From: Tridacna crocea
Taxonomy: Eukaryota > Mollusca > Bivalvia > Cardiida > Cardiidae
Length of the DNA: 64,000 bases
Assembly (NCBI GenBank): GCA_943736015.1
Contig: OX031073.1
Location: 28,113,210 to 28,177,209, forward strand
Direction: 5' to 3'
Positions within the stretch are counted from its first letter, which is position 1. Each line of letters begins with the position of its first letter. Both the position numbers and the translations under genes were made by a program. The notes below the pieces were generated by a model. That model was given only the letters and a program-made list of their open reading frames with translations, was not told the origin of the DNA and searched no databases. Positions 1 to 64,000 of this stretch are shown here, in pieces.

Positions 1-681
1 TTGTTTAATGTAATTGTAATGCAAGGTATTCCATAGGCCCCTGAAACTCCACAGGTCCATCACGGGATAACGAATCTATCATTATCAGACACCGTTACTA
101 TAGATAGCACAATGGTGATGCTCTCTTTATCCTATATAATATACAGCATAGAGGAAGTTGCCACTGTGCTAGTAGTAACGGTGTGGAAAAATTCTTTTTT
201 CCGTCATATATACAGGCGATGCACCAATATGCTTTCAAAAGTGTGCAATGATCAATCACGGAAAATTTTAGTATTCTGTGATAGATCAATGAAGCATCAA
301 AAGCCTGTGGATATTCTAACTTAATCCACTAATTGTGCTGTATCTGCTGTGTTTTCGTAGCTAAATGATAAGTTTTTATACAAATATACTAGCAATTTCG
401 ATCCAGCATTTTGTACTTGCAGAACAACGCCAGAGTCCACCCTCTAATGCTCCTTACTCACCAGATCTTATCAGTTTTCTCCGTTTTACCTGAACCTGAC
501 GGTCTTCCTTCGCCGTAGCCATTTTGAAAGTTCTAGGGCCTTGGTAATGCTGTTGAAGAGAACCTTGAATTTGTATTTACCAAACAATCTTAATACCATT
601 CTTACCCTGACTCTAGAATTAGAAACAAACACGCCCCCTGATTGGCTAAACCATTCGGTTTTGGCAATCAGAAGTTGTGTT
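1..681. other. No gene recognised (upstream flank or intron)
   Basis: Only short, unrelated open frames are present. From about 560 the sequence resembles a dispersed non-coding element (see 560-985). I found no exon with a donor in the phase needed to supply the start of the DPP4-like gene. Confidence 0.5.
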
Positions 682-985
682 TCTCTCAAAGATACAGGGT
701 CCTGTGTGGCTCAGTGGTAAAGTGCAGGACTCGTGATCTAGAGGTCCCGGATTCGAGCCTCACTAGCTCCACTGGGTTTTTTCACAGGAGTGTCCTTTGG
801 CAAGACACTTCAGAGCCTAGCCTAGTACTGGTGAAACCCAGGAAACATGAATATATGAACTGTCGCCGTGATATGACTGAAATAACGTTGAATGCGGCGT
901 AAAATACCATTCAAACAAATAAAATCTCTCGAAGATAAGAAAAGTCTTGTGAATAAGACAAAGAGTGTTCGTAGGAACGGCTGGT
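560..985. repeat. Dispersed 'TGATTGGCTAAACC' MITE-like element, interrupted by a SINE
   Basis: The central signature is TGATTGGCTAAACC...GG..TAGCAAGTCAGAAGT (seen here as a variant), flanked by ends related to TTCACCAACCATTCT...AGAATGGTTGGTGAATA. Other copies lie at 12130-12310, 15405-15545, 27605-27805, 32755-32910 and 51700-51870. This copy is split by the SINE at 695-924. Confidence 0.6.
695..924 (+). mobile_element. tRNA-derived SINE with target-site duplication
   Basis: The head carries a pol III A box (TGGCTCAGTGGTAAAG) and a B box (GGATTCGAGCC), followed by a SINE body with GGCAAGACACTTCAGAGCC. It ends AAATACCATTCAAACAAAT. Flanking 13-nt repeats TCTCTC(A/G)AAGATA at 682-694 and 925-937 differ at one base and fit a target-site duplication. 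Other copies are at 17955-18160 (reverse) and 23787-23935 (5' truncated). Confidence 0.88.
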
Positions 986-1558
986 GAATACGGACACCGG
1001 AGTCACAAAATGTAACTTCAGATATAACCATTACAGCCTAAGTTAAGTTCTGATTAGACTGTTGTCTGCACATGTCATATTCTTCGAAGATTCGGCTGTC
1101 TTACATGACGCATCACTAGCCCCGAAAGCGGGCTGACTGTAATATTACGCTCTATAGAGTAGCAATGTAGAAATTAGCTTTTATCAATACGTTTGAGGAG
1201 AAATGAGACCTGCTTTAGCTCCAGATTTCTCTAAACTGCTGATTATAGCTGAGTGAATTGCACAAGGTAGCGTTTTATTGAGTAAACGTTTATTTTAGTT
1301 TGAAATTCAAAGTAACGTTTGTCGCGTAGGAAAGTGGTTCGGCTCTGTACCCAGGATGCTCGAATTAGATAGATGAGTATTTATAGAATGCCATCTAGCG
1401 GGAGATAATGCTGATTAGACACATCAGCAGCTCTCTGAAGTTTATATGATAACATAATTAGCTACATGATAATCAAAATATTTATTGTAAGCTTTTCATA
1501 TTTTTCACCTCTCCGGAACATTCCTGGAAGGTTTTCGATATTTACCATTTTAACTCAT
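938..1558. other. No feature recognised
   Basis: AT-rich sequence without long open frames or clear repeats, apart from the tail of the interrupted element at its left edge. Confidence 0.4.
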
Positions 1559-1767
1559 AACGTTAGGCTGCTTAACGCAATTCACTGACCTTTTGCGGAC
1601 AGTGCAGATCAAGATCAGACTGCACAGAACGTGCAGTCTGATCTTGGATATACACTATCCAATAAGGAGATATATTCCCTTCAAAAATGCCTGTCAAACA
1701 GCAAAATTTTGACTATCACAATCGGTTTCAAAGTTTCATTACTTTTATCTACAAGCATAAGGGTTAA
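1559..1767 (+). repeat. Palindromic MITE, GATCAAGATCAGACTGCAC family
   Basis: TIR-like ends (TTAGGCTGCTTA at the left, ATAAGGGTTAA at the right) enclose a hairpin: GACAGTGCAGATCAAGATC and AGACTGCACAGAACGTGCAG, then the reverse complement. Full-length relatives are at 2241-2454 (reverse) and 24211-24412; others are fragments. Confidence 0.75.
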
Positions 1768-1804
1768 AAAGTTTTTTTCCCGCACAGAGCAGTGCGAACA
1801 CGGT

Positions 1805-1935
1805 CCTAACCCTAAGCCCACTAAGCACGATTAGAAGACTGTTTACGGTCATTAAGATCAAGATCAGACTGCCACAGAACGTGAAACTGCACTGTCTGAT
1901 AAAGAGATAGCCCCCCCCCCCCCACCCCACACACA
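1805..1935. repeat. Fragment of the same palindromic MITE plus a poly-C run
   Basis: It contains ATCAAGATCAGACTGC and ACTGTCTGATAAAGAGATA, diverged from the 1559 copy, followed by a run of about 14 C and CACCCCACACACA. Confidence 0.55.
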
Positions 1936-2008
1936 AAATAACAGCGAAATGTCTATATTCGGAATTTTACTATCAGCAAGAAAGTTTCACTTGGCTTATT
2001 TAGCAGGT

Positions 2009-2237
2009 TTAAACCATTACCACTGAATCCCTACTTTTGACGCCCCTGAGAAAGGAGCCTTTAGAAAACACTGTGGGAAAAGGAGAAAATGCTGGTAACC
2101 AGCATTTTCTCCTTTTCCCACAGTGTTTTCTATACTTCCCAGATCTAATTTCAATTTTTCAGTCACCTTTATTTTGTCGTCTGCAAATGCTTTCAATTTG
2201 GACCAGTCTAAAATTTTGTCGTCTGGTAATGGGTTAA
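2009..2237. mobile_element. TTAA-ended palindromic MITE (family A)
   Basis: The ends are TTAAACCATTACC and GGTAATGGGTTAA. The centre is a long hairpin: GGGAAAAGGAGAAAATGCTG, GTAACCAG, then CATTTTCTCCTTTTCCC. The outer part contains TTGTCGTCTGCAAATGCTTT. Short frames inside it recur at every copy and are not genes. Nearly identical to 3030-3258. Confidence 0.85.
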
Positions 2238-2240
2238 GTG

Positions 2241-2454
2241 TTAACTCTTATCCTGCTGAATAACTAAAAATAATTTTTCTTTTTTCAATACTAAAACCCC
2301 AAATATTGCAGTTTCAAAGTTATGGTTCGTGGAATGATATCTCTTTATCGGACAGTGTAGATCCAAGATCAGACTGCACGTTCTCTGCAGTCTGATCTTG
2401 ATTTACACTGTCCGCAAAAGGTCAGTGAGTCGCGCTTAGTAGCCTAAGGGTTAA
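2241..2454 (-). repeat. Palindromic MITE, GATCAAGATCAGACTGCAC family, reverse copy
   Basis: It begins TTAACTCTTATCCTGCTGA and ends AGCCTAAGGGTTAA, with the GACAGTGTAGATCCAAGATC hairpin in the middle. It lies 3 bp after the TTAA MITE at 2009-2237. Confidence 0.75.
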
Positions 2455-2599
2455 AATACCTGTGCTCCGTCATCACTCTGGATGTTTTATACAAAGGAAG
2501 ATATCATCTTTTGTTGTAGAGGTCAAACCTATCAGCGCCACAGAACAAAACAGGAGCTTTTTGCTGGAACCTGTCAGATTCTTTCCATCACGCACCTGT

Positions 2600-2880
2600 T
2601 TCTCAGAAATTATGGTTCATAATGTTTTAAGGATAGTGCATCAAATGGGATTGGTGTGACGCCGCATTTTATCGCCGAGAAAACGTTCGGATTCGGCCAA
2701 GACTCGGATGGTCTGTCATCGATAGGGTCATCAACGATGGTTCCCAAGCAGCGATTTTGGACTTCCCGAGTCTTAGCGAATCCGTACGATTTTTGCGATG
2801 AAAGGCGATGTTACACGATTCAGTTAGATTACCCTCTTCTTTAAAATATTTGTCTACATACATGTGTATTGAAAAATACA
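2600..2880. repeat. Dispersed repeat shared with 30555-30850
   Basis: The two regions share TTTCG/ATTCGGC(C/T)A(A/G)GACTCGG, CGAGTCTTAG.CGAAT..GTACGAT and GATGAAAGGCGATGTTA. Identity is partial. No coding signal. Confidence 0.5.
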
Positions 2881-3029
2881 CAAAACCTTTTAATGTCTTT
2901 GATAGATGTATATATCACGGGAGAAAATAGTTTCCAATAAAATTGTTAGTAAAGGCTAAGGAAAGTTCTGTTTTGGCACGGTCATCAATGTTGAATATAA
3001 ATTTCAGAGAAATCTCGGTTAGCAATGGT

Positions 3030-3258
3030 TTAACCCATTACCACTCAATCCCTACTTTTGACGCCCCTGAGAAAGGAGCCTTTAGAAAACACTGTGGGAA
3101 AAGGAGAAAATGCTGGTAACCAGCATTTTCTCCTTTTCCCACAGTGTTTTCTATCCTTCCCAGATCTAATTTCAATTTTTCAGTCACCTTTATTTTGTCG
3201 TCTGCAAATGCTTTCAATTTGGACCAGTCTAAATTTTTCTCGTGTGGTAATGGGTTAA
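3030..3258. mobile_element. TTAA-ended palindromic MITE (family A)
   Basis: Bounded by TTAACCCATTACC and GGTAATGGGTTAA. It differs from the copy at 2009-2237 by only a few bases, pointing to recent activity or local duplication. Confidence 0.88.
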
Positions 3259-3577
3259 TAATAAAGCGTTTGATCTCTAAGCCTTGACCAAACCCGCAAC
3301 TTTGGCTTACATAGTGTGTACGGAAAAGAAAATAAGGGTAGTTATGTGATTTTGTTTTATCACATAACCTCCCGTGTTTTCAATGTAATATACCCATTAC
3401 GAATTTTCTTATCTTACACGAGTTTGATATCACATTTGTGTGACGTCATTTTTGACGTCATTTTGTACGCATTTCATACAAGTGAATGAGTCTCATGTAA
3501 AATACCGGGGTGCATTTATGAATGTTTTTGCATCATCTGATCTATATTTTGTGAAATATCCTTATGTGATAAAAAGA

Positions 3578-3721
3578 ATCTGACATTCGTGGGCTTTTGA
3601 GATAGGATTTTATTAAACTTATCAAGGAAAATGTTATTAAGCTCGCCAAAGGCTCGGTTAATAACATTTCCCTTGACTCGTTTAATAAAATCTTATCCCA
3701 AAAGCCAACTCATGTCAGATC
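3578..3721. repeat. 144-bp imperfect palindrome
   Basis: The arms run TCTGACAT...GGCTTTTGAGATAGGATTTTATTAAAC and the reverse complement ending ATGTCAGA. The loop holds GCTCGCCAAAGGCTCGG. Probably the terminal part of a foldback or MITE element. Confidence 0.75.
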
Positions 3722-3867
3722 TTATATTTCTTTGCTTTTATGGGAAAATATTACGAAACTTGGAGAGCAAGAGTCTCGAAGCTAGCAATGTTGCCTTGAT
3801 ACGTACCTTTAAAGCCCTTTTCTTGATTATGACCACTGAAGCCTCCTTCTCCTTCGACACCTTTACT

Positions 3868-4540
3868 TGAGTCTCTTTTTGTCCATCTGCTCCTCCTGCA
3901 ACTATTCAAACCCGTGCTGCTCCTCCTGCTGGTCCCATTCTCTTCCCGCTGCATCCATTTCTTTTCCTCCTATATGTAAACCTCATACCTCTTTACTGTT
4001 ACTTCTATTTCTTTTGCTTCTGGGACTTCTTTTGCTGATACTGCTTCTTCTCTTACATGTTTTCCTTCTCATTTTCCTCCTTTATCTAGTCCTCGTCATA
4101 CATGTATTCTTCTATCTGCTCGTCCTGCATCTATTTCTCATTTGCTGCTGCTGCTGGCCCCTTTCTCCTCCTATTCAACCTGCTTTCCTGCATCTATTTC
4201 TCTTCTTGCTTCTGTTGCTGGCCCCTTTCTCCTCCTACTCCTTCTGATCTCCTGAATCTATTTCTCCTATTGCTGCTGCTGACTCCTTTCTTCTCCTACT
4301 CCTACTGTTCTTCTGCATCCATTTCTCCTCCTCCTCATTCTTCTAATTCACGTATTCATTGTATTCATCCTCTTGATCTCCATCCTCGAGCTCCCAGACC
4401 TCCTTCTTCTGTATCTAGAGTTCCTTATGCAACAATTTCTCCTACTTTTCCCTATGCACATATTCCGTCTCCGACATCCAGCCCTACTTCTGTTCCTCCT
4501 TATGCTCTTTCTTCTCCTTTAGCCCTACGTTTCTAATTCT
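3868..4540 (+). repeat. Pyrimidine-rich CTCCTCCTGCTGCTG minisatellite tract
   Basis: About 670 bp of C/T-rich sequence repeating variants of GCCCCTTTCTCCTCCTA and CTGCATCTATTTCTCCT. Two frames stay open (3867-4247 and 4102-4536) because stop codons need purines. The translations are Leu/Phe- or Ser/Pro-rich and match no family I know. It ends about 165 bp before the membrane-anchor exon. Confidence 0.7.
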
Positions 4541-4706
4541 TTGTCCCTTAGTGTTTTTTTCCATCATCTTTCATCTGCCGTTCCTTGTGCTGCGGCCCCT
4601 GTTCCTGCTTCTTAATTCTCATTTTCCATTGTTCAGTTTTCCAGAAGATAGTCATAATAGACATGATCATAAAACTGGGATTTCCTTTTTTTTTTATCTT
4701 TTCCAG

Positions 4707-4821
4707 GAACTGGTTGGTAACACGCAAGAAAAGAGAAACTGGCGGGGAATAATCATAGCTCTACTTGTAATTCTAACTGTATTGGCTTTAATTGTAACAG
4801 CAATTATACTTGTCACGCCAA
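4707..4821 (+). CDS. DPP4-like exon 1 of those seen: cytoplasmic segment and membrane anchor
   Basis: The acceptor TTTTCCAG precedes GAACTGGTTGG and the donor is CCAA|GTAAGT. It encodes [14 protein letters not shown] followed by about 22 hydrophobic residues ending ILVTP. The charged-then-hydrophobic layout and the ELVG..RNW(K/R)G motif match DPP6/DPP10-type anchors. It begins in phase 0 without a Met, so an upstream exon must supply the start. It ends in phase 1. Confidence 0.9.
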
Positions 4822-7800
4822 GTAAGTGAAGGGTTTGGATAATTTATTTCCTGTTCTAGGAAAATCTTCATTTCTTAGTTACCTCTTAACCATAGAAAAC
4901 TGTTTCAAACAAGTCGAAATAGAAGAGTTTCCAGATGATACGCAAAGTATGTCTCAGATGACGAAATTTGTCGTGGACAATGTACAAAATGTTGTGGGAA
5001 GGGGAGGAGAAAATGCATTTTTTCCTTGTCCTGCAGTATTTTCCAAGTCATCAGGGCTGTTTAAATTCTTTACCACACGATTCTGACCTTTTACGACCAT
5101 GAGAAAGAATCCTATAGAAAAAATTGTGGGAAAATGAGAAAATGCTGGTAACCAGCTATTTCTCCTTGTCCTATTATATTTTCCACCCTATCAAAGTCAG
5201 AAATCATCATATTAACACGGTTTGATTTGTTGTCTGCAGATGCTTTTAATTTGGTCCAGTCAAACAACTTGTCGTTTGGTAAAGAGATAAAGGGCTAGAG
5301 TACCAGAAAGTGTCGGCTTGAACCTCTACACAATGATCATATTTCGTTCATTTAAGCCATTAGAAAGATTCTCTTGAGGCTTTGATAAGACAAATACTGT
5401 TGAAAGCTGAGTATGTACCTTTTAAGAAAATCTAAAAGAAAAAATGATGGTCCACATCCTTAAAGTCTAATCTCCCAAGCATCACATACCAAATTATAAA
5501 GGAACCTTACTTTTAGGTCGGTTTTTAACTTAGTTTCAGCTTTATTTAAGTTTTATCTTGAGGACAGTTGTACATACCTATGCTTTCTCAAGGTATTTTC
5601 TTATAGTGCTTCGCGAAATCTCTTTCCAAGGTGCTGGCTACTTTGCCACATAAACATCATCGTACTGATGTGTGATACTAGTATACTATGCCGAAATGGC
5701 TCTTATCAATTCTCGGAAAGAATTTAGCCGAGCCAGGCAAGAGAACCACAGGTCCCTGAATTTTAGGCCCAGGACGTTGGCGTCTTAGCTTCTGTGCTTT
5801 GCAAAATTGTGCAGGATACATTCCCTTTGACCAGTACAGAACATATTATTATACTGCAAAGACTTTCTTGTGATCTGATTGGTTATCATGCCGGGAACAT
5901 ATATATCATGTACCCTGGCAAAAACCGCGTAAAACCAGTTTCCCCTTTGAATGCCCCGTAAACATTACTAGACTTGCAACACAACATCCAAAATGGCGTC
6001 GATCGATCACCAGACTGCACGTTTATGCACCAAAGTGTACGTTTCATTGACATCAGCTTCCAGTGACGTCAGTTGTCATTGGATTGAGGCACTCCTATTG
6101 GAATTTCTATTTCGTCAGCATACTCGATTCGTGAGATTAAAAAACAGGAAAATTTCGCTTAACGCCTTTGACAGGGTAAAACTTTGCAGTATAACACCTT
6201 CGTTGTAGGGTCAGGTGGCAGGGGACTTGGAAACTTGTTCACGACTGTGGTGAATCATGAACAAGTTTCCAAGTCCTCTGCCACTTGACCCTACCGATAA
6301 TAGTAATCACAGTTTTTAGGTCATGTCATATTGGACACAGAATTTGCACTTACTGTTTCGCTGCGAGATATTCTAGATCTATACATATATTAACTTGGGT
6401 CCGTAAAGTTGGCTCAGGGCTCAGTAATCGACATTCAGCTCAACACCAGCCTTGTTAAGCCAACTGTACATTCCAGCTCTACGGCCAGCTCAACAGCATA
6501 AATACATATAAATGTCAAAATCAAAATCTGCTGAACAAACTCAACATTCCAGCTTAACGGCCAGCTCAACAGCAAAAATATTAGATCCATGTCCGTCGAG
6601 CCAGCTCGACATTCCAGCTCAACCGCCAGCTCAACGGTAGAAATACTTTTACAAATGTTTCGATCAGTGTCAGTGGAGTCAGCTTGACATTCCAGCTCAA
6701 CAACCAGCTCAAGAGCAAAAATCCATATATATGTCAAAATCAAAGTCCGCTGAGCCTGCTCGACATTCCAGCTCAAAGGCCTGCTCAACAGTAAATATAC
6801 TTATACATATGTTTCGATCAATGTTTGTTGCACCAGCTCGACATTCCAGCTCAACGGCCAGCTCAACAGCAAAAATACATAGATATGTCAAAATCAAAGT
6901 CCATTTCGCCAGCTGGACATTCCAGCTCAACGGCCAGCTCAACAGCAAAAATACATTATCTATATGTCGAAATCGAAGTCTGCTGAGCCAGGTCGACATT
7001 TCAGCTCAACGGCCAGCTCAACAGCAAAAAAAAAAAATACATGTATATATATATTTCAAAATCAAAGTCCTTTGAGCCAGCTTGGAATTCCAGCACAACG
7101 GCCAGCTCAACAGCAAAAATACTAGATCCATGTCCGTTGAGGCAGCTCTACATTCCATCTCAACCGACTTAGATTTTGACATATGACATATTATGTATTT
7201 TTGCTGTTGAGCTGGCCGTTGAGCTGGAATGTCCAGCTGGCTCAACGGACTTTGATCGAAGCATAATATATAATTATTCTTACTGTTGAGCTGGCGGTTG
7301 AGCTGGAATGTCGAGCTGGCTCAATGGACTTTGATTTTGACATATATAATTATGTATTAGTGCTGTTGAGATGGTGGTTGAGCTGGAATGTCGAGCTGGC
7401 TAAACGTACTATGATTTTGAAATGGATATATGTATTTTTGCTGTTGAGCTTGCCGCTGAGCTTGAATGTCGAGCTGGCTCAACGGACTTTGATTTTGACA
7501 TTTACATGTATTTTTGCTGTTGAGATGGAATTTTGAACTGGCTCAACGGACATTGATCGAAACATATGTATAAGTATTTTTACTGTTGAGCTGGCGGTTG
7601 AGCTTGAATGTCGAGCTGGCTCAACAGACTTTGACTTTGACATATATATGTATTTTTGCTGCAGAGATGGCTGTGGAGCTGGAAAGTCGAATGGCTCAAC
7701 GGACATTGATCGAAACATATGTATATGTATTTTTGCTGTTGAGCTGGCCGTTGAGTTGGAGTGTCGAGCTGGCTGAATGGACTTTGAATTTGACACATAC

Positions 7801-10800
7801 ATTATTTTGGCTGTTGAGCTGGCTGTTGAGCTTGAATGTCGAGCTTGCTCAACGGACATTGATCGAAACATAATTATGTATAAGTATTTTTGCTGTTGAG
7901 CTGGCGGTTGAGCTTGAATGTCGAGCTGGCTCAAAGGACTTCTATTTTTACATATATATAGTAAATTTGCTTTTGAACTGGTGGTTGAGCAGGAATTTCG
8001 AACTGGCTCAACTGATATTGATCGAAACATATGTATAAGTAGTTTTACTGTTGAGCTGGCGGTTGAGCTGGAATGTCGAGCTGGCTCAACAGACATGGAT
8101 CTAATATTTTTGCTGATGAGCTGGCCGTTTAGCTGGAATGTCGAGCTGGCTCAACGGACTTTGATTTTGAGATGTATATGTACTTTTGCTGTTGAGCTGG
8201 CCGTTCAGCTGGAATGTCGAGCTTAAGGTTGGTGTTGAGCTTAATGTCGATTACAGAGCGTTGAGCCAATTTGACTGATTTTTTTTTTTTTTGCACTTTT
8301 AACAATGGATTTCCATCGCAGTTGACTAAAGATTTTGGTCCCTTTTGCGCAACAGAAAACAGAAGGCTTTGACCTATGATAGGACTGCACGTTTTTTTCA
8401 TTCTGACCCTAATCTGCACCGTCCGGAAACGTTCTATGATTTGCCATTCGCGGTACAAGAGCTTAAATTAGCTGTTGTCTTCTCCCCAGCGTGTTATTAT
8501 CATGTCGATCGATACCGAATCTCTAGCGGATTTGTCGTTAAACTCTTACCTCACTACGAAAATCTTGGATTTATCTATTGAAGGCATTTGCTGACTACAA
8601 CTTGATGGGATCAGGGATTAAAAAAAGACATTGTGGGGAAAAGGAGAAAATGCTGGTGACCAGCATTTTCTCCTTTTTCCCACAATGGTTTCAAAGGCTT
8701 TCCTCTCCCGGTCCTTAAAACTCGACTTTGTGTGGTAAACAGTTACCGCCCCCCTTTCCTTATTTTCCCTGACTCTGTCTTTGCGTGGGATAGTAAATTA
8801 GGCTTGCAGTAATATGAGAACTAGTTATTTCATGTTTGTCTGTATCTTATCGGAGAATAATGGTGGATTATAAGGTTTGATAATTCATTGTTTAGAGAAG
8901 TGACCTTTTCTGTAACTCTTCATTTTATTGCGGAAACTGCAGTTCCCTTGCACTAGTGACCTTGGTACACAGAACTTGCCATTCAACCAGACGAAATATG
9001 ACGTAATTCACGCGTATATACCCTAAATATCTCTCGCCATACGTTATCTTGCAACTGGGTAGATTGTGGGCGGGGTTGGGTATGGGAGTGGGGTATGCCA
9101 TCGGAAATTACCGAAATCAACTATACTAGATTTTGATGACAGTCTAAAACTTGTCATAAACATTTGCTACTTTGCCACCCATGTTTGGGCTCTACAATAC
9201 CTACTAGGATTTCCTCGTCACTCTAACAATGACTTTACAACGGAACCCCTCTCCCACCTCCTCCCTCCCCCAACATGAGAAAAAAACTCATCACCCTTAG
9301 ACTGTTGTGAGAAAAAGATAAAGATTTCCAGCCAAAAGAAGATACCAAAATTGTCTTCAATTTTGTTTTCACTCGAAAGTCGTGTCGCATCAGAATGTGT
9401 AAATTCAAGATCAGACTGCATCTGTTATGTAGTCTGGTCCTGATTTGCACGGTCTGCAAAATCTATATGACTCGTGCGAGGCAGTCTAGGAATAAACGTA
9501 CATATTTGGTGAATAGTCTTTCGAAAGTCTACTCTTATATATTTAGTTTACCATACTGAAAATGTCAATTCCTTTTATCTAACAGTTTTGTAATGAAACA
9601 ACAACAAATGTTGTTTTTTTTTATTTAATTTCAGAATCTCCTAATGAACCTCCACTGGTGAAGATAGATTTTAAGAAATTCATGCGCAATGAATACGAGC
9701 CTAAAGTCTTCCGACCAATTTGGCTTCCAGGTAGTATATAACTCATATTTATCAGGCAACTAATATTGAGTAATTTTTGCCATTATGAATTTTCCTATCT
9801 TACGCAGATTTGAACTAAGCAGGTAGTACTGCCATAGTTTAAAAAGCTTTGCAATCGAGGGCGACATACAATAGGAGTAACTGGCAAGACAATGGGGCTG
9901 GAAAAAAGGAGTTTAATCATACGTTTATTTTGTAATTATGAACCCCTTCGAAGAAGTGGGGGTATATTGCTTTGCACTTGTCGGTCCGCCGGTCCGTCGG
10001 TCGGTCGGTCCGTAGACTACATTTTTGTCCGGAGCATAACTCAAAAAGTATTTCAGGTATCATCTTGAAACTACATAGGTGGATAGATCTCATTAAGGAG
10101 AAGTGCAGTGCACATAAACCATAACTTTGCCCATCATATTTATGGAGTTATTGCCCTTAGTGATTTTCATACTTAAATTTTGTCCGTAGCATAACTCAAA
10201 AAGTAATTCAGGTATCAATTTGAAACCTCATAAGTGGATTAATCTTATTAAGGAGAAGTGCAGTGCACAAGAACCATAACTCTGCCCATCATATCTTTGG
10301 AGTTATTGCCCTTTGTTGATTTTCATACTTAATTTTTGTCCGGGGCATAACTCAAAAGGTTTTCAGGTATCATCTTGAAACTGTATATGTGGATAGATCT
10401 TATTCAGGAGAAGTGCATTGCACAAGAATCATAACTCTGCCCATTATGTTTTGCAGTTATTGCCCTTTGTTGATTTTCGTACTTAATTTTTTTCCGGAGC
10501 ATAACTCAAAAAGTATGTGAGGTAAAATCATGAAACTTTAAAAGTTGATAGTTCACACAAATGGGAAGTGCAGTGCCCAAGAATTGTTAATTTATCATTA
10601 ATAATTTTTGAGTAATTACCTTTTGTTCGTTTTTACACTTTGAACTTAACAGTTTATAATCTTATGTTATATTTAGAATTGGATGCCATTAGGGGAGGCA
10701 TACATGTTTTACAAACATCTCTTCTTATATTATAAGTCGATAGGGCTAATCCATTTGCATTTACGGTTACCTGTATTTTCTTAGAGAAAAAGGCAAAATT

Positions 10801-13800
10801 TTACTAAGGCTTCATTCGTGTATAAACAACAAATATCAGACAAAGTAAAAAACAATTTGAGTTTGAATTAACCAAATGAAATGTGAAATATTTTAATCTA
10901 AAAACAAGAAATAGAATAAGCCCCTCAAAATTAAGAATTATGTTTAGACAACAAAAAGTATAAAATGCCTGGTTCTTAAAGCCTGAAGAAGTCTTCTCAG
11001 AAAAAGGCAGGACATCTGCTAAAATTAGATATTGAGAGGCTCCAGTATCACGTAATTTTAATAGGGGCAGACTGGGCGAATCACTTTCTAGTGACACAAA
11101 ACTATCTGATAAGAATGGTTCATAAATCTCCTTACCAGTATCAGTCTTAGGTGATTTGGCCTAATATCCCATAGAGTTCAGTTCTTAATACATGACTGAG
11201 GTGTGAACTTTAATGAAATAAAGTCTGTAGGCTTAAAACTTTCTTGCTTTTACCGTTTTTTTTCTTAAAACAGGACATTCAGAAATGATATGACATGATT
11301 CTTTGCAATAGTTACAAGTGGGCCGAGTTGAGGGATTTTGACCTTTGACTTAATAAGGAGACTTGGGGTTGGGACTATTCTGATTGTAATTGTCATTATT
11401 TTGATTAAAATTTGGTTTAGGACCAGCAGATGAATAAAACAGTTTTCGAGGGTTTGACGTATTCATGAAAGAGACCTAATGCGTCAAGGCAAAGTTGTCT
11501 GCTAAGCAAACGGATACTTCTAAAATTTCAACTTCTTTCTCGTCCAAAACAGTTTTACATCTAAATTAATGCACCTTTTCAGTTTTTCAAATAACAGAAG
11601 TTGCCTAAGTTTTCCATGATCTGATTCTTTTTCTTTGAATTGCACCCCCTATCAAATAATTGCTAGTCAGACAAACAGAATCACTGTTTCAGCCTCATAT
11701 TATATACTTACACATTCAACTTAACAGTGGTCTAGCTAATATTACTTGCATGCATTAAAGGGAGATAAATTATTTTTGTAAAACAATACAATAGTCTGTA
11801 ACGATTTTCATCGGCCGAGGGGCTTCGGGGCATCAAACGTCGTATTATTGTGCAGCTCATGTGTTTATCTGATTTATACATGTGTTTGTTTTCTTTTCAG
11901 GAGAGGAAGCTTTTTTGTACAGAAATAATGAGGGTCCAGTTATACATTATGATTGTGAAAGTAATTCGTCCACCGTGATTATGGATAATTCTACTTTTGT
12001 AAGTCCATATATTTGTTTTGATAAAACTATTATCAACGGCTTGTCTGATCATGGCTTATTTCTCTTGTTTGACCACTTGAACTGACTGGAAAGTTCTAGG
12101 CAACAGATCTGGATCTGTATTAATTAATTATTCTTAAAATAGTTCTTTGTCTTAATCTTCAAGATTTTCTGACTGTGAATGTAACAGAACTTATGATTGG
12201 CTAAACCGGATGGTTTAGCAAGTCAGAAGTTCTGTTACTTTCACATTGACGAAATTCTGAAGAGTAAGACCAAGAATGTTCTTCAGAGTGGTTGGTGAAT
12301 ACAGTCCCGAAAATGTTTGCAGAGGCCAGTCTCTCACTTAGTAACTTGCGGGGCTTGAGTTTTAGCCAGATTCACTAGTTCGGCAAAATTCTTTCCAATG
12401 ATTGGTGATAGTCATTCTGATATGATCTTTTCCTTTCTCTACCTCTGAACATTGTTTCGTCGATGTTAATATGGGTAGGCGAATGGGTTGGAAAGAATGC
12501 TGTACACATGTACAAATTACCAGTAAAGCAAACAATAGAAAAATCAAAATCACTGTGCAACCGCTTCTTAGCTGGAAACACTTTTAAACAGTAAATACCA
12601 AACAAACAGATGCACTTTTGTATTTATATTGATACATTTAGAGACTGTGTTTCGCCTTGTCGTCTTTCATTGCTTGCGGTACAACTCGGTTTAAATCTCG
12701 GATCATGCCATAGTCACTGACTTTGAGAACTCAATGTTGTTTTTTTTTCAGAGTGCCCTCGACACTGATTTATTCAAGCTATCGGCGGATAAAAAGTATG
12801 CTCTGTTTCAATATGACATACATCACGTAAGTAATACAATTTACAAGTGAAAAGAGATGTTCATTATAAAAGTTCGAATGGTGTTTAATCCACGAATGAG
12901 AATACTTTGGGAATGTTTCTTGACTTGAATATTTGGAGCAACCTATCAGTTAGCCACAACGTGTCAAAAGTAGTGTCCTGGAATGAAGAAATGGGTTACA
13001 GCTTTATATTACACTGTAGTTGTAGTTCTGTTTCTATATAAAAAAATATTTGTATTAGTTTATTTAGAAACAAAATTTAATTCATCCAGATTGAGAGCGT
13101 CTGGAGATGAAAAAATTGAAAGTGATGCAAATGAACCGAAGTTTATTGTCATAGTAGAAAACATGGTGGGAAAAGAAGAAATTGCCGGTTCAAAGCTATT
13201 TCCGTCAGGGTCCTTTACAGTCGACATCGTATGTAAACGGGTTACTTTCTCATGCATGAAATGTAATTGAATATTAACAGATCAGTATTACTCCTCTTAT
13301 TCTGAGTGACAGGTACGAACATGTTCATTTTTTTCAGCTATTTTACAGGGGGCTTCTTACATTGTTGTCAGCATATCAAACTGAAAAAAGATGTTTTATC
13401 ACGGAATTCAACATGACAATACTTTTTAAAAACAATCCAAGATAAAACGGAGAAAAATATGATACTCCTTTAAAGTTGATACACAGCCTCTTGTTATATA
13501 TTCAGACTTCATGCCACAATTTTGTGGCTGTTAGGAAAGTCACAGGATAGTGTGCGTCTAAGATTTGGTATCGTATAAAAAACAGAATATCTAGAATCAT
13601 AAAAAAGGCGATCACCAGTCATTTCTACTGATACATCTGTTCAATTTCTCTCCGCTTGCAAAGACAATATTTATCTCTCTCTCTAGGAGCATTTTCCAAG
13701 AAATTTTGCACGGAGCGATTTCTGTATAAAGTACTCGCCACCTTTTGTCCACGTTTCATCTAACATTTTTTTTCTTATAAGTTAAACTCATATTTTCTAA

Positions 13801-16800
13801 TCATTCCAGGTACATCGATATTCCACTATAGCGAAGTATCAAATATTAAATCTTGAAACAAAGTAAGTGTGCTTCATAAAGTTCCATTCAGTGCTTGCTG
13901 GTCAGTCTTTTTTTCACTTCATTTTCTGATCTGTACGATTAACATAAACAAGAAAGTTAAAGCAGACGGTTCTGTGAAAGCCTTACTATAACCTCTCATG
14001 ACCTTAGGTATGTTAAAGTCATTATCAGTGATGTTGGACGTTTCGCATTTCATAACACCTAACCAAACAAACAGCAAGCAATCTTGTGTTGTCTGTGAGG
14101 TCAATAGCTTTTTACAAGGCTTACTTGTATTTATTTCTTTGAAATGGTATGCGTGCTCTTCAAGATTTAATAAAAACAAGCGGGTTTTGATAATGATCTG
14201 ATCACTTGCTCGATTGATTGATTGTATTGTATTTAACGCCGTTTTCAACATTATTGCAGTTATATCGTGGCGACCAGTTTATCCATGCGTTCCCGGAGTC
14301 TCTTTTACCAGTACTCCACAGAATTTTCTTTCCAAGCCATTGACTGCTTTCCCACATAACCATCGTTGGAAAAAAGGTTTGCGATTGGAAAAGAATGAAT
14401 CCCGTCGCAATAATTTTGACCACGACACCGTTCTCAAGCCCTGCACGCTACCGAATGAGGAATGCGCTATCGGAGATAGGCGCTTATTCTCGACATAGTT
14501 TTTGTGGTATTTGTCGAAGACAATACCACATTGAGTTCATTATTGAATTTTGAAGACCATGTATCGTATTTTGTGCAAAGCCGAAGGAAGTAAACCCAAT
14601 TAAACTCATTTTTTTCTCAGACAGATGAGTTTCTAGGTAGTACTTCGATATGTAAATGGAAATGGCATGTTGAAATACACTGGTTGAGGCCATCTATCGT
14701 GAAACTATTTTTTTTTTTTTATTGAAAACAGCTTCACTCGCCCATGGCCTTCCATTGGCGCAATGATTATACACAATTTGTCTACTGATCGCTGGGTTCT
14801 TAGTTTTCGTTCCAAAACCAGTTCGTACCATGGCTTGTTCGTTCCTCGAATGCGCTACTCCACCCATTTAACAGTCCGTGAACATTTATAGATAGAAATA
14901 ATTAGTATTGATGGGAAATAAAGTTTTACGGCTAAAGATATCTCAAGATCATAGTTTTCAGGTATAAATTATTTTATTCGATATATTTACACGGTTTCTC
15001 TCTCTATCCATCATGCATTATACTGTCAACGGACGGTTATCCTGACTCCTCCAAGTCTGTAGGTTGGAATAACACTGTTTGAAGTAAAGGTAAAAGAAAC
15101 TCAAGGAAAGCATAGAGGGGCACAATGGGAGCAGTTATGCATTTGAAATATCGTTGAAAACTGCATTAAGTACCATTCAAAAGCACAAGCTAACAAGAAT
15201 TTACTCCTGTAAGGTTTTAAAAATCCTTTTACCATTTTTTGAGCATCCATAACGACTAGGTGTTCAAACAGATATATTCCCTTTTGTATTAACTATGAAA
15301 TTAGCTTTATGGGTACTCAGCAAAACTGTCTCTCAATATGATCGTTCTAATGATCCCCCACACCATTTACGATTTGAGTCTACCAAATTTCCTTGCGCTT
15401 ATTTGCGCTTATTCACCAACCATTTTCTAGATTTTGATGGTAACAAAATTTCTGATTGGCTAAACCTTTTGGATTTAATGTTGAATTTAGAGAACTGTTG
15501 AGAATTACTATGTTCATGTGAATGTTTGGTAAATACGTACCGAGTTACTTTTTCTTTCAGAGGACCCCCGTTTGAATTGATAGGTCCACTTGCAGACGAA
15601 TTCCATTATGTGACGTGGGCACCAACCGGCCATAGTCTGGTATGTTTTATTGTCACAATTTTTATTGTAAATCTTCCTTTATAATCACGGAGAAGGTAAC
15701 CAACGCGCCTCATTTATGATAGACGATCTGATAAATGTTTCATGCGTTAAACTGTGTTTGAAAACAAATTCATTGCGTAATAGGAAATAAAATCCAACCC
15801 TGAACTATTGTATTTGAACGTTCCAATGTGTGCATAGAGCTTACTATTTATTTCTACATTTTCTGTCAGTGAAGATGTGAAATGGTCTATTTTGCTTTTC
15901 TATGCTTTTTTTACTTGTATACCTGAATGGAAATATTTCAATAAGTAAGTACACGCCGCTCTTGAATAGTAACAATAATGCCGTGTCTATCCTTTTGTTT
16001 TCAAATATTTGGATGAGCAACTCATACTCTTTTGGTATTTAGGCATTTTATGCAATTTGTGAAAATTTTGGCACATAGTGTTCGAAAATGTCTGACTCAC
16101 TAATGAAAAAGTGACTGTTTGCAGGGCTTATAATATTAAAAAATTAACAATCAGTATTTGTGGGTGTTTTTTTTCTTTTTTCATGGACATTGGCAAGTTC
16201 TGATTGACTGACTTTTTTCTTTCATAGCTCTAAGAAAAATAAATTAGCAGTGCCGGTGTAATGCAGAGAAATGACCCCCATTACAAAATGACCCACCGGT
16301 CATTTATCGACGTAGAGGAATGACCGTGGGTCATTTTGTAATGGGGGTCATTTCTCTGCATTACACCGGCACTACTTTTGCAGTCAAAGTAAATTTTAAG
16401 TAATGTAAACAAACATGTAGATCTATATGAGATTTTATAATAGCTTTCTTTCTGATTTTTTTTCTTTATCGAGTCTGAATTTATTTTCTAGAAATATTGA
16501 AAGAAAAAAAAAAAGAAATATCCTACAGTTAATTCAAAGAGAGAGCTGAAATCTCATTGTCACTTTGCTGGGTTCTAAAAAAAAAAGGACGTTACGGATC
16601 CGTAAAACTGTCGTGAATTACATCGTATCACATTGCAAAAAGATTCATTAGGCACGATTTAGCTAGAGCGAGTTTCAAATGAGTTTAAAAGATACAGAGC
16701 TTTAGTGGTAACTGGATTTTTGAGCATTTCAATCAAAGTCTCGGATATCACAGTCTCGAGTGTGCATTTAGTGTACTAGCTAAGAGCTGTCATCTTGTTT

Positions 16801-19800
16801 TGTTTCAAGCAAGTCTACTGATGGACAAAATCTAATGTAGTCGTAAAGTGCTGTCTGGGATTTGCCTGTGCGGGCAGCGTGGGCTGATCTGAGACGACAC
16901 TTTATGCACTATATCAGAATGTCCCTTTTCGCGTGTTGCAAGACATATAACGATATTAATATAGTACTTTCAAAAACGACAATAAACGTCAAACAAGCAA
17001 AAGCCGAAATTTTACTGTACATTTCAGGTATTTGTACAATACAACGATATATTTTATGTACCGGACCCGGAGACAATGGTGGCCGAGCAGTTAACATTCG
17101 ACGGGTCTGAAGAATTTGAGAGGGTATTTAACGGTGTACCAGACTGGGTTTATGAAGGTAGACTGGTTTTAGAGTTATTATCGAAATGTAATTGTCAAAT
17201 TTGCATCGCTGCCCAGCTTATCGTGTTGGCCATTGTAATTTGAATAATTCTTCAACCAACACTGAAGTTGTTTTCACATGAGAGTGCCCATTTGGCAAGG
17301 CACAACTTAAGTCAAAACATAGTACTGAAGAATCGTGTAAAATATAAATAAGATGTAAAGTTATTTTTCGCATGACTACCTTTGTTTTCAGTGTTATACA
17401 GCCATTATGAATTTTCTTATCTTATACAACACCAGAGATAAGGAAATAGTACCGTATTTGGACAACACGCTGTGATCACACCCTTCATTTAACATTGCAG
17501 ATCCAGATTTCTTTGTAAGATTTAGCATCACAACTGTTTATCGTGAGAAAGCTGCTACTTTTATCATTTCTAGATTTAAAACAGAACCATTATATGCCAT
17601 TTTCCTTAGAGCTATTTTGTGCTCGTAATTGTAAAATACACCTGTTGAAGAAGCGAATGAGCTTCAGGTAAATTTTAGTGCACATTTACCTTTGGACCTA
17701 ACACATCTTTAATATACTTTACAGAGGAAATTCTCCAGTCAGACAACGCTATTTGGTTTGCGCCAAACGGTAAACACATGTTGTATGCTAAGTTTGATGA
17801 CTCGCTCGTACATACGTACGAAATGACCATATATGGAGATTTAACAGATAAATACGTCTTCAACAGACACCTTAAATATCCAAAGGTAATGAAATTGTTA
17901 CTCGAGGAAAGGATACACATGGGGAGATGGATTGAATTAATGGTGTATAAATTGTCGCTTTCAACATTCTTTCCGTCATATCACGGCGACAGCTCACATA
18001 TTCATGTATTTCCTGAGTTCCACCAGTACTAGGCCGGGGCTCTGAAAAGTCTTGTCCAAGAGCAACCCCACGAAAGACCCCAGAGATCCAGTGAGGCTGA
18101 AAGCTGAAAGCTTCCTAGTCACGAGTCCTACACTTTACCACTGAGCCACACAGGACCCCTGGGGAGGTAGATCAAGGGCCAATACAGAACATGCCAAACA
18201 GAGTAGACTCTTTAACCATTTGCTAACAATACCAAATTTCAGAAATAGAAGCCTTTTGAAAACATTGTTGGAAAAAGAGAAAATGCTGTTTAGCAGCATT
18301 TTCTCCTTTTTCCACAATGTTTACATCTCTTCACAGAACAAAATTTCAGTTTTTAAGTCACATTCGCTTTGTCATCTGAAAATAATTCAGACGTGTTCCT
18401 GTATAAAATTCTGTCGTTTGGAAAAGGGCTATTATTGTCAAACGTATCGAGAAATAAAACCGGCAAAAAGCCTTCAACAATTTACAATATTTATTTATGA
18501 ATAAAGGTAAGCGAGTACGATAACAGTTAAGTTTGAAAGAAATTTAGAAAATTTAATCTTGGAGCGGGGAATGAAATAAGTGGCTCAAAATTAAGAGTAA
18601 TGTTTAGACTGCAAAAATATGAAATTCCCGATTCCTAATCCTAAATTAGCAATTATTCTAATTTGCAAATAGATGTCAGCAACCGTTATAAAAAAGATCC
18701 ATTCCAACTTACAGATCTATATTCCAGTTTAAATCCAACTCTTTTCACCAATTCTGTATCCTCCAAGACACAAGTCTAAGTTCAAGTCCAAAACCACCTA
18801 GTAAGTCACTCCTATTCATATCAGCTTGGAAAAGTCTGGATTAGTCTTTTCTTGAAAGATGACAGCATGGATTGATAAACAGCTTCTTTACTAACAACCT
18901 GTTTATAAAAATAGCCATAATAGCAAAAACAATAAAAGTTCCTAGAATATTCTGAAAAAAGGTCACTGTATATCATATCTACATAATACTTCCCCTCCTG
19001 ATGGAAAAAAAAGTTTAAGTAGTAAAACTTTCTTTTGTTAGAATACAAAATATATCAATACACGTAACTTTACATAAAAATACATTATACATAAACACAA
19101 TGTTAACTATTTACAAGTAAGACTCTAGATAAAGCATCAGGGATAATATTATCCCTACCTTTTATGTTTCTGATATCCATATTATATTCTTGTAACAACA
19201 GCAATGTTGATTCTTGTTTTTTTTATTTTGTGAATAAATATCAGAGGATTATGATCACTATATACTATGATGATTGCAGCAGAATACGAACAATAAATAT
19301 ATTTCAAAATGCTGAAGAGCAAGAATAAGAGATCTCTTGTTGAGTAGTTTTTTTTTTTTCTGGTGTTTGTTAAACTTTTTAGAAAAATAAAAACTGGATG
19401 ATCTACACCATTACAGTCTTCTTGAAGTAAAACACCACCTGCACCAGTATCACTAGCATCTACTGCAAGCTTAAATTCTTTTCCAAAATTAGGAGCTAAA
19501 AGAACTGGTTCACTTTTCACTTTATCGAAAGCTTTTTGACAAGCATCATTTCATATTTTTTGCGTTTGCTGAGGAGACTTGTCAGCGGCTCTGCAATGAC
19601 AGGAAAATTACCACAGAATTTCCTATAGTAACCAGTCATACCAAGAAATCTCATAATTTGTCTTATGCATGTAGGTACAGGAAAATCAGAAATAGCTTTT
19701 CTCTAGCTTTTTTGTCCTTGTCCAACAACATGACCCAAAAATGTTGAACTAGCATGACAGAATTTCACTTTTAACAAGATAAATTGTTAATTTGGCTTTA

Positions 19801-22800
19801 CTCAGTCTGTCAAAAAATTGTCTAACAGTCTTTAAATGTTTATCACAATCATGGCTGTGAATGTGACATCATCGATGTAGATTCAATAGTCGTGCGAAAT
19901 ATTGCTGGCGAGTTTTTCATCCCAAAATGCATAACTTTGTATTGATTAAAGTCCATTAGGAATTAGTGAAAGGAATTTTCCAAAATCCTTACAGAAGATC
20001 AAATTTGGTAACATATTTTGCATTACTAATATTGTTAATGCAGTCTTCTACGCTTTGCTACTGGAACGAATCAGTCTTGGTCACAGTATTAACTTTTCAA
20101 TAGTCAGTGCACATATGAAAAGGTTCATCTGGATTTGGTACAAGAATAAAGGGAGAACTCCATTCACTTGACTAAGTTCAATAAAGTCATTGTCTAATAC
20201 TCCTCCCTAAGATGCTCCAATTTCATGTGATTCATTCGATATGGATGTTGCTTCACTGGTTTTCAATTTCCACATCATGGTATATTGTTGGAGTATCAGA
20301 GAACAGGTGCATATATTCAGAAATTATCTTTTTTAACTCATCTTTTTTATTATTATCTTAATGTGAAAGTTTTTTATCTAAATTTCCTAAAAATGTCAGA
20401 GTCTATATTGAAGTTTTAAACAAATAGGGTTGAACTGGCTTAAGTTGATTTTTCCACAACTTATGTCTTCATGGTTAATATGATTTAGGAAACTACATTT
20501 ATCTGTAAAACATTTGAATTATCCCTATCAACATATACCTTTAACATATAAATATGAATAATCGTCAGCCAGGAGTTATCAAATAATTTAAATCACTCGC
20601 GTTTTTCTCTACAGAAAAAGGACCAAAATATCTTGCTTGTAGAGGCCTACCAGGAACTGATTGAAACGCTCAAATATCTTTCTTTCATTTTACGTTGAGT
20701 TTCTAATTGATTAAGAATTTTGCGATGGATTTTATTGATACGTAAATGACCTGACGTATGTATTTCATGAGCTAAGCTTAATATTTCTGACCTATAGGAT
20801 TTAGAAGAACGAATTGATGATTGACAGCCCACTCATCATCAGCAGATATTTCAGGAGGTTGCCCCTTCCTCATTATTATTCTATATTTTATATAAAACAT
20901 ATAGGTGTCCGTGAAAGATCAGTTTCACCAACAGCTTTTTGAAATAAAGGTCCTATTTTTTTATCACTGTGTTGGTCTTCAATTAGTTTTGATCTTGATC
21001 TTGAATCATGGCCTTCATTCACTAAAGATGAAGATGAATTTTAATTAGAATTGGTAGGACTTTCAGACGGGTTTTATGGAAAACATCTGTTAATTTCATT
21101 TTTAAATAGATGACCTAACAAAGAATCAGATAAGTCAATGATATCAGACCTACTTTCAGTCGTAATGGCTTTCTTGCCATTGCTCTAGAAACTGCACATG
21201 ACGAGTAAAGGTCAGGAATTTCTTCCAAAATCGGATCAGGAGATTGATCCATCAAAGGTGTGTCAGTTACAAGTGGATTAACAATTACCTTATCTTCGGC
21301 TAAACCCTTGACTAGTAACAAATGAACACCTTTCAAAGTTTTTTTTCTAATACAAACAGTCACTTGACCATTAATTAAGTCTAAAGACAAATAAATGTTA
21401 TGAAGCGGAACATTAACAAATCCACATCCACATTCTACAAATTGAATAAGGACACATGTCCCAGACGAAGTCTACACAGAAAATGGCAGGACATCTGAAC
21501 AAACGTTTGATTTTTTAAACGTGACTTAGGTGTAGACATTAATGAAGTAAAGCTTGTAGGCTTAAAAAAATCTTGTTTTTCTTTTTTCCTTTTCTTTTTA
21601 AAACAGGCCATTCAGAAATAATATGACCTGATTCTTTACAATAATTATAAGTGGATCGAGATAAGAGATATTGGCCTTTGGCTTCAAAAGAAGACTTGGG
21701 TTTGGGACTATTCCGATTGGAATCATTAAGTTTATCAAAATTTGGTTTATAACCAGTAGATAGATAAAAAGGTTTTCGAGGGTTTGTTTTATACATGAAA
21801 GAGACTATATGCGTCAAGGCAAAGTTGTCTGTTAAGCTAGCAGCTTCTTCTAAATATTCAACTTCTTTCTCGTCTAAGAAAATTTTTTTTTATCTAAATT
21901 AATGCACCTTTTAAATTCTTCAAATAACAGAAGTTGAGTAAGTTTTCCACAATCTGAACTTATTTTCTTTGAATGGCACCACCTAACAAAAAATTGTTCT
22001 TTAGTTCTAGCAAATTCGGTATGCGTTTGACCATTTTCTTTTCTGCAATTCATTTTTTTTTTTTTTGTCTATATGCTTCAGATACTAATTCATAAGGCTT
22101 TAGAATCAATTCTTTAATATTACCATAATTAGAGAGCTGTCCATTACTTAATTGCGAAGAAATATCGAGAGCCTTTCCTGTTACAACGTTTTGCAAGAGT
22201 AAGGTTCAGTGTTCTTTCGGCGAATTCAAACTTCAGCAAATCTTCCAAAATGTGAAAATTATTTATCAACTTCCTGTTCTTGAAATCTTGGAACAAGTCT
22301 GAGGAATTTTGTTATGTCAAAACCGTTAACCTCATGAAAAGATTGTTTTTCTTTATTTTCTATTTCTAATTGTTTCATTCTCACCTATCCTTTGCTCTTT
22401 CTTCTAAACCAGCATACATTTTTTTCTTTTTTCAGCATACATATTTTCTGTTTCTAACTCTCTAACTCTCTAACTCTAAGTCTTTTTCTCTCATTCTTTC
22501 TTCTTTTTCTCAGTGTAGTTTGAATTTTTCGTACTCAATATTGATTTTAACGCATAAGAATGAGAGACAGAGCAGATGAGTCAAGTATTTCTTCCTCAAC
22601 TAAAACTAAAAACTGAACGATAGAATTTTCAATTTCATGCTTTAACATATTACCCTTAATGGCAGACAGTTTATAATGAGAAACAAGATCTAACAGATCA
22701 GACTTTTTGCCAAATTTAACAACTTCTGTGACGGCTCAGCAATATTTTTCAAAGATTAAAACACATGTTTGCTACATGTGTTTGGTCGTTCAGTGGAATA

Positions 22801-25800
22801 AAATTCGAATTTTATTTTTATTATTATTATTTATTATCTAATAACCTTTAGTACGGTAACAAGTACCAAATAATTTCAAAGTATATCCAAAATGACTAGA
22901 TTATCAATCCCAGCCCAGCCCCCAGTTTCTATTACAAGCCATGCGTAACAAGAAAGAAGACCAGCCAAAAGCCTTAAACAATTAACAATATTTATTGATG
23001 AATAAAGGCAAAAGCGTACAATAACAGTTAATTTCGAAAGACATTTTGACATTCTAATCTTAGAAAAAGAAATAAAATAAGTTTCTCAAAATTAAGAATT
23101 ATGTTTAGACAACTAAAAGTATGATATTCCCGGTTCCTTAATCCTAAATTAACAATAGTCTTAACTTGCAAATAGTTATGAGTAACCTGTATAAAAAAGA
23201 ACAATTCCAACGAACAGATCAATATTGCAGTTTAAATCCAGCACTTTTCACGAACTCTGTATCCTCTAAGTTACAAATCTAAGTTCAAGTCCAAAATCAC
23301 CAAGTAAGTCACTCCTATTTATGTCAGCTTGGAAAATTCTAGATTATTCTTTTCTAGAAAGGTGACATCATGGGTTAGTAAACAGCTTGTTTACTAACAA
23401 CCTGTTTCCAAATATACCCAAAATGGAAAACCAATAAATGTTCCTCATGTTTCCAGAATATTCTGAAAACAGTTCATTGTATATCCTATCTACATAACAC
23501 TATATGCAGGATAGAGATCAAAGGTACATCTAAAATTTTCACTTTTTGATTACATTTCAGCCGGGCACCAATAACCCAAACGTATCACTGCACGTGATCA
23601 ACCTAGAAACCAATATCACACAAGAACTGATGCCACCAAAGGAACTTAGAGACCAGTAAGTTTTTTAACATATTTATTGTAAAAGAATTGAATGTCTCAT
23701 TTAATTTCAGAATTATGGAGTTTAAAGTCACTCATTCAGTCTAATGATCTTTTCTTTCAAAATAGTATGGTGTCCGCATATTTTTTTGTTCGTGCCCGAG
23801 TGTCCGTTGGACACTTTAGAGCCCTAGCTTAGAACTGGTGAAACCCAGGATATGCATGGGTAAGTGAGGTGTCGCCGTAATATGATTGAAATAATGTTTA
23901 AAGAGGCGAAAAACACCATTCAAGAAATAGATAAATAATTGAAGGGTCATTTTTGCAAAGGTTTACTCTCTTTTTTCATTTGAGCAGATATGACGACATT
24001 ATGCTTATTTAACAAGAACAGGCTCTTTACTCCATTAAAGGAAGACTACGAAATTTTGTTTAAACTAACAAAAAATCGTTGCTTTCGAAACTTATTAACT
24101 AAGAATTCAATTTCGAATGGTTGATGAATGTTGGCTCTGAATTATAGACTTGGAAGTCAGAAATAAATATAAACTGGTTCGTATATACGATTTTGGAACT
24201 AATTGTATCAACCCTTAGGCTGATAAGTGCAACTCACTGACGTTTTGTGGACAGTGTAGATCAAGATCAGACTGCACAGAATGTGCAGTCTGATCTTTGC
24301 TCTACACTGTCCAAGAAAAAGGTATTATTACGTTTTATTCCCCCTAAAAATATAAAATAGCAATATAACCGAACTGAAAATTGCATTTTAGTTACTTAGG
24401 AGGATAAGGGTTATTTTTGTCCGTGTCTTGTGAGCCATCTTTCCGGACAGATGTCCCGGCAAAAAGGGATTTTGATGCATCTCTTCATTATACAAAGGTA
24501 GTCATCATTTGGGTCTAAAAATCCATTTGGCTTGAAACTGGCTGTATCATGAGGTAGACTGATGTTTGGACATGCATGAAATTGACCAATAGCAAATACT
24601 TTAAGCCCTTGTAAGACTGTATGAAGGTTACAGACTGACCTGGGTCGTTACTTTTTGAACATGCATCATGCCACCATTCTCATAGAGCATTGCTCAAATA
24701 TCTTATTAACCCTTTACTCTATTTATACTCATTTCTACGCATTGCTTGTAGGAGCCCTTGGAAAACTTTGTTGCAAAAGGTGAAATTGCTCGTGACGAGC
24801 AATTTCACCTTTTGCAACAATGTTTCTACACTATCAAAAGGTGTCATATACACATAAGAAACGGCTTCATCCTTGCTGTTGCTTAGGTCAATTAGAGATA
24901 CCATAGAAATTCCTTATGGGGTAAAAGATTAATGTGTAGAATTTTCCTGATTTGTAGTCCTTTTATTTTCAGACCTTTTTATTTCACTGCTGTTTCCTGG
25001 CGAGATAACAACACTGTGTGGATAGCCTGGTCAAACAGAGCACAAAACATGTCCATTTTTACAGTGTGTGCGGCCGTCTCGGGCAAATGTACCAGAGTAA
25101 GTAAATATTTACAGAATGATTAACGTCAAAATGCCAATTGTAAATGATAATGTATGTCAAATTAAAAAAAAATTGAACTATGCTTGAAGAAAAGAAGGCT
25201 TAATTTATGCTCAAAAATTGTCGATTTATGTCAGGCTGTGCAATCAGTACGGGCTGACTTTGGACGATTTCTTTAATCTGTAAAATATCTGCACGGAAAA
25301 GAAATATTCAACATTCGTATATAGTCGATTGTTAGACTATATGGTTGCAGAACCAAGCAGAGAAATGTACAAATAAAGACATAAATTAGTGAACGAGCAT
25401 CGCAATACACGTGAACTACTTTTGTAAACTAGACCCGTTTCAAATCAATATGATTATTTATCGAATCACCGTGCTCAGGATTTTTTCATGTTATTTTTTT
25501 TTTTCAGAATCACAGGGTGCGGGCTGAGGGCGGTTGGCTTGAAATCGTAAGCTTTTTCCTGTTTTACACAAGTAATATTGCTTTATTGACAAAACACTCA
25601 ACAGTGTTATTGTTTAAAATGGTTTTGGGATTGTTGATGACAATGTAAACGGAACATTCTTCCGCTTGATTGACATCCAATTATCCATTTACTTAAGTGA
25701 TAAGTGTACACTCTTCAATTGCTGAATAGATAGAATGAACAGTTCAAGCCAGTAGTATATACCAAAACATTGTATTTATAATGCGCTAAATACCGCAGAA

Positions 25801-28800
25801 AACTCACCGTATTAAGGAGTGTATGTTCAAAATCAGACTACACGTTCGATGTTGTCTGATCTTGATCTACACTGTCCACAACAGTTCATTCAATGACCAG
25901 GCTCAGCAGCTAAAGGTTTTTAATTATAGAGTTGGTGACGTTTGAAGCAAGCTCTGGAACTACTGATTAGAAGTCTTACTGGATTTACCGTTCTTGGTCT
26001 TCGAACTGAGGTCTTTTACGGATTGCTTATATAGATGACTGTATTTTTGTTATTATTGAGAGAAAAGAGTGTACCTGGAGTCCCTCAGGGTGATGCACTG
26101 TTCGTAGTATACTTTCCAGATGTACTTTCCTTGTGTCTCTTCATGTTCTACATCGAGTGTTGAAAGCATAAAAATAACATGCCTTCAGAAAGAAACCTTT
26201 TACAACAAAATCATGCTATTCAGAAAATTTTGCTTGTAAAGACGACGAAAAAGTCGCTGTGAGTCGTTCCTCCTTTTTTCACCAATACTTTGGTCATTAT
26301 CCGGTCATTTGTCTTTCCGTATATATACAATGTTTTTTTCCTCTCCTAGCTTGAGTATTTGATCTGTTTTCAGATAATTTGTATTGTCATTGAAATGTGA
26401 ACGATAATCATGAATTGACACTTTGTATGCTATGGAAATGAAATAAACATACTGTGGGCACAACAGAAGACACAGAAGTTGCATTTTCAAAATATATCTA
26501 AAAGTACATGTATCTGATATAGTAGACAAGATCAAAATGCGCATTATCTTCAGTCTGCTATTCAGGCTAGCATTAATAGATTAGAAACTAATCTCTGTAC
26601 CACATGAAATAAATGTAGATTTGTCCAAAAAGAAAGCATTGCAAACTAAACTTTAGAAGTGCCTCCAATAATGGAATCTGTTTTGGATAAGATAGAAAAC
26701 ATTTTAAAAGAAGGAGTAAATGCTGGTTAACACCATTGATTTACAAGTACGATAACTATCATTGATATTATTATAATTAGTTGTATTTATTGTCACGGTT
26801 GCCATCATTGTTTCTTATACTGACAGTTCAAACCGGCAATGTTTACTCCAAATGGTGAAGCCTATTTTATAGTTCTACCACACAAGGATGGGTCAGCCGG
26901 AACCTTTCAGCATATAGCAATGATTAACTCATCAGAGGATCTAGATGTAAGATCTGTGTTTCTAATAGTGGAAGTGATATTTTACAAATATACAAAATTA
27001 TGGCAGCAAATATGGGGACAAGAGAAAACGGAAGTATTGTCCCGGCTATGTTATATATTCCCCTAAGCGAATTGGGAAAAAATGATGTTTAACTCTTTAC
27101 CAAACGATAAAATTTTACACTGGTCCAAATTGAAAGCACTTGCAGACGACAAAATAAACGAAACTCATAAATTGAAATTTCTATCCAGTAGGGTAGAAAA
27201 CATTGTGGGAAAAGGAGAAAATGCTGGTTACCAGCATTTTCTCCTTTTCCCTCAATGTTTTCAAAAGGATTCTATCTCAGGGTCGTAAAAACCAGGGATT
27301 ATTTGGGAAAGGGTTAAATAAAACCTTTCGCTACCAGATTTGTGTCTGTAGCTTTACAAAGTAGATAAATTAGATATTTTTTTCTTTGTGTATTTATCGT
27401 TTGTGCCCTTAAATACTTTTTACGTTAGTAATAGTGAGTAAATTTTATCTTGTATCGCTAATTATCAAATGTGCCGCATTTTCCAGCTATTTTTTATTAT
27501 ATTATTCATATTCAGAATTTAAAGGAAATAGCCATTTAAATGGCTGAGGAGTTTTATCTCAACCACTCATATAGCTAAGCTTGGAATCTGAAGTCAATAT
27601 CTAGAATAGCTAGTCTTTTCACCAACCATTCTTCAGAACATTTGTAGTCTTATTCTCAAAGATTTTCTAAATTTTGAGCTAACTCAACTTCTGACTGGCT
27701 GAACCACATGCTGTAGTTAACCAGAGTATGTGGTACTTTCAAAGGTAGAAAATTCTTGTAAATAAGATCAAAAAAATATTATAAAGAATGGTTGTTGAGT
27801 AATGGACCTCATTTGGTTTATTTAACAGATTCGTCATGGAGACGGCACTAAGATCTTTCTGACCGCTGGAAGATGGGACGTCACAAATATAATAGGATAT
27901 GATGACGAATCGAAAACTATGTAAGCAAATCAAAAAGAATGTAAAGATATGTGGTAGCTTCCTTATTTCTAATATATCATTTCATAAATTTTCCTCAAAT
28001 ATCATATCAAACAAAACACTGTTAATACAATATTGTGGTATAAGAGACCAATAACAGACTGCAAATATAGGCTCAGGTTCTGCCTTTTCAGCTCTCTTCC
28101 AAAGGAAACAGTGTTAACAGTACAATTTCTTTTCACTTAACTGCGCTAATTTTCAGTGTAATGCAACCTTTACCAATTTTCTTATCTTACACCTATTTAA
28201 GATAAGCAAATAGTGCCGTATTTGGTCAAAGAGCTCATTTCTAAAAGAATTTTGATCCTGGTTTCTTGAGAAACTAACTGTCCAAAATGAAGATCTTTAC
28301 AACGCTTGTTGCAGTCCATTTATATGAGCATGCCCTGTGAAAAGGGGATTAAATGTATCTGGAAAAAATATCTACCCATGCCAGCCTACGCAGGCTGACA
28401 TGAGTTTAAACTTTCTGTTATTCGTCAAACTTCCTGCAGCACAAAGGATCAGCCTACCTCATGATTTGATAGGTTATTAGACAAAATGAATTATATGGGA
28501 TCATAATTGTGTAATGATTTTTCTGGTTTGGAAATGAAGGAGATATATTATATTTCATGTGTCTATTTTTAGAAATTTTATGGGTAAAGAAATGACGTCA
28601 TTTAAGCTGGGAGGAATTATTTCCCCCTCACAGTGAATATTTTCCCCCTACCAAAAATCTGCTTAAATGACTTGAGATCACTAGTTTTAAAAATGACATT
28701 TGTTGAAATAAATAATCAGATGAAATATATAATTTATTTCATCAGCTTGTGGTTAATATGGGGAAATATTTGCCTCAAAAGGGAAAGGTCCGTGAAAATA

Positions 28801-31800
28801 ACTCGTGCCTCACAGCACTCGTTATTTTCGCATACCTTTCCCTTTTTCGGCAAATATTTCCCCATATTAACCACAAGCAGATGAAATAAACTCTATGTAT
28901 TGAACCTATTTTGCGAAAGCGTGGCTAATCATGCTGCAGTAGAATATTAGTTGGGGTTTTTTCCCACAGGTCATTGGACACTTAAAGTCGCTTTCAACAG
29001 CTTAAAACATGAACGTAGGTTTCAGTTTTGTGACTTTCAACTTTAAGTACATTGTGTTTTCCTTTTTCTAGATATTTCATTGGAACAAAGCCTGGCGATC
29101 CAAAACAAAGACATTTATTTAGGTTTGAGTATATATATCTACATACCGTTCTTTATACTATTCTTCCGTCCTCTCTCTCCCTCTCTTTCTCTCTGTCTGT
29201 CTGTTTGTCAGTCTGTCTGTCTGTCTGTATGTATGTATGTATGTATGTATGTATGTACATGTATGTATGTATGTCTGTTTTTGTCTCTGTCTCTCTATGT
29301 ATCTGTCTGTCTATCTCTCTCTCTCTCTCTTTCTCTCTCTGTTTCTCTCTCAATTTTAAACTTTTACCTGTTGAAAGATTTCCAATGGAAAGAATGTGTA
29401 AAAAAACAACTAAATGAGGCTGGAATGATTGGTTTTACTATTTAAAGTATTGCAAACTTATGTGAATAATTATTTCCGACCTTTTTCTCTTTTTCCCCCT
29501 ATGATATTTACCTTTTGCCTTAACCCTGTCCCAGACGACAAATTTTAGACTCTTCTAAACTCAAAGAGTTTGCAGACGACAATTTCAAATTTGATAAAAA
29601 TGGCAGAAAGTTCTCCAAATGGGTAGAAAACACTGTGGGAAAAGGAAAAATTGCTCGTTACGAGCAATTTCTCCATTTCCCACAGTGTTCTCAAAAGACA
29701 TGTACTGCAGACACGTAAAAACAAGGGCTTGTTTGGAAAAGGGTTAATTCTTGTCCTAAAGGAAGCCCTCAAAACGAAACACATTGGCGGTCTCCTCTCT
29801 GGATTTCTCTTAAAAAAACTGGAATAAATTATTAATTTATCTCATTAAGTGAAATAAAGACCTGTACTCAAAAGTGATATAGGAATTGTAGATATTTCGG
29901 AAAGCATCCATCGCATATTTGTCATAAGCAAAACGTAACAACCAATAATTTCAAACTTTCTTCCCATAGCGCCACATCTATCAAAGACAGCGCCAATTTC
30001 CGTGACGTCACATGTATGTCATGTGACATTGGCAGCCATTGTACATACGTCGACGCCTCGTTCACGCCGACCGGGAAGTTTTATGTGTTAGGTTGCAAAG
30101 GTCCTGCCGTTCCTTCATACCATCTATACTCCACTGAAAGTGGCTTTGGTAAGTTTGGGTTAGGATATAGAGTTTATTTCATCAGCTTGTGGTTAATATG
30201 GGGAAATATTTGCCGAAAAAGGGAAAGGTATGCGAAAATAACGAGTGCCGTAAGGCACGAGTTATTTTCGCAGACCTTTCCCTTTTGAGGTAAATATTTC
30301 CCCATATTAATCACAAGCTGATGAAATAAATTATATATTATATTTCCTCTGATTATTTTGTCAAAGAATGTCACTTTTAAAACGACTGATCCCAAGTCAA
30401 TTATCCAGATTTTCAGCAGGAGGAAAATATTCACTGTGACGGGGAAATAATTCCACCCAGCTCAAATGACCTCATTTCTTTGCCCATAACATTTCTAAAA
30501 ATAGACACATGAAGTATAATATTATGGGTTTATTTCATGCTTTTCTGTAGTTTAAGGGGAATTAATGGTGGATTATAAGGTTTGATAATTCATAGTTACC
30601 ACAAGTGAAATTAGCCACCACTTTTGGCCACCGCTAGGCATTTACGGGTAGAATACCCTAATAGGAGACGTGTAACAACGCTTTCGTCGTCAAAAAACGC
30701 ATGGTTTCGGCTAGGACTCGGGGTAACCCGCAAACGATCGGCCATTAGATACTTATCCTCGCCTCGATTACATATTATTCGAGTCTTAGTCGAATTTGTA
30801 CGATCTAGGCGATGAAAGGCGATGTTATATGAATGTTACCTGAATCCCATTATGGTGCTCTGTTGTTAACTCTTTGTCAAGCGACAAGATATTAGACTGG
30901 TCCAAATTTAAAGCACTTGCAGACGATAAATAAAACCTAACTCAAATATTGAAATTTGTCTTGGGATGGGCAGAAAACATTGTGGGAAAAGGGGAAAATG
31001 CTGGTTACCAGCATTTTCTCCTTTTCCCACGATGTTTTCAAAAGGCTGCTATTTCAGGGTCGTAAAAACCAGGGATTGTTTGGGAAAGGGTTAACTAATT
31101 ACCTGTCGAACAAAGTGCAATAGATGCCCTTGAAAACATTCAAACGAATGAATGAATGAAAAAATGAATGAATGTTGTTTTATGGCGCATCATTTGAAAA
31201 CATTCAAATGAATGAATGAATGAATGAATGAATGTTGGTTTATGGCGCATCGACAGTTCATTCAGTTGAAAGATGGATTATGCATACCTTGAGGTTTCAT
31301 ATACATGTAAACTTTTTGTGTTGGAAAAATATAGAAACTGCTCATTATGAATCACTTTTTCCTTTTCATCCTTCATTTTTTTCAAAATTAGTCGAGTGCA
31401 AGACAAATCCAGTGTATTGTAGATGCTTTGTGTTAAATAACATAAATGGTACTATAATTTCGCAGTAAAGACGTTTGAGACGAACGATGCGCTGCGAACA
31501 ATGCTGGAGGATGTGGCTCTCCCTGTGCCGGAATACATGGAAATACCTTTGTCACCAGATAGTACACAAAGTAGGGTCATCTTATTATCACCAGTCAGAT
31601 AGAGTTGTCTCCCTTTGAATACTCTTTGTGCAAATAGGCTTAGAAAATGAACGAGTTTCTCCAGACAGTTCGATTTTATTCTGGTATACATGGTGCCCTT
31701 AAAGTAGCCATCCTTTATAGGAAAAAGAAACGAGAAACAAAAACTTTAATGAATTATCAGACATTGTATCGTTTATGGTTCTATAAATCACATTGTGAGT

Positions 31801-34800
31801 TACGAGGCGCAATGAATAAACCACTTGGGCTATCATTGTGCTTCAAAACTCACAACTCGCATCGTTTATGTTTCAATGAATCACCTTGTGAGTTACGAGG
31901 CGCATTGAATTAACCGCTTGGGCTATCGCCCTCGTGGATTATTTAGTGTATCTCATAACTCACAAAAGTGTTCTATTAAACGATAAACCACGATAGAAAG
32001 TATATTATTTCTTAATTTTACAACTGTAGAAAATTCGACGTCGCAAAACCTGTAGCGGAAACTTGAAACTGTTATACAAAGACGGTGAGCCGCGCCCTGG
32101 GGAGAGGGTGTTTCATACTACTCCTTGATGCATTATATACAGCAAGACATCATGTGAGCCGAAGTCTTGCAAAAGGGGGTACAATGCATCTCTGTGTTAT
32201 ACCAGCAAGTCATCATATAATCATAGACTCATTAAATCTGTTTTGTCTCACAATCGAATACATCGTAAGACCATATGGTCCATAGACATGCAAAAAGTGT
32301 AAAAAAAATGCAAAAAGTTTCGACCCATGTCAGCCTGCGCGGAATGCGCAGGCTGACATGGGTCGATACTTTTTAAAGATGTATGAAACCGCCTTTGCAG
32401 CGTATGGCTCTAGTATTCTGTCACACAGAAATTCATGTTACTTTTTTTGTTTCGGTATTTCAGAAATGCACGCAAAGTTGCTGCTTCCCCCAGTGTTAAA
32501 GAAGGAGGAAATAATAACGTACAATTTGTTATTTAAAGTGTGAGTAAACCTATTTTTTACGAACATGAAAGTTCGCAACAAATACATAGCTGAAATACAA
32601 ACCACATTTGGCAGGATTCGAACCCATGCGGACTAATACCTCATTTTTCGAGGTTTAAAAGAACAATACCCTAACCACAGAGCTAAACAGATACATGTAG
32701 CTCCCTAACACACTTGTTGGGTATTGTATTTAAATCGGGACGAAGCCATGCATACTTTCACCAACCGTTCTCCACGCCTAAATCGTTATTTAGAAAGCAA
32801 CACATCTTCAGTTTGGCTGAACAAATTAGTTTAGCAATCAAAAGGTGTGGTACTTTCAAAATTAGAAAAAAGTCTTGAGACTTAGAATGGTCGGTTAATA
32901 TAGGGACCAAGAAGTAATGTATTTATCAATGTTTAAGTACATTATATCAAATTAATGTTCGTTTTTAGCTCGACAATAAAAAAATGTTCGGTTGATTCAA
33001 GGTATGGATCATTATTTGCTAATATCTACGATAAGAAGTATTGACCTTGACCTTTGCGGTAGCCATAAAACGAAGGCACGTGTATGACAATCAACATTTC
33101 TTATGGTGCGATCTTCCACAAATCAGTAAATGAAGTCAAATGCATGAGAATCAATAGTTCAAATCATGCGATCTTTCACAAGTCAGCCACTGTTTTTTTT
33201 TTTAAATGTTCCATTATTTACCGTAAGGAAGTGAACTTAACCGTGACTAGCGGTTGAACTGGTTACAATCCACATCCACATATCGTCGTTTAGAAAAAGA
33301 TATCTCTCCATGAAATTGGCCTGTGTGCTTTTACAGAATAAGGTTTTGTTAACGATTAGGCTGCTAAGCTTGGCCCTGTGCACTGTTGGATCTAGAGTTG
33401 ATTAGGCTAAGACATCAGAGAACTTGCAATCTAATCTTGGATCTACACTCTCTGATAAGATGAGATTTTTCTGAAGAATAAAACAACTTAACATGCTTAT
33501 TTGATTTTCACCAACTGCAGGGTTTGTCTGATTTAGTAACCGTTTGCTACACAATGCCAAGTTCTTACGACCCTGAAGAAAAGCCTTTTGACCAGCATTT
33601 TCTTCTTTTCTTTCGGTGTTTCTACCGGTTCTAAGATAGAAAATCATCATTTTGGCCACATTAAATTTGCCATCTGCAAACGCTTTCATTTTGAACAAGA
33701 CTAAAATGTTGTTTGGTAAAGAGTTAGATAGTTTAAGCGTGAACAGTATACCCATATAATCCATTAAACAGCATATAAAAATCTCTGTGAACAAAAATAC
33801 ATTTATCTTTATACGAGTTCTCCTTACATCATTTAGATACGGTGGACCAGGGACCCAACTTGTGACAGATGAATTCAGCCTCGGATGGGAACATTATTTG
33901 TCCAGTGAACATAATATTATTATAGCATATGTGGATGGTCGTGGCACTGGGGGACGTGGGAATAAGTGGATGCACGCCATTTATAAACGTTTGGGTACTT
34001 TAGAAGTCACCGATACAATAACGGCTGCAAAGTAAGTGTTTTTGTTACGTAGCTTTATTTTATAGACTCCATTAGGGTTCCATATACAAATTCTGCGAAG
34101 AGTGTATTCTAAAATCAGCGCTCACATACCTGCATTCTGATCTTGGTCCTCTCTCTTCTCCTCTACTTACCAACTACACTCTAAGGATATATCTGGAAAA
34201 AACGACTGTGAAAAATCATGCTTGCATGATGACTCGGACATAGATAAGTCTAAAAGAAAATTATTTACCTGAATGAAAAGTGTTTGCATCTCCCTCTGTT
34301 ACATTATTTTCCGAAAACAAAAATAAACAGTGCAAGACAAAAACGAAGTCTATTTAAGTCATTGACCGCTATTGAAAGATATAAACAATGTAACAGTTGT
34401 AATTCCTTTTTTAATGGTTTCTAAAGTGCTGTCGATTTTCTAACAATGTCTTAAATATTAAAAATAAAAATAATGAAAAAAAAAATCATATGAATGCGAA
34501 TGTCTAAAAACAAGTTATTTGATTGAGAGATCTTGAGAGTGAATTGTACAAGTATATGTATTGCTAAAATGTAAAAACTCTGAATTTATTTTTAACTAAT
34601 TCAAGAGTGCTATAATCTTTGAAAAATGATGAAAATGTATTGGAATTGAAACAAAATATGTATGAATTTTCAGAAATATATTTCTAAAATACACTCACAT
34701 TGGAAAAAAATGTGTAATGAATATATAGCAAGTTTTAAAAGTATGCAGTTTACGAATATATACTCTGATATTTTCTGAATAAGTATGACTTTCTATATTT

Positions 34801-37800
34801 CAGTCATATCAACAAACTCGAGTATGTTAACGAGAGAACTGCAATATGGGGTTTGGTGAGTATTTGTTATTCTTTTTTTTTCTATTTGTGCTTCGTTGGT
34901 TTGTTTGTTTGATTATATAAACAAAGAGAGCTAATCTGTATATTTCATCCGCGATGTGTCTTTCACAATGACACTTTCACGAAAGACGAAGGTCTTCGAA
35001 TAAGGATAGAATCTTAGGCCTCTTTTTGTTCATTTTGATCTTGGCCGATATGGTCAACACGTGTCCCACATTGCCATGTAAAAATAAGGAAAAAAGAAGC
35101 AACTTTCAAACACTTTTAGTCCTACCTCTTCAAGCCATAAATGCCACTCTTTTGAATCGTAAACTTCTATATTATATTTCATGTGTCAATTTTTAGACAT
35201 GTTATGGGTAAAGAAATGTCGTAGTTTAAGCTGGGGAAATTATTTCCCCGTCACAGTGAATATTTTCCTCCTGCCGAAAATCCCGTTAACTGACTTGAGA
35301 GCACTAGATTTAAAAGTGGCATTCGTTGACAAAATAATCAGAGGAAATATAATATATGATTTATTTCATCAGCTTGTGGTTAATATGGGGAAATATTTGC
35401 CTCAAAAGGGAAAGGTCGGCGAGAATAACTCATGCCTAACGGCAGACGTTCTTTTCGCATACCTTTCCCTTTTTCGGCAAATATTTCCCCATATTAACCA
35501 CAAGCTGATGAAATATACTCTATATGGAGTGCAACACGCGAAAAGGGTCATTCGGACATTTGCGTAAAATGTTGTCTCTGATCAGCGTATGCAGTCCGCA
35601 CAGGCTAGTCCAAAAGGACACTTTCCGATTTTATGTGATTTTCTGTTTTACGCAAGTCTACTATAGCACAAAATCTAATGTAGTCGTAAAGTGCCGTCTC
35701 GGATTAGCCTGCGCGAACTGCGCAGGCTAATCCGGGACGACACTTTACGCAAATGTCCGAATGCACCTTTTCGCGTGTTGCACTCCATATATCAATCATA
35801 GATTTGTCTACTTAGCGGTAAAGATCTAGATATCGCAATTGCACACAGTGCAACGAAAGCATCTTAAAGTCTTCTTCAATCTATATTGAGTGACGTCATT
35901 TTGTCATTCAGTAAGTAAGTTATTCAATGAAATATAATCTGTATCCGCGTTTTTACTCTAAATATGAACTTGTTTTCCTTTCATTAAAAGTTGGTGTAAA
36001 TCACGTTGTGAGTTATGGGGCGCAATTCATAAACCACCGGGGCTATCGCCCTGGTGGATATTTTTTTGTGCCTCAAAACTCACAAATTTGGTTCCTTGAA
36101 CGAAATTCCACAACAGAAAAAATATTTTTCTTAATTAGACGTTTTATTCCGCCAGATTTTGAGCTAACAAACTGATTTTAAAACTTTCCCAAAGTCACAT
36201 TCACCAGCCAGATGAACGAACTAGGATAACTTCAACCAATGTAATCCCCTTAAACGATTACTCCTATGCACGTGACTTCGGTTTGCTTTTAAGAAGATCA
36301 CTACTGAAAACACGGTGAAAAGAACATACACAGATAAAATTTTGTTTCTGGATAAAATAAGTTGATGTAGGAAATAGTACCAGCAGAAAGATTTTTTTCT
36401 TCACAATTAAAAAGTTTTATTCACTATATTTCAGTCATACGGCGGTTTTCTAACAGCCTCGGTTTTAGCACGTGGTGCAGAATCGCCATTTAAATGTGGG
36501 GTGGCGGTTGCACCGGTCACTGATTGGAGATACTATGGTAAGGTCCAAGATATCAGTGTTTCTCTCTGTCCCTTTCTCTTTCTCCCCCTCTCCCTCTCAT
36601 ATCAATCTTTGTCGTGTTTTTTTTTTCTCATATCTATAGAATCTGTATTTCTTCTCCTTTTCAAACAACCTTTTCTGTCAGCAGTTTTCTTTAATTTTTA
36701 GGCTACTTGAATTTTGTCGTATGGTATACAGTGTTACTATACATACATGTACATGTAGTACATTCTCTTTCTGTCCATGGCCAATGTTGAGCGGTCTTCT
36801 TTTACCTTTCTTTCCTGTAGGGCATGGGATAAATTCCACAAAAGCACGAGTAGTGAGTATTAAGTTTTCACTTTGTTTATCCTTACAGATTCTGTGTATA
36901 CAGAGCGTTATATGGGTTTACCAACAGCTCACGATAATTTGGCGGCTTATAATGTAAGTGTACCAATTCATAGCACGAGATGTTTACCAATACTTTCGTT
37001 GTAAGGAATCAGCATTAATAGTCTTGCATCATAGTGGTAATAATTACTGGTGAAGCCATTAAGAAATTGTTTTACCCAACACACATTTGAGAAAAACACA
37101 GTAGTTCTTCTCTGTATTGTGAGAACATGGCTGTCCTGGAATTCTTTATCATTAGAATATTCATAAAACAATGATCATTGGAAAGCAAAGGTTCAATTGT
37201 TAGAGTTCAGACCCAAAAGTTTCTTGGAACTACCTTTTTTTCAGTCTGGGTGATCACTCCTGTCTGAAAAGTGACTTTGTCTAACCAGTTCAGCTTATGA
37301 CAGAAATAGTTTCCTTTAAAAGAAGAGAGGTTTCACATTTCAATTGTTAAGTAAGAGCCATTTCCAGCTCGAAAACAAAATAGTGGAGATTCTAGTATTA
37401 TATCGCCTATTCTAAGATGAAATAAGTCTATCTTGGACGTTGGATTTTGCCCAAATGGTTGGGTGAAATTAAATAATGAAACTAATTTCTCTTTGGTGCT
37501 TATTATAAATGTTGCTTTCGCATTTTACATTATAGATATGTTAAGTGCAGTGTCATATATTTAAGAATGTTGTGTACAAATATTTTCAAGTCCTATAGGC
37601 TAAGCGTTCAGTAAAGTTTCATTATGGTAGATTTTTCACCGACGTTACCCTTCTTAATTTATATTTCAGACTGCCAACGTGTCTAAATATGCTTCCAATT
37701 TTAAAACATCGAGGTTCATGCTCATACATGGCACAGGGGACGGTAAGAGACCCTTTATAATTGAATATTATATTTCATGTATCTACTTTTAGAAATGTTA

Positions 37801-40800
37801 TGGGCAAAGCAATGTCGTAATTCAAGCTTGGAGAGTTATTTCCCCGTCACAGTGAATATGTTCCTCCTGCCGAAAATCTGGAACTACTTTTTTTGTTCTA
37901 CTTGAGATTACTAGTCTTAAAAGTGGCATTCGTTGACAAAATAATCAGAGGAAATATAGTTATAATTTATCTTATCAGCTTGTGGTTAATATGGGGAAAT
38001 ATTTGCATCAAAAGGGAAAGGTCTGCGAAAATAACTCGTGCCTCACGGCACTCGTTATTTTCGCATACCTTTCCCTTTTTCGGCAAAAATTTCCCCATAT
38101 TAACCACAAGCTGATGACATAAACTCTATTTCTTACTCTGGTAAAAAGCGCTCAATCTGTTTCCGTGATGCATTATACAAAGCAAGTCATCACATAATCA
38201 TCGATCCATAAAATCGATTTTGTCTAACAATAGTCCTTAGCAGTAAATTTAATAAAAGCAAGAAGTTTCGGCCCATATCAGCTTGCGTGGATTGCTCTGG
38301 CTGACAAAGATCGATACATTTTGCGGATGTGTTTTTAAAAAGCGTGGCTATGTTTGATTTAGTCATGACTATTAAAAGTTATTCTTAAATTGATTTTGTA
38401 ACTACTGTATTTAATCATAGGCTCTGAAACTTCCTTGGTCTATTAAGGGATAATGACATTTTCATTATCGGACACTGTTACTATAAACAGCACACTGGGG
38501 ATTCCCTCGATATCGTATATAGTAAGAAAAACTGTGCAACGAAATCGGAAAAAAACCCTTTCCCCTTTTAGAGATGATATTGAAAAAAATAGAAAAATGA
38601 ACCAATCGGCCTATGCAGATGAGTTCACAAATGAATTTTCTCCTTTACTCTAACCTTAAAAGTTCCAAATAGCTTTCGCCATCAATTAATAGCTCTCGTG
38701 TAAAATGAGTTTCAAAAAAACTTCCATATTTTCCAGATTACCATGCACTGACGTGACATGATTTATAATCCTGTAGCTAATAATGATAAAAAGATTTTTT
38801 TTTTTTTCAAACAACGATCAAAATATTTCTGCCGATGTATTGATGAAATTATCAAATTAGTAGTTCGTCCGTTGTGATTCATACTTTTCATCTACTCCAG
38901 TGTCACGATTTTCATCTCTCATTTTGCATATTCTTAAAGGCGTTCTTACCGTTCACTGGACATCTATTGATAGTAAATTCTCGTAAGTTATAATTGGCAG
39001 CGTCATAGGAAATTGTGTGATATGGTGTTTCGAGACAAGCGTAACGAGGAGAACCAGCAACAGACCTTCAACACTATTAACACTATTTATTAATGGATAC
39101 AGGTAAAAGAGAACAATAAGAGTTCAGTCTGAATGAAATTTTGGCATCTTTTAATCTTAGAACAAGAAATAGAATAAGTCCCTCAAAAATAAGAATTATG
39201 TTTAGACTTCAAGTAGATTGAATTTGCTGGTTCATAAGACCGAAATTAACATTAGTTTTAACTTGCAAGTAGAAAACATTGATTCTAATTTTTAATTTCA
39301 TGGGTAAAAGTCAGAGGAGTATGATCACTACATGTATATATAATGATGGCTGCAGGAGAAGACGACAAATATATTTCGAAACGCTGAAGAGCAAGATTGA
39401 GAGATAACACTTTTTTTCTATTGTTGAATAGTTTTTCTGGTGTTAATTAAACTTTTGAGAAAAGTAAATAAATGGATGATCTACACCAGTACGATCGTCT
39501 TGAGGTAAAACACAACCTTTACCAGTATTACTAGCATCTACTGCAAGCTTAAATTCTTTTACTAAAATATGAGCATTTTTTAGTTTGGTTTTTACCATAT
39601 CGAAAGCATTTTACAATCGTCATGCCATACAATTTTTTTCGTTTGCCGAGAAGACTTGACAGTGGCTCAACAATGAACAGAAAAATTAACAAAGAATCTC
39701 CTTAGTAACCAGCCATACCAAGAGATCTCTTTAGTTGTCTGTTGCATGTAGGTACAGGAAAATCAGAAATAGCTTTTACTTTAGCTTTCTACCCGTCACT
39801 GTCCAACAACATTACCCAAAAATGATAAACTAGCATGACCAAATTCACTTTTATCAAGATTAATTGTTAATTTGGCTTTACTCAATCTATCAAAAAATTC
39901 TCTGATAGTCTGTAGATGTTCATCCCAATCATCCTTGTGATTAATGACGTCATCGATATGGGCCCTACAGTCGTCCAAACCAGATATTATCTTGTTAAGA
40001 TGCCGAAATGTTACCGGCGAGTTTTTCATCCCAAACGGCATAACTTTGTTATGATAAAATCCATCAGGAACTGCAATTGCAAAGATCTCTTTTGCTCTTT
40101 CAGTGAGAGGCATTTCCCAAAATCCTGTTAGCACATCAAATGTTGGTACATATTTTGCATGACCAATATTGTCATTGCAGTCATGTAGTCTTGGCAATGG
40201 AAACGTATCAGTCACAGTATTAACCTTTCTGTAGTCAGTGAGCATACAAAAAGTTCCATCCGCCTTTGCTACAAGAATACAGCGAGAACCCCGATAACTT
40301 TGACTAGGTTCAATAAATTCATTGTTGAATAGATACTTGAATTCTTCTCAAAGATGCTCAGTGTCTTGTTTCTTGGGATTCATTCGATATGGATGTTGTT
40401 TCACTAGTTTTAGAATTTTCAACAACATATTTTTGGTGTCGCCTTTCAGGAGTTATTATCACGTAATATACCGTAAGTCACTGACTTTTTCCTCTACAAA
40501 AATAGGGCCAAAATATCTTGCTTGTAGAGGCCTACCAGCAATTGATGGAAGAGCACTGATCTATAAGCTTTATGTATGACAACTTGATGATTGACAGCCC
40601 TTTATCATCAACAGACACTTCAGGAGGGCGCTACTTTCTCATTAATATTCCATTTTGTGTATATAAAGAGAGACTGAGGTTCCAGTAAAAGATCAATTTC
40701 GCTGACAGTTTTTCTAGGTAAAGGTGCTATTTCTGGATCATTTGTGTTGGTCTTCACTTAGATTTGACCTTGACCTTGGATAATGACCTTTAAGGTGAAG

Positions 40801-43800
40801 ATATATATTCAAATTCTGATGAATTGTGTTATGAATTTGTTTGACTTTCAATCGGGTTTTGTGAGCTAAACCTACTAATTTTATATTCAACTAAATGACC
40901 AAACAAAGATAAGTCAATATTAGTCTGTTTTTCAGTAATAATGGCTTTCGTTGCCATAGCTCTTGTAGCAGCACATGGTGGGTAAAGGTCAGAATTTTCT
41001 TCCCTAATTGGATCGGGTTATTGTTATTGATCCTTGCAATATGCCAGTTACTAGAGGATTAACAGTTACCTTATCTTCGGCTAAATCACTGCCTAACAAG
41101 AAATGAACACCTTTAATTTTTTTTCTCATATCAACAGTTACTGGGTCATTTATTAAGTCTGAAGACAAATGCTATGGGGTAGAACATTAACAAATCCACA
41201 TTTAACACCCTGAATAAGGGCACTTGTGCCGGAAGAAGTCTTCTAAGAAAAAACAAAACAGAACATCTGCTGAAATAAGAGATTGAGAAGCTCCAGTATC
41301 ACGTAAAATTTTAATAGGGGTTACGATAGACTGGGCAAAATCACTTTCAGTGACACAAAAGCATCTATCAAGGATAGTTAAAATATCTCCAAAACAGTAT
41401 CAGTCTCAGATACTTTAGCCTGGACAAACGTTTTGTCTTAAAAATATGACTTAGGTGAAGACTTTAATGGAGCAGGGCCCGTAAGCGTAAAACTTTCTTG
41501 TTTTCCCTGTTTTCGTTTTAAAACAGGACATGAATCAGAAATTATATGGGCCTGATTATTTGTAATAATCACCATGGATTAGTAATTTTAAAGAAGGGAT
41601 TTTATACTTTGGCTTCAAGAAGACTTCGGTTTTGGACTCTTCTGATTGGAATTGTCATTGGGTTGATTAAAGTTTGGTTTAGCACCAATAGAAAAATACA
41701 AAAGGTTTTCAGACATTTGATTTATTCATGAAAGAGATCTTAGGCATCAAGACAAAGTTGTGTGAGAAGCAAGGAGTTTCGTCTAAAGCGTCAACTTATT
41801 TCTCGTCTAAGAAAGTTTTCATATCTGAATGAATGCCATTTTTTTTTTGTATTCTTCAACTTACAGTAATTGTCTAAGCTTTCCATCATGTGAAACTATT
41901 ATCTTAGAATGGCACCAGCTATCAAATAATTGTTTTATAGTTCTAGCAAATTCAACATGAATTTGACCGCTTTGCTTTCTGCAGTTCCTAAATTTTGTCT
42001 ACATGTTTCAGGTAGCAATTAATAGGCCTTTACAGTCAGATCTTTAACATTATCATAACTAGAAAGCTGTCCATTACCTGATTGAGAAAAAATATTCACC
42101 TGCCTTTCCAGTTACAACGCTTTCTAGATTAAGCTACAGTGCTCTTATGGCCACTTCAAATTTTTAGCAAATCTTTCGTAATCTTAAAAGTATTTATTGG
42201 TTTTCTGTTCTTGAAATGGTTGAACAAGTACGAGATGTTTTGTTATGTCAAAATCATTAATCATACGCAAAGATAGATTTTCCTTACTTTCTATTTCTAA
42301 GTCTTTCATCCTCAAATGAAACTGGCTTTCCTTCTCTTTTTCATCAGCATACTTTTTTTCTAACTCTAATTTTAATTCTTTTATTTCATCCTTTCTTCTT
42401 GCTCTTATTCTTTTTCTTTCATCATTTCTTCTTTTTCTATCTTTAGTTTTAATTTTTAGAACTGGCTCAATGTTGATTTTAACGTCTGTCTTAGACACAA
42501 GAATGAGAGACAGAGCATATGAGCCAAATATTTCTTGACCAACTAAAATCTAAACAATAGATTTATCAACTACATGCTTTAACATTGTACCTTTAATTGC
42601 AGTCAGTTTATAATAAGAGCAAGATCTTATACATTAGAGTTTTTTGCCAAATTTAACAAGTCCTGAGAAGGCCCAGCAATGAGTTTTTCAAGATCAAAAT
42701 ACATTATTGCTTTTTGCTGTTTCAGTAGAATAAAAAACAAACTTTATTTCTATTTTTTATCATCTAATGAACTTTAATAATGTAACAAGTTCAAAATGAT
42801 TTCAAAGTATATAAAAATGTACTAGGTGTGAGATAAGCGTAAGGAGAAAAGGAACGAGCAACAAGTTTTTAACAATTAACTTTTTTTTCATTATGAATAA
42901 AGACAAAAGAGAACTATAAGAGTTAAGTTCGAATAAGCTTTTGACAATTTTAATCTTTGAACAAGAGATAGAATAAGTCCCTAAAAATTAAGAATAATGT
43001 TTAGACTACAACAAGTATGAAATGTCTGGTTCATAAAATCTAAATTAACAATAGTTTTAACATGCAAATAGATATGAGCAACCTGTGTGTAAGAGGTAAA
43101 TAATTCAAATTTACACATCTATATCCCAAGTTAAATCTATCACTTTTCACAAATTCTGTATCTTCAAAGCCAAAACTTTAAGTTCAAAATCAAAATCCAC
43201 GAAGTCAATCCTTATTTATATTAGCTTGGAAAATTCTAGATTAGTCTTTTCTAGATACATGTAGATAGAACATAGATTGGTGAAATTATTTGTTTTCTAA
43301 CAACTTGTTTCTTAAAATAACCAGAATGAAAAAAATCAATTAATATTTTCTCTGTTTCTAGAACACTCTGTATATATAGAGTGAAAGTGATAAGGAGAAA
43401 CAGGTTACACGTATATCCTTTTTACATAACAATGACGATCCGGAAAATGTGGAACTTTTTTAAATATTTTTGAGATGACAGATATTGTTTGATGGCAAGA
43501 ACCGTTCGGAATTTTGGAGGGTCATGGTAGTGACGAAAAATCATTTTTTGAACCATACTGCACCGGTAATTAAGTTTATTTTACCATTTTTGATGATAAA
43601 ATATTATCTCTTAAAGGGGACATGGGATCAAAATGTATTTGATTTCGTTGCACCAAGAGGGAATCGCCAATGTATTATGTATAGTAACGGTGTAAGTGAA
43701 AATTTGTGTCTATTCCGTGTTCCATGATCGACCGAAGAAGATTGTAGTGTTCCGTGAATATGACAAATAGAGCTTCAAAGGCCTGTGCTCCCATTACCAC

Positions 43801-45396
43801 ACAATGACTACTTTTTACGACCGTGAGAAAGAAGCCTTTAGAAAACATTGTAGGAAAAGGAGAAAATGCTGGTCACCAGTATTTTCTCATTTTCCAACAA
43901 TGTTTTCTACCCTTCACAAAAAGAAAAAAAGAATCAAATTTTTAGTTACGTTTATTTTGTCGTCTACCAATGCTTCCAGTTTGGACAAGTCTAAAATTTT
44001 GTAGTTAGGTAAAGAGTTAAAAGGTGTTTTAGACGTAACGGAGCATTAAATTTCTGTGAAGGATAGCAAGTACAAATGTTTGAAGGGGAATATTACATAT
44101 TGAATAGTTGGAGGCATTTTGTGTTTCACATTTGTCAAATGATATCTCATCAGGTAGATCAAAGATCAAACTAAACATTCTCAAATACTAATCTGCATTG
44201 AAGGAGAAATTGTATTTAAATGCAGTTAGCTCTTTAAGAGAATGAAGGTCATGTTTAAACGATATTCTTATTTTATTTTTCAGATAATGTCCATTTTCAA
44301 AATTCTGCTCAACTTATAAAAGCATTAACAGAAAACGATGTGTATTTTAGATCTCAGGTAGGTGTGGATTCCAACTAAACCCGTCCACTTTTATACAGCA
44401 TTGTTTGATATGGTATTAGAAACTTCTTTAAGATATAGGGGATATTTGTTCGTTTGCAGACAAATGACCCTCCCCTACAAAATGAACCGGGTCATTATTC
44501 TACGTAGAGAAATGACACAAGAACTCATTTCACTACGTAGACGAATGGCCCGAATCATTCCTCTATGTAGAGAAATGACCCATGGGTCATTTTGTAGAAG
44601 AGGGTCATTTCTCTGCAATACATTGCCAAAAGTCTTGAAATTGATCAGAATCGCACAATTCATTTTTACATGGACTGTAACTCTAGAGAGTTAAAAAAAA
44701 AAAAGGAAATTCGTCAAAATTTCTTACGACCCTGAAAAGAAGGGCTTTTGAAAGCATTGTGCTAACAGAAAAACTGAGTGGTTAACAGCATTTTCTACTT
44801 CGCCGACAACAACAACAACTTTTTCAATGTTTTCCGGGACAACTGATACTGTGTTAGCCCCAACTGATTGGTTTTTCTTTAACCAGTCTCAAATCTTTTC
44901 GCTTGGGAAAGAGTTTGGTAACAAGTACTTTTTTTAAGGAAATTCAGCTTTGTTAGAGCTGTCAACAGTATACATGTTAAAACAGCAATACTTAACTCTT
45001 TTCACAATGACAAATTTACAGGCTAGTCCAAATTCAAAGCTGTTGCAGACGACAATTGAAATGTGGCTCAAATGATTGCATTTCTTTCCGAAAGGTTAGA
45101 AAACAGTGTTGGTACAGGAGAAAATGCTGGTTATCAACATTTTTCTCCTTCTCCTACATGTTCTTCAAAAGCTATGGGTGGAAAAGATAAAGGAAGTGTG
45201 TCTTATCTTTCAGATATACACGGATGAAAATCACTTTCTTAACGGTGCCAACACGAAGACACATTTATATAATACAATGGAAGACTTTATCATGCAGTGT
45301 TTCGGAAAGCCAACAAGTTTTGACGATTCTGTGGAAGACTTTAATTCAGATACAGATGTCGAAATAGCTGACGAAGGAGAATATACCACTAGATAA
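4707..45396 (+). CDS. Dipeptidyl peptidase 4-like type II membrane serine protease (24 coding exons, 5' end missing)
   Basis: Spliced, the 24 exons give 810 codons plus TAA with every junction phase consistent. Residues 1-13 are cytoplasmic and about 14-36 form a hydrophobic anchor, so the protein is type II with its catalytic domain outside the cell or in the lumen. Residues about 40-500 match the DPP4 beta-propeller, with DWVYEEE at 211-217 (the Glu pair that binds the substrate N-terminus) and a CxxC-type Cys cluster in exon 15. Residues about 505-785 are the alpha/beta hydrolase: oxyanion Tyr564 (VYGGP), DGRGTG, nucleophile Ser646 in [15 protein letters not shown], Asp725 in HGTGDD, and His757 in TDENH. 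The S9B family removes N-terminal dipeptides after Pro or Ala. DPP6 and DPP10 have lost the Ser, but this protein keeps it while carrying a DPP6/10-like ELVG...RNWRG anchor. The acidic C-terminal tail of about 30 residues looks lineage-specific. Length fits the family (human DPP4 is 766 residues). Family is certain; DPP4 versus an ancestral DPP4/6/10 class is not. Confidence 0.93.
5061..5290. mobile_element. TTAA MITE, family A, diverged
   Basis: Left end TTAAATTCTTTACC, GAGAAAATGCTGGTAACCAG core with a decayed right arm, right end GGTAAAGAGATAA. Confidence 0.7.
6205..6294. repeat. 90-bp near-perfect palindrome
   Basis: GTAGGGTCAGGTGGCAGGG and ACTTGGAAACTTGTTCA are repeated as the inverse complement ending TGACCCTAC, with a loop of about 15 nt (CGACTGTGGTGAATC). 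No known family. Confidence 0.8.
6430..8235. repeat. Inverted array of ~78-bp repeats (1.8-kb giant palindrome)
   Basis: From 6430 to about 7160 the unit reads CTCGACATTCCAGCTCAACG, GCCAGCTCAACAGCAAAAAT, then an AT-rich spacer. From about 7170 to 8235 the same unit runs as the reverse complement (GTTGAGCTGGAATGTCGAGC). Spacing is mostly 65-82 bp. Two spacer types alternate, one with CAAAATCAAAGTCC and one with GTTTCGATCAATGTC. Open frames of 70-205 codons appear on both strands only because the period is near a multiple of three. Confidence 0.9.
8575..8750. mobile_element. TTAA MITE, family A, 5'-degraded
   Basis: Core hairpin GGAAAAGGAGAAAATGCTGG and inverse, then GGCTTTCCTCTCCCGGTCC and TTGTGTGGTAAACAGTTA. 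The left half is poorly preserved. Confidence 0.65.
8755..9634. other. Intron sequence, little recognised
   Basis: Holds only a decayed GATCAAGATCAGACTGCA-type hairpin at about 9395-9475 and an AT-rich stretch before the exon 2 acceptor. Confidence 0.45.
9635..9730 (+). CDS. DPP4-like exon 2
   Basis: Acceptor TTTAATTTCAG, donor CCAG|GTAGTA, phase 1 to phase 1. It encodes the membrane-proximal stretch with [15 protein letters not shown] and PIWLPG, which aligns with the start of the propeller (the F..E......W segment of DPP4/6). Confidence 0.87.
9950..10735 (+). repeat. Interspersed repeat with four ~150-bp internal tandem units
   Basis: It opens GAAGTGGGGGTATATTGCTT and a (GGTCCGTC)n run, then repeats units with TTTTTGTCCGGAGCATAACTC, GGTATCATCTTGAAAC, GGAGAAGTGCAGTGCACA and AGTTATTGCCCTT at about 10022, 10180, 10330 and 10480. 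It closes GGGGAGGCATACATGTTTTA. No open frame. It resembles repeats common in bivalve genomes (from memory; not searched). Confidence 0.7.
10800..11680 (-). mobile_element. Ty3/Gypsy-like fragment: LTR piece fused to protease/gag (third copy)
   Basis: 10840-10980 matches the LTR of the element at 18436-23499 (AGAATAAG..CCTCAAAATTAAGAATTATGTTTAGAC). It is followed directly by the protease-region sequence (CCAGTATCACGTAATTTTAA) and the gag zinc-knuckle region (AAACAGGACATTCAGAAATGATATGAC). The reverse transcriptase part is deleted. Antisense to the host gene in intron 2. Confidence 0.75.
11901..11998 (+). CDS. DPP4-like exon 3
   Basis: Acceptor TTCTTTTCAG, donor TTTT|GTAAGT, phase 1 to phase 0. 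It encodes [18 protein letters not shown] and a Ser/Asn-rich loop, corresponding to the first propeller blade (the DPP4 'YL.....G....N' region). Confidence 0.88.
12130..12310. repeat. 'TGATTGGCTAAACC' MITE-like element
   Basis: GTAACAGAACTTATGATTGG and CTAAACCGGATGGTTTAGCA form a central hairpin, with AAGTTCTGTTAC as the inverse arm. The right end is TTCAGAGTGGTTGGTGAATA. Confidence 0.7.
12752..12826 (+). CDS. DPP4-like exon 4
   Basis: Acceptor TTTTTTTTCAG, donor CAC|GTAAGT; 25 codons in phase 0. It encodes [19 protein letters not shown], the 'LSPDRKFILL' type strand found in S9B propellers. Confidence 0.88.
13810..13862 (+). CDS. DPP4-like exon 5
   Basis: Acceptor TCATTCCAG, donor ACAAA|GTAAGT, phase 0 to phase 2. 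It encodes [17 protein letters not shown], matching the DPP4 'YRHS(Y/F)TA.Y.I(Y)DL' blade strand. Confidence 0.88.
13863..15405. other. Intron 5, no gene or clear element
   Basis: AT-rich intron sequence with only short random frames. The last part (15405-15545) is a decayed 'TTCACCAACCATT...TCTGATTGGCTAAACC' element. Confidence 0.45.
15561..15639 (+). CDS. DPP4-like exon 6
   Basis: Acceptor TTTCTTTCAG, donor CTG|GTATGT, phase 2 to phase 0. It encodes [12 protein letters not shown], equivalent to the conserved 'VTWSPVGHKLAY' strand of DPP4. Confidence 0.9.
16249..16373. repeat. 125-bp near-perfect palindrome
   Basis: AGTGCCGGTGTAATGCAGAG and AAATGACCCCCATTACAAAA recur exactly as the inverse complement ending TGCATTACACCGGCACT. 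The loop contains TCATTTATCGACGTAGAGGAATGA. A diverged relative is at 44454-44622. Confidence 0.88.
17028..17157 (+). CDS. DPP4-like exon 7: substrate-binding Glu motif, first half
   Basis: Acceptor ACATTTCAG, donor GAAG|GTAGAC, phase 0 to phase 1. It encodes [12 protein letters not shown], then [10 protein letters not shown]. The DWVYE(E)E motif spans the exon 7/8 junction, and the two glutamates that anchor the substrate alpha-amino group (residues 216 and 217) are completed in exon 8. Confidence 0.93.
17725..17885 (+). CDS. DPP4-like exon 8: Glu motif second half, propeller blade
   Basis: Acceptor ACTTTACAG, donor AAAG|GTAATG, phase 1 to phase 0. It completes DWVYEEEIL and continues [19 protein letters not shown] and HLKYPK, matching the DPP4 'ALWWSPNG..LAYAQFND' and 'YPKAG' segments. 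A reversed SINE begins about 70 bp past the donor. Confidence 0.93.
17955..18160 (-). mobile_element. tRNA-derived SINE, reverse orientation
   Basis: Reverse complement of the 695-924 SINE: GTCATATCACGGCGACAG, CCACCAGTACTAGGC, then the B-box/A-box region ending TTTACCACTGAGCCACACAG. The B box is degraded. It lies about 70 bp past the exon 8 donor. Confidence 0.82.
18211..18430. mobile_element. TTAA MITE, family A
   Basis: TTTAACCATTTGC at the left, hairpin GAAAAAGAGAAAATGCTG and inverse, then TTCTGTCGTTTGGAAAAGGG at the right. It abuts the left LTR of the retrotransposon. Confidence 0.7.
18436..18988 (-). repeat. 3' LTR of the retrotransposon
   Basis: Aligns end to end with 22937-23499, sharing AGTAAGTCACTCCTATT, GTATCCTC.AAG and CTAACAACCTGTTT. 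On the plus strand it opens TGT and closes near TACATAATA. It is followed at once by the polypurine tract of the element. Confidence 0.85.
19182..19520 (-). pseudogene. RNase H remnant of Ty3/Gypsy pol
   Basis: The minus-strand frame encodes [28 protein letters not shown] and [10 protein letters not shown], the classic Gypsy RNase H pattern (D.SD.G.G..L.Q, Y.....E.LA, TDH.PL). The usual ERNYS..EKE is altered and the frame ends early. Confidence 0.88.
19640..20260 (-). pseudogene. Reverse transcriptase remnant of Ty3/Gypsy pol
   Basis: Nucleotide-level match to the intact RT frame at 39796-40245, including the (Y)IDDV region near 19870 and MPFGMKN near 19920. It is broken by several stops and shifts. 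Confidence 0.75.
20571..20832 (-). pseudogene. Integrase remnants: H2C2 N-terminus and GPY/F C-terminal module
   Basis: The minus-strand frame 20832-20647 has [20 protein letters not shown], the HHCC zinc-binding start of Gypsy integrases (here HxxxTSGH; the Cys pair is lost). Shifted just after it, 20651-20571 reads [20 protein letters not shown], the GPY/F module. The DDE core between them is deleted. Both parts precede RT. Confidence 0.75.
21115..21390 (-). pseudogene. Protease-region remnant of the retrotransposon
   Basis: This open frame ([18 protein letters not shown] and neighbours) lies between gag and integrase. The flanking sequence holds the 'SGAS.S' type strand (GATACTGGAGC in the 10.8- and 41.3-kb copies, on the minus strand). 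Assignment is by position and homologous copies. Confidence 0.55.
21539..21817 (-). pseudogene. Gag zinc-knuckle remnant
   Basis: [20 protein letters not shown] is a CCHC knuckle with the first and last Cys replaced (Y and W). It follows a Pro/Ser/Lys-rich linker, as at the nucleocapsid end of gag. Confidence 0.75.
22937..23499 (-). repeat. 5' LTR of the retrotransposon
   Basis: Partner of 18436-18988. It ends CTACATAACA, the same end as the LTR at 42836-43431. Substitutions and small indels are scattered, so the insertion is old. Confidence 0.83.
23561..23655 (+). CDS. DPP4-like exon 9
   Basis: Acceptor TACATTTCAG, donor GACCA|GTAAGT, phase 0 to phase 2. It encodes [17 protein letters not shown], the 'AGA.NP.V.L.V' strand that follows YPK in DPP4/6. 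The preceding intron (17886-23560) contains the best-preserved LTR retrotransposon in the window. Confidence 0.9.
23787..23935 (+). mobile_element. 5'-truncated SINE
   Basis: Shares GGACACTTTAGAGCCCTAGC, TGGTGAAACCCAGGA, GTGTCGCCGTAATATGA and ACACCATTCAAGAAATA with the SINE at 695-924. The tRNA-like head is missing. Confidence 0.75.
24211..24412 (+). repeat. Palindromic MITE, GATCAAGATCAGACTGCAC family
   Basis: Ends AACCCTTAGGCTGATAAG and GGATAAGGGTT are inverse. The hairpin GGACAGTGTAGATCAAGATC and its inverse lie in the left half. About 200 bp; a model full-length copy. Confidence 0.8.
24706..24932. mobile_element. TTAA MITE, family A subtype with GCTCGTGACGAGC core
   Basis: TTAACCCTTTACTC at the left, GGGGTAAAAGATTAA at the right. 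The hairpin is GCAAAAGGTGAAATTGCTCG and its inverse, a different stem from the GAGAAAATGCTGG type. Sister copy at 57481-57679. It ends 40 bp before exon 10. Confidence 0.82.
24973..25096 (+). CDS. DPP4-like exon 10
   Basis: Acceptor TTTATTTTCAG, donor CAGA|GTAAGT, phase 2 to phase 0. It encodes [19 protein letters not shown], then CAAVSGKC. The closely spaced Cys pair corresponds to the propeller disulfide of DPP4. A TTAA-type MITE ends only about 40 bp upstream of the acceptor. Confidence 0.9.
25508..25546 (+). CDS. DPP4-like exon 11 (39-nt micro-exon)
   Basis: Acceptor TTTTTTTTCAG, donor GAAATC|GTAAGC; 13 codons in phase 0 ([13 protein letters not shown]). The W following a charged run matches the '...TGWVG' strand of DPP4. 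It is short enough to be missed by gene finders, and skipping it would keep the frame. Confidence 0.85.
25547..26826. other. Intron 11, no gene recognised
   Basis: Contains a decayed GATC-rich hairpin (about 25815-25920, ATCAGACTACACGTTCGATG and inverse). Otherwise AT-rich with random short frames. Confidence 0.45.
26827..26946 (+). CDS. DPP4-like exon 12
   Basis: Acceptor ATACTGACAG, donor CTAGAT|GTAAGA; 40 codons in phase 0. It encodes [20 protein letters not shown] and FQHIAMIN, matching the DPP4 'P.FS.DG..Y......GY.HI..F' blade. Confidence 0.9.
27089..27317. mobile_element. TTAA MITE, family A
   Basis: TTAACTCTTTACC to GGGAAAGGGTTAA, reverse orientation relative to 2009-2237 (GCACTTGCAGACGACAAAAT on the left). 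Perfect central hairpin GGAGAAAATGCTGGTTACCA and inverse. Confidence 0.85.
27605..27805. repeat. 'TGGCTGAACC' MITE-like element abutting exon 13
   Basis: Inverted ends TTCACCAACCATTCTTCAGA and AAAGAATGGTTGTTGAGTAA. It stops about 25 bp before the exon 13 acceptor, so part of the polypyrimidine/branch region may derive from it. Confidence 0.7.
27829..27920 (+). CDS. DPP4-like exon 13
   Basis: Acceptor TTATTTAACAG, donor ACTAT|GTAAGC, phase 0 to phase 2. It encodes [19 protein letters not shown], matching the 'IT.G.WEV..I......' motif conserved across DPP4, DPP6, DPP8 and DPP9. Confidence 0.92.
28370..28510. repeat. 'GCCTGCGCAGGCTGAC' element fragment
   Basis: ATGCCAGCCTACGCAGGCTGACATG hairpin (described in parts) followed by GACAAAATGAATTATATGGG; related to 32120-32392, 38165-38335 and 46590-46793. 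Confidence 0.5.
28545..28896 (+). mobile_element. ~350-bp palindromic element (family E), copy 1
   Basis: It starts TTATATTTCATGTGTCTA, then AAATGACGTCATTTAAGCTG, and ends in a 150-bp hairpin TTTATTTCATCAGCTTGTGG...CCACAAGC.GATGAAATAAA enclosing CTCGTGCCTCACAGCACTCG. Other copies at 30166-30523 (reverse), 35169-35521 and 37765-38128. Confidence 0.87.
29072..29122 (+). CDS. DPP4-like exon 14
   Basis: Acceptor CTTTTTCTAG, donor TTTAG|GTTTGA, phase 2 to phase 2. It encodes [17 protein letters not shown], aligned with DPP4 'YYISNE..G.PG.R.LY'. The donor is weak (GTTTGA), and a TC/TG/TATG microsatellite follows within 40 bp. Confidence 0.87.
   Translation: MFHWNKAWRSKTKTFI
29157..29355 (+). repeat. 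TCTC/TCTG/TATG microsatellite
   Basis: (TCTC)n, (TCTG)n and (TATG)n blocks, then (TC)n again. Long frames on both strands here come from the 4-bp period. Confidence 0.95.
29520..29747. mobile_element. TTAA MITE, family A subtype with GCTCGTTACGAGC core
   Basis: TTAACCCTGTCCCAGACG to GGAAAAGGGTTAA. The hairpin core ATTGCTCGTTACGAGCAAT replaces the ATGCTGGTTACCAGCAT core. Related copy at 58962-59170. Confidence 0.82.
29970..30148 (+). CDS. DPP4-like exon 15
   Basis: Acceptor TTCCCATAG, donor TTTG|GTAAGT, phase 2 to phase 1. It encodes [17 protein letters not shown], then [20 protein letters not shown]. The C-x2-C-x5-C pattern and [14 protein letters not shown] match the DPP4 'VTCLSC......C' and 'CSGPG.P.Y.L' segments. 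A palindromic element begins about 18 bp past the donor. Confidence 0.93.
30166..30523 (-). mobile_element. Palindromic element family E, copy 2 (inverted)
   Basis: It begins with the hairpin (TTTATTTCATCAGCTTGTGG) and ends AGACACATGAAGTATAATA, the reverse of copies 1, 3 and 4. It starts 18 bp beyond the exon 15 donor. Confidence 0.87.
30866..31094. mobile_element. TTAA MITE, family A
   Basis: TTAACTCTTTGTC to GGGAAAGGGTTAA, with the GGAAAATGCTGGTTACCAGC hairpin; same orientation as 27089-27317. Confidence 0.85.
31138..31250 (+). repeat. (GAAT)n microsatellite, duplicated block
   Basis: Two AATGAATGAATG runs, each followed by TTTATGGCGCATC and preceded by GAAAACATTCAAA, so a block of about 60 bp is repeated. 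Confidence 0.85.
31466..31570 (+). CDS. DPP4-like exon 16 (donor site uncertain)
   Basis: Acceptor AATTTCGCAG, phase 1 in and out. It encodes [20 protein letters not shown], then [10 protein letters not shown], the linker strand entering the hydrolase domain. I chose donor ACAAA|GTAGGG. The donor 9 nt upstream, GATA|GTACAC, is also in phase and gives the same length as human DPP4 there, but it is a weaker consensus. Confidence 0.8.
31760..32030. repeat. 'TGTGAGTTACGAGGCGCAAT' repeat, two units
   Basis: Two tandem partial units carry TGTGAGTTACGAGGCGCA, then AACC.CTTGGGCTATC and CAAAACTCACAA. A single unit with a perfect CCACCGGGGC...GCCCTGGTGG hairpin lies at 35990-36180. Confidence 0.7.
32120..32392. 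repeat. 'GATGCAT' palindromic element
   Basis: GATGCATTATA...AGCAAGTCATCATATAATCAT, then the hairpin TTTCGACCCATGTCAGCCTG and inverse CAGGCTGACATGGGTCGATA. Relatives at 38165-38335, 45760-45865 and 46590-46793 have GATGCAT at both ends. Confidence 0.72.
32464..32539 (+). CDS. DPP4-like exon 17
   Basis: Acceptor GGTATTTCAG, donor AAAGT|GTGAGT, phase 1 to phase 2. It encodes [15 protein letters not shown] and YNLLFKV, matching DPP4 'Y.MILPP.FD..KKYPLLLDV'. Confidence 0.88.
32600..32705 (-). repeat. tRNA-like SINE head, reverse strand
   Basis: On the minus strand it reads TTTAGCTCTGTGGTTAG (A-box-like) and GGGTTCGAATCCTGCC (B box) with about 50 nt between. The anticodon arm does not fold as a normal tRNA, so this is called a SINE remnant. 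Confidence 0.6.
32755..32910. repeat. 'TTCACCAACCGTTCT' MITE-like element
   Basis: Inverted ends around AAGCAACACATC...AAAAGGTGTGGTACTTTC, as in 27605-27805. Confidence 0.6.
33540..33727. mobile_element. TTAA MITE, family A, half of hairpin lost
   Basis: TTACGACCCTGAAGAAAAGC, one stem arm (CCAGCATTTTCTTC), then GCCATCTGCAAACGCTTTCA and TTGTTTGGTAAAGAGTTA. Confidence 0.65.
33837..34031 (+). CDS. DPP4-like exon 18: oxyanion-hole Tyr, DGRGTG
   Basis: Acceptor ATCATTTAG, donor GCAAA|GTAAGT, phase 2 to phase 2. It encodes (V)YGGPGTQLV, then [19 protein letters not shown] and [11 protein letters not shown]. Tyr564 is the oxyanion-stabilising Tyr (Tyr547 in human DPP4). The DGRG(S/T)G and RRLGT.EV.DQ signatures are diagnostic of the family. 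Confidence 0.95.
34032..34803. other. Intron 18, no feature recognised
   Basis: Very AT-rich with A/T homopolymers; no repeat or frame worth naming. Confidence 0.5.
34804..34855 (+). CDS. DPP4-like exon 19
   Basis: Acceptor CTATATTTCAG, donor TTTG|GTGAGT, phase 2 to phase 0. It encodes [17 protein letters not shown]. The next codon is the nucleophile Ser, so the GxSxG elbow is split between exons 19 and 20, as between the equivalent human DPP4 exons. The residue before Ser is Leu rather than the usual Trp. Confidence 0.9.
35169..35521 (+). mobile_element. Palindromic element family E, copy 3
   Basis: Same layout and orientation as 28545-28896. It runs straight into the hairpin element at 35521, which appears inserted at its TATA-rich end. 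Confidence 0.87.
35521..35792 (+). mobile_element. 272-bp element with terminal inverted repeats (family F), copy 1
   Basis: The ends TATGGAGTGCAACACGCGAA and TTCGCGTGTTGCACTCCATA are perfect inverse repeats. Subterminal arms (ATTCGGACATTTGCGTAAA and inverse) follow. A nested hairpin CGGATTAGCCTGCGC...GCGCAGGCTAATCCG lies on the right side. The second full copy, in opposite orientation, is at 45481-45752. Confidence 0.9.
35990..36180. repeat. 'TGTGAGTTATGGGGCGCAAT' repeat, single unit
   Basis: Matches 31760-32030, with the hairpin AAACCACCGGGGCTATCGCC and CTGGTGG in the middle and TTCTTAATTAGACG at the end. Confidence 0.7.
36435..36537 (+). CDS. DPP4-like exon 20: catalytic Ser
   Basis: Acceptor TATATTTCAG, donor CTATG|GTAAGG, phase 0 to phase 1. 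It opens with TCA (Ser646) in [14 protein letters not shown], then [19 protein letters not shown]6 and DPP10 have Asp at this Ser position, so this copy should be catalytically competent. Confidence 0.95.
36889..36953 (+). CDS. DPP4-like exon 21
   Basis: Acceptor TATCCTTACAG, donor AAT|GTAAGT, phase 1 to phase 0. It encodes [17 protein letters not shown], nearly identical to vertebrate DPP4 over this stretch. Confidence 0.95.
37670..37742 (+). CDS. DPP4-like exon 22: catalytic Asp
   Basis: Acceptor TATATTTCAG, donor GACG|GTAAGA, phase 0 to phase 1. It encodes [14 protein letters not shown], and the split codon supplies the second D. Asp725 (GAC at 37739-37741) is the catalytic acid of HGT(A/G)DDNVHF. 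A 6.5-kb intron follows; it starts with a palindromic element about 22 bp downstream and holds an LTR remnant. Confidence 0.94.
37765..38128 (+). mobile_element. Palindromic element family E, copy 4
   Basis: Same orientation as copies 1 and 3. It begins 22 bp after the exon 22 donor. The terminal hairpin encloses CTCGTGCCTCACGGCACTCG. Confidence 0.87.
38165..38335. repeat. 'GATGCATTATACAAAGCAAG' element
   Basis: Shares CAAGTCATCACATAATCATC, TTTTGTCTAACAA and the decayed hairpin TTTCGGCCCATATCAGC...GCTGAC.AAGATCGATAC with 32120-32392 and 46590-46793. Confidence 0.68.
39796..40245 (-). pseudogene. Reverse transcriptase segment, Ty3/Gypsy
   Basis: The minus-strand frame of 149 codons starts in DYRKVN..T..D.FPLPR and continues [13 protein letters not shown], then [20 protein letters not shown] and [16 protein letters not shown] (active-site box HIDDV in place of YIDDV), ending [17 protein letters not shown]. 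These are RT motifs 1-6 of Gypsy. Not intact beyond this segment. Confidence 0.92.
42184..42498 (-). pseudogene. Gag N-terminal coiled-coil segment
   Basis: A Lys/Glu/Arg-rich helix of about 55 residues, then [20 protein letters not shown]. The FD..K...LV..F.E pattern is the start of the capsid-like domain of many Gypsy gags. Confidence 0.65.
43788..44020. mobile_element. TTAA MITE, family A
   Basis: CCCATTACCACACAATGAC at the left, AAAGAGTTAA at the right, hairpin GGAGAAAATGCTGGTCACCA with a few mismatches. Confidence 0.8.
44284..44357 (+). CDS. DPP4-like exon 23
   Basis: Acceptor ATTTTTCAG, donor TCTCAG|GTAGGT, phase 1 to phase 0. It encodes [15 protein letters not shown] and VYFRSQ, matching DPP4 'DNVHFQ.SAQI.KAL...GV.F'. 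Confidence 0.93.
44454..44640. repeat. Tandem/palindromic 'AAATGACCC' element
   Basis: Outer arms GCAGACAAATGACCCTCCCC and GAGGGTCATTTCTCTGCAAT are inverse. Inside are three CTACGTAGA.(A)AATG units. Related to the 125-bp palindrome at 16249-16373. Confidence 0.7.
44718..44930. mobile_element. TTAA MITE, family A, strongly diverged
   Basis: TTACGACCCTGAAAAGAAGG at the left, a decayed hairpin with a (CAA)n insertion, then CGCTTGGGAAAGAGTT. Confidence 0.5.
44993..45190. mobile_element. TTAA MITE, family A, abutting the last exon
   Basis: TTAACTCTTTTCAC, GCAGACGACAATTGAAATGT and the GGAGAAAATGCTGGTTATCA hairpin with CTTCTCCTACATG. It lies about 25 bp before the exon 24 acceptor. Confidence 0.72.
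45214..45396 (+). CDS. DPP4-like exon 24: catalytic His and stop
   Basis: Acceptor TTATCTTTCAG, phase 0, ending in TAA at 45394-45396. It encodes [19 protein letters not shown], then FIMQCF. His757 (CAT at 45232-45234) is the catalytic His (TDEDH in DPP4). After the family's usual end at QCF there are about 34 more residues, rich in Asp and Glu. I saw no AATAAA in the first 700 nt after the stop. Confidence 0.92.
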   Translation: MYTDENHFLNGANTKTHLYNTMEDFIMQCFGKPTSFDDSVEDFNSDTDVEIADEGEYTTR

Positions 45397-45480
45397 ATAG
45401 GATGACTCCATAAAGAATATCGAGGACCTACACGTTGTATTCACAAGAGAGTTACAAACCCGTGAAAAACAGTGCTTCAT

Positions 45481-45752
45481 AATATGGAGTGCAACACGCG
45501 AAAAGGTGCATTCGGACATTTGCGTAAAGTGCCGTCCCGGATTAGCCTGCGCAGTCCGCGCAGGCTAATCCGAGACGGCACTTTACGACTACATTAGATT
45601 TTGTGCTACAGTAGACTTGCGTAACACAGAAAATCACATAAAATCGGAAAGTATCGTTTCGGATTAGCCTTTGCGGACTGCACGCGCTGATCAGAGACAA
45701 CACTTTACGCAAATGTCCGAATGACCCTTTTCGCGTGTTGCACTCCATATAT
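45481..45752 (-). mobile_element. 272-bp TIR element (family F), copy 2, inverted
   Basis: Reverse complement of 35521-35792: TATGGAGTGCAACACGCGAA at the left end, the nested CGGATTAGCCTGCGCAGTCC hairpin on the left side. It lies 85 bp after the DPP4-like stop codon, probably within the 3' UTR. Confidence 0.9.
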
Positions 45753-45759
45753 GATACCA

Positions 45760-45865
45760 AGCAAGTTATCACATTACCATGGAGCCATGAAATCCAGTTT
45801 GTCTAACAAATAGCTGAGATCGACCGCGGAATGCGCAGGTTGACCTTGGTCGATACTTTTTGCAG
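45760..45865. repeat. 'GATGCAT' element fragment
   Basis: AAGCAAGTTATCACATTACC, then TTTGTCTAACAAATAGC and GCGCAGGTTGACCTTGGTCG. Directly adjoins the family F element. Confidence 0.6.
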
Positions 45866-46589
45866 TCGCACTTAGCCTCCTTTTCGAAGAGCTTGGTTCA
45901 AGGTTTGACGACAAAGTTAATGATTTTGATTCTGACGATTACATGAAAACATGCCGAAAATGAAAATTGGATTTCTTACCTAGATTACCACATGAGCAGA
46001 CATAGCTATCAAGTTTGCAAGAGAATTACCTAAATTTGCATTCTTACATGTAATTTTTCCGAAACGTTCCGTCGGTCTAACTGATATTTCAGAATCTATG
46101 AGGACATGGAAAGAGCAGATCAATGATAATCCTAACCCATTGAACTTTTTTTTTTAACTTCAATGGACTCTTCAAGTTTGAAAGAAAACATTCACATAGA
46201 TCTATTGCCTTTCCAGACATGTTGTAAAAGACAACTAGTTTAGATACTAGATGATGAAAAAAATAATGACAACAAGAAACCACAAGATGCATTTTCGATA
46301 TGTGTATGCAAAAGAGTATTGTAGACTCGGTATAGGGTTTTAGCTCTGATGAATGCTTTGAGAAGAGCCAAATTTTCTGTTTCGAATGAGAAGATCCACC
46401 CTTTGAAGGGGACTTATGTAATTAAAGAAATGACCTGCCTAAGTTTGAAAAAGTGTTCGTGCATTTCTGTAAGTTCTTAAAGGGATCTTGAAGGCATTAA
46501 GCACATTTACATTGCAAAAAGAGACCAGAAATTATAGGCAAAGGACAGCGTTAAAGGAGTATCCACTGGTTGAAAGAGAGCCACTCTGC

Positions 46590-46793
46590 GATGCATCATT
46601 TCAAGCAAATTATTCAATAATTAAGGATCAGTAAAACCCATTTTGTCAAACAAACCACTAATTCATCACTTACACTGATTCTTTGACATGCAGAAAATTC
46701 ATCAGTAGCAGAAATTTTCGGCCCAGGTACGCCTGCGCGGGCTCTGCAGGCGGACCCGTTCGATACTTTTTGCAGATGCATCAAGAATGGCTC
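46590..46793. repeat. 'GATGCAT' palindromic element with both ends
   Basis: It opens GATGCATCATTTCAAGCAAA and closes CTTTTTGCAGATGCATCAAG, with the hairpin GCCTGCGCGGGCTCTGCAGG inside. Confidence 0.72.
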
Positions 46794-46799
46794 AATTAT

Positions 46800-48350
46800 T
46801 TTTGAAACTGACTTCGGGCACTGGTTTTACATTATTTTAACAACTCTTCTGCGAAAATAGACATGAATGATATAATATGATGGCCGATTATGTTCTACAG
46901 AATTGCAGTCCAAGACCTCTGATTGGTTGTGATAATTGCTACGTCCAATCAAATGCCAATTTGAAGAAAGTTTAATTTGAAAGGAGAAGTGTCCATAAGG
47001 GCCTATCTTGGGGCTAGGATAGATTTTTGCCAAAATTTATAAATCAGTACTACGATAAATTACCTGTCATTTTGTGAAGTATTAGGATGCAGCGGTCATG
47101 TCTTCCATGAGAAAAGTGGATATGGTAATTTGATATGATTTCAACTTTACTAAATTGGAAATTTCTCGTATATAGTATTGTCATGGACATCAATTCATTT
47201 TATTTTTGTGAAAAGTCTATGAGACGAAGCATCTGGTATGTATATATAAAACTTTATATGCTTTAGCTTTGTAGCTATAATCAATTAAAAGACGGGCCTA
47301 AAGTTTGTCTATTTGTGTTCTCCAACTTTGCGAAAACTACAGCATTGTTTTATTACTCTATCACAGACAAAGATATACTGATATCACATTCTAGACATAT
47401 AAGCCATTTTAACATTAAGAAAAAAATATCTGCAGTGAATGATTGTGGAGTTACCTACCCTTGATAAAAATGAAAATGCTTGATTTTTATATAACCTTAC
47501 GAACCCAGTCATTCTTCAGAGAATAGAAACCATTCTAACCTAGCTTTGATATATGTAAATTATTTATATTCGGTTTTGGATTAGGGCTTGACGACCTTGA
47601 CTTTGCTCACAGGTCAAGATCAGACTTAAAAATGATTTATATCTTTCAGATAAAGGATTATTTCTTTGTCTGAGATAAATCTAATGGGTTTGGAAGTTAT
47701 ATATTTACTATAAAAAAAACTTATCAGGAGTGCTATACATTTTCATCAGACTCGCTTTGAGAACCCACCTTGTCAACATACAGCATCTGTAATGAGTGAT
47801 TATAATTACATTGCTGAGACATGCTGTGTTACGTTTTCCATACCAATTACCTACTCTTACAGTCTTTACAGAAAAAAGAAATGAATTAAGATCCATGAAA
47901 GTATTACACTGGAAAAATTTCCAACTTTGTACTAAAAGTAAAAAAAAACCAACCCACTTTTTTCAAGCATATAGCATGGAAAACATGAGAGCTGCAACTT
48001 CTTACTTGGCCGAATAATAGCCAGTACATAGTATTATTAATCAACGAATTTTGGCAAAAGTTTTATCCTAGCCTATAAAATTCCCTTATGGATAACTCTT
48101 CCTTATACTTTATATTACTAAGTTGAAGTTGGTGGCCATATACTTACAATCTATTGTTGCTTTTAACCGTTTGTTGGCTCTTCCATTGGCCACATAATTA
48201 CATACTTGTTCCTTATATTTCCTTTATTGTTCTTGATCTTTTGCCCACACATTTATCACTACGCATATTTACCTTTTTCTATTTCCTATTCCAAAATTTG
48301 ATTCGATTTTGGGAAGTATTCGGTCAAAATAATGTAATATATTGATATTT
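46800..48350. other. 3' flank, no feature recognised
   Basis: AT-rich, without coherent frames or repeats I can name. Confidence 0.5.
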
Positions 48351-49665
48351 TTAGCTCACCTGAGCACAGCGTGCTCAAGGGGGGCTTTTAGGATCACCCG
48401 GTGTCCGTCTTCCGTCGTGCGTCGTGTGTCAGATTTAGCTGGAATGTTCCTTGGAAGGTCTTCTTTAAAAACTGTTCACAGAACTTGATTCCATCAAAAA
48501 CTCTGTTTGCCATGGCAACCAAATGGAATTTTTTCGTAAATTCTTTGTATTGTGGGCCAGAGGCCTTATATTATAACTGAAAATAAAGATATCTGGAAAC
48601 AGTCCACAACTCCCATATTACAAGACGTAAGCTGCTAAAATTTTCTCCTCTGAAACCGCTGGTCAGATTTTGAAATAATTTCACAGATACATGTATGTTC
48701 CTTGGGTGACCCATTTCAAAAATTGTTCGTGAAATTTTGATCCATCAAGAAATGTGGCTCTGGTGAATGGGGGCTACTTGCACTATACAGAAATGAAGGA
48801 ATTCTTAAAAATTCTTCTTCTCTGAAACCGCTGGTTAGATTTTGAAATAATTTCAGAGATGTTCTCTGAGTGACCCTTTTCAAAAACTGTTCGCGAATTT
48901 TTGATCCGTCAATATACACGGCTCTGGTGAATGGGGGCTACTTTAACTATACAGAAATTAAGAAATTCTTAAAAATCCTTCTTCTCTAAAACTGTTGGTC
49001 AGAATTTCACAGAAATGTTCCTTTGATGACCCTTTCCAAAATTTATTCGCAAAATTTTGATCCGTCAAGAAACACGGCTGTGGTGAATGGGGGCTACTTG
49101 CACCATAGGGAAATGAAGAAATTCTTAAAAACTCATCCTATCAGAAACCGATAGTCATATTTCGAAATAATTTCACAGAAATGTTCCTTGGATGACCCTT
49201 TTCAAAACTTTTTTGCGAAATTTTGACCAATCAAGAAACATGGCCCTGTTGAATGGGGGCTTTTTCAGTATATGGCCGTGAAGAAATTCTTTAAAATTCT
49301 TCTTCTCTGAAACGGCTGATCAGATTTTGAAATAATTTCACAGAAATATTCCTTTGGTAACCCTTTTCAAAAATAGTTTAAAATATGGTGATTTGTCTAG
49401 AAACATGGACCTTGTTAATGGGGGCTACTTGCACTATTTGGTCTTTAAAAAATTTTTTTCTCTGAACAAAAATTGCTCGAGAAATTTTGATCCATCAAGA
49501 AACATGGCTCTGATGGCTTTGGCCTATTTACACTACACAGACATGAAGAAATTCTTGAAAATTCTTCTTGTCTAAAATGGCTGAGTAGATTTTGAAAAAA
49601 AAGGGGCTATGGTTCTCTCAGAAATTCAGTTGAGCGATCCAGGGCCATCTTGGCCCTCTTGTTTC
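48350..49665 (+). repeat. AGCTCACCTGAGCAC element 1, with ~130-bp internal units
   Basis: It opens TTTAGCTCACCTGAGCACAG then GTGTCCGTCTTCCGTCG, and closes GAGCGATCCAGGGCCATCTT then GGCCCTCTTGTTT. The interior repeats about seven units with AAATGAAGAAATTCTTAAAA, CTTCTCTGAAACCGCTGGTC and TGTTCCTTGG. No coding capacity. Confidence 0.85.
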
Positions 49666-50477
49666 TTGAATGAATTAATCAATATTCGTTCACATATTTT
49701 CCATATTCATATTTGCAATATGCTATTGTCTAGATCTATAAATCTTCCACTTTATATTGATGTCTTTTATTCTTAAATCGTATTTTACATGTGTATAAAT
49801 TGATAAAAGAGTTTTTGAAAACTCCAAGTGTTCTTTCAGAAAAGAGCTTTTTCATTCCTGTGACTATGATTGAAATAAATGAATGAAAGATACTAAATTC
49901 CAATTATTTGTTTTGAAAATATTATTTTATCAGCTTTTTCTTTCAAAGTAACATTTTGCAATTTCAGTCCATGAAAATAAAAGCTGCCAAAGTAATTTAA
50001 GAGTATTTTTTCTGGCGAAATAGCTCTGAAAATATCAAAAAGTCGCATAACTCGCTCAGGTGGACGTCTACTGAATTTTCTCTGCAGACTGAAAAAAAAA
50101 AAAGAAAAGGCCAGGCAAAAGCACCAAATGTTGCCCTTGGTATTTTGGCAGTCTTTACCAAAAGAATCGTTCATGTCCCTTTCCGGAATTTGCAAGCGTT
50201 TAAAAAAAATTCAGTTTTCTCCTCTTTCGTCTTCTTAACTTCATTCCATTTTGTAGGAGTTATCGAGGGTGTACAGTATTCATTTTAGTTAAAATGTTTA
50301 TGAAACATTCATTAGTGTATCGTTTATTACCCTGTATTCTTTTTCTTTTTTATCTAAAGTAGTCTCTCTCTCTCTGTTTACCATTCTGACTCCATATTTT
50401 GATTTTGCCTTTGCATAAACTTATAATGTGGTATTTTTACGACATTGATCATACTTTTGGTGTTGTATTCCTTTTTT

Positions 50478-51625
50478 AGCTCAACTGAGCACAACGTGCT
50501 CAATGAGAGCTTTTAGGATCACCCGGTGTCCGTCGACCGTCGTCCGTCGTGCGTCGTCTCCAGTTCTTTAAACATCAACTCCTCCTAAACTGCAGGGCCA
50601 ATTTGGACCAAACTTGGCTGGAATGTTCCTTGGGAGGTCCTCTTTAAAGATTGTGCACGTAATTTTATTCCATCAAAAACTCTGGTTTCCATGGCAACCA
50701 AGTGGAATTTTTTAGGAAGTTCTATAAAAATCTCCTCTGTAACCGCTGGTCACATTTTCAAATAATTTCACAGAGATGCTCTTTGGGCGATCCTTTTAAA
50801 AATTTGTTTGTGAGATTTTGATCCGTCAAGAAACATGGCTCTGGTGAATGGGGGTTAATTGCATTATACGGAAATGAAGAAATTCTTAACAATTCTTCTT
50901 CTCTGAAACCACTGGTCAGATTTTGAAATAATTTAAAAGAGATGTTCCTTGGATGACCCTTTTCAAAAATAGTTTGCAAAATTGTGATCCGTCAAGAAAC
51001 ATGGCTCTGGTGAATGAGGGCTATTTGCACTCTAGGGAAATGAAGAAATTCTTTAAAATTCTTCTCTGAAACCGCTGGTCAGATTTTGAAATAATATCAC
51101 AGAAACGTTACTTTTGTGACCCTTTTCAAAATTTGTTCCCGAAATTTTGATCTGTCTAGAAACATGTCTCTAGTCAATGGGGGCTATTTTCACCATATGG
51201 CCACGAAGAAATTCTTAAAAATTCTTCTTTTCTGAAATGGCTGATCAGAAATGTTCCTTTGGTGACCCTTTTCAAAAATTGTTTGCAAAATGCTGATTTG
51301 TCACTCTGGTGAATGGGGGCTACTTGCACTATATGGCCATGAAGAAATTCTTTAAAATTCTTTTTCACTGAAATGGCTTATTAGTTTTTGAAATAATTTC
51401 GCAGAAATGTTTCTTGGCTAACACTTTCAAAAAGTGTTCGAGGAATTTTGATCCATAAAGAGACATGGCTCAGATGGCTGTGGGCTATTTACACTATACA
51501 GACATGGAGAAATTCTTAAAAATTCTTCTTCCCTGGAACGGCTCGTCAGAATTAAAAAAAAATGGCTATGGTCTTCTTATAAATTCAGATGAGCGATCCA
51601 GGGCCATCTTGGCCTACTTGTTTGT
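50478..51625 (+). repeat. AGCTCACCTGAGCAC element 2, same internal units
   Basis: Same ends (AGCTCAACTGAGCACAACGT; GATCCAGGGCCATCTTGGCC) and the same internal unit as 48350-49665, in the same orientation about 2.1 kb away. Confidence 0.85.
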
Positions 51626-51699
51626 AAAATATCATATCACATACCAATATGTTATTTTCATATATTTAGATTCTTAATCAACAACTATTTTAAGATCAT

Positions 51700-51870
51700 T
51701 CTTGGGTTTAAACTCCAGGGTTTCTAAACTTGAAACTAAGACTTCTGATTGGCTAAATCATTTGGTTAAGCCAGTCAAAATTGTGTTACTTCAAACTTTG
51801 AAAATCTAGGTGAATAAGACGTAGAATGTCCTGAGATAAGGTTAGTGAATAAGAACCACGAATGATTGAA
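51700..51870. repeat. 'TGATTGGCTAAATC' MITE-like element
   Basis: ACTTCTGATTGGCTAAATCA and TTTGGTTAAGCCAGTCAAAA make the central hairpin; the right end is GGTTAGTGAATAAG. Confidence 0.65.
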
Positions 51871-53185
51871 TCATTTGTCCGTTCAGTCATTCGCCATGCT
51901 TGTTCCTTATAGATGCTCGTTTATTTTTTCCGTTTTCTAATTATCATTATTATCGTTCTTTCCTGCAAATATGGTTTTTCTTTTTTAATTTTTAGTCTTT
52001 TTCTGCTTTAAATATTTATAAAATAGTTGGTATTTCTTTTATGTCACTGAATATATGGAAATACACTTTCTGTTTCTTGAGTATTATTCCCTTATTTCAG
52101 CTGTACCGTCTCTCTCAGATCATTCGAGCAGATTTACTTGTTTTCCCATTGCAGTCTCAGTATTCATTTTAGTTATTTTTTTTTTTTACAAATTTTCATC
52201 GTTATCTTGTTCCCCTTTTTATTATTCTTAACAGACTGCTTAAAGAGATCATTCTTATTTTGATTCTATTTATTTCTAGCTGTCACTTCCTAAACTGTAT
52301 TGTAATTGCATCTAGACTTGTACAAGTATGTATCCTAACATTTTATTACAAACTAGAAAATTTAGATTTACCTGTATTTTGAATTGACACTTTAGATTTA
52401 TTATTTTGTTAACAAATAGAGTAGTGCTCTTGTTTGTTCAATGTTTATCCTAACGCAAGAGATCGATTCATAATACGGTTGACTCGAGCGTGTACAGCTT
52501 AAAGAAAAGTTGTCATTTCAGCCTCTCTTTTTTTCGGTTTTTGCAGTGTATTACTACAGGAATTGATGGCAGTGTTATTTGTTCTTTATTACGGATCATT
52601 TGATAGATCTATTTGTTTGTTGGCGTCTTTTTACTTGTTATCAATATTGTTCCAGGTGTTGTTACCATGACATTATGATTGTTATAATTATCAAAAATGA
52701 TATTCAATTAAAAGTTTGTCATTATATCTTCCCAATTACAAGCATACATGTACATGTATTTACTACTCTTGATCATTCTTTTTAATCTGTATTGAGTTAT
52801 CATTAGATGGCTTTGTTATTCATTATTATTTCATTGAAATAAACTAGATGATATCTTCCCTTTTTTCCGTGTATTCTTTAACCAATGTCCTCGGTGTGTG
52901 CGTGAACTTTAATTTCTAAAATCTTGTTTTCCATGGAAGCAAAGTTGAAAAACTGAGATAATGCAAAGGAAATTTCCGTTCAATTTCATTTTAGTAGACG
53001 TCATTTTGGTTTCAAATTCTGAATCCTTCAGAAGCATGGTTCCTATTGGCGTTGCCTTTTTGTACCAACAACTGTGCAATCTGTAAATGTCTCACGATGT
53101 ATTCTATTGGACAGAATTCATTTATAGGTAGCATGAAGGGTCTATTGATTCTTCACTTTCTTCTGTCGCTCCTTCCTCTTATTTT
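51871..53185. other. No feature recognised
   Basis: T-rich and AT-rich sequence between repeats, with only random frames. Confidence 0.45.
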
Positions 53186-53186
53186 T

Positions 53187-54632
53187 AAGCTCACCTGAGC
53201 ACGAAGTGCTCATGGTGAGCTTTTGTGATCGCCCAATGTCCGTCGTCCGTCGTGCGTCGTCCGTCGTGCGTCGTGCGACGTGCGTCGTGCGTCGTCCGCA
53301 ATTTCTTTAAACATCTTCTCCTCCTAAACGGCTTGGCCAATCTTGATGAAACTTGGCAGAGATGTTCCTTGGGTGAAGCTCTACCAAAGTTGTTCAAGAG
53401 ATTGAATTCCACACATAACTCTGGTTGCCATGGCAACCAAAAGGAAAAAAATAGCAAAATATTTGAAAATTTTCTTCTCTGAAACTAGAAGGCGTAGAGC
53501 TTTGAAATTTGGTATGTAGCATCTCCTAGTGGACCTCTATCAAGATTGTTCATATGATGCCCCTGGGGTCAAAACTGGCCCCGCCCCGGGGGTCACAAGT
53601 TTGAAACATAGGAACAAAGAAGGAAAACTTTAAAATTCTTCTTCTCTGAAAACTAAAAGGTGCAGAGTTTTGATATTTGGTATGTAGCATCTCCAAGTGG
53701 ACCTCTACCAAAATTATTCAAATGATGTCCCTGGGGTCAAAACTGGCCCCGCCCCAGGGGTCACAAGTTTGAAACATAGAAACAAAGAAGGAAAACTTTA
53801 AAATTCTTCTTCTCTGAAAGAAGAAGGTGCAGAGTTTTAATACTTGGTATGAAGCATCTCCTTGTTGACCTCTACCAAGATTTTTCATACGATGTCCTTG
53901 GGGTCTAAACTGCCCCCCCCCCCCCGGGGTTCACAAGTTTAAAACATAGGTACAAAGAAGGAAAACTTTAAAATTCTTTTTCTCTGTAACTAGAAGGTGC
54001 AGAGCTTTGATATGTGGTATGTAGCATCTCCTAGTGGACCTCTACCAAGATTGTTCATATGATGCCCCTTGGGTCAAAACTGGCCCCGCCCCGGGGGTCA
54101 CAAGTTTGAAACATCGGAACCAAGAAGGAAAACTTTAAATTTCTTCTTCTCTGAAACTAGAAGATGTAGAGTTTTGATATTTGGTATGTAGCATCTCCTA
54201 GTGGACCTCTACCAAGATTGTTCATATGATGTCCCTGGGGTCAAAACTGGCCCCGCCCCGGACGTCAGAAGGTTAAAACATAGAAATAAAGAAGGAAAAC
54301 TTTAAAATTGTTCTTCTCTGAAACTAGAAGATGTAGAGCTTTGATATTTGGTAAGTAGGACCTCCTAATGGATTTCAAAACTGGCCCCAGCCCGGGGGTC
54401 ACAAGTTTGAAACATAGGAACCAAAAAGGAAAACTTTAAATTTCTTCTTCTCTGAAAATAGAAAGTGTAGAGCTTTGATATTTTGTAAGTAGAATCTCCT
54501 AGTGGACCTCTACCAAGTTTCTTCTTAGAATGCCCCTGGAGTCAAAAGTGGCCCTGCCCAGGGGTCACAAGTTTGATTTTACAGCTTAGTACTCAGGTGA
54601 GAGATATAGGACCATCATGGTCCTCTTGTTTT
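53187..54632 (+). repeat. AGCTCACCTGAGCAC element 3, with a different ~180-bp internal unit
   Basis: It opens AGCTCACCTGAGCACGAAGT, then a (GTCGTCC/GTGCGTC)n run. It closes CAGGTGAGAGATATAGGACC then ATCATGGTCCTCTTGTTT. The interior has about six units with GAAGGAAAACTTTAAAATTC, TTGGTATGTAGCATCTCC, AGTGGACCTCTACCAAG and AAACTGGCCCCGCCCCGGGG. Same ends as elements 1 and 2 but unrelated filling. Confidence 0.85.
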
Positions 54633-54783
54633 AAATTTCCTTAAAAGAATATCAACTTGCTAAAAGCATTTACAGCATGTCAAGAATCAGAGTACCCCAT
54701 GATTGAGATGGTTGGCATACAAAATGGATTTTATGGAACCATAAATGATACCATGACTAAGTATCCTGCAGCGCTGTGATGCA

Positions 54784-55013
54784 TTAACCCATTACCACAC
54801 AGTCCCTACTTTTGACGCCCCTGAGAAAGAAGCCTTTAGAAAACATTGTTGGAAAAGGAGAAAATGCTGGTAACCAGCATTTTCTCCTTTTCCCACATTG
54901 TTTTCTACCCTTCACAAAACAAATTTCAAATTTTCAGTCACTTTTATTCTGTCGTCTGCAAATGCTTTCGATTTGGACAAGCCTAAATATATTGTCGTTT
55001 GGTAATGAGTTAA
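54784..55013. mobile_element. TTAA MITE, family A
   Basis: TTAACCCATTACCACACAGT to GGTAATGAGTTAA; near-perfect GGAGAAAATGCTGGTAACCA hairpin. Very close to 2009-2237 and 62960-63187. Confidence 0.88.
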
Positions 55014-55189
55014 ACATACACTCCATCTTCACTCGTTTTCATTCAGTTTCATAGCCGTTAGTTTTTTTTTTTCTTTTTTTATGAAACTTTAAGAATTCTT
55101 GTATGTTCATGCCAAATAATGTCCCTAATGGTGGGACGGATGCACAAACTATATCGATTCCCGTTTCCATCTTTGTATTACGACTGCGC

Positions 55190-55282
55190 TGCTGTTTTAC
55201 ACCCATTTTCTTCTCCCTCAATATTTTCAAAAGGCTTTCCCCCCAGGGTCGTTGAAACTCGGGATTGTGCGGTATAGGGTTA
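55190..55282. mobile_element. TTAA MITE, family A, right-end fragment
   Basis: ATTTTCTTCTCCCTCAATAT, AAAAGGCTTTCCCCCCAGGG, then GGATTGTGCGGTATAGGGTT. Confidence 0.6.
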
Positions 55283-55289
55283 CAGTGCA

Positions 55290-56184
55290 AGATAATGGAA
55301 TAAAACTGAGTGTTGCTTCGTTTAAAGGAAGTCAGTGAATTTCAAAAAAATCTTGATCCGGTCCGCGCAGGCTGATACGGCCTAAACCTTTCGCTATCTT
55401 TAAATTCTATGCATATCAAAGTAAAGAATGTCAATGATGTTCTATACTACATGTATCTGATATACTTTCAAATTATAAAATTATAAAATACAGGAAACAC
55501 GTTATTTTACGGCGCAGATTATACGCCCTATTGCCAAAATGTACGCTACTTCCTGTGGAATAGAAAACTGAAAAATTTCCAGAACTATGTCATAAAATAT
55601 CAACAGAAGAGAGACCAAGATCCGACTGCACGTGCTGATCAGAGAAACACTTTCTGTCCATTGTACACGACATTGGGACCTGTACAAGGCCCATTCAACT
55701 AAACCCCCCCTCCCAATCAACAAACAACACACCAAATTTGCAGACTTTCCACGTGCTTAATTTAGACATGTTTTGTAGTTCGTGTGTTAGTCACTTTTAC
55801 GAGACAGTTTGTTTAAATTTGGTAGATTTTCTTTAATAAATGGATAAATTATGGGGAATAAATTGCATCGAGGTTGGTGAATGTGTTGTTTTTCCTTTCA
55901 TTGTTTTTGTCATTTTTTTATATGCAGTGTAATCCTCGTCATACTCAATTTCGTCATCTTCGCTCACTGTTTTCATCCCACCTCCAAGTTAGTTACAAGT
56001 TGACCATCGTGATGAGTTGTCTGTAACATTAGTGATTAGATAATTTATTTGGGAGTTGTGATTTGGATAGCTGAGCCCAGTAGCTGATCTGATGACAAAA
56101 GTACTTAGAAACTAGGGGTTGATCCAAAGCCCCGTGGCCCAGTCAATGTTTTAAGATAAACACAAGTTAGATTCCCGGTTAGCC
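55290..56184. other. No gene recognised
   Basis: Holds a short GCAGGCTGATACGG fragment and otherwise unassigned AT-rich sequence. Confidence 0.4.
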
Positions 56185-56345
56185 AAAAGGTTTCAGCATG
56201 GCCAAGTGTATTGTGTATTGGATCATAGTCTTTCAGTCGTAGGTTCGACACCCACGAAATAGATTGGAGTTTCGCCCGAGTGCCCTATGGTAAAACACTT
56301 AAAAGCCAAAGCTTGTACCTGTCGTACCAAGGAAAACATGAAACA
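56185..56345 (+). mobile_element. tRNA-derived SINE remnant
   Basis: GCATGGCCAAGTGTATTG (A-box-like) and GTAGGTTCGACACCCAC (B box), then a SINE-type body TGCCCTATGGTAAAACACTT. It belongs to a different subfamily from 695-924. Confidence 0.65.
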
Positions 56346-56498
56346 CTCTATCACCATCAACAAAATATTAGACTTGACCAAACCGAAATCGTTAGCAGAC
56401 GCAAGTTAGACAAATGTATAAGATATTTGTTCAAGTTTGCATAAATTTATAATTTTTGGTCCAGGATAAAGTGTAAATTGTGTGGTAGGTTTAAACAG

Positions 56499-56944
56499 TT
56501 AACCCTTTACCACGCAATCCCTGATTTAAAGGACCTTGATGCAGAAGGCTTAACTCTTTACCACGCAAGAAAATTTTAGACTGGTCCAAATTGAAAGCAT
56601 TTGCAGACGACAAAATAAAGGTGACTGAAAAATTGAAATTTGTTCTAGGAAGGGTAGAAAACACTATGGGAAAAGGAGAAAATGCTGGTTACCAGCATTT
56701 TCTCCTTTTCCCACAGTGTTTTCAAAAGGCTTCTTTCCCAGGGGTGTCAAAAGTAGGGATTGTGTGGTAATAGGTTAAAATGGGGGGAGGGAGAAATTGC
56801 TAGTCAGACCAGCATTTTGCCCTTTTACCACGACGCTTTCGACCTAATGAGGACAAATTTGTCGTTTGTCCCACCTGTAGTTTGTCGTCTAAAAATTCTT
56901 CAGCTTGGACCAGCCTAACGTTTGGGCAGTTTGGAAAAGACTTG
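56499..56944. mobile_element. Older family A MITE split by a younger one
   Basis: Left piece TTAACCCTTTACCACGCAAT...ATGCAGAAGGC at 56499-56549. The right piece restarts after the inner copy with TTAAAATGGGGGGAGGGAGA, a CTAGTCAGACCAGCAT hairpin and CAGTTTGGAAAAGACTTGA. Confidence 0.75.
56550..56778. mobile_element. Family A MITE nested at a TTAA site
   Basis: TTAACTCTTTACCACGCAAG to GGTAATAGGTTAA, with TTAA at both junctions with the host copy and a perfect GGAGAAAATGCTGGTTACCA hairpin. Confidence 0.85.
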
Positions 56945-57127
56945 AAAGCATCGTTTATTTTTTCTCATTTTGTTGTTGTTGATGTGCAGTGATTTTTGTT
57001 TCAGTGATTATTTTCGTCATCATCATCATGTGTTATTGTTGTTGTTTCAGTAATTCTTTTCTTTTTTTTCATCATCGTCAAAATTATCATATTAAAGCCA
57101 TCGACATTTTTTGTTATATACTGGAGG

Positions 57128-57345
57128 TTTAACACTTTACCAAACAATCCCAACTTTATACGACTCTGAGAAAGAAGCCGTTTCAAAACATTGTAGGAAA
57201 CCAGCATTTTTCTCATTATCCTCTAATGTTTTCTACCATATCAAAGACATTTTCTATCATTTAACTTTTTACCAAACAGCAAAATTTTAGACTGGTCTAA
57301 ACTGAAAAGAATTTGCAGACGACATATCAAATGTGGCAAAGCCCG
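57128..57345. mobile_element. Family A MITE fragments
   Basis: TTAACACTTTACCAAACAAT, one hairpin arm and TCTACCATATCAAAGACA at 57128-57255. A second left end, TTAACTTTTTACCAAACAGC, then runs to 57345. Confidence 0.65.
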
Positions 57346-57440
57346 ACTCACTGACCTTTTGCGGACAGTGTAGATCAAGATCAGACTGCATAGAACGTGC
57401 AGTCTGATCTTTGATCTACACTGTCCGATAGAGAGATGAC
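57346..57440. repeat. GATCAAGATCAGACTGCA hairpin element
   Basis: GCCCGACTCACTGACCTTTT, GACAGTGTAGATCAAGATCA and its inverse. Duplicated at 57925-58022. Confidence 0.75.
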
Positions 57441-57480
57441 CTTAGTCAAAATATAACATTGGAATAGCAATATTTAAGTT

Positions 57481-57679
57481 TTAACCCTTTACTCCATAGA
57501 TACTCATTTCTACGCATTGCTTGTAGGAGCCTTTCGAAAACATTGTGGCAAAAGGTGAAATTGCTCGTGACGACCAATTTCACCCTCTTGCCACAGTGTT
57601 TTCTATGCTATGAAATCCTTGCTGTTATTTACGGTCAATTAGAGATACCATAGAAATGCCTAATGTGGTAAAGGGTTAA
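57481..57679. mobile_element. TTAA MITE, family A subtype with GCTCGTGACGA core
   Basis: TTAACCCTTTACTCCATAGA to GGTAAAGGGTTAA; sister of 24706-24932. Confidence 0.82.
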
Positions 57680-57724
57680 TCATCGAATTGAAAACTTCAT
57701 TATAGTTATTCAGCAAGATGAGGG

Positions 57725-57878
57725 TTAATTGATGTTACTTGCCAGTGGAGGTGTAGAAAACATTGTGGGAAAAGAAGAAAATGCTGGTTACCAGCATTTT
57801 CTGCTTTTCCCACAATTTTTTCTAAAGGCTTCTTTCTCAGGGGGTGTCAAAAGTAGGGATTGTGTGGTAATGGGTTAA
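57725..57878. mobile_element. Family A MITE, left-truncated
   Basis: GTAGAAAACATTGTGGGAAA, full hairpin, then GGGATTGTGTGGTAATGGGT ending TTAA. Confidence 0.78.
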
Positions 57879-57924
57879 ATTGAAAAGAATTTGCAGACGA
57901 TATGTTAAATGTAGCTGAACCCTT

Positions 57925-58022
57925 AAGCGCGACTCACTGACCATTTGCGGACAGTGTAGATTCAGATCAGACTGCACGGATCGTGCAGTCTGATCTTGGA
58001 TCTACACTGTCCGATAGGGAGA
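57925..58022. repeat. GATCAAGATCAGACTGCA hairpin element (duplicate)
   Basis: GCGCGACTCACTGACCATTT, then TCAGACTGCACGGATCGTGC and the inverse, ending TGTCCGATAGGGAGATG. Confidence 0.75.
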
Positions 58023-58059
58023 TGTCCATACTCAAAACATAACATTGGCATGCATAGCA

Positions 58060-58282
58060 ATATTTACTAAACGACAATATTTTAGGCTTGTCCAAATCGA
58101 AAGCATTTAAAGACGACAAAATAAAAGTAACTGTAAATTTTAAATTTGTTTAGTGAAGGATAGAAAACATTGTGAGAAAAGGAGAAAATGCTGGTTACCA
58201 GCATTTTCTCCTTTTCCCACAATTTTTTGTAAAGGCTTCTTTCAGGGGCGTCAAAAGTAGGGATTGTGTGGTAAAGGGTTAA
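58060..58282. mobile_element. Family A MITE
   Basis: AAACGACAATATTTTAGGCT, perfect GGAGAAAATGCTGGTTACCA hairpin, right end GGGATTGTGTGGTAAAGGGT then TTAA. Confidence 0.8.
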
Positions 58283-58324
58283 TCATTGAATTGAAAACTT
58301 CATTATAGTTCTTCAGCAAGATAA

Positions 58325-58550
58325 GGGTTAATGGATGCTACTTGCCAGTGGAGGTGTAGAAAACATTGTAGGAAAAGGAGAAAATGTTGGTTTTTCTCGT
58401 ATTCCCACAAGGTGTTCAAAAGCCTTCTCTCGCAGGGTCGTGAAAACCATGGATTTTTTGGTAAAGGGTTAAGTTTTTTAGATTGTCGTCTGCAGTTGCT
58501 GTCAATTTGGACAAGTCTATATTTTTGTCGTTTGATAAATATGTAACCGG
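58325..58550. mobile_element. Family A MITE fragments
   Basis: GTAGAAAACATTGTAGGAAA with a shortened hairpin, TTTTTTGGTAAAGGGTTAAG, then a further right half ending TTGTCGTTTGATAAATATGT. Confidence 0.65.
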
Positions 58551-58767
58551 CGAAATAACCCAAAGGAAACTTTGTTCAAGTCGATAGTATTTAAATCCAA
58601 ATTATGTTATTTGAATTTTTTTTTTTGTTTTGGGGTGAAAAATATTTCATAATCGGACTATTTAGGCCCAGGCTGATCTTGATCTACGCTGTCCACAAAA
58701 GGTCAGTGAGTCGCGCTTAAAGGCTTATAAGTTAATGGATATTTTATGTTGCTTCCAACTGTGTACA

Positions 58768-58870
58768 ACAATATTCGGTTCGACCGGGTAGCCAAGTGAC
58801 AAGCGTATCTGACTCGTGACCGGGTGGTTACGGGTTCGACACCCAGTTGAAGCAAACTTTCTGTCCGCTG
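58768..58870 (+). repeat. tRNA-like SINE head
   Basis: GGGTAGCCAAGTGACAAGCG and GGGTTCGACACCC, A and B boxes about 45 nt apart. It ends in non-tRNA sequence, so I do not call it a tRNA gene. Confidence 0.6.
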
Positions 58871-58961
58871 ATTTTCGGCCTCACACATCTAATGCCTATA
58901 TGAGAGAAGTAGTCGGTGACTTCGGTTGACACTCGTGTCATTACTGGTGTGAGAAAACCAG

Positions 58962-59170
58962 TCAACCCTTTCCCAAACAAGCCTTGGTTTTTACGTGTCT
59001 GCAGTAAAAGTCTTTTGAAAACACTGTGGGAACGAGCAATTTCTCCTTTTCCCACAGTGTTTTCTAGCCTTCCTGAGAACTTTCTGGCATTTTCTCCAAA
59101 TCTAAAATTGTTGTCTGCAGACTCTTTTGGTTTGGAAGAGTACAAAATTTGTCGTTTGGGAAAGGGTTAA
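58962..59170. mobile_element. TTAA MITE, family A, one stem arm partly lost
   Basis: TCAACCCTTTCCCAAACAAG to TTGGGAAAGGGTTAA, with ACGAGCAATTTCTCC; subtype of 29520-29747. Confidence 0.75.
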
Positions 59171-60218
59171 CACTGTCGGCCGTGATGAATACCGATTAAG
59201 TTTGCGCCTGCACCCCCAACTGAACAGCTCCTTTTGTCACAATATTTGCATGTTTTTCATGGTATCATCATCATTAGTATTTTGAAGTAATATTTTCAAA
59301 GCTATCAGATGCATACATGTTTAACCGTGGAGGTACAGCGTTTTGCAATTTCAGTAGAAGCAGGGATCTTATGTATATATAAGATCCCTGGTAGAAGAGA
59401 ACTCTTTAAGTCTAGGAAAACATTTAAGAATCTTCAATATTTCCAGACAAAAAATTTGAAGAAAAAATTGTGGCAGTTGAGAAAGTATTAGTTACAAGCA
59501 TTTTTACTCTTGTCCACACTGTTTTCAAAGTGTATTTACAGTTTTTACACGGGTCAGTTTGGTAGCTTTGATTGAAGAACTTAACTCACGTGGTGTTTAT
59601 AATGAGACTTCCGGTAGAACTTTTTTTTTTCAATGTTTTCACAAGACATTGTATTCAAATATAAACTACAACCTGTATATAGTAGGCTCCAAAGTGGTCA
59701 AATGGTAGTGGAAGTCGACTTGGAACTCGGCGACTTGGAACTCGGCGACCTGAGATCGATACCTCCCATCTCCACAAAAAAAAATGCACATAGAGAGGGG
59801 GGGATAAAACAGAGAAAGACACTTGGATAGAGAAACAACAGCCGGATAGAGAACGGGAAAGAAAGACACTTGGGTAGGCGATGGGGGGACCCAGGGAAAT
59901 TACCTTTTACCACTCTGTGTTATTGGACATTATCAACTTTATTACAGAGCTGTTTAATAAATATTTTTTAGTTTTTCTTGTAATTTCGAACTTTTCTCTT
60001 TTACAGAGAAGAAGTTATAAGAAAAAAAACACAAGTATGAAGTGAAAATCTTTTATTATCCGAAATGACATTCTGATAGAATTACATACAAATCATTTAA
60101 ATAGTAAGATCAAATTTAATGACCTGAACTAAAAAGAAGGCTTTAAAAAAAATGTAGGAAAAGGGAAAAATACTGATTGCTAAAATAAAATCTTTTTCCC
60201 AGAATGTTTTCTACCTTT

Positions 60219-60408
60219 TTAACCCTTTACCATACAATCTCGACTTTAATGATTCTGAGAAAGAAGCCAGCATTTTCTCCTTTTCCCACAATGTTTTCTA
60301 CCTTTCCCACATCAAATTTCAATTTTTCAGTCACATTTATTTTGTCGTCTGCAAATGCTTTCAATTTGGACAAGTCTGCTAATTTTTTCATGTGGTAAAA
60401 CACATTAA
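60219..60408. mobile_element. TTAA MITE, family A, deletion in hairpin
   Basis: TTAACCCTTTACCATACAAT to TGGTAAAACACATTAA; only the right stem arm CCAGCATTTTCTCCTTTTCC remains. It lies inside an older copy starting near 60140. Confidence 0.72.
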
Positions 60409-60441
60409 CATTGTATGAACAACATTTAACTCCTTCACTAC

Positions 60442-60677
60442 TTAACCCTCTACCAAACAATCCCTGGTTTTTACGACCCAGAGGAAGAAGTCTTCTGAAA
60501 ACGTTGCGGGAAAAGGAGAAAATGCTGGTAACAAGCATTTTCTCCTTTTCCCACACTGTTTTCTACCCTTCCCAAACCAAATTTTCATTTTTCAATCATG
60601 TATGTTTTGTTCATCTGTATAAAATTATGCTTTCAATTTAAACAAGTCTAAAATTTTTGTCATTAAGTAAAAAAAGT
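60442..60677. mobile_element. TTAA MITE, family A
   Basis: TTAACCCTCTACCAAACAAT, GGAGAAAATGCTGGTAACAA hairpin, decayed right end. Confidence 0.78.
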
Positions 60678-60769
60678 TGATAAATAAATTGCACCTTCTC
60701 AAAGGCTAAAAATAAATTTCCTCTACAAGATCAAAAGGCAGTTTGGTCGTAATCAAGAATCAAGAATGT

Positions 60770-60850
60770 AGAAGTGGACAGCATAGATCAGAGATTAGAC
60801 TGCATACTCTGTGCAGTCTGATCTTAATCTACACTATCAACAAAAGCTTC
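60770..60850. repeat. GATCAGACTGCA hairpin fragment
   Basis: GGACAGCATAGATCAGAGAT, TAGACTGCATACTCTGTGCA and inverse, then ACAAAAGCTTCTGG. Confidence 0.65.
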
Positions 60851-60908
60851 TGGTTTCACTTAGCAATGGGAAAAGTTAATTTGTCGATAGTAAATGCCTT
60901 CAAAATGA

Positions 60909-61142
60909 TTAACTCAGTCTCTGTACAAACAACAACATTTTTGACTCGACCAAATTGAAATGATTTGCAGATGACAAAATCATTGTAGCTCAAAGGGTGA
61001 CTGCTCTCTTTGATACGGAAGAAAACAATGTGGGAAAAGGAAAAAATGCCAGTTACCAGTATTTTCTCTTTTTCCCACAATGTTCTCAAAAGCCTTCTCT
61101 TTCAGGGTCGTGTAAACTCGGGATTGTGTGGTAAAGGTTTAA
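60909..61142. mobile_element. TTAA MITE, family A
   Basis: TTAACTCAGTCTCTGTACAA to TGTGTGGTAAAGGTTTAA; hairpin with AAAAAATGCCAGTTACCAGT. Confidence 0.8.
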
Positions 61143-61347
61143 TCTAAAATGTGTCTTTTGGAAAAAGGTCAATACACAATACAAAAGTCTTCAATAAAAT
61201 CTTTTGAAAACTATCAACCTAACAATAAAAATTTAGTCTCTCTCTCTCAATAAAGCCATATTCAAGTGATAGAAGAACTTTATGAAAAATACAATCTTTG
61301 TTAGCCATATAAAACATCTTTTGTATAAGAGTGCTAAAAATTTCTTA

Positions 61348-61580
61348 TTAACCCTTTACCAAATAATCCTTGGGTTTTCCCGACCCTGAGATAGAAGCCT
61401 TTTTAAAACAATGTGGGAAAAGAAGAAAATGCTGGTAACCAGCATTTTCTTCTTTTGCCCAGAATGTTTTCTACCCTGCAGGAAACAAGGTTCAATTTTT
61501 CAGTTACCTGTTTATTTTGTCGTCTGCAAGTGCTTTCAATTTAGACCAGTCTAAAACTGTGTCGTTTGGTAAAGGGTTAA
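61348..61580. mobile_element. TTAA MITE, family A, tandem pair member 1
   Basis: TTAACCCTTTACCAAATAAT to GGTAAAGGGTTAA. Its right TTAA is also the left TTAA of the next copy. Confidence 0.85.
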
Positions 61581-61770
61581 CCCATTACCACACTATTCCT
61601 ACTTTTGACGACCCTGAGGAGGATGCCTACAGAAAACATAATGGGATAAGGAGAAAATGCTGGTAACCAGCATTTTCTCCTTTTCCCAAAATGTTTTCTT
61701 CCCCACCCAAGTCAAAAATCATTATTTCAATTTGGACCAGTCTAATTTTTTGTTGTTTGGTAATTACATA
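61577..61770. mobile_element. TTAA MITE, family A, tandem pair member 2
   Basis: TTAACCCATTACCACACTAT, GGAGAAAATGCTGGTAACCA hairpin; the right end is missing after GTTGTTTGGTAATTAC. Confidence 0.82.
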
Positions 61771-61826
61771 AGGACTATTATCTCTTACATCATAAGTGTC
61801 ATTAGCATAAATACATAGAGGATATT

Positions 61827-62275
61827 TGTTTCTTTCGGTGAAAGATCAAAATTTATTTCATCTTGTGAACACCTTCGGAAATATTTTCACTTGTGGCTGT
61901 GCCACTAGTGAAAATATTATCAATGGTGATCACTCAATGAAATAAATTTCGATCTTTCACCGAAAAAAAAAAATGTTCTATTTATTTCATGCTTTTAACC
62001 CTTTCCGGGAGAAGCTTTATCAAAATCCAGTACCGTTCTTTTTCGTTATTTCCCGTGGCATACCCCTCCCGCATAGCAACGCATTACAATATTATGTCAT
62101 GGGCAAGAAATGCAAGGTAAATGATGTCATATTTTCATCTGGTTGTGAGGCACAAGCAATTTACCTAGGTAACCAGAACATGAAATCGGTATTTTCACTG
62201 GTCGTACCCGTGTAACAATGAAAAGTATTTTCACTGGTATTTCTCGATATCCTACTGGAAAGCATGAAATAAATT
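61827..62275. repeat. Palindromic element(s) with TTTCGGTGAAAGATC arms
   Basis: TTTCTTTCGGTGAAAGATC at 61829 and GATCTTTCACCGAAA at about 61950 form one stem around a TTCACT..AGTGAA loop. TTATTTCATGCTTTT at 61982 and GGAAAGCATGAAATAAAT at about 62258 form a second. Confidence 0.7.
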
Positions 62276-62573
62276 ACTAACACATTACTAACAAACCTAC
62301 TAATATTGAATTGTAAGGTATGATGGGAGATGGCTACGACTCCTATCATACCAATTGACATGGCAAATAAAAATCTTAAAAAAAAATCCGTCTTGTCCAA
62401 ATTAAAAGACAATAAAAGTAAAAGTAGCTACTACAGTGGAAGCTGTCTTACAAGGAGCATATAATATTCTGAAAAAGGAGAAAATGTTGGTAATTAGCAT
62501 TTTCACTTCTTACAACCCTTTCAAGGGCCTGATACATCTTGCTTAAAAAATAACATCATAATGGTTGGTTTGA

Positions 62574-62775
62574 TTAACCCTTCACCACACAATGCCGACT
62601 TTTGACGCTCATGTAAAAGAAGCCTTTTGAAAACATTGTGGGAAAAGAAGAAAATGCTGGTAACCAGCATTTTCTCCTTTTCCCACAATGTTTTCTACTC
62701 TATCAAAGCAAAATTACACCATGATAAAATTGTCCTCTGCAAATGCTTTCAATTTGGATGAGGCTGAAACACTTT
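62574..62775. mobile_element. TTAA MITE, family A
   Basis: TTAACCCTTCACCACACAAT, AGAAGAAAATGCTGGTAACC hairpin, right end truncated after TTGGATGAGGCTGAA. Confidence 0.8.
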
Positions 62776-62959
62776 TAGAATGGTCCAAATTCAAGGCATC
62801 TGCAGACGTTAATTTAAATGCAGCTTAAATTGTGGAGTGTGTCTCAGAAAGGGTAGAAAACATTGTGAGAAAAGAAGAAAATGCTCATAAGCAGCATTTT
62901 CTCCTTTTCCCACATTGTTTTCTCCCTTTTAAACGACAAATGCTTCCATTTGAAACATA
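62776..62959. mobile_element. Family A MITE, truncated both ends
   Basis: TTAGAATGGTCCAAATTCAA, GCATCTGCAGACG and hairpin AGAAAATGCTCATAAGCAGC. Confidence 0.7.
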
Positions 62960-63187
62960 TTAACCCATTACCACACAATCCCTACTTTTGACGCCCCTGA
63001 GAAAGAAGCCTTTTGAAAACACTGTGGGAAAAGGAGAAAATGCTGGTAATCAGCATTTTCTCCTTTTCCCCCAGTGTTTTCTACCCTTCCCAGAACAAAT
63101 TTTAATTTTTCAGTCACCTTTATTTTGTTGTCTGCAAATGCTTACAATTTGGACAGGTCTAAATTTTCTCGTGTGGTAAAGAGTTAA
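62960..63187. mobile_element. TTAA MITE, family A, near consensus
   Basis: TTAACCCATTACCACACAAT to CGTGTGGTAAAGAGTTAA, with every internal block present; a good reference copy of the family. Confidence 0.88.
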
Positions 63188-63324
63188 GTCTGTTTGCTGC
63201 AAATACTTCAAATTCATATAAGTCTATAATTTTGTTTTCTGGTGAAAGGTTAAATCATGTGAAAGAGAAGAAAACATTCTGGAAAAGAAGCAAATATTGT
63301 TGACAAGGGTGGGATATCTGCTTA

Positions 63325-63432
63325 TTGGCCAGTAAAGATCAAGATCAGATTGCATATTCAGTGCAGTCTGATCTTGATCTACACTGTCCACAAAAAGTCC
63401 TTAAGTAATGCTTAGCAGCCTAAGGGTTGAGA
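63325..63432. repeat. GATCAAGATCAGA hairpin element
   Basis: AAAGATCAAGATCAGATTGC and inverse CAGTCTGATCTTGATCTACA, then AGCAGCCTAAGGGTT. Confidence 0.75.
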
Positions 63433-63541
63433 CACCAAAAAAAATCACAATTATTAAGTCATTACCAGACGACAAAATTTTAGGCTATACCAAACTGAAA
63501 GCGCTTGCAGACAACAAAATAAATGTGGCTGAAAAATTAAC

Positions 63542-63761
63542 ATACCAAATGACAAATTTTAGATTTGTCCAAATTGGGAGCATTTGCAGATGACAAATTA
63601 CAAGTAACTAAAAATTTGAAATTTGTTTTGTGATGGGTACAACACATTGTGGGAAAAGGAGAAAATGCTGGTTACCAGCAATTTCTCCTTTTCCCACAAT
63701 GTGTTCTTACGACTTCTTTCTCAGGGTCGTCAAAAGTAGGGATTGTGTAGTAATGGGTTAA
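63542..63761. mobile_element. TTAA MITE, family A (tail-to-tail series, member 1)
   Basis: ATACCAAATGACAAATTTTA, GGAGAAAATGCTGGTTACCA hairpin, ending TAATGGGTTAA. It shares its TTAA with the next copy. Confidence 0.8.
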
Positions 63762-63904
63762 AACATGTTGTGAGAAGGGTAGAAAACATTGTGGGATCAG
63801 GAGAAAATGCTGGTTACCAGCCTTTTTCTACTTTTCCTACAATGTTTTCAAAAGGCTTCGTCTTCAGGGTCGTTAAAATTGGGGATTCTGTGGTAAAGAG
63901 TTAA
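63758..63904. mobile_element. TTAA MITE, family A (member 2, left-truncated)
   Basis: TTAAAACATG..., GTAGAAAACATTGTGGGATC hairpin, GGGGATTCTGTGGTAAAGAG then TTAA. Confidence 0.75.
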
Positions 63905-64000
63905 ACCTTTTATCAAATAATTCATATGCGGCATGATCAATTTGACAACCATTGCAGACATTATTTTGCAAACAAAACCAGCACAATTGTCTCTTCTTCC

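What the first reader, a model, noticed from the sequence alone, without database searches (positions are those of the whole stretch)
18436..23499. Ty3/Gypsy element whose integrase pieces lie before reverse transcriptase (Gmr1-like pol order)
Seen: on the minus strand, an H2C2-type integrase start (SLAHEIHTSGH, 20832-20650) and a GPY/F module (ARYFGPF, about 20651-20571) come before RT (about 20260-19640) and RNase H (19520-19182). RNase H is followed within about 190 bp by a polypurine tract (AGGAGGGGAAG) and the 3' LTR, so there is no room for a downstream integrase. Known: canonical Ty3/Gypsy order is RT-RNase H-integrase. The reversed, Ty1/copia-like order defines the Gmr1 group, which I recall as first described from deuterostomes. 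Inference: this host, probably a mollusc, carries a Gmr1-like lineage.
Basis: partly seen in the sequence, partly recalled or inferred. Interest (0 to 1): 0.8.

Follow-up and report, generated by a model that had tools for sequence, protein, structure and literature searches.

The report
Retrotransposon with integrase before reverse transcriptase
An old, broken jumping gene, probably in a mollusc, carries its integrase before its reverse transcriptase, as a known but unusual group does, and it belongs to a branch that lost the integrase's catalytic part yet still multiplied.

Summary
At 18436-23499 (minus strand) lies a decayed LTR retrotransposon: LTR, Gag with a SCAN-like part, protease, half an integrase zinc finger, GPY/F module, reverse transcriptase (RT), RNase H, polypurine tract, LTR. 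The order is not an accident of this copy: integrase pieces precede RT in 15 of 15 loci that hold any (23 examined), and in 33 of 38 further RT copies an integrase piece lies within 800 bp upstream. Five ordinary Gypsy loci of the same genome have RNase H before integrase. RT is Ty3-like and Gag weakly SCAN-like, as in Gmr1; a tree with Gmr1 references could not be made. Myosin exons suggest a mollusc.

Not noticed before: this copy lacks the catalytic core, and the same deletion junction, in frame, recurs (77 genome places at up to 3 mismatches, reversed control 0). In 11 of 19 aligned copies a second, frameshifting deletion follows. So it belongs to an amplified integrase-deleted branch, presumably moved by integrase from full relatives. 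Gmr1-like elements were already reported from crustaceans and an annelid.

The parts
22930..23499 (-). 5' LTR (570 bp)
   Evidence: 83.5% identical to the 3' LTR over 547 aligned bases, K2P 0.186
22907..22924 (-). primer binding site, TGGGGGCTGGGCTGGGAT here; L020 reads TGGGGGCTCGTCCGGGA (tRNA-Pro-like; the tRNA assignment is recalled)
22500..22760 (-). gag, N-terminal part
   Evidence: homologous pieces in other copies
21874..22400 (-). gag capsid region with SCAN-like stretch (21874-22068)
   Evidence: Pfam SCAN 0.029 here; 1.6e-5 in L017, 0.0046 in L015; all under cut-off
21530..21889 (-). gag C-terminal part with zinc-knuckle remnant
   Evidence: counterpart in L020 zf-CCHC 7.2e-4, just under cut-off
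21050..21530 (-). protease and linker region
   Evidence: DTGAS motif readable in relatives
20710..20850 (-). first half of integrase H2C2 zinc finger and the stretch before it
   Evidence: Pfam Integrase_H2C2 1.1e-3, under cut-off
20703..20715 (-). deletion junction: second half of the finger and whole catalytic core missing; shared with other copies
   Evidence: 77 genome places
20560..20704 (-). integrase C-terminal stretch with GPY/F module; a second 44-bp deletion lies within it at about 20670-20680
   Evidence: relative L020 Integrase_p58_C 2.5e-6
19640..20480 (-). reverse transcriptase, broken frames
   Evidence: relative at 39796-40347 RVT_1 5.8e-19
19100..19640 (-). end of RT and RNase H (open stretch 19182-19550)
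   Evidence: RT_RNaseH_2 7.9e-15
18989..18999 (-). polypurine tract AGGAGGGGAAG
18436..18988 (-). 3' LTR, end eroded
39033..43370 (-). second copy of the same family: LTR - gag - protease - GPY/F (40474-40550) - RT (39796-40347) - RNase H - LTR; most of integrase deleted
10890..11662 (-). third, fragmentary copy: gag-protease fused to LTR

Best explanation
A dead copy of a Gmr1-like Ty3/Gypsy LTR retrotransposon whose pol order is protease - integrase - RT - RNase H. Full members would move by copy and paste: transcription from the LTR, tRNA-primed reverse transcription, and integration by their own integrase (established for the class, inferred here). This copy belongs to a derived branch in which an in-frame deletion removed the second half of the integrase zinc finger and the whole catalytic core, joining the finger to the GPY/F end. 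Shown: the order, the shared junction, nested second deletions, and unrelated flanks for the junction copies whose flanks I compared (except the pair L012/L021). Inferred: the branch multiplied by borrowing integrase from core-bearing relatives in shared particles; because integrase lies upstream of RT, the first deletion could leave RT in frame; later members with the 44-bp frameshift probably borrowed RT as well.
For: Order: 15 of 15 loci with integrase pieces, of 23 examined, have them upstream of RT, none downstream. RT-anchored sample of 38: 17 keep core, 9 core-deleted (8 of them show the junction, L031 lost it), 6 GPY only, 1 finger only, 5 nothing upstream. The five places in both top-40 lists (core; RT) have the core upstream. 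The RNase H piece ends 108-129 bp before the 3' LTR match in 8 of 10 copies where both were matched (L027 336 bp; L010 partial matches). Control: five ordinary Gypsy loci of the same genome have RNase H upstream of rve (Pfam on three of them). Junction: same place in independent copies, in frame, 77 places genome-wide with reversed control 0. The 44-bp gap is in 11 of 19 aligned core-deleted copies (two with further small gaps) and not in the core copies aligned (L013 partly, L020, L023); by spacing it is absent from 15 of 17 further core copies.
Against: No Gmr1 reference sequence was at hand, so clade membership rests on order, Ty3-type RT and SCAN-like Gag. The SCAN hits and the rve hits are under Pfam's cut-offs. 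The tree of the GPY-RT stretch is star-like and does not gather core-deleted copies (13 changes of label, no fewer than in shuffles), so one origin of the branch rests on the identical junction and nested deletions. Three weakly supported groups mix L037, L039 and L041 with core copies, which hints at recombination. Core copy L056 has a shortened stretch where the 44-bp deletion lies, and L032 an enlarged one. Flanks were compared for LTR-anchored copies only, not for the 77 junction places. Borrowing in trans was not observed. No clear target-site duplications.
Confidence: 0.85

Rival explanations
1. Canonical Gypsy element whose integrase pieces come from a nested or rearranged neighbour, so that the order is an accident of this copy.
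For: The copy is heavily decayed and only two integrase fragments remain.
Against: Same order in 15 of 15 loci with integrase pieces and integrase pieces upstream in 33 of 38 RT-anchored copies; core sequence is in place in L023.
Confidence: 0.02
2. The core-deleted copies arose by many separate deletions at one weak spot (ATTT microhomology), not by amplification of one deleted ancestor.
For: Four-base microhomology at the junction, read by eye; star-like tree with core-deleted and core copies mixed.
Against: Same junction in the copies aligned and 77 places genome-wide; a second 44-bp deletion nested on that background.
Confidence: 0.1
3. One deletion, but spread by recombination or template switching among co-packaged RNAs, so the deletion is an allele shared across the family, not a separate branch.
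For: Mixed, weakly supported groups in the GPY-RT tree and equal divergence within and between classes (mean p 0.185 and 0.181 within, 0.183 between).
Against: No positive evidence against it; internal branches are too short to tell (terminal 3.30 and inner 0.42 in sum).
Confidence: 0.3
4. Core-deleted copies multiplied by segmental duplication of the host genome.
For: L012/L021 share flanks at 92.8%; among core copies L040/L046 and L063/L064 are 99.5% alike and L058 94.1% like L040/L046.
Against: Among 21 flanks of 17 loci, apart from L012/L021 only short repeat-like matches were found; junction places lie on many contigs.
Confidence: 0.05

Closest known systems
Gmr1 clade of Ty3/Gypsy (Gmr1 of Atlantic cod; Goodwin and Poulter 2002, seen only as a reference entry; described in passages of PMC6238403 and PMC8220671)
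   Same: Integrase upstream of RT, Ty3-type RT and RNase H, SCAN-like Gag
   Different: Host probably a mollusc; old family (LTR K2P 0.14-0.20 in five copies); a core-deleted branch has multiplied; RT/integrase tree not made
Gmr1-like elements of crustaceans (GyRex4-5, GyLiva4 and others; PMC3587641) and of the annelid Lamellibrachia (LGF3; PMC8220671)
   Same: Gmr1-like elements in protostomes
   Different: Other hosts; I saw no integrase-deleted branch in the passages read
Non-autonomous LTR retrotransposons (TRIM, LARD, BARE2 and the like; recalled)
   Same: Internally deleted elements that multiply with enzymes in trans
   Different: Here gag, protease, RT and RNase H regions are kept in the window copy and the first deletion takes only the integrase core, in frame
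Canonical Gypsy elements of the same genome (L069-L073)
   Same: Ty3-type RT, RNase H, H2C2, rve (p58-type C-terminus matched in L072)
   Different: Order RT - RNase H - integrase

Membership tests
Gmr1 clade | Integrase upstream of RT in pol | tested here: met
   15 of 15 loci with integrase pieces, of 23 examined; 33 of 38 RT-anchored copies (upstream side only looked at); control of opposite order
Gmr1 clade | RT and RNase H of Ty3/Gypsy type, not Copia | tested here: met
   Best solved structure Ty3 RT 8.7e-28; RVT_1 5.8e-19; RT_RNaseH_2 7.9e-15
Gmr1 clade | Gypsy-type integrase: H2C2 finger, DDE core, GPY/F or p58-type C-terminus | tested here: met
   In relatives: H2C2 2e-6 and 4e-6 and p58_C 2.5e-6 over cut-off; rve 0.008 and rve_3 0.0095 under cut-off. 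In this copy the core is missing.
Gmr1 clade | SCAN-like Gag capsid (PMC3406341, PMC4131045, passages) | tested here: inconclusive
   SCAN 1.6e-5 L017, 0.0046 L015, 0.029 this copy, 0.14 L010; all under Pfam's cut-off; none in the L018 and L021 pieces or L020:5755-6030
Gmr1 clade | RT and integrase group with Gmr1 references in a tree | not testable with these tools
   No Gmr1 or GyDB reference sequences at hand
LTR retrotransposon | Paired LTRs, PBS, polypurine tract | tested here: met
LTR retrotransposon | Target-site duplication | tested here: inconclusive
   None clear by eye in W1, L012, L015, L020; copies old and ends eroded
Non-autonomous LTR retrotransposon | Shared internal deletion in copies at independent sites | tested here: met
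   flanks of the LTR-anchored copies unrelated except L012/L021
Non-autonomous LTR retrotransposon | Mobilised by enzymes in trans | not testable with these tools
   Inferred from loss of the catalytic core; core copies coexist

The most novel reading that the evidence does not exclude
A Gmr1-like lineage in a mollusc has spawned an integrase-deleted parasite of itself. Because integrase lies upstream of RT, a single in-frame deletion could turn the element into a Gag-protease-RT machine that needs only borrowed integrase; it multiplied to the same order of copies as its core-bearing relatives and then spawned second-level frameshifted derivatives.
Probability: 0.55. Interest if true: 0.5.

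Novelty: new variant of a known kind. Interest (0 to 1): 0.4.

Why it matters
It extends the Gmr1 pol order to a probable mollusc; the mollusc survey that I read in passages (PMC6238403) has no Gmr1 row in its table of mollusc clades. It also offers a natural case for asking how pol order shapes which non-autonomous derivatives can arise: with integrase in the middle, an in-frame loss can spare RT.

Tried and rejected
Rejected: nested element, rearrangement of one copy, Copia element (RT is Ty3-type), chance order. RT relatives in viral contigs: none confirmed. Rfam on the window at gathering threshold: no match. Paper searches for Gmr1 with molluscs or bivalves and for Gmr1 at large: in the listings and in the passages that I opened (eight papers) I saw no report of Gmr1 in a mollusc; most listed papers were not opened. 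Searches for integrase-lacking or trans-mobilised LTR elements were narrow; one search found none, and the papers listed were not opened. This is absence in one open-access library only. The GPY-RT tree (39 copies, with core-deleted L012, L015, L021, L028 and the copies without GPY left out) did not separate core-deleted from core copies. Target-site duplications were not clear. Genome searches with the RNase H, H2C2 and RT proteins did not complete, so open-frame lengths of core-bearing copies are not known. The word for core copies (25 places, reversed control 0) differs by one base from most copies, so it undercounts; the like-for-like junction count is 41 at up to 2 mismatches. RT-anchored counts are 17 core and 9 core-deleted; the two estimates differ.
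Full report
What is there. The minus strand of 18436-23499 holds two LTRs 82-83% alike around about 3.9 kb with, in sense order, gag pieces, protease region, half an H2C2 finger, a GPY/F module, RT, RNase H and a polypurine tract. I call this copy W1. Comparison of copies sets the LTR ends at TGTTATGTAG...CTCGTAACA and shows a primer site GAAAT-TGGGGGCTCGTCCGGGA in L020. W1 is dead: frames are broken throughout. K2P between its LTRs is 0.186; L012 0.141, L015 0.169, L019 0.198, L020 0.152; W2, L010 and L021 gave 0.24-0.29 on partial LTRs. No rate is known, so no age in years is claimed.

Other copies. The window holds two more, W2 at 39033-43370 and W3 at 10890-11662. The window lies in a genome of 1.05 Gb held as G000; the LTR query has 1186 first-look candidates, the RT query 1235 and the core query 762 (40 scored each). 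Pieces of W1 and W2 were mapped one by one. Of 23 loci (20 plus W1-W3), 15 have integrase pieces; in all 15 these lie upstream of RT on the same strand; 8 have none. L023 shows LTR, gag, protease, H2C2, core, GPY and RT in that order in one copy; L020 and L013 also keep core sequence (L020 has only the start of RT). Pfam on stretches as they stand: H2C2 2e-6 and 4e-6, Integrase_p58_C 2.5e-6 (over cut-off), rve 0.008 and rve_3 0.0095 (under cut-off).

A sample not chosen by LTR. For 38 of the 40 RT hits (W2 and L015 left out) I took 800 bp upstream: 17 keep core sequence before GPY-RT, 9 have finger and GPY but no core, 6 GPY only, 1 finger only, 5 nothing. Of the 9, 8 show the junction and L031 lost it; the finger-only copy L061 runs on into the finger's second half. 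This sample looks upstream only. One GPY-only copy (L045) has a core-side match further upstream. Five places appear in both the core and RT top-40 lists; in all five the core is upstream. The RT query came from W2, so the sample is of W2-like RT.

Control. The five best rve loci of the same genome (two families by their matches) have RNase H upstream of rve (Pfam on L069, L071 and L072), so the method sees the usual order where it exists.

The deletion. In W1 and in other core-deleted copies the finger ends and the C-terminal stretch begins at the same place, within an ATTT that both sides share. Read in the finger's frame the protein continues (for instance KILNHLERTQCKMKERY in L051; longest in L010 and L012; L025b has a stop and L021 an extra base there). 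A second 44-bp deletion, a frameshift, is in 11 of 19 aligned copies (W1, L009, L022, L025a, L025b, L028, L036, L039, L049, L051, L066; L009 and L049 with further small gaps, L028 without the junction itself); L010, L012, L019 and L021 keep that stretch, L037, L041 and L053 share another second deletion, and L015 has its own. The 44 bp are present in core copies L013 (partly), L020 and L023 and, by spacing, in 15 of 17 further core copies; L056 is shorter there and L032 longer. A 38-base junction word with up to 3 mismatches hits 77 places, reversed control 0. Of 21 flanks from 17 loci, only L012/L021 match along their length; L010/L019, L012/W1 and the two flanks of L012 share short repeat-like stretches.

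What the tree says. The GPY-RT stretch of 39 copies gives a star: terminal branches sum to 3.30, inner ones to 0.42; median terminal branch 0.096 for 16 core-deleted and 0.080 for 19 core copies. That fits activity at about the same time, but the tree neither supports nor excludes a clade; 13 changes of label are no fewer than in shuffles (mean 12.7).

Membership. RT is closest to Ty3 RT among solved structures (8.7e-28). Gag has SCAN-like matches, best 1.6e-5 and all below cut-off; several gag pieces had none. PMC3406341 and PMC4131045 (passages) tie SCAN to Gmr1-like Gag. Order is the defining trait (PMC6238403, PMC2774666, passages). No reference tree was possible.

Host. Two muscle myosin exons have scallop striated-muscle myosin as best solved match (1dfk/1b7t/1kk7; species names recalled). 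For one exon scallop (98.8 bits) and squid (3i5f, 92.5) chains lead the rest (81 or less). For the other the lead is small: 142.5 against 138.3 for Myosin-6, with squid at 137.2. A mollusc is likely; I know of no annelid or brachiopod myosin in that library, so these are not excluded.

Literature, all seen as passages. Gmr1-like elements in protostomes: crustaceans (PMC3587641, which calls them the first in protostomes) and the annelid Lamellibrachia (PMC8220671); a wider annelid survey did not find that clade (PMC8556966). The mollusc survey's Table 1 has no Gmr1 row (PMC6238403). Fish and frog Gmr elements: PMC11117352, PMC4131045.

Noticed in passing
window, e.g. 2062-2132, 3083-3153, 27196-27262, 54837-54907, 62629-62695: A 71-bp near-perfect palindrome (35-base arms, 1-base loop) is scattered through the window: 48 half-site matches against 0.11 expected, and 14 of the 25 inverted repeats shown are of this kind. 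A related palindrome interrupts the integrase region of L020 (seen).
   Followed up: partly
window 45482-45750, 30165-30338, 35352-35525, 28727-28896, 37961-38128: Longer inverted repeats (arms 82-124 bp, 82-89% complementary, 4-21 bp apart), possibly MITE-like families.
   Followed up: no
window 17679-18032 (+): Open stretch resembling a dipeptidyl-peptidase-4-like exon next to the element (resemblance recalled, not searched).
   Followed up: no
G000:C1:44514442-44527710: Muscle myosin locus with several matches to the same head segment one after another, as if alternative exons were arrayed in tandem.
   Followed up: no
L012, L021, L022, L025, L031, L036, L039, L049, L053, L066: A tandem duplication of about 70 bp in the H2C2 start occurs in several core-deleted copies, tripled in L049.
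   Followed up: partly
G000, many places: Many of the best rve matches (150 scored of 2019 candidates) lie in long open frames, in contrast to the decayed Gmr1-like copies read here; only five of them were read.
   Followed up: no
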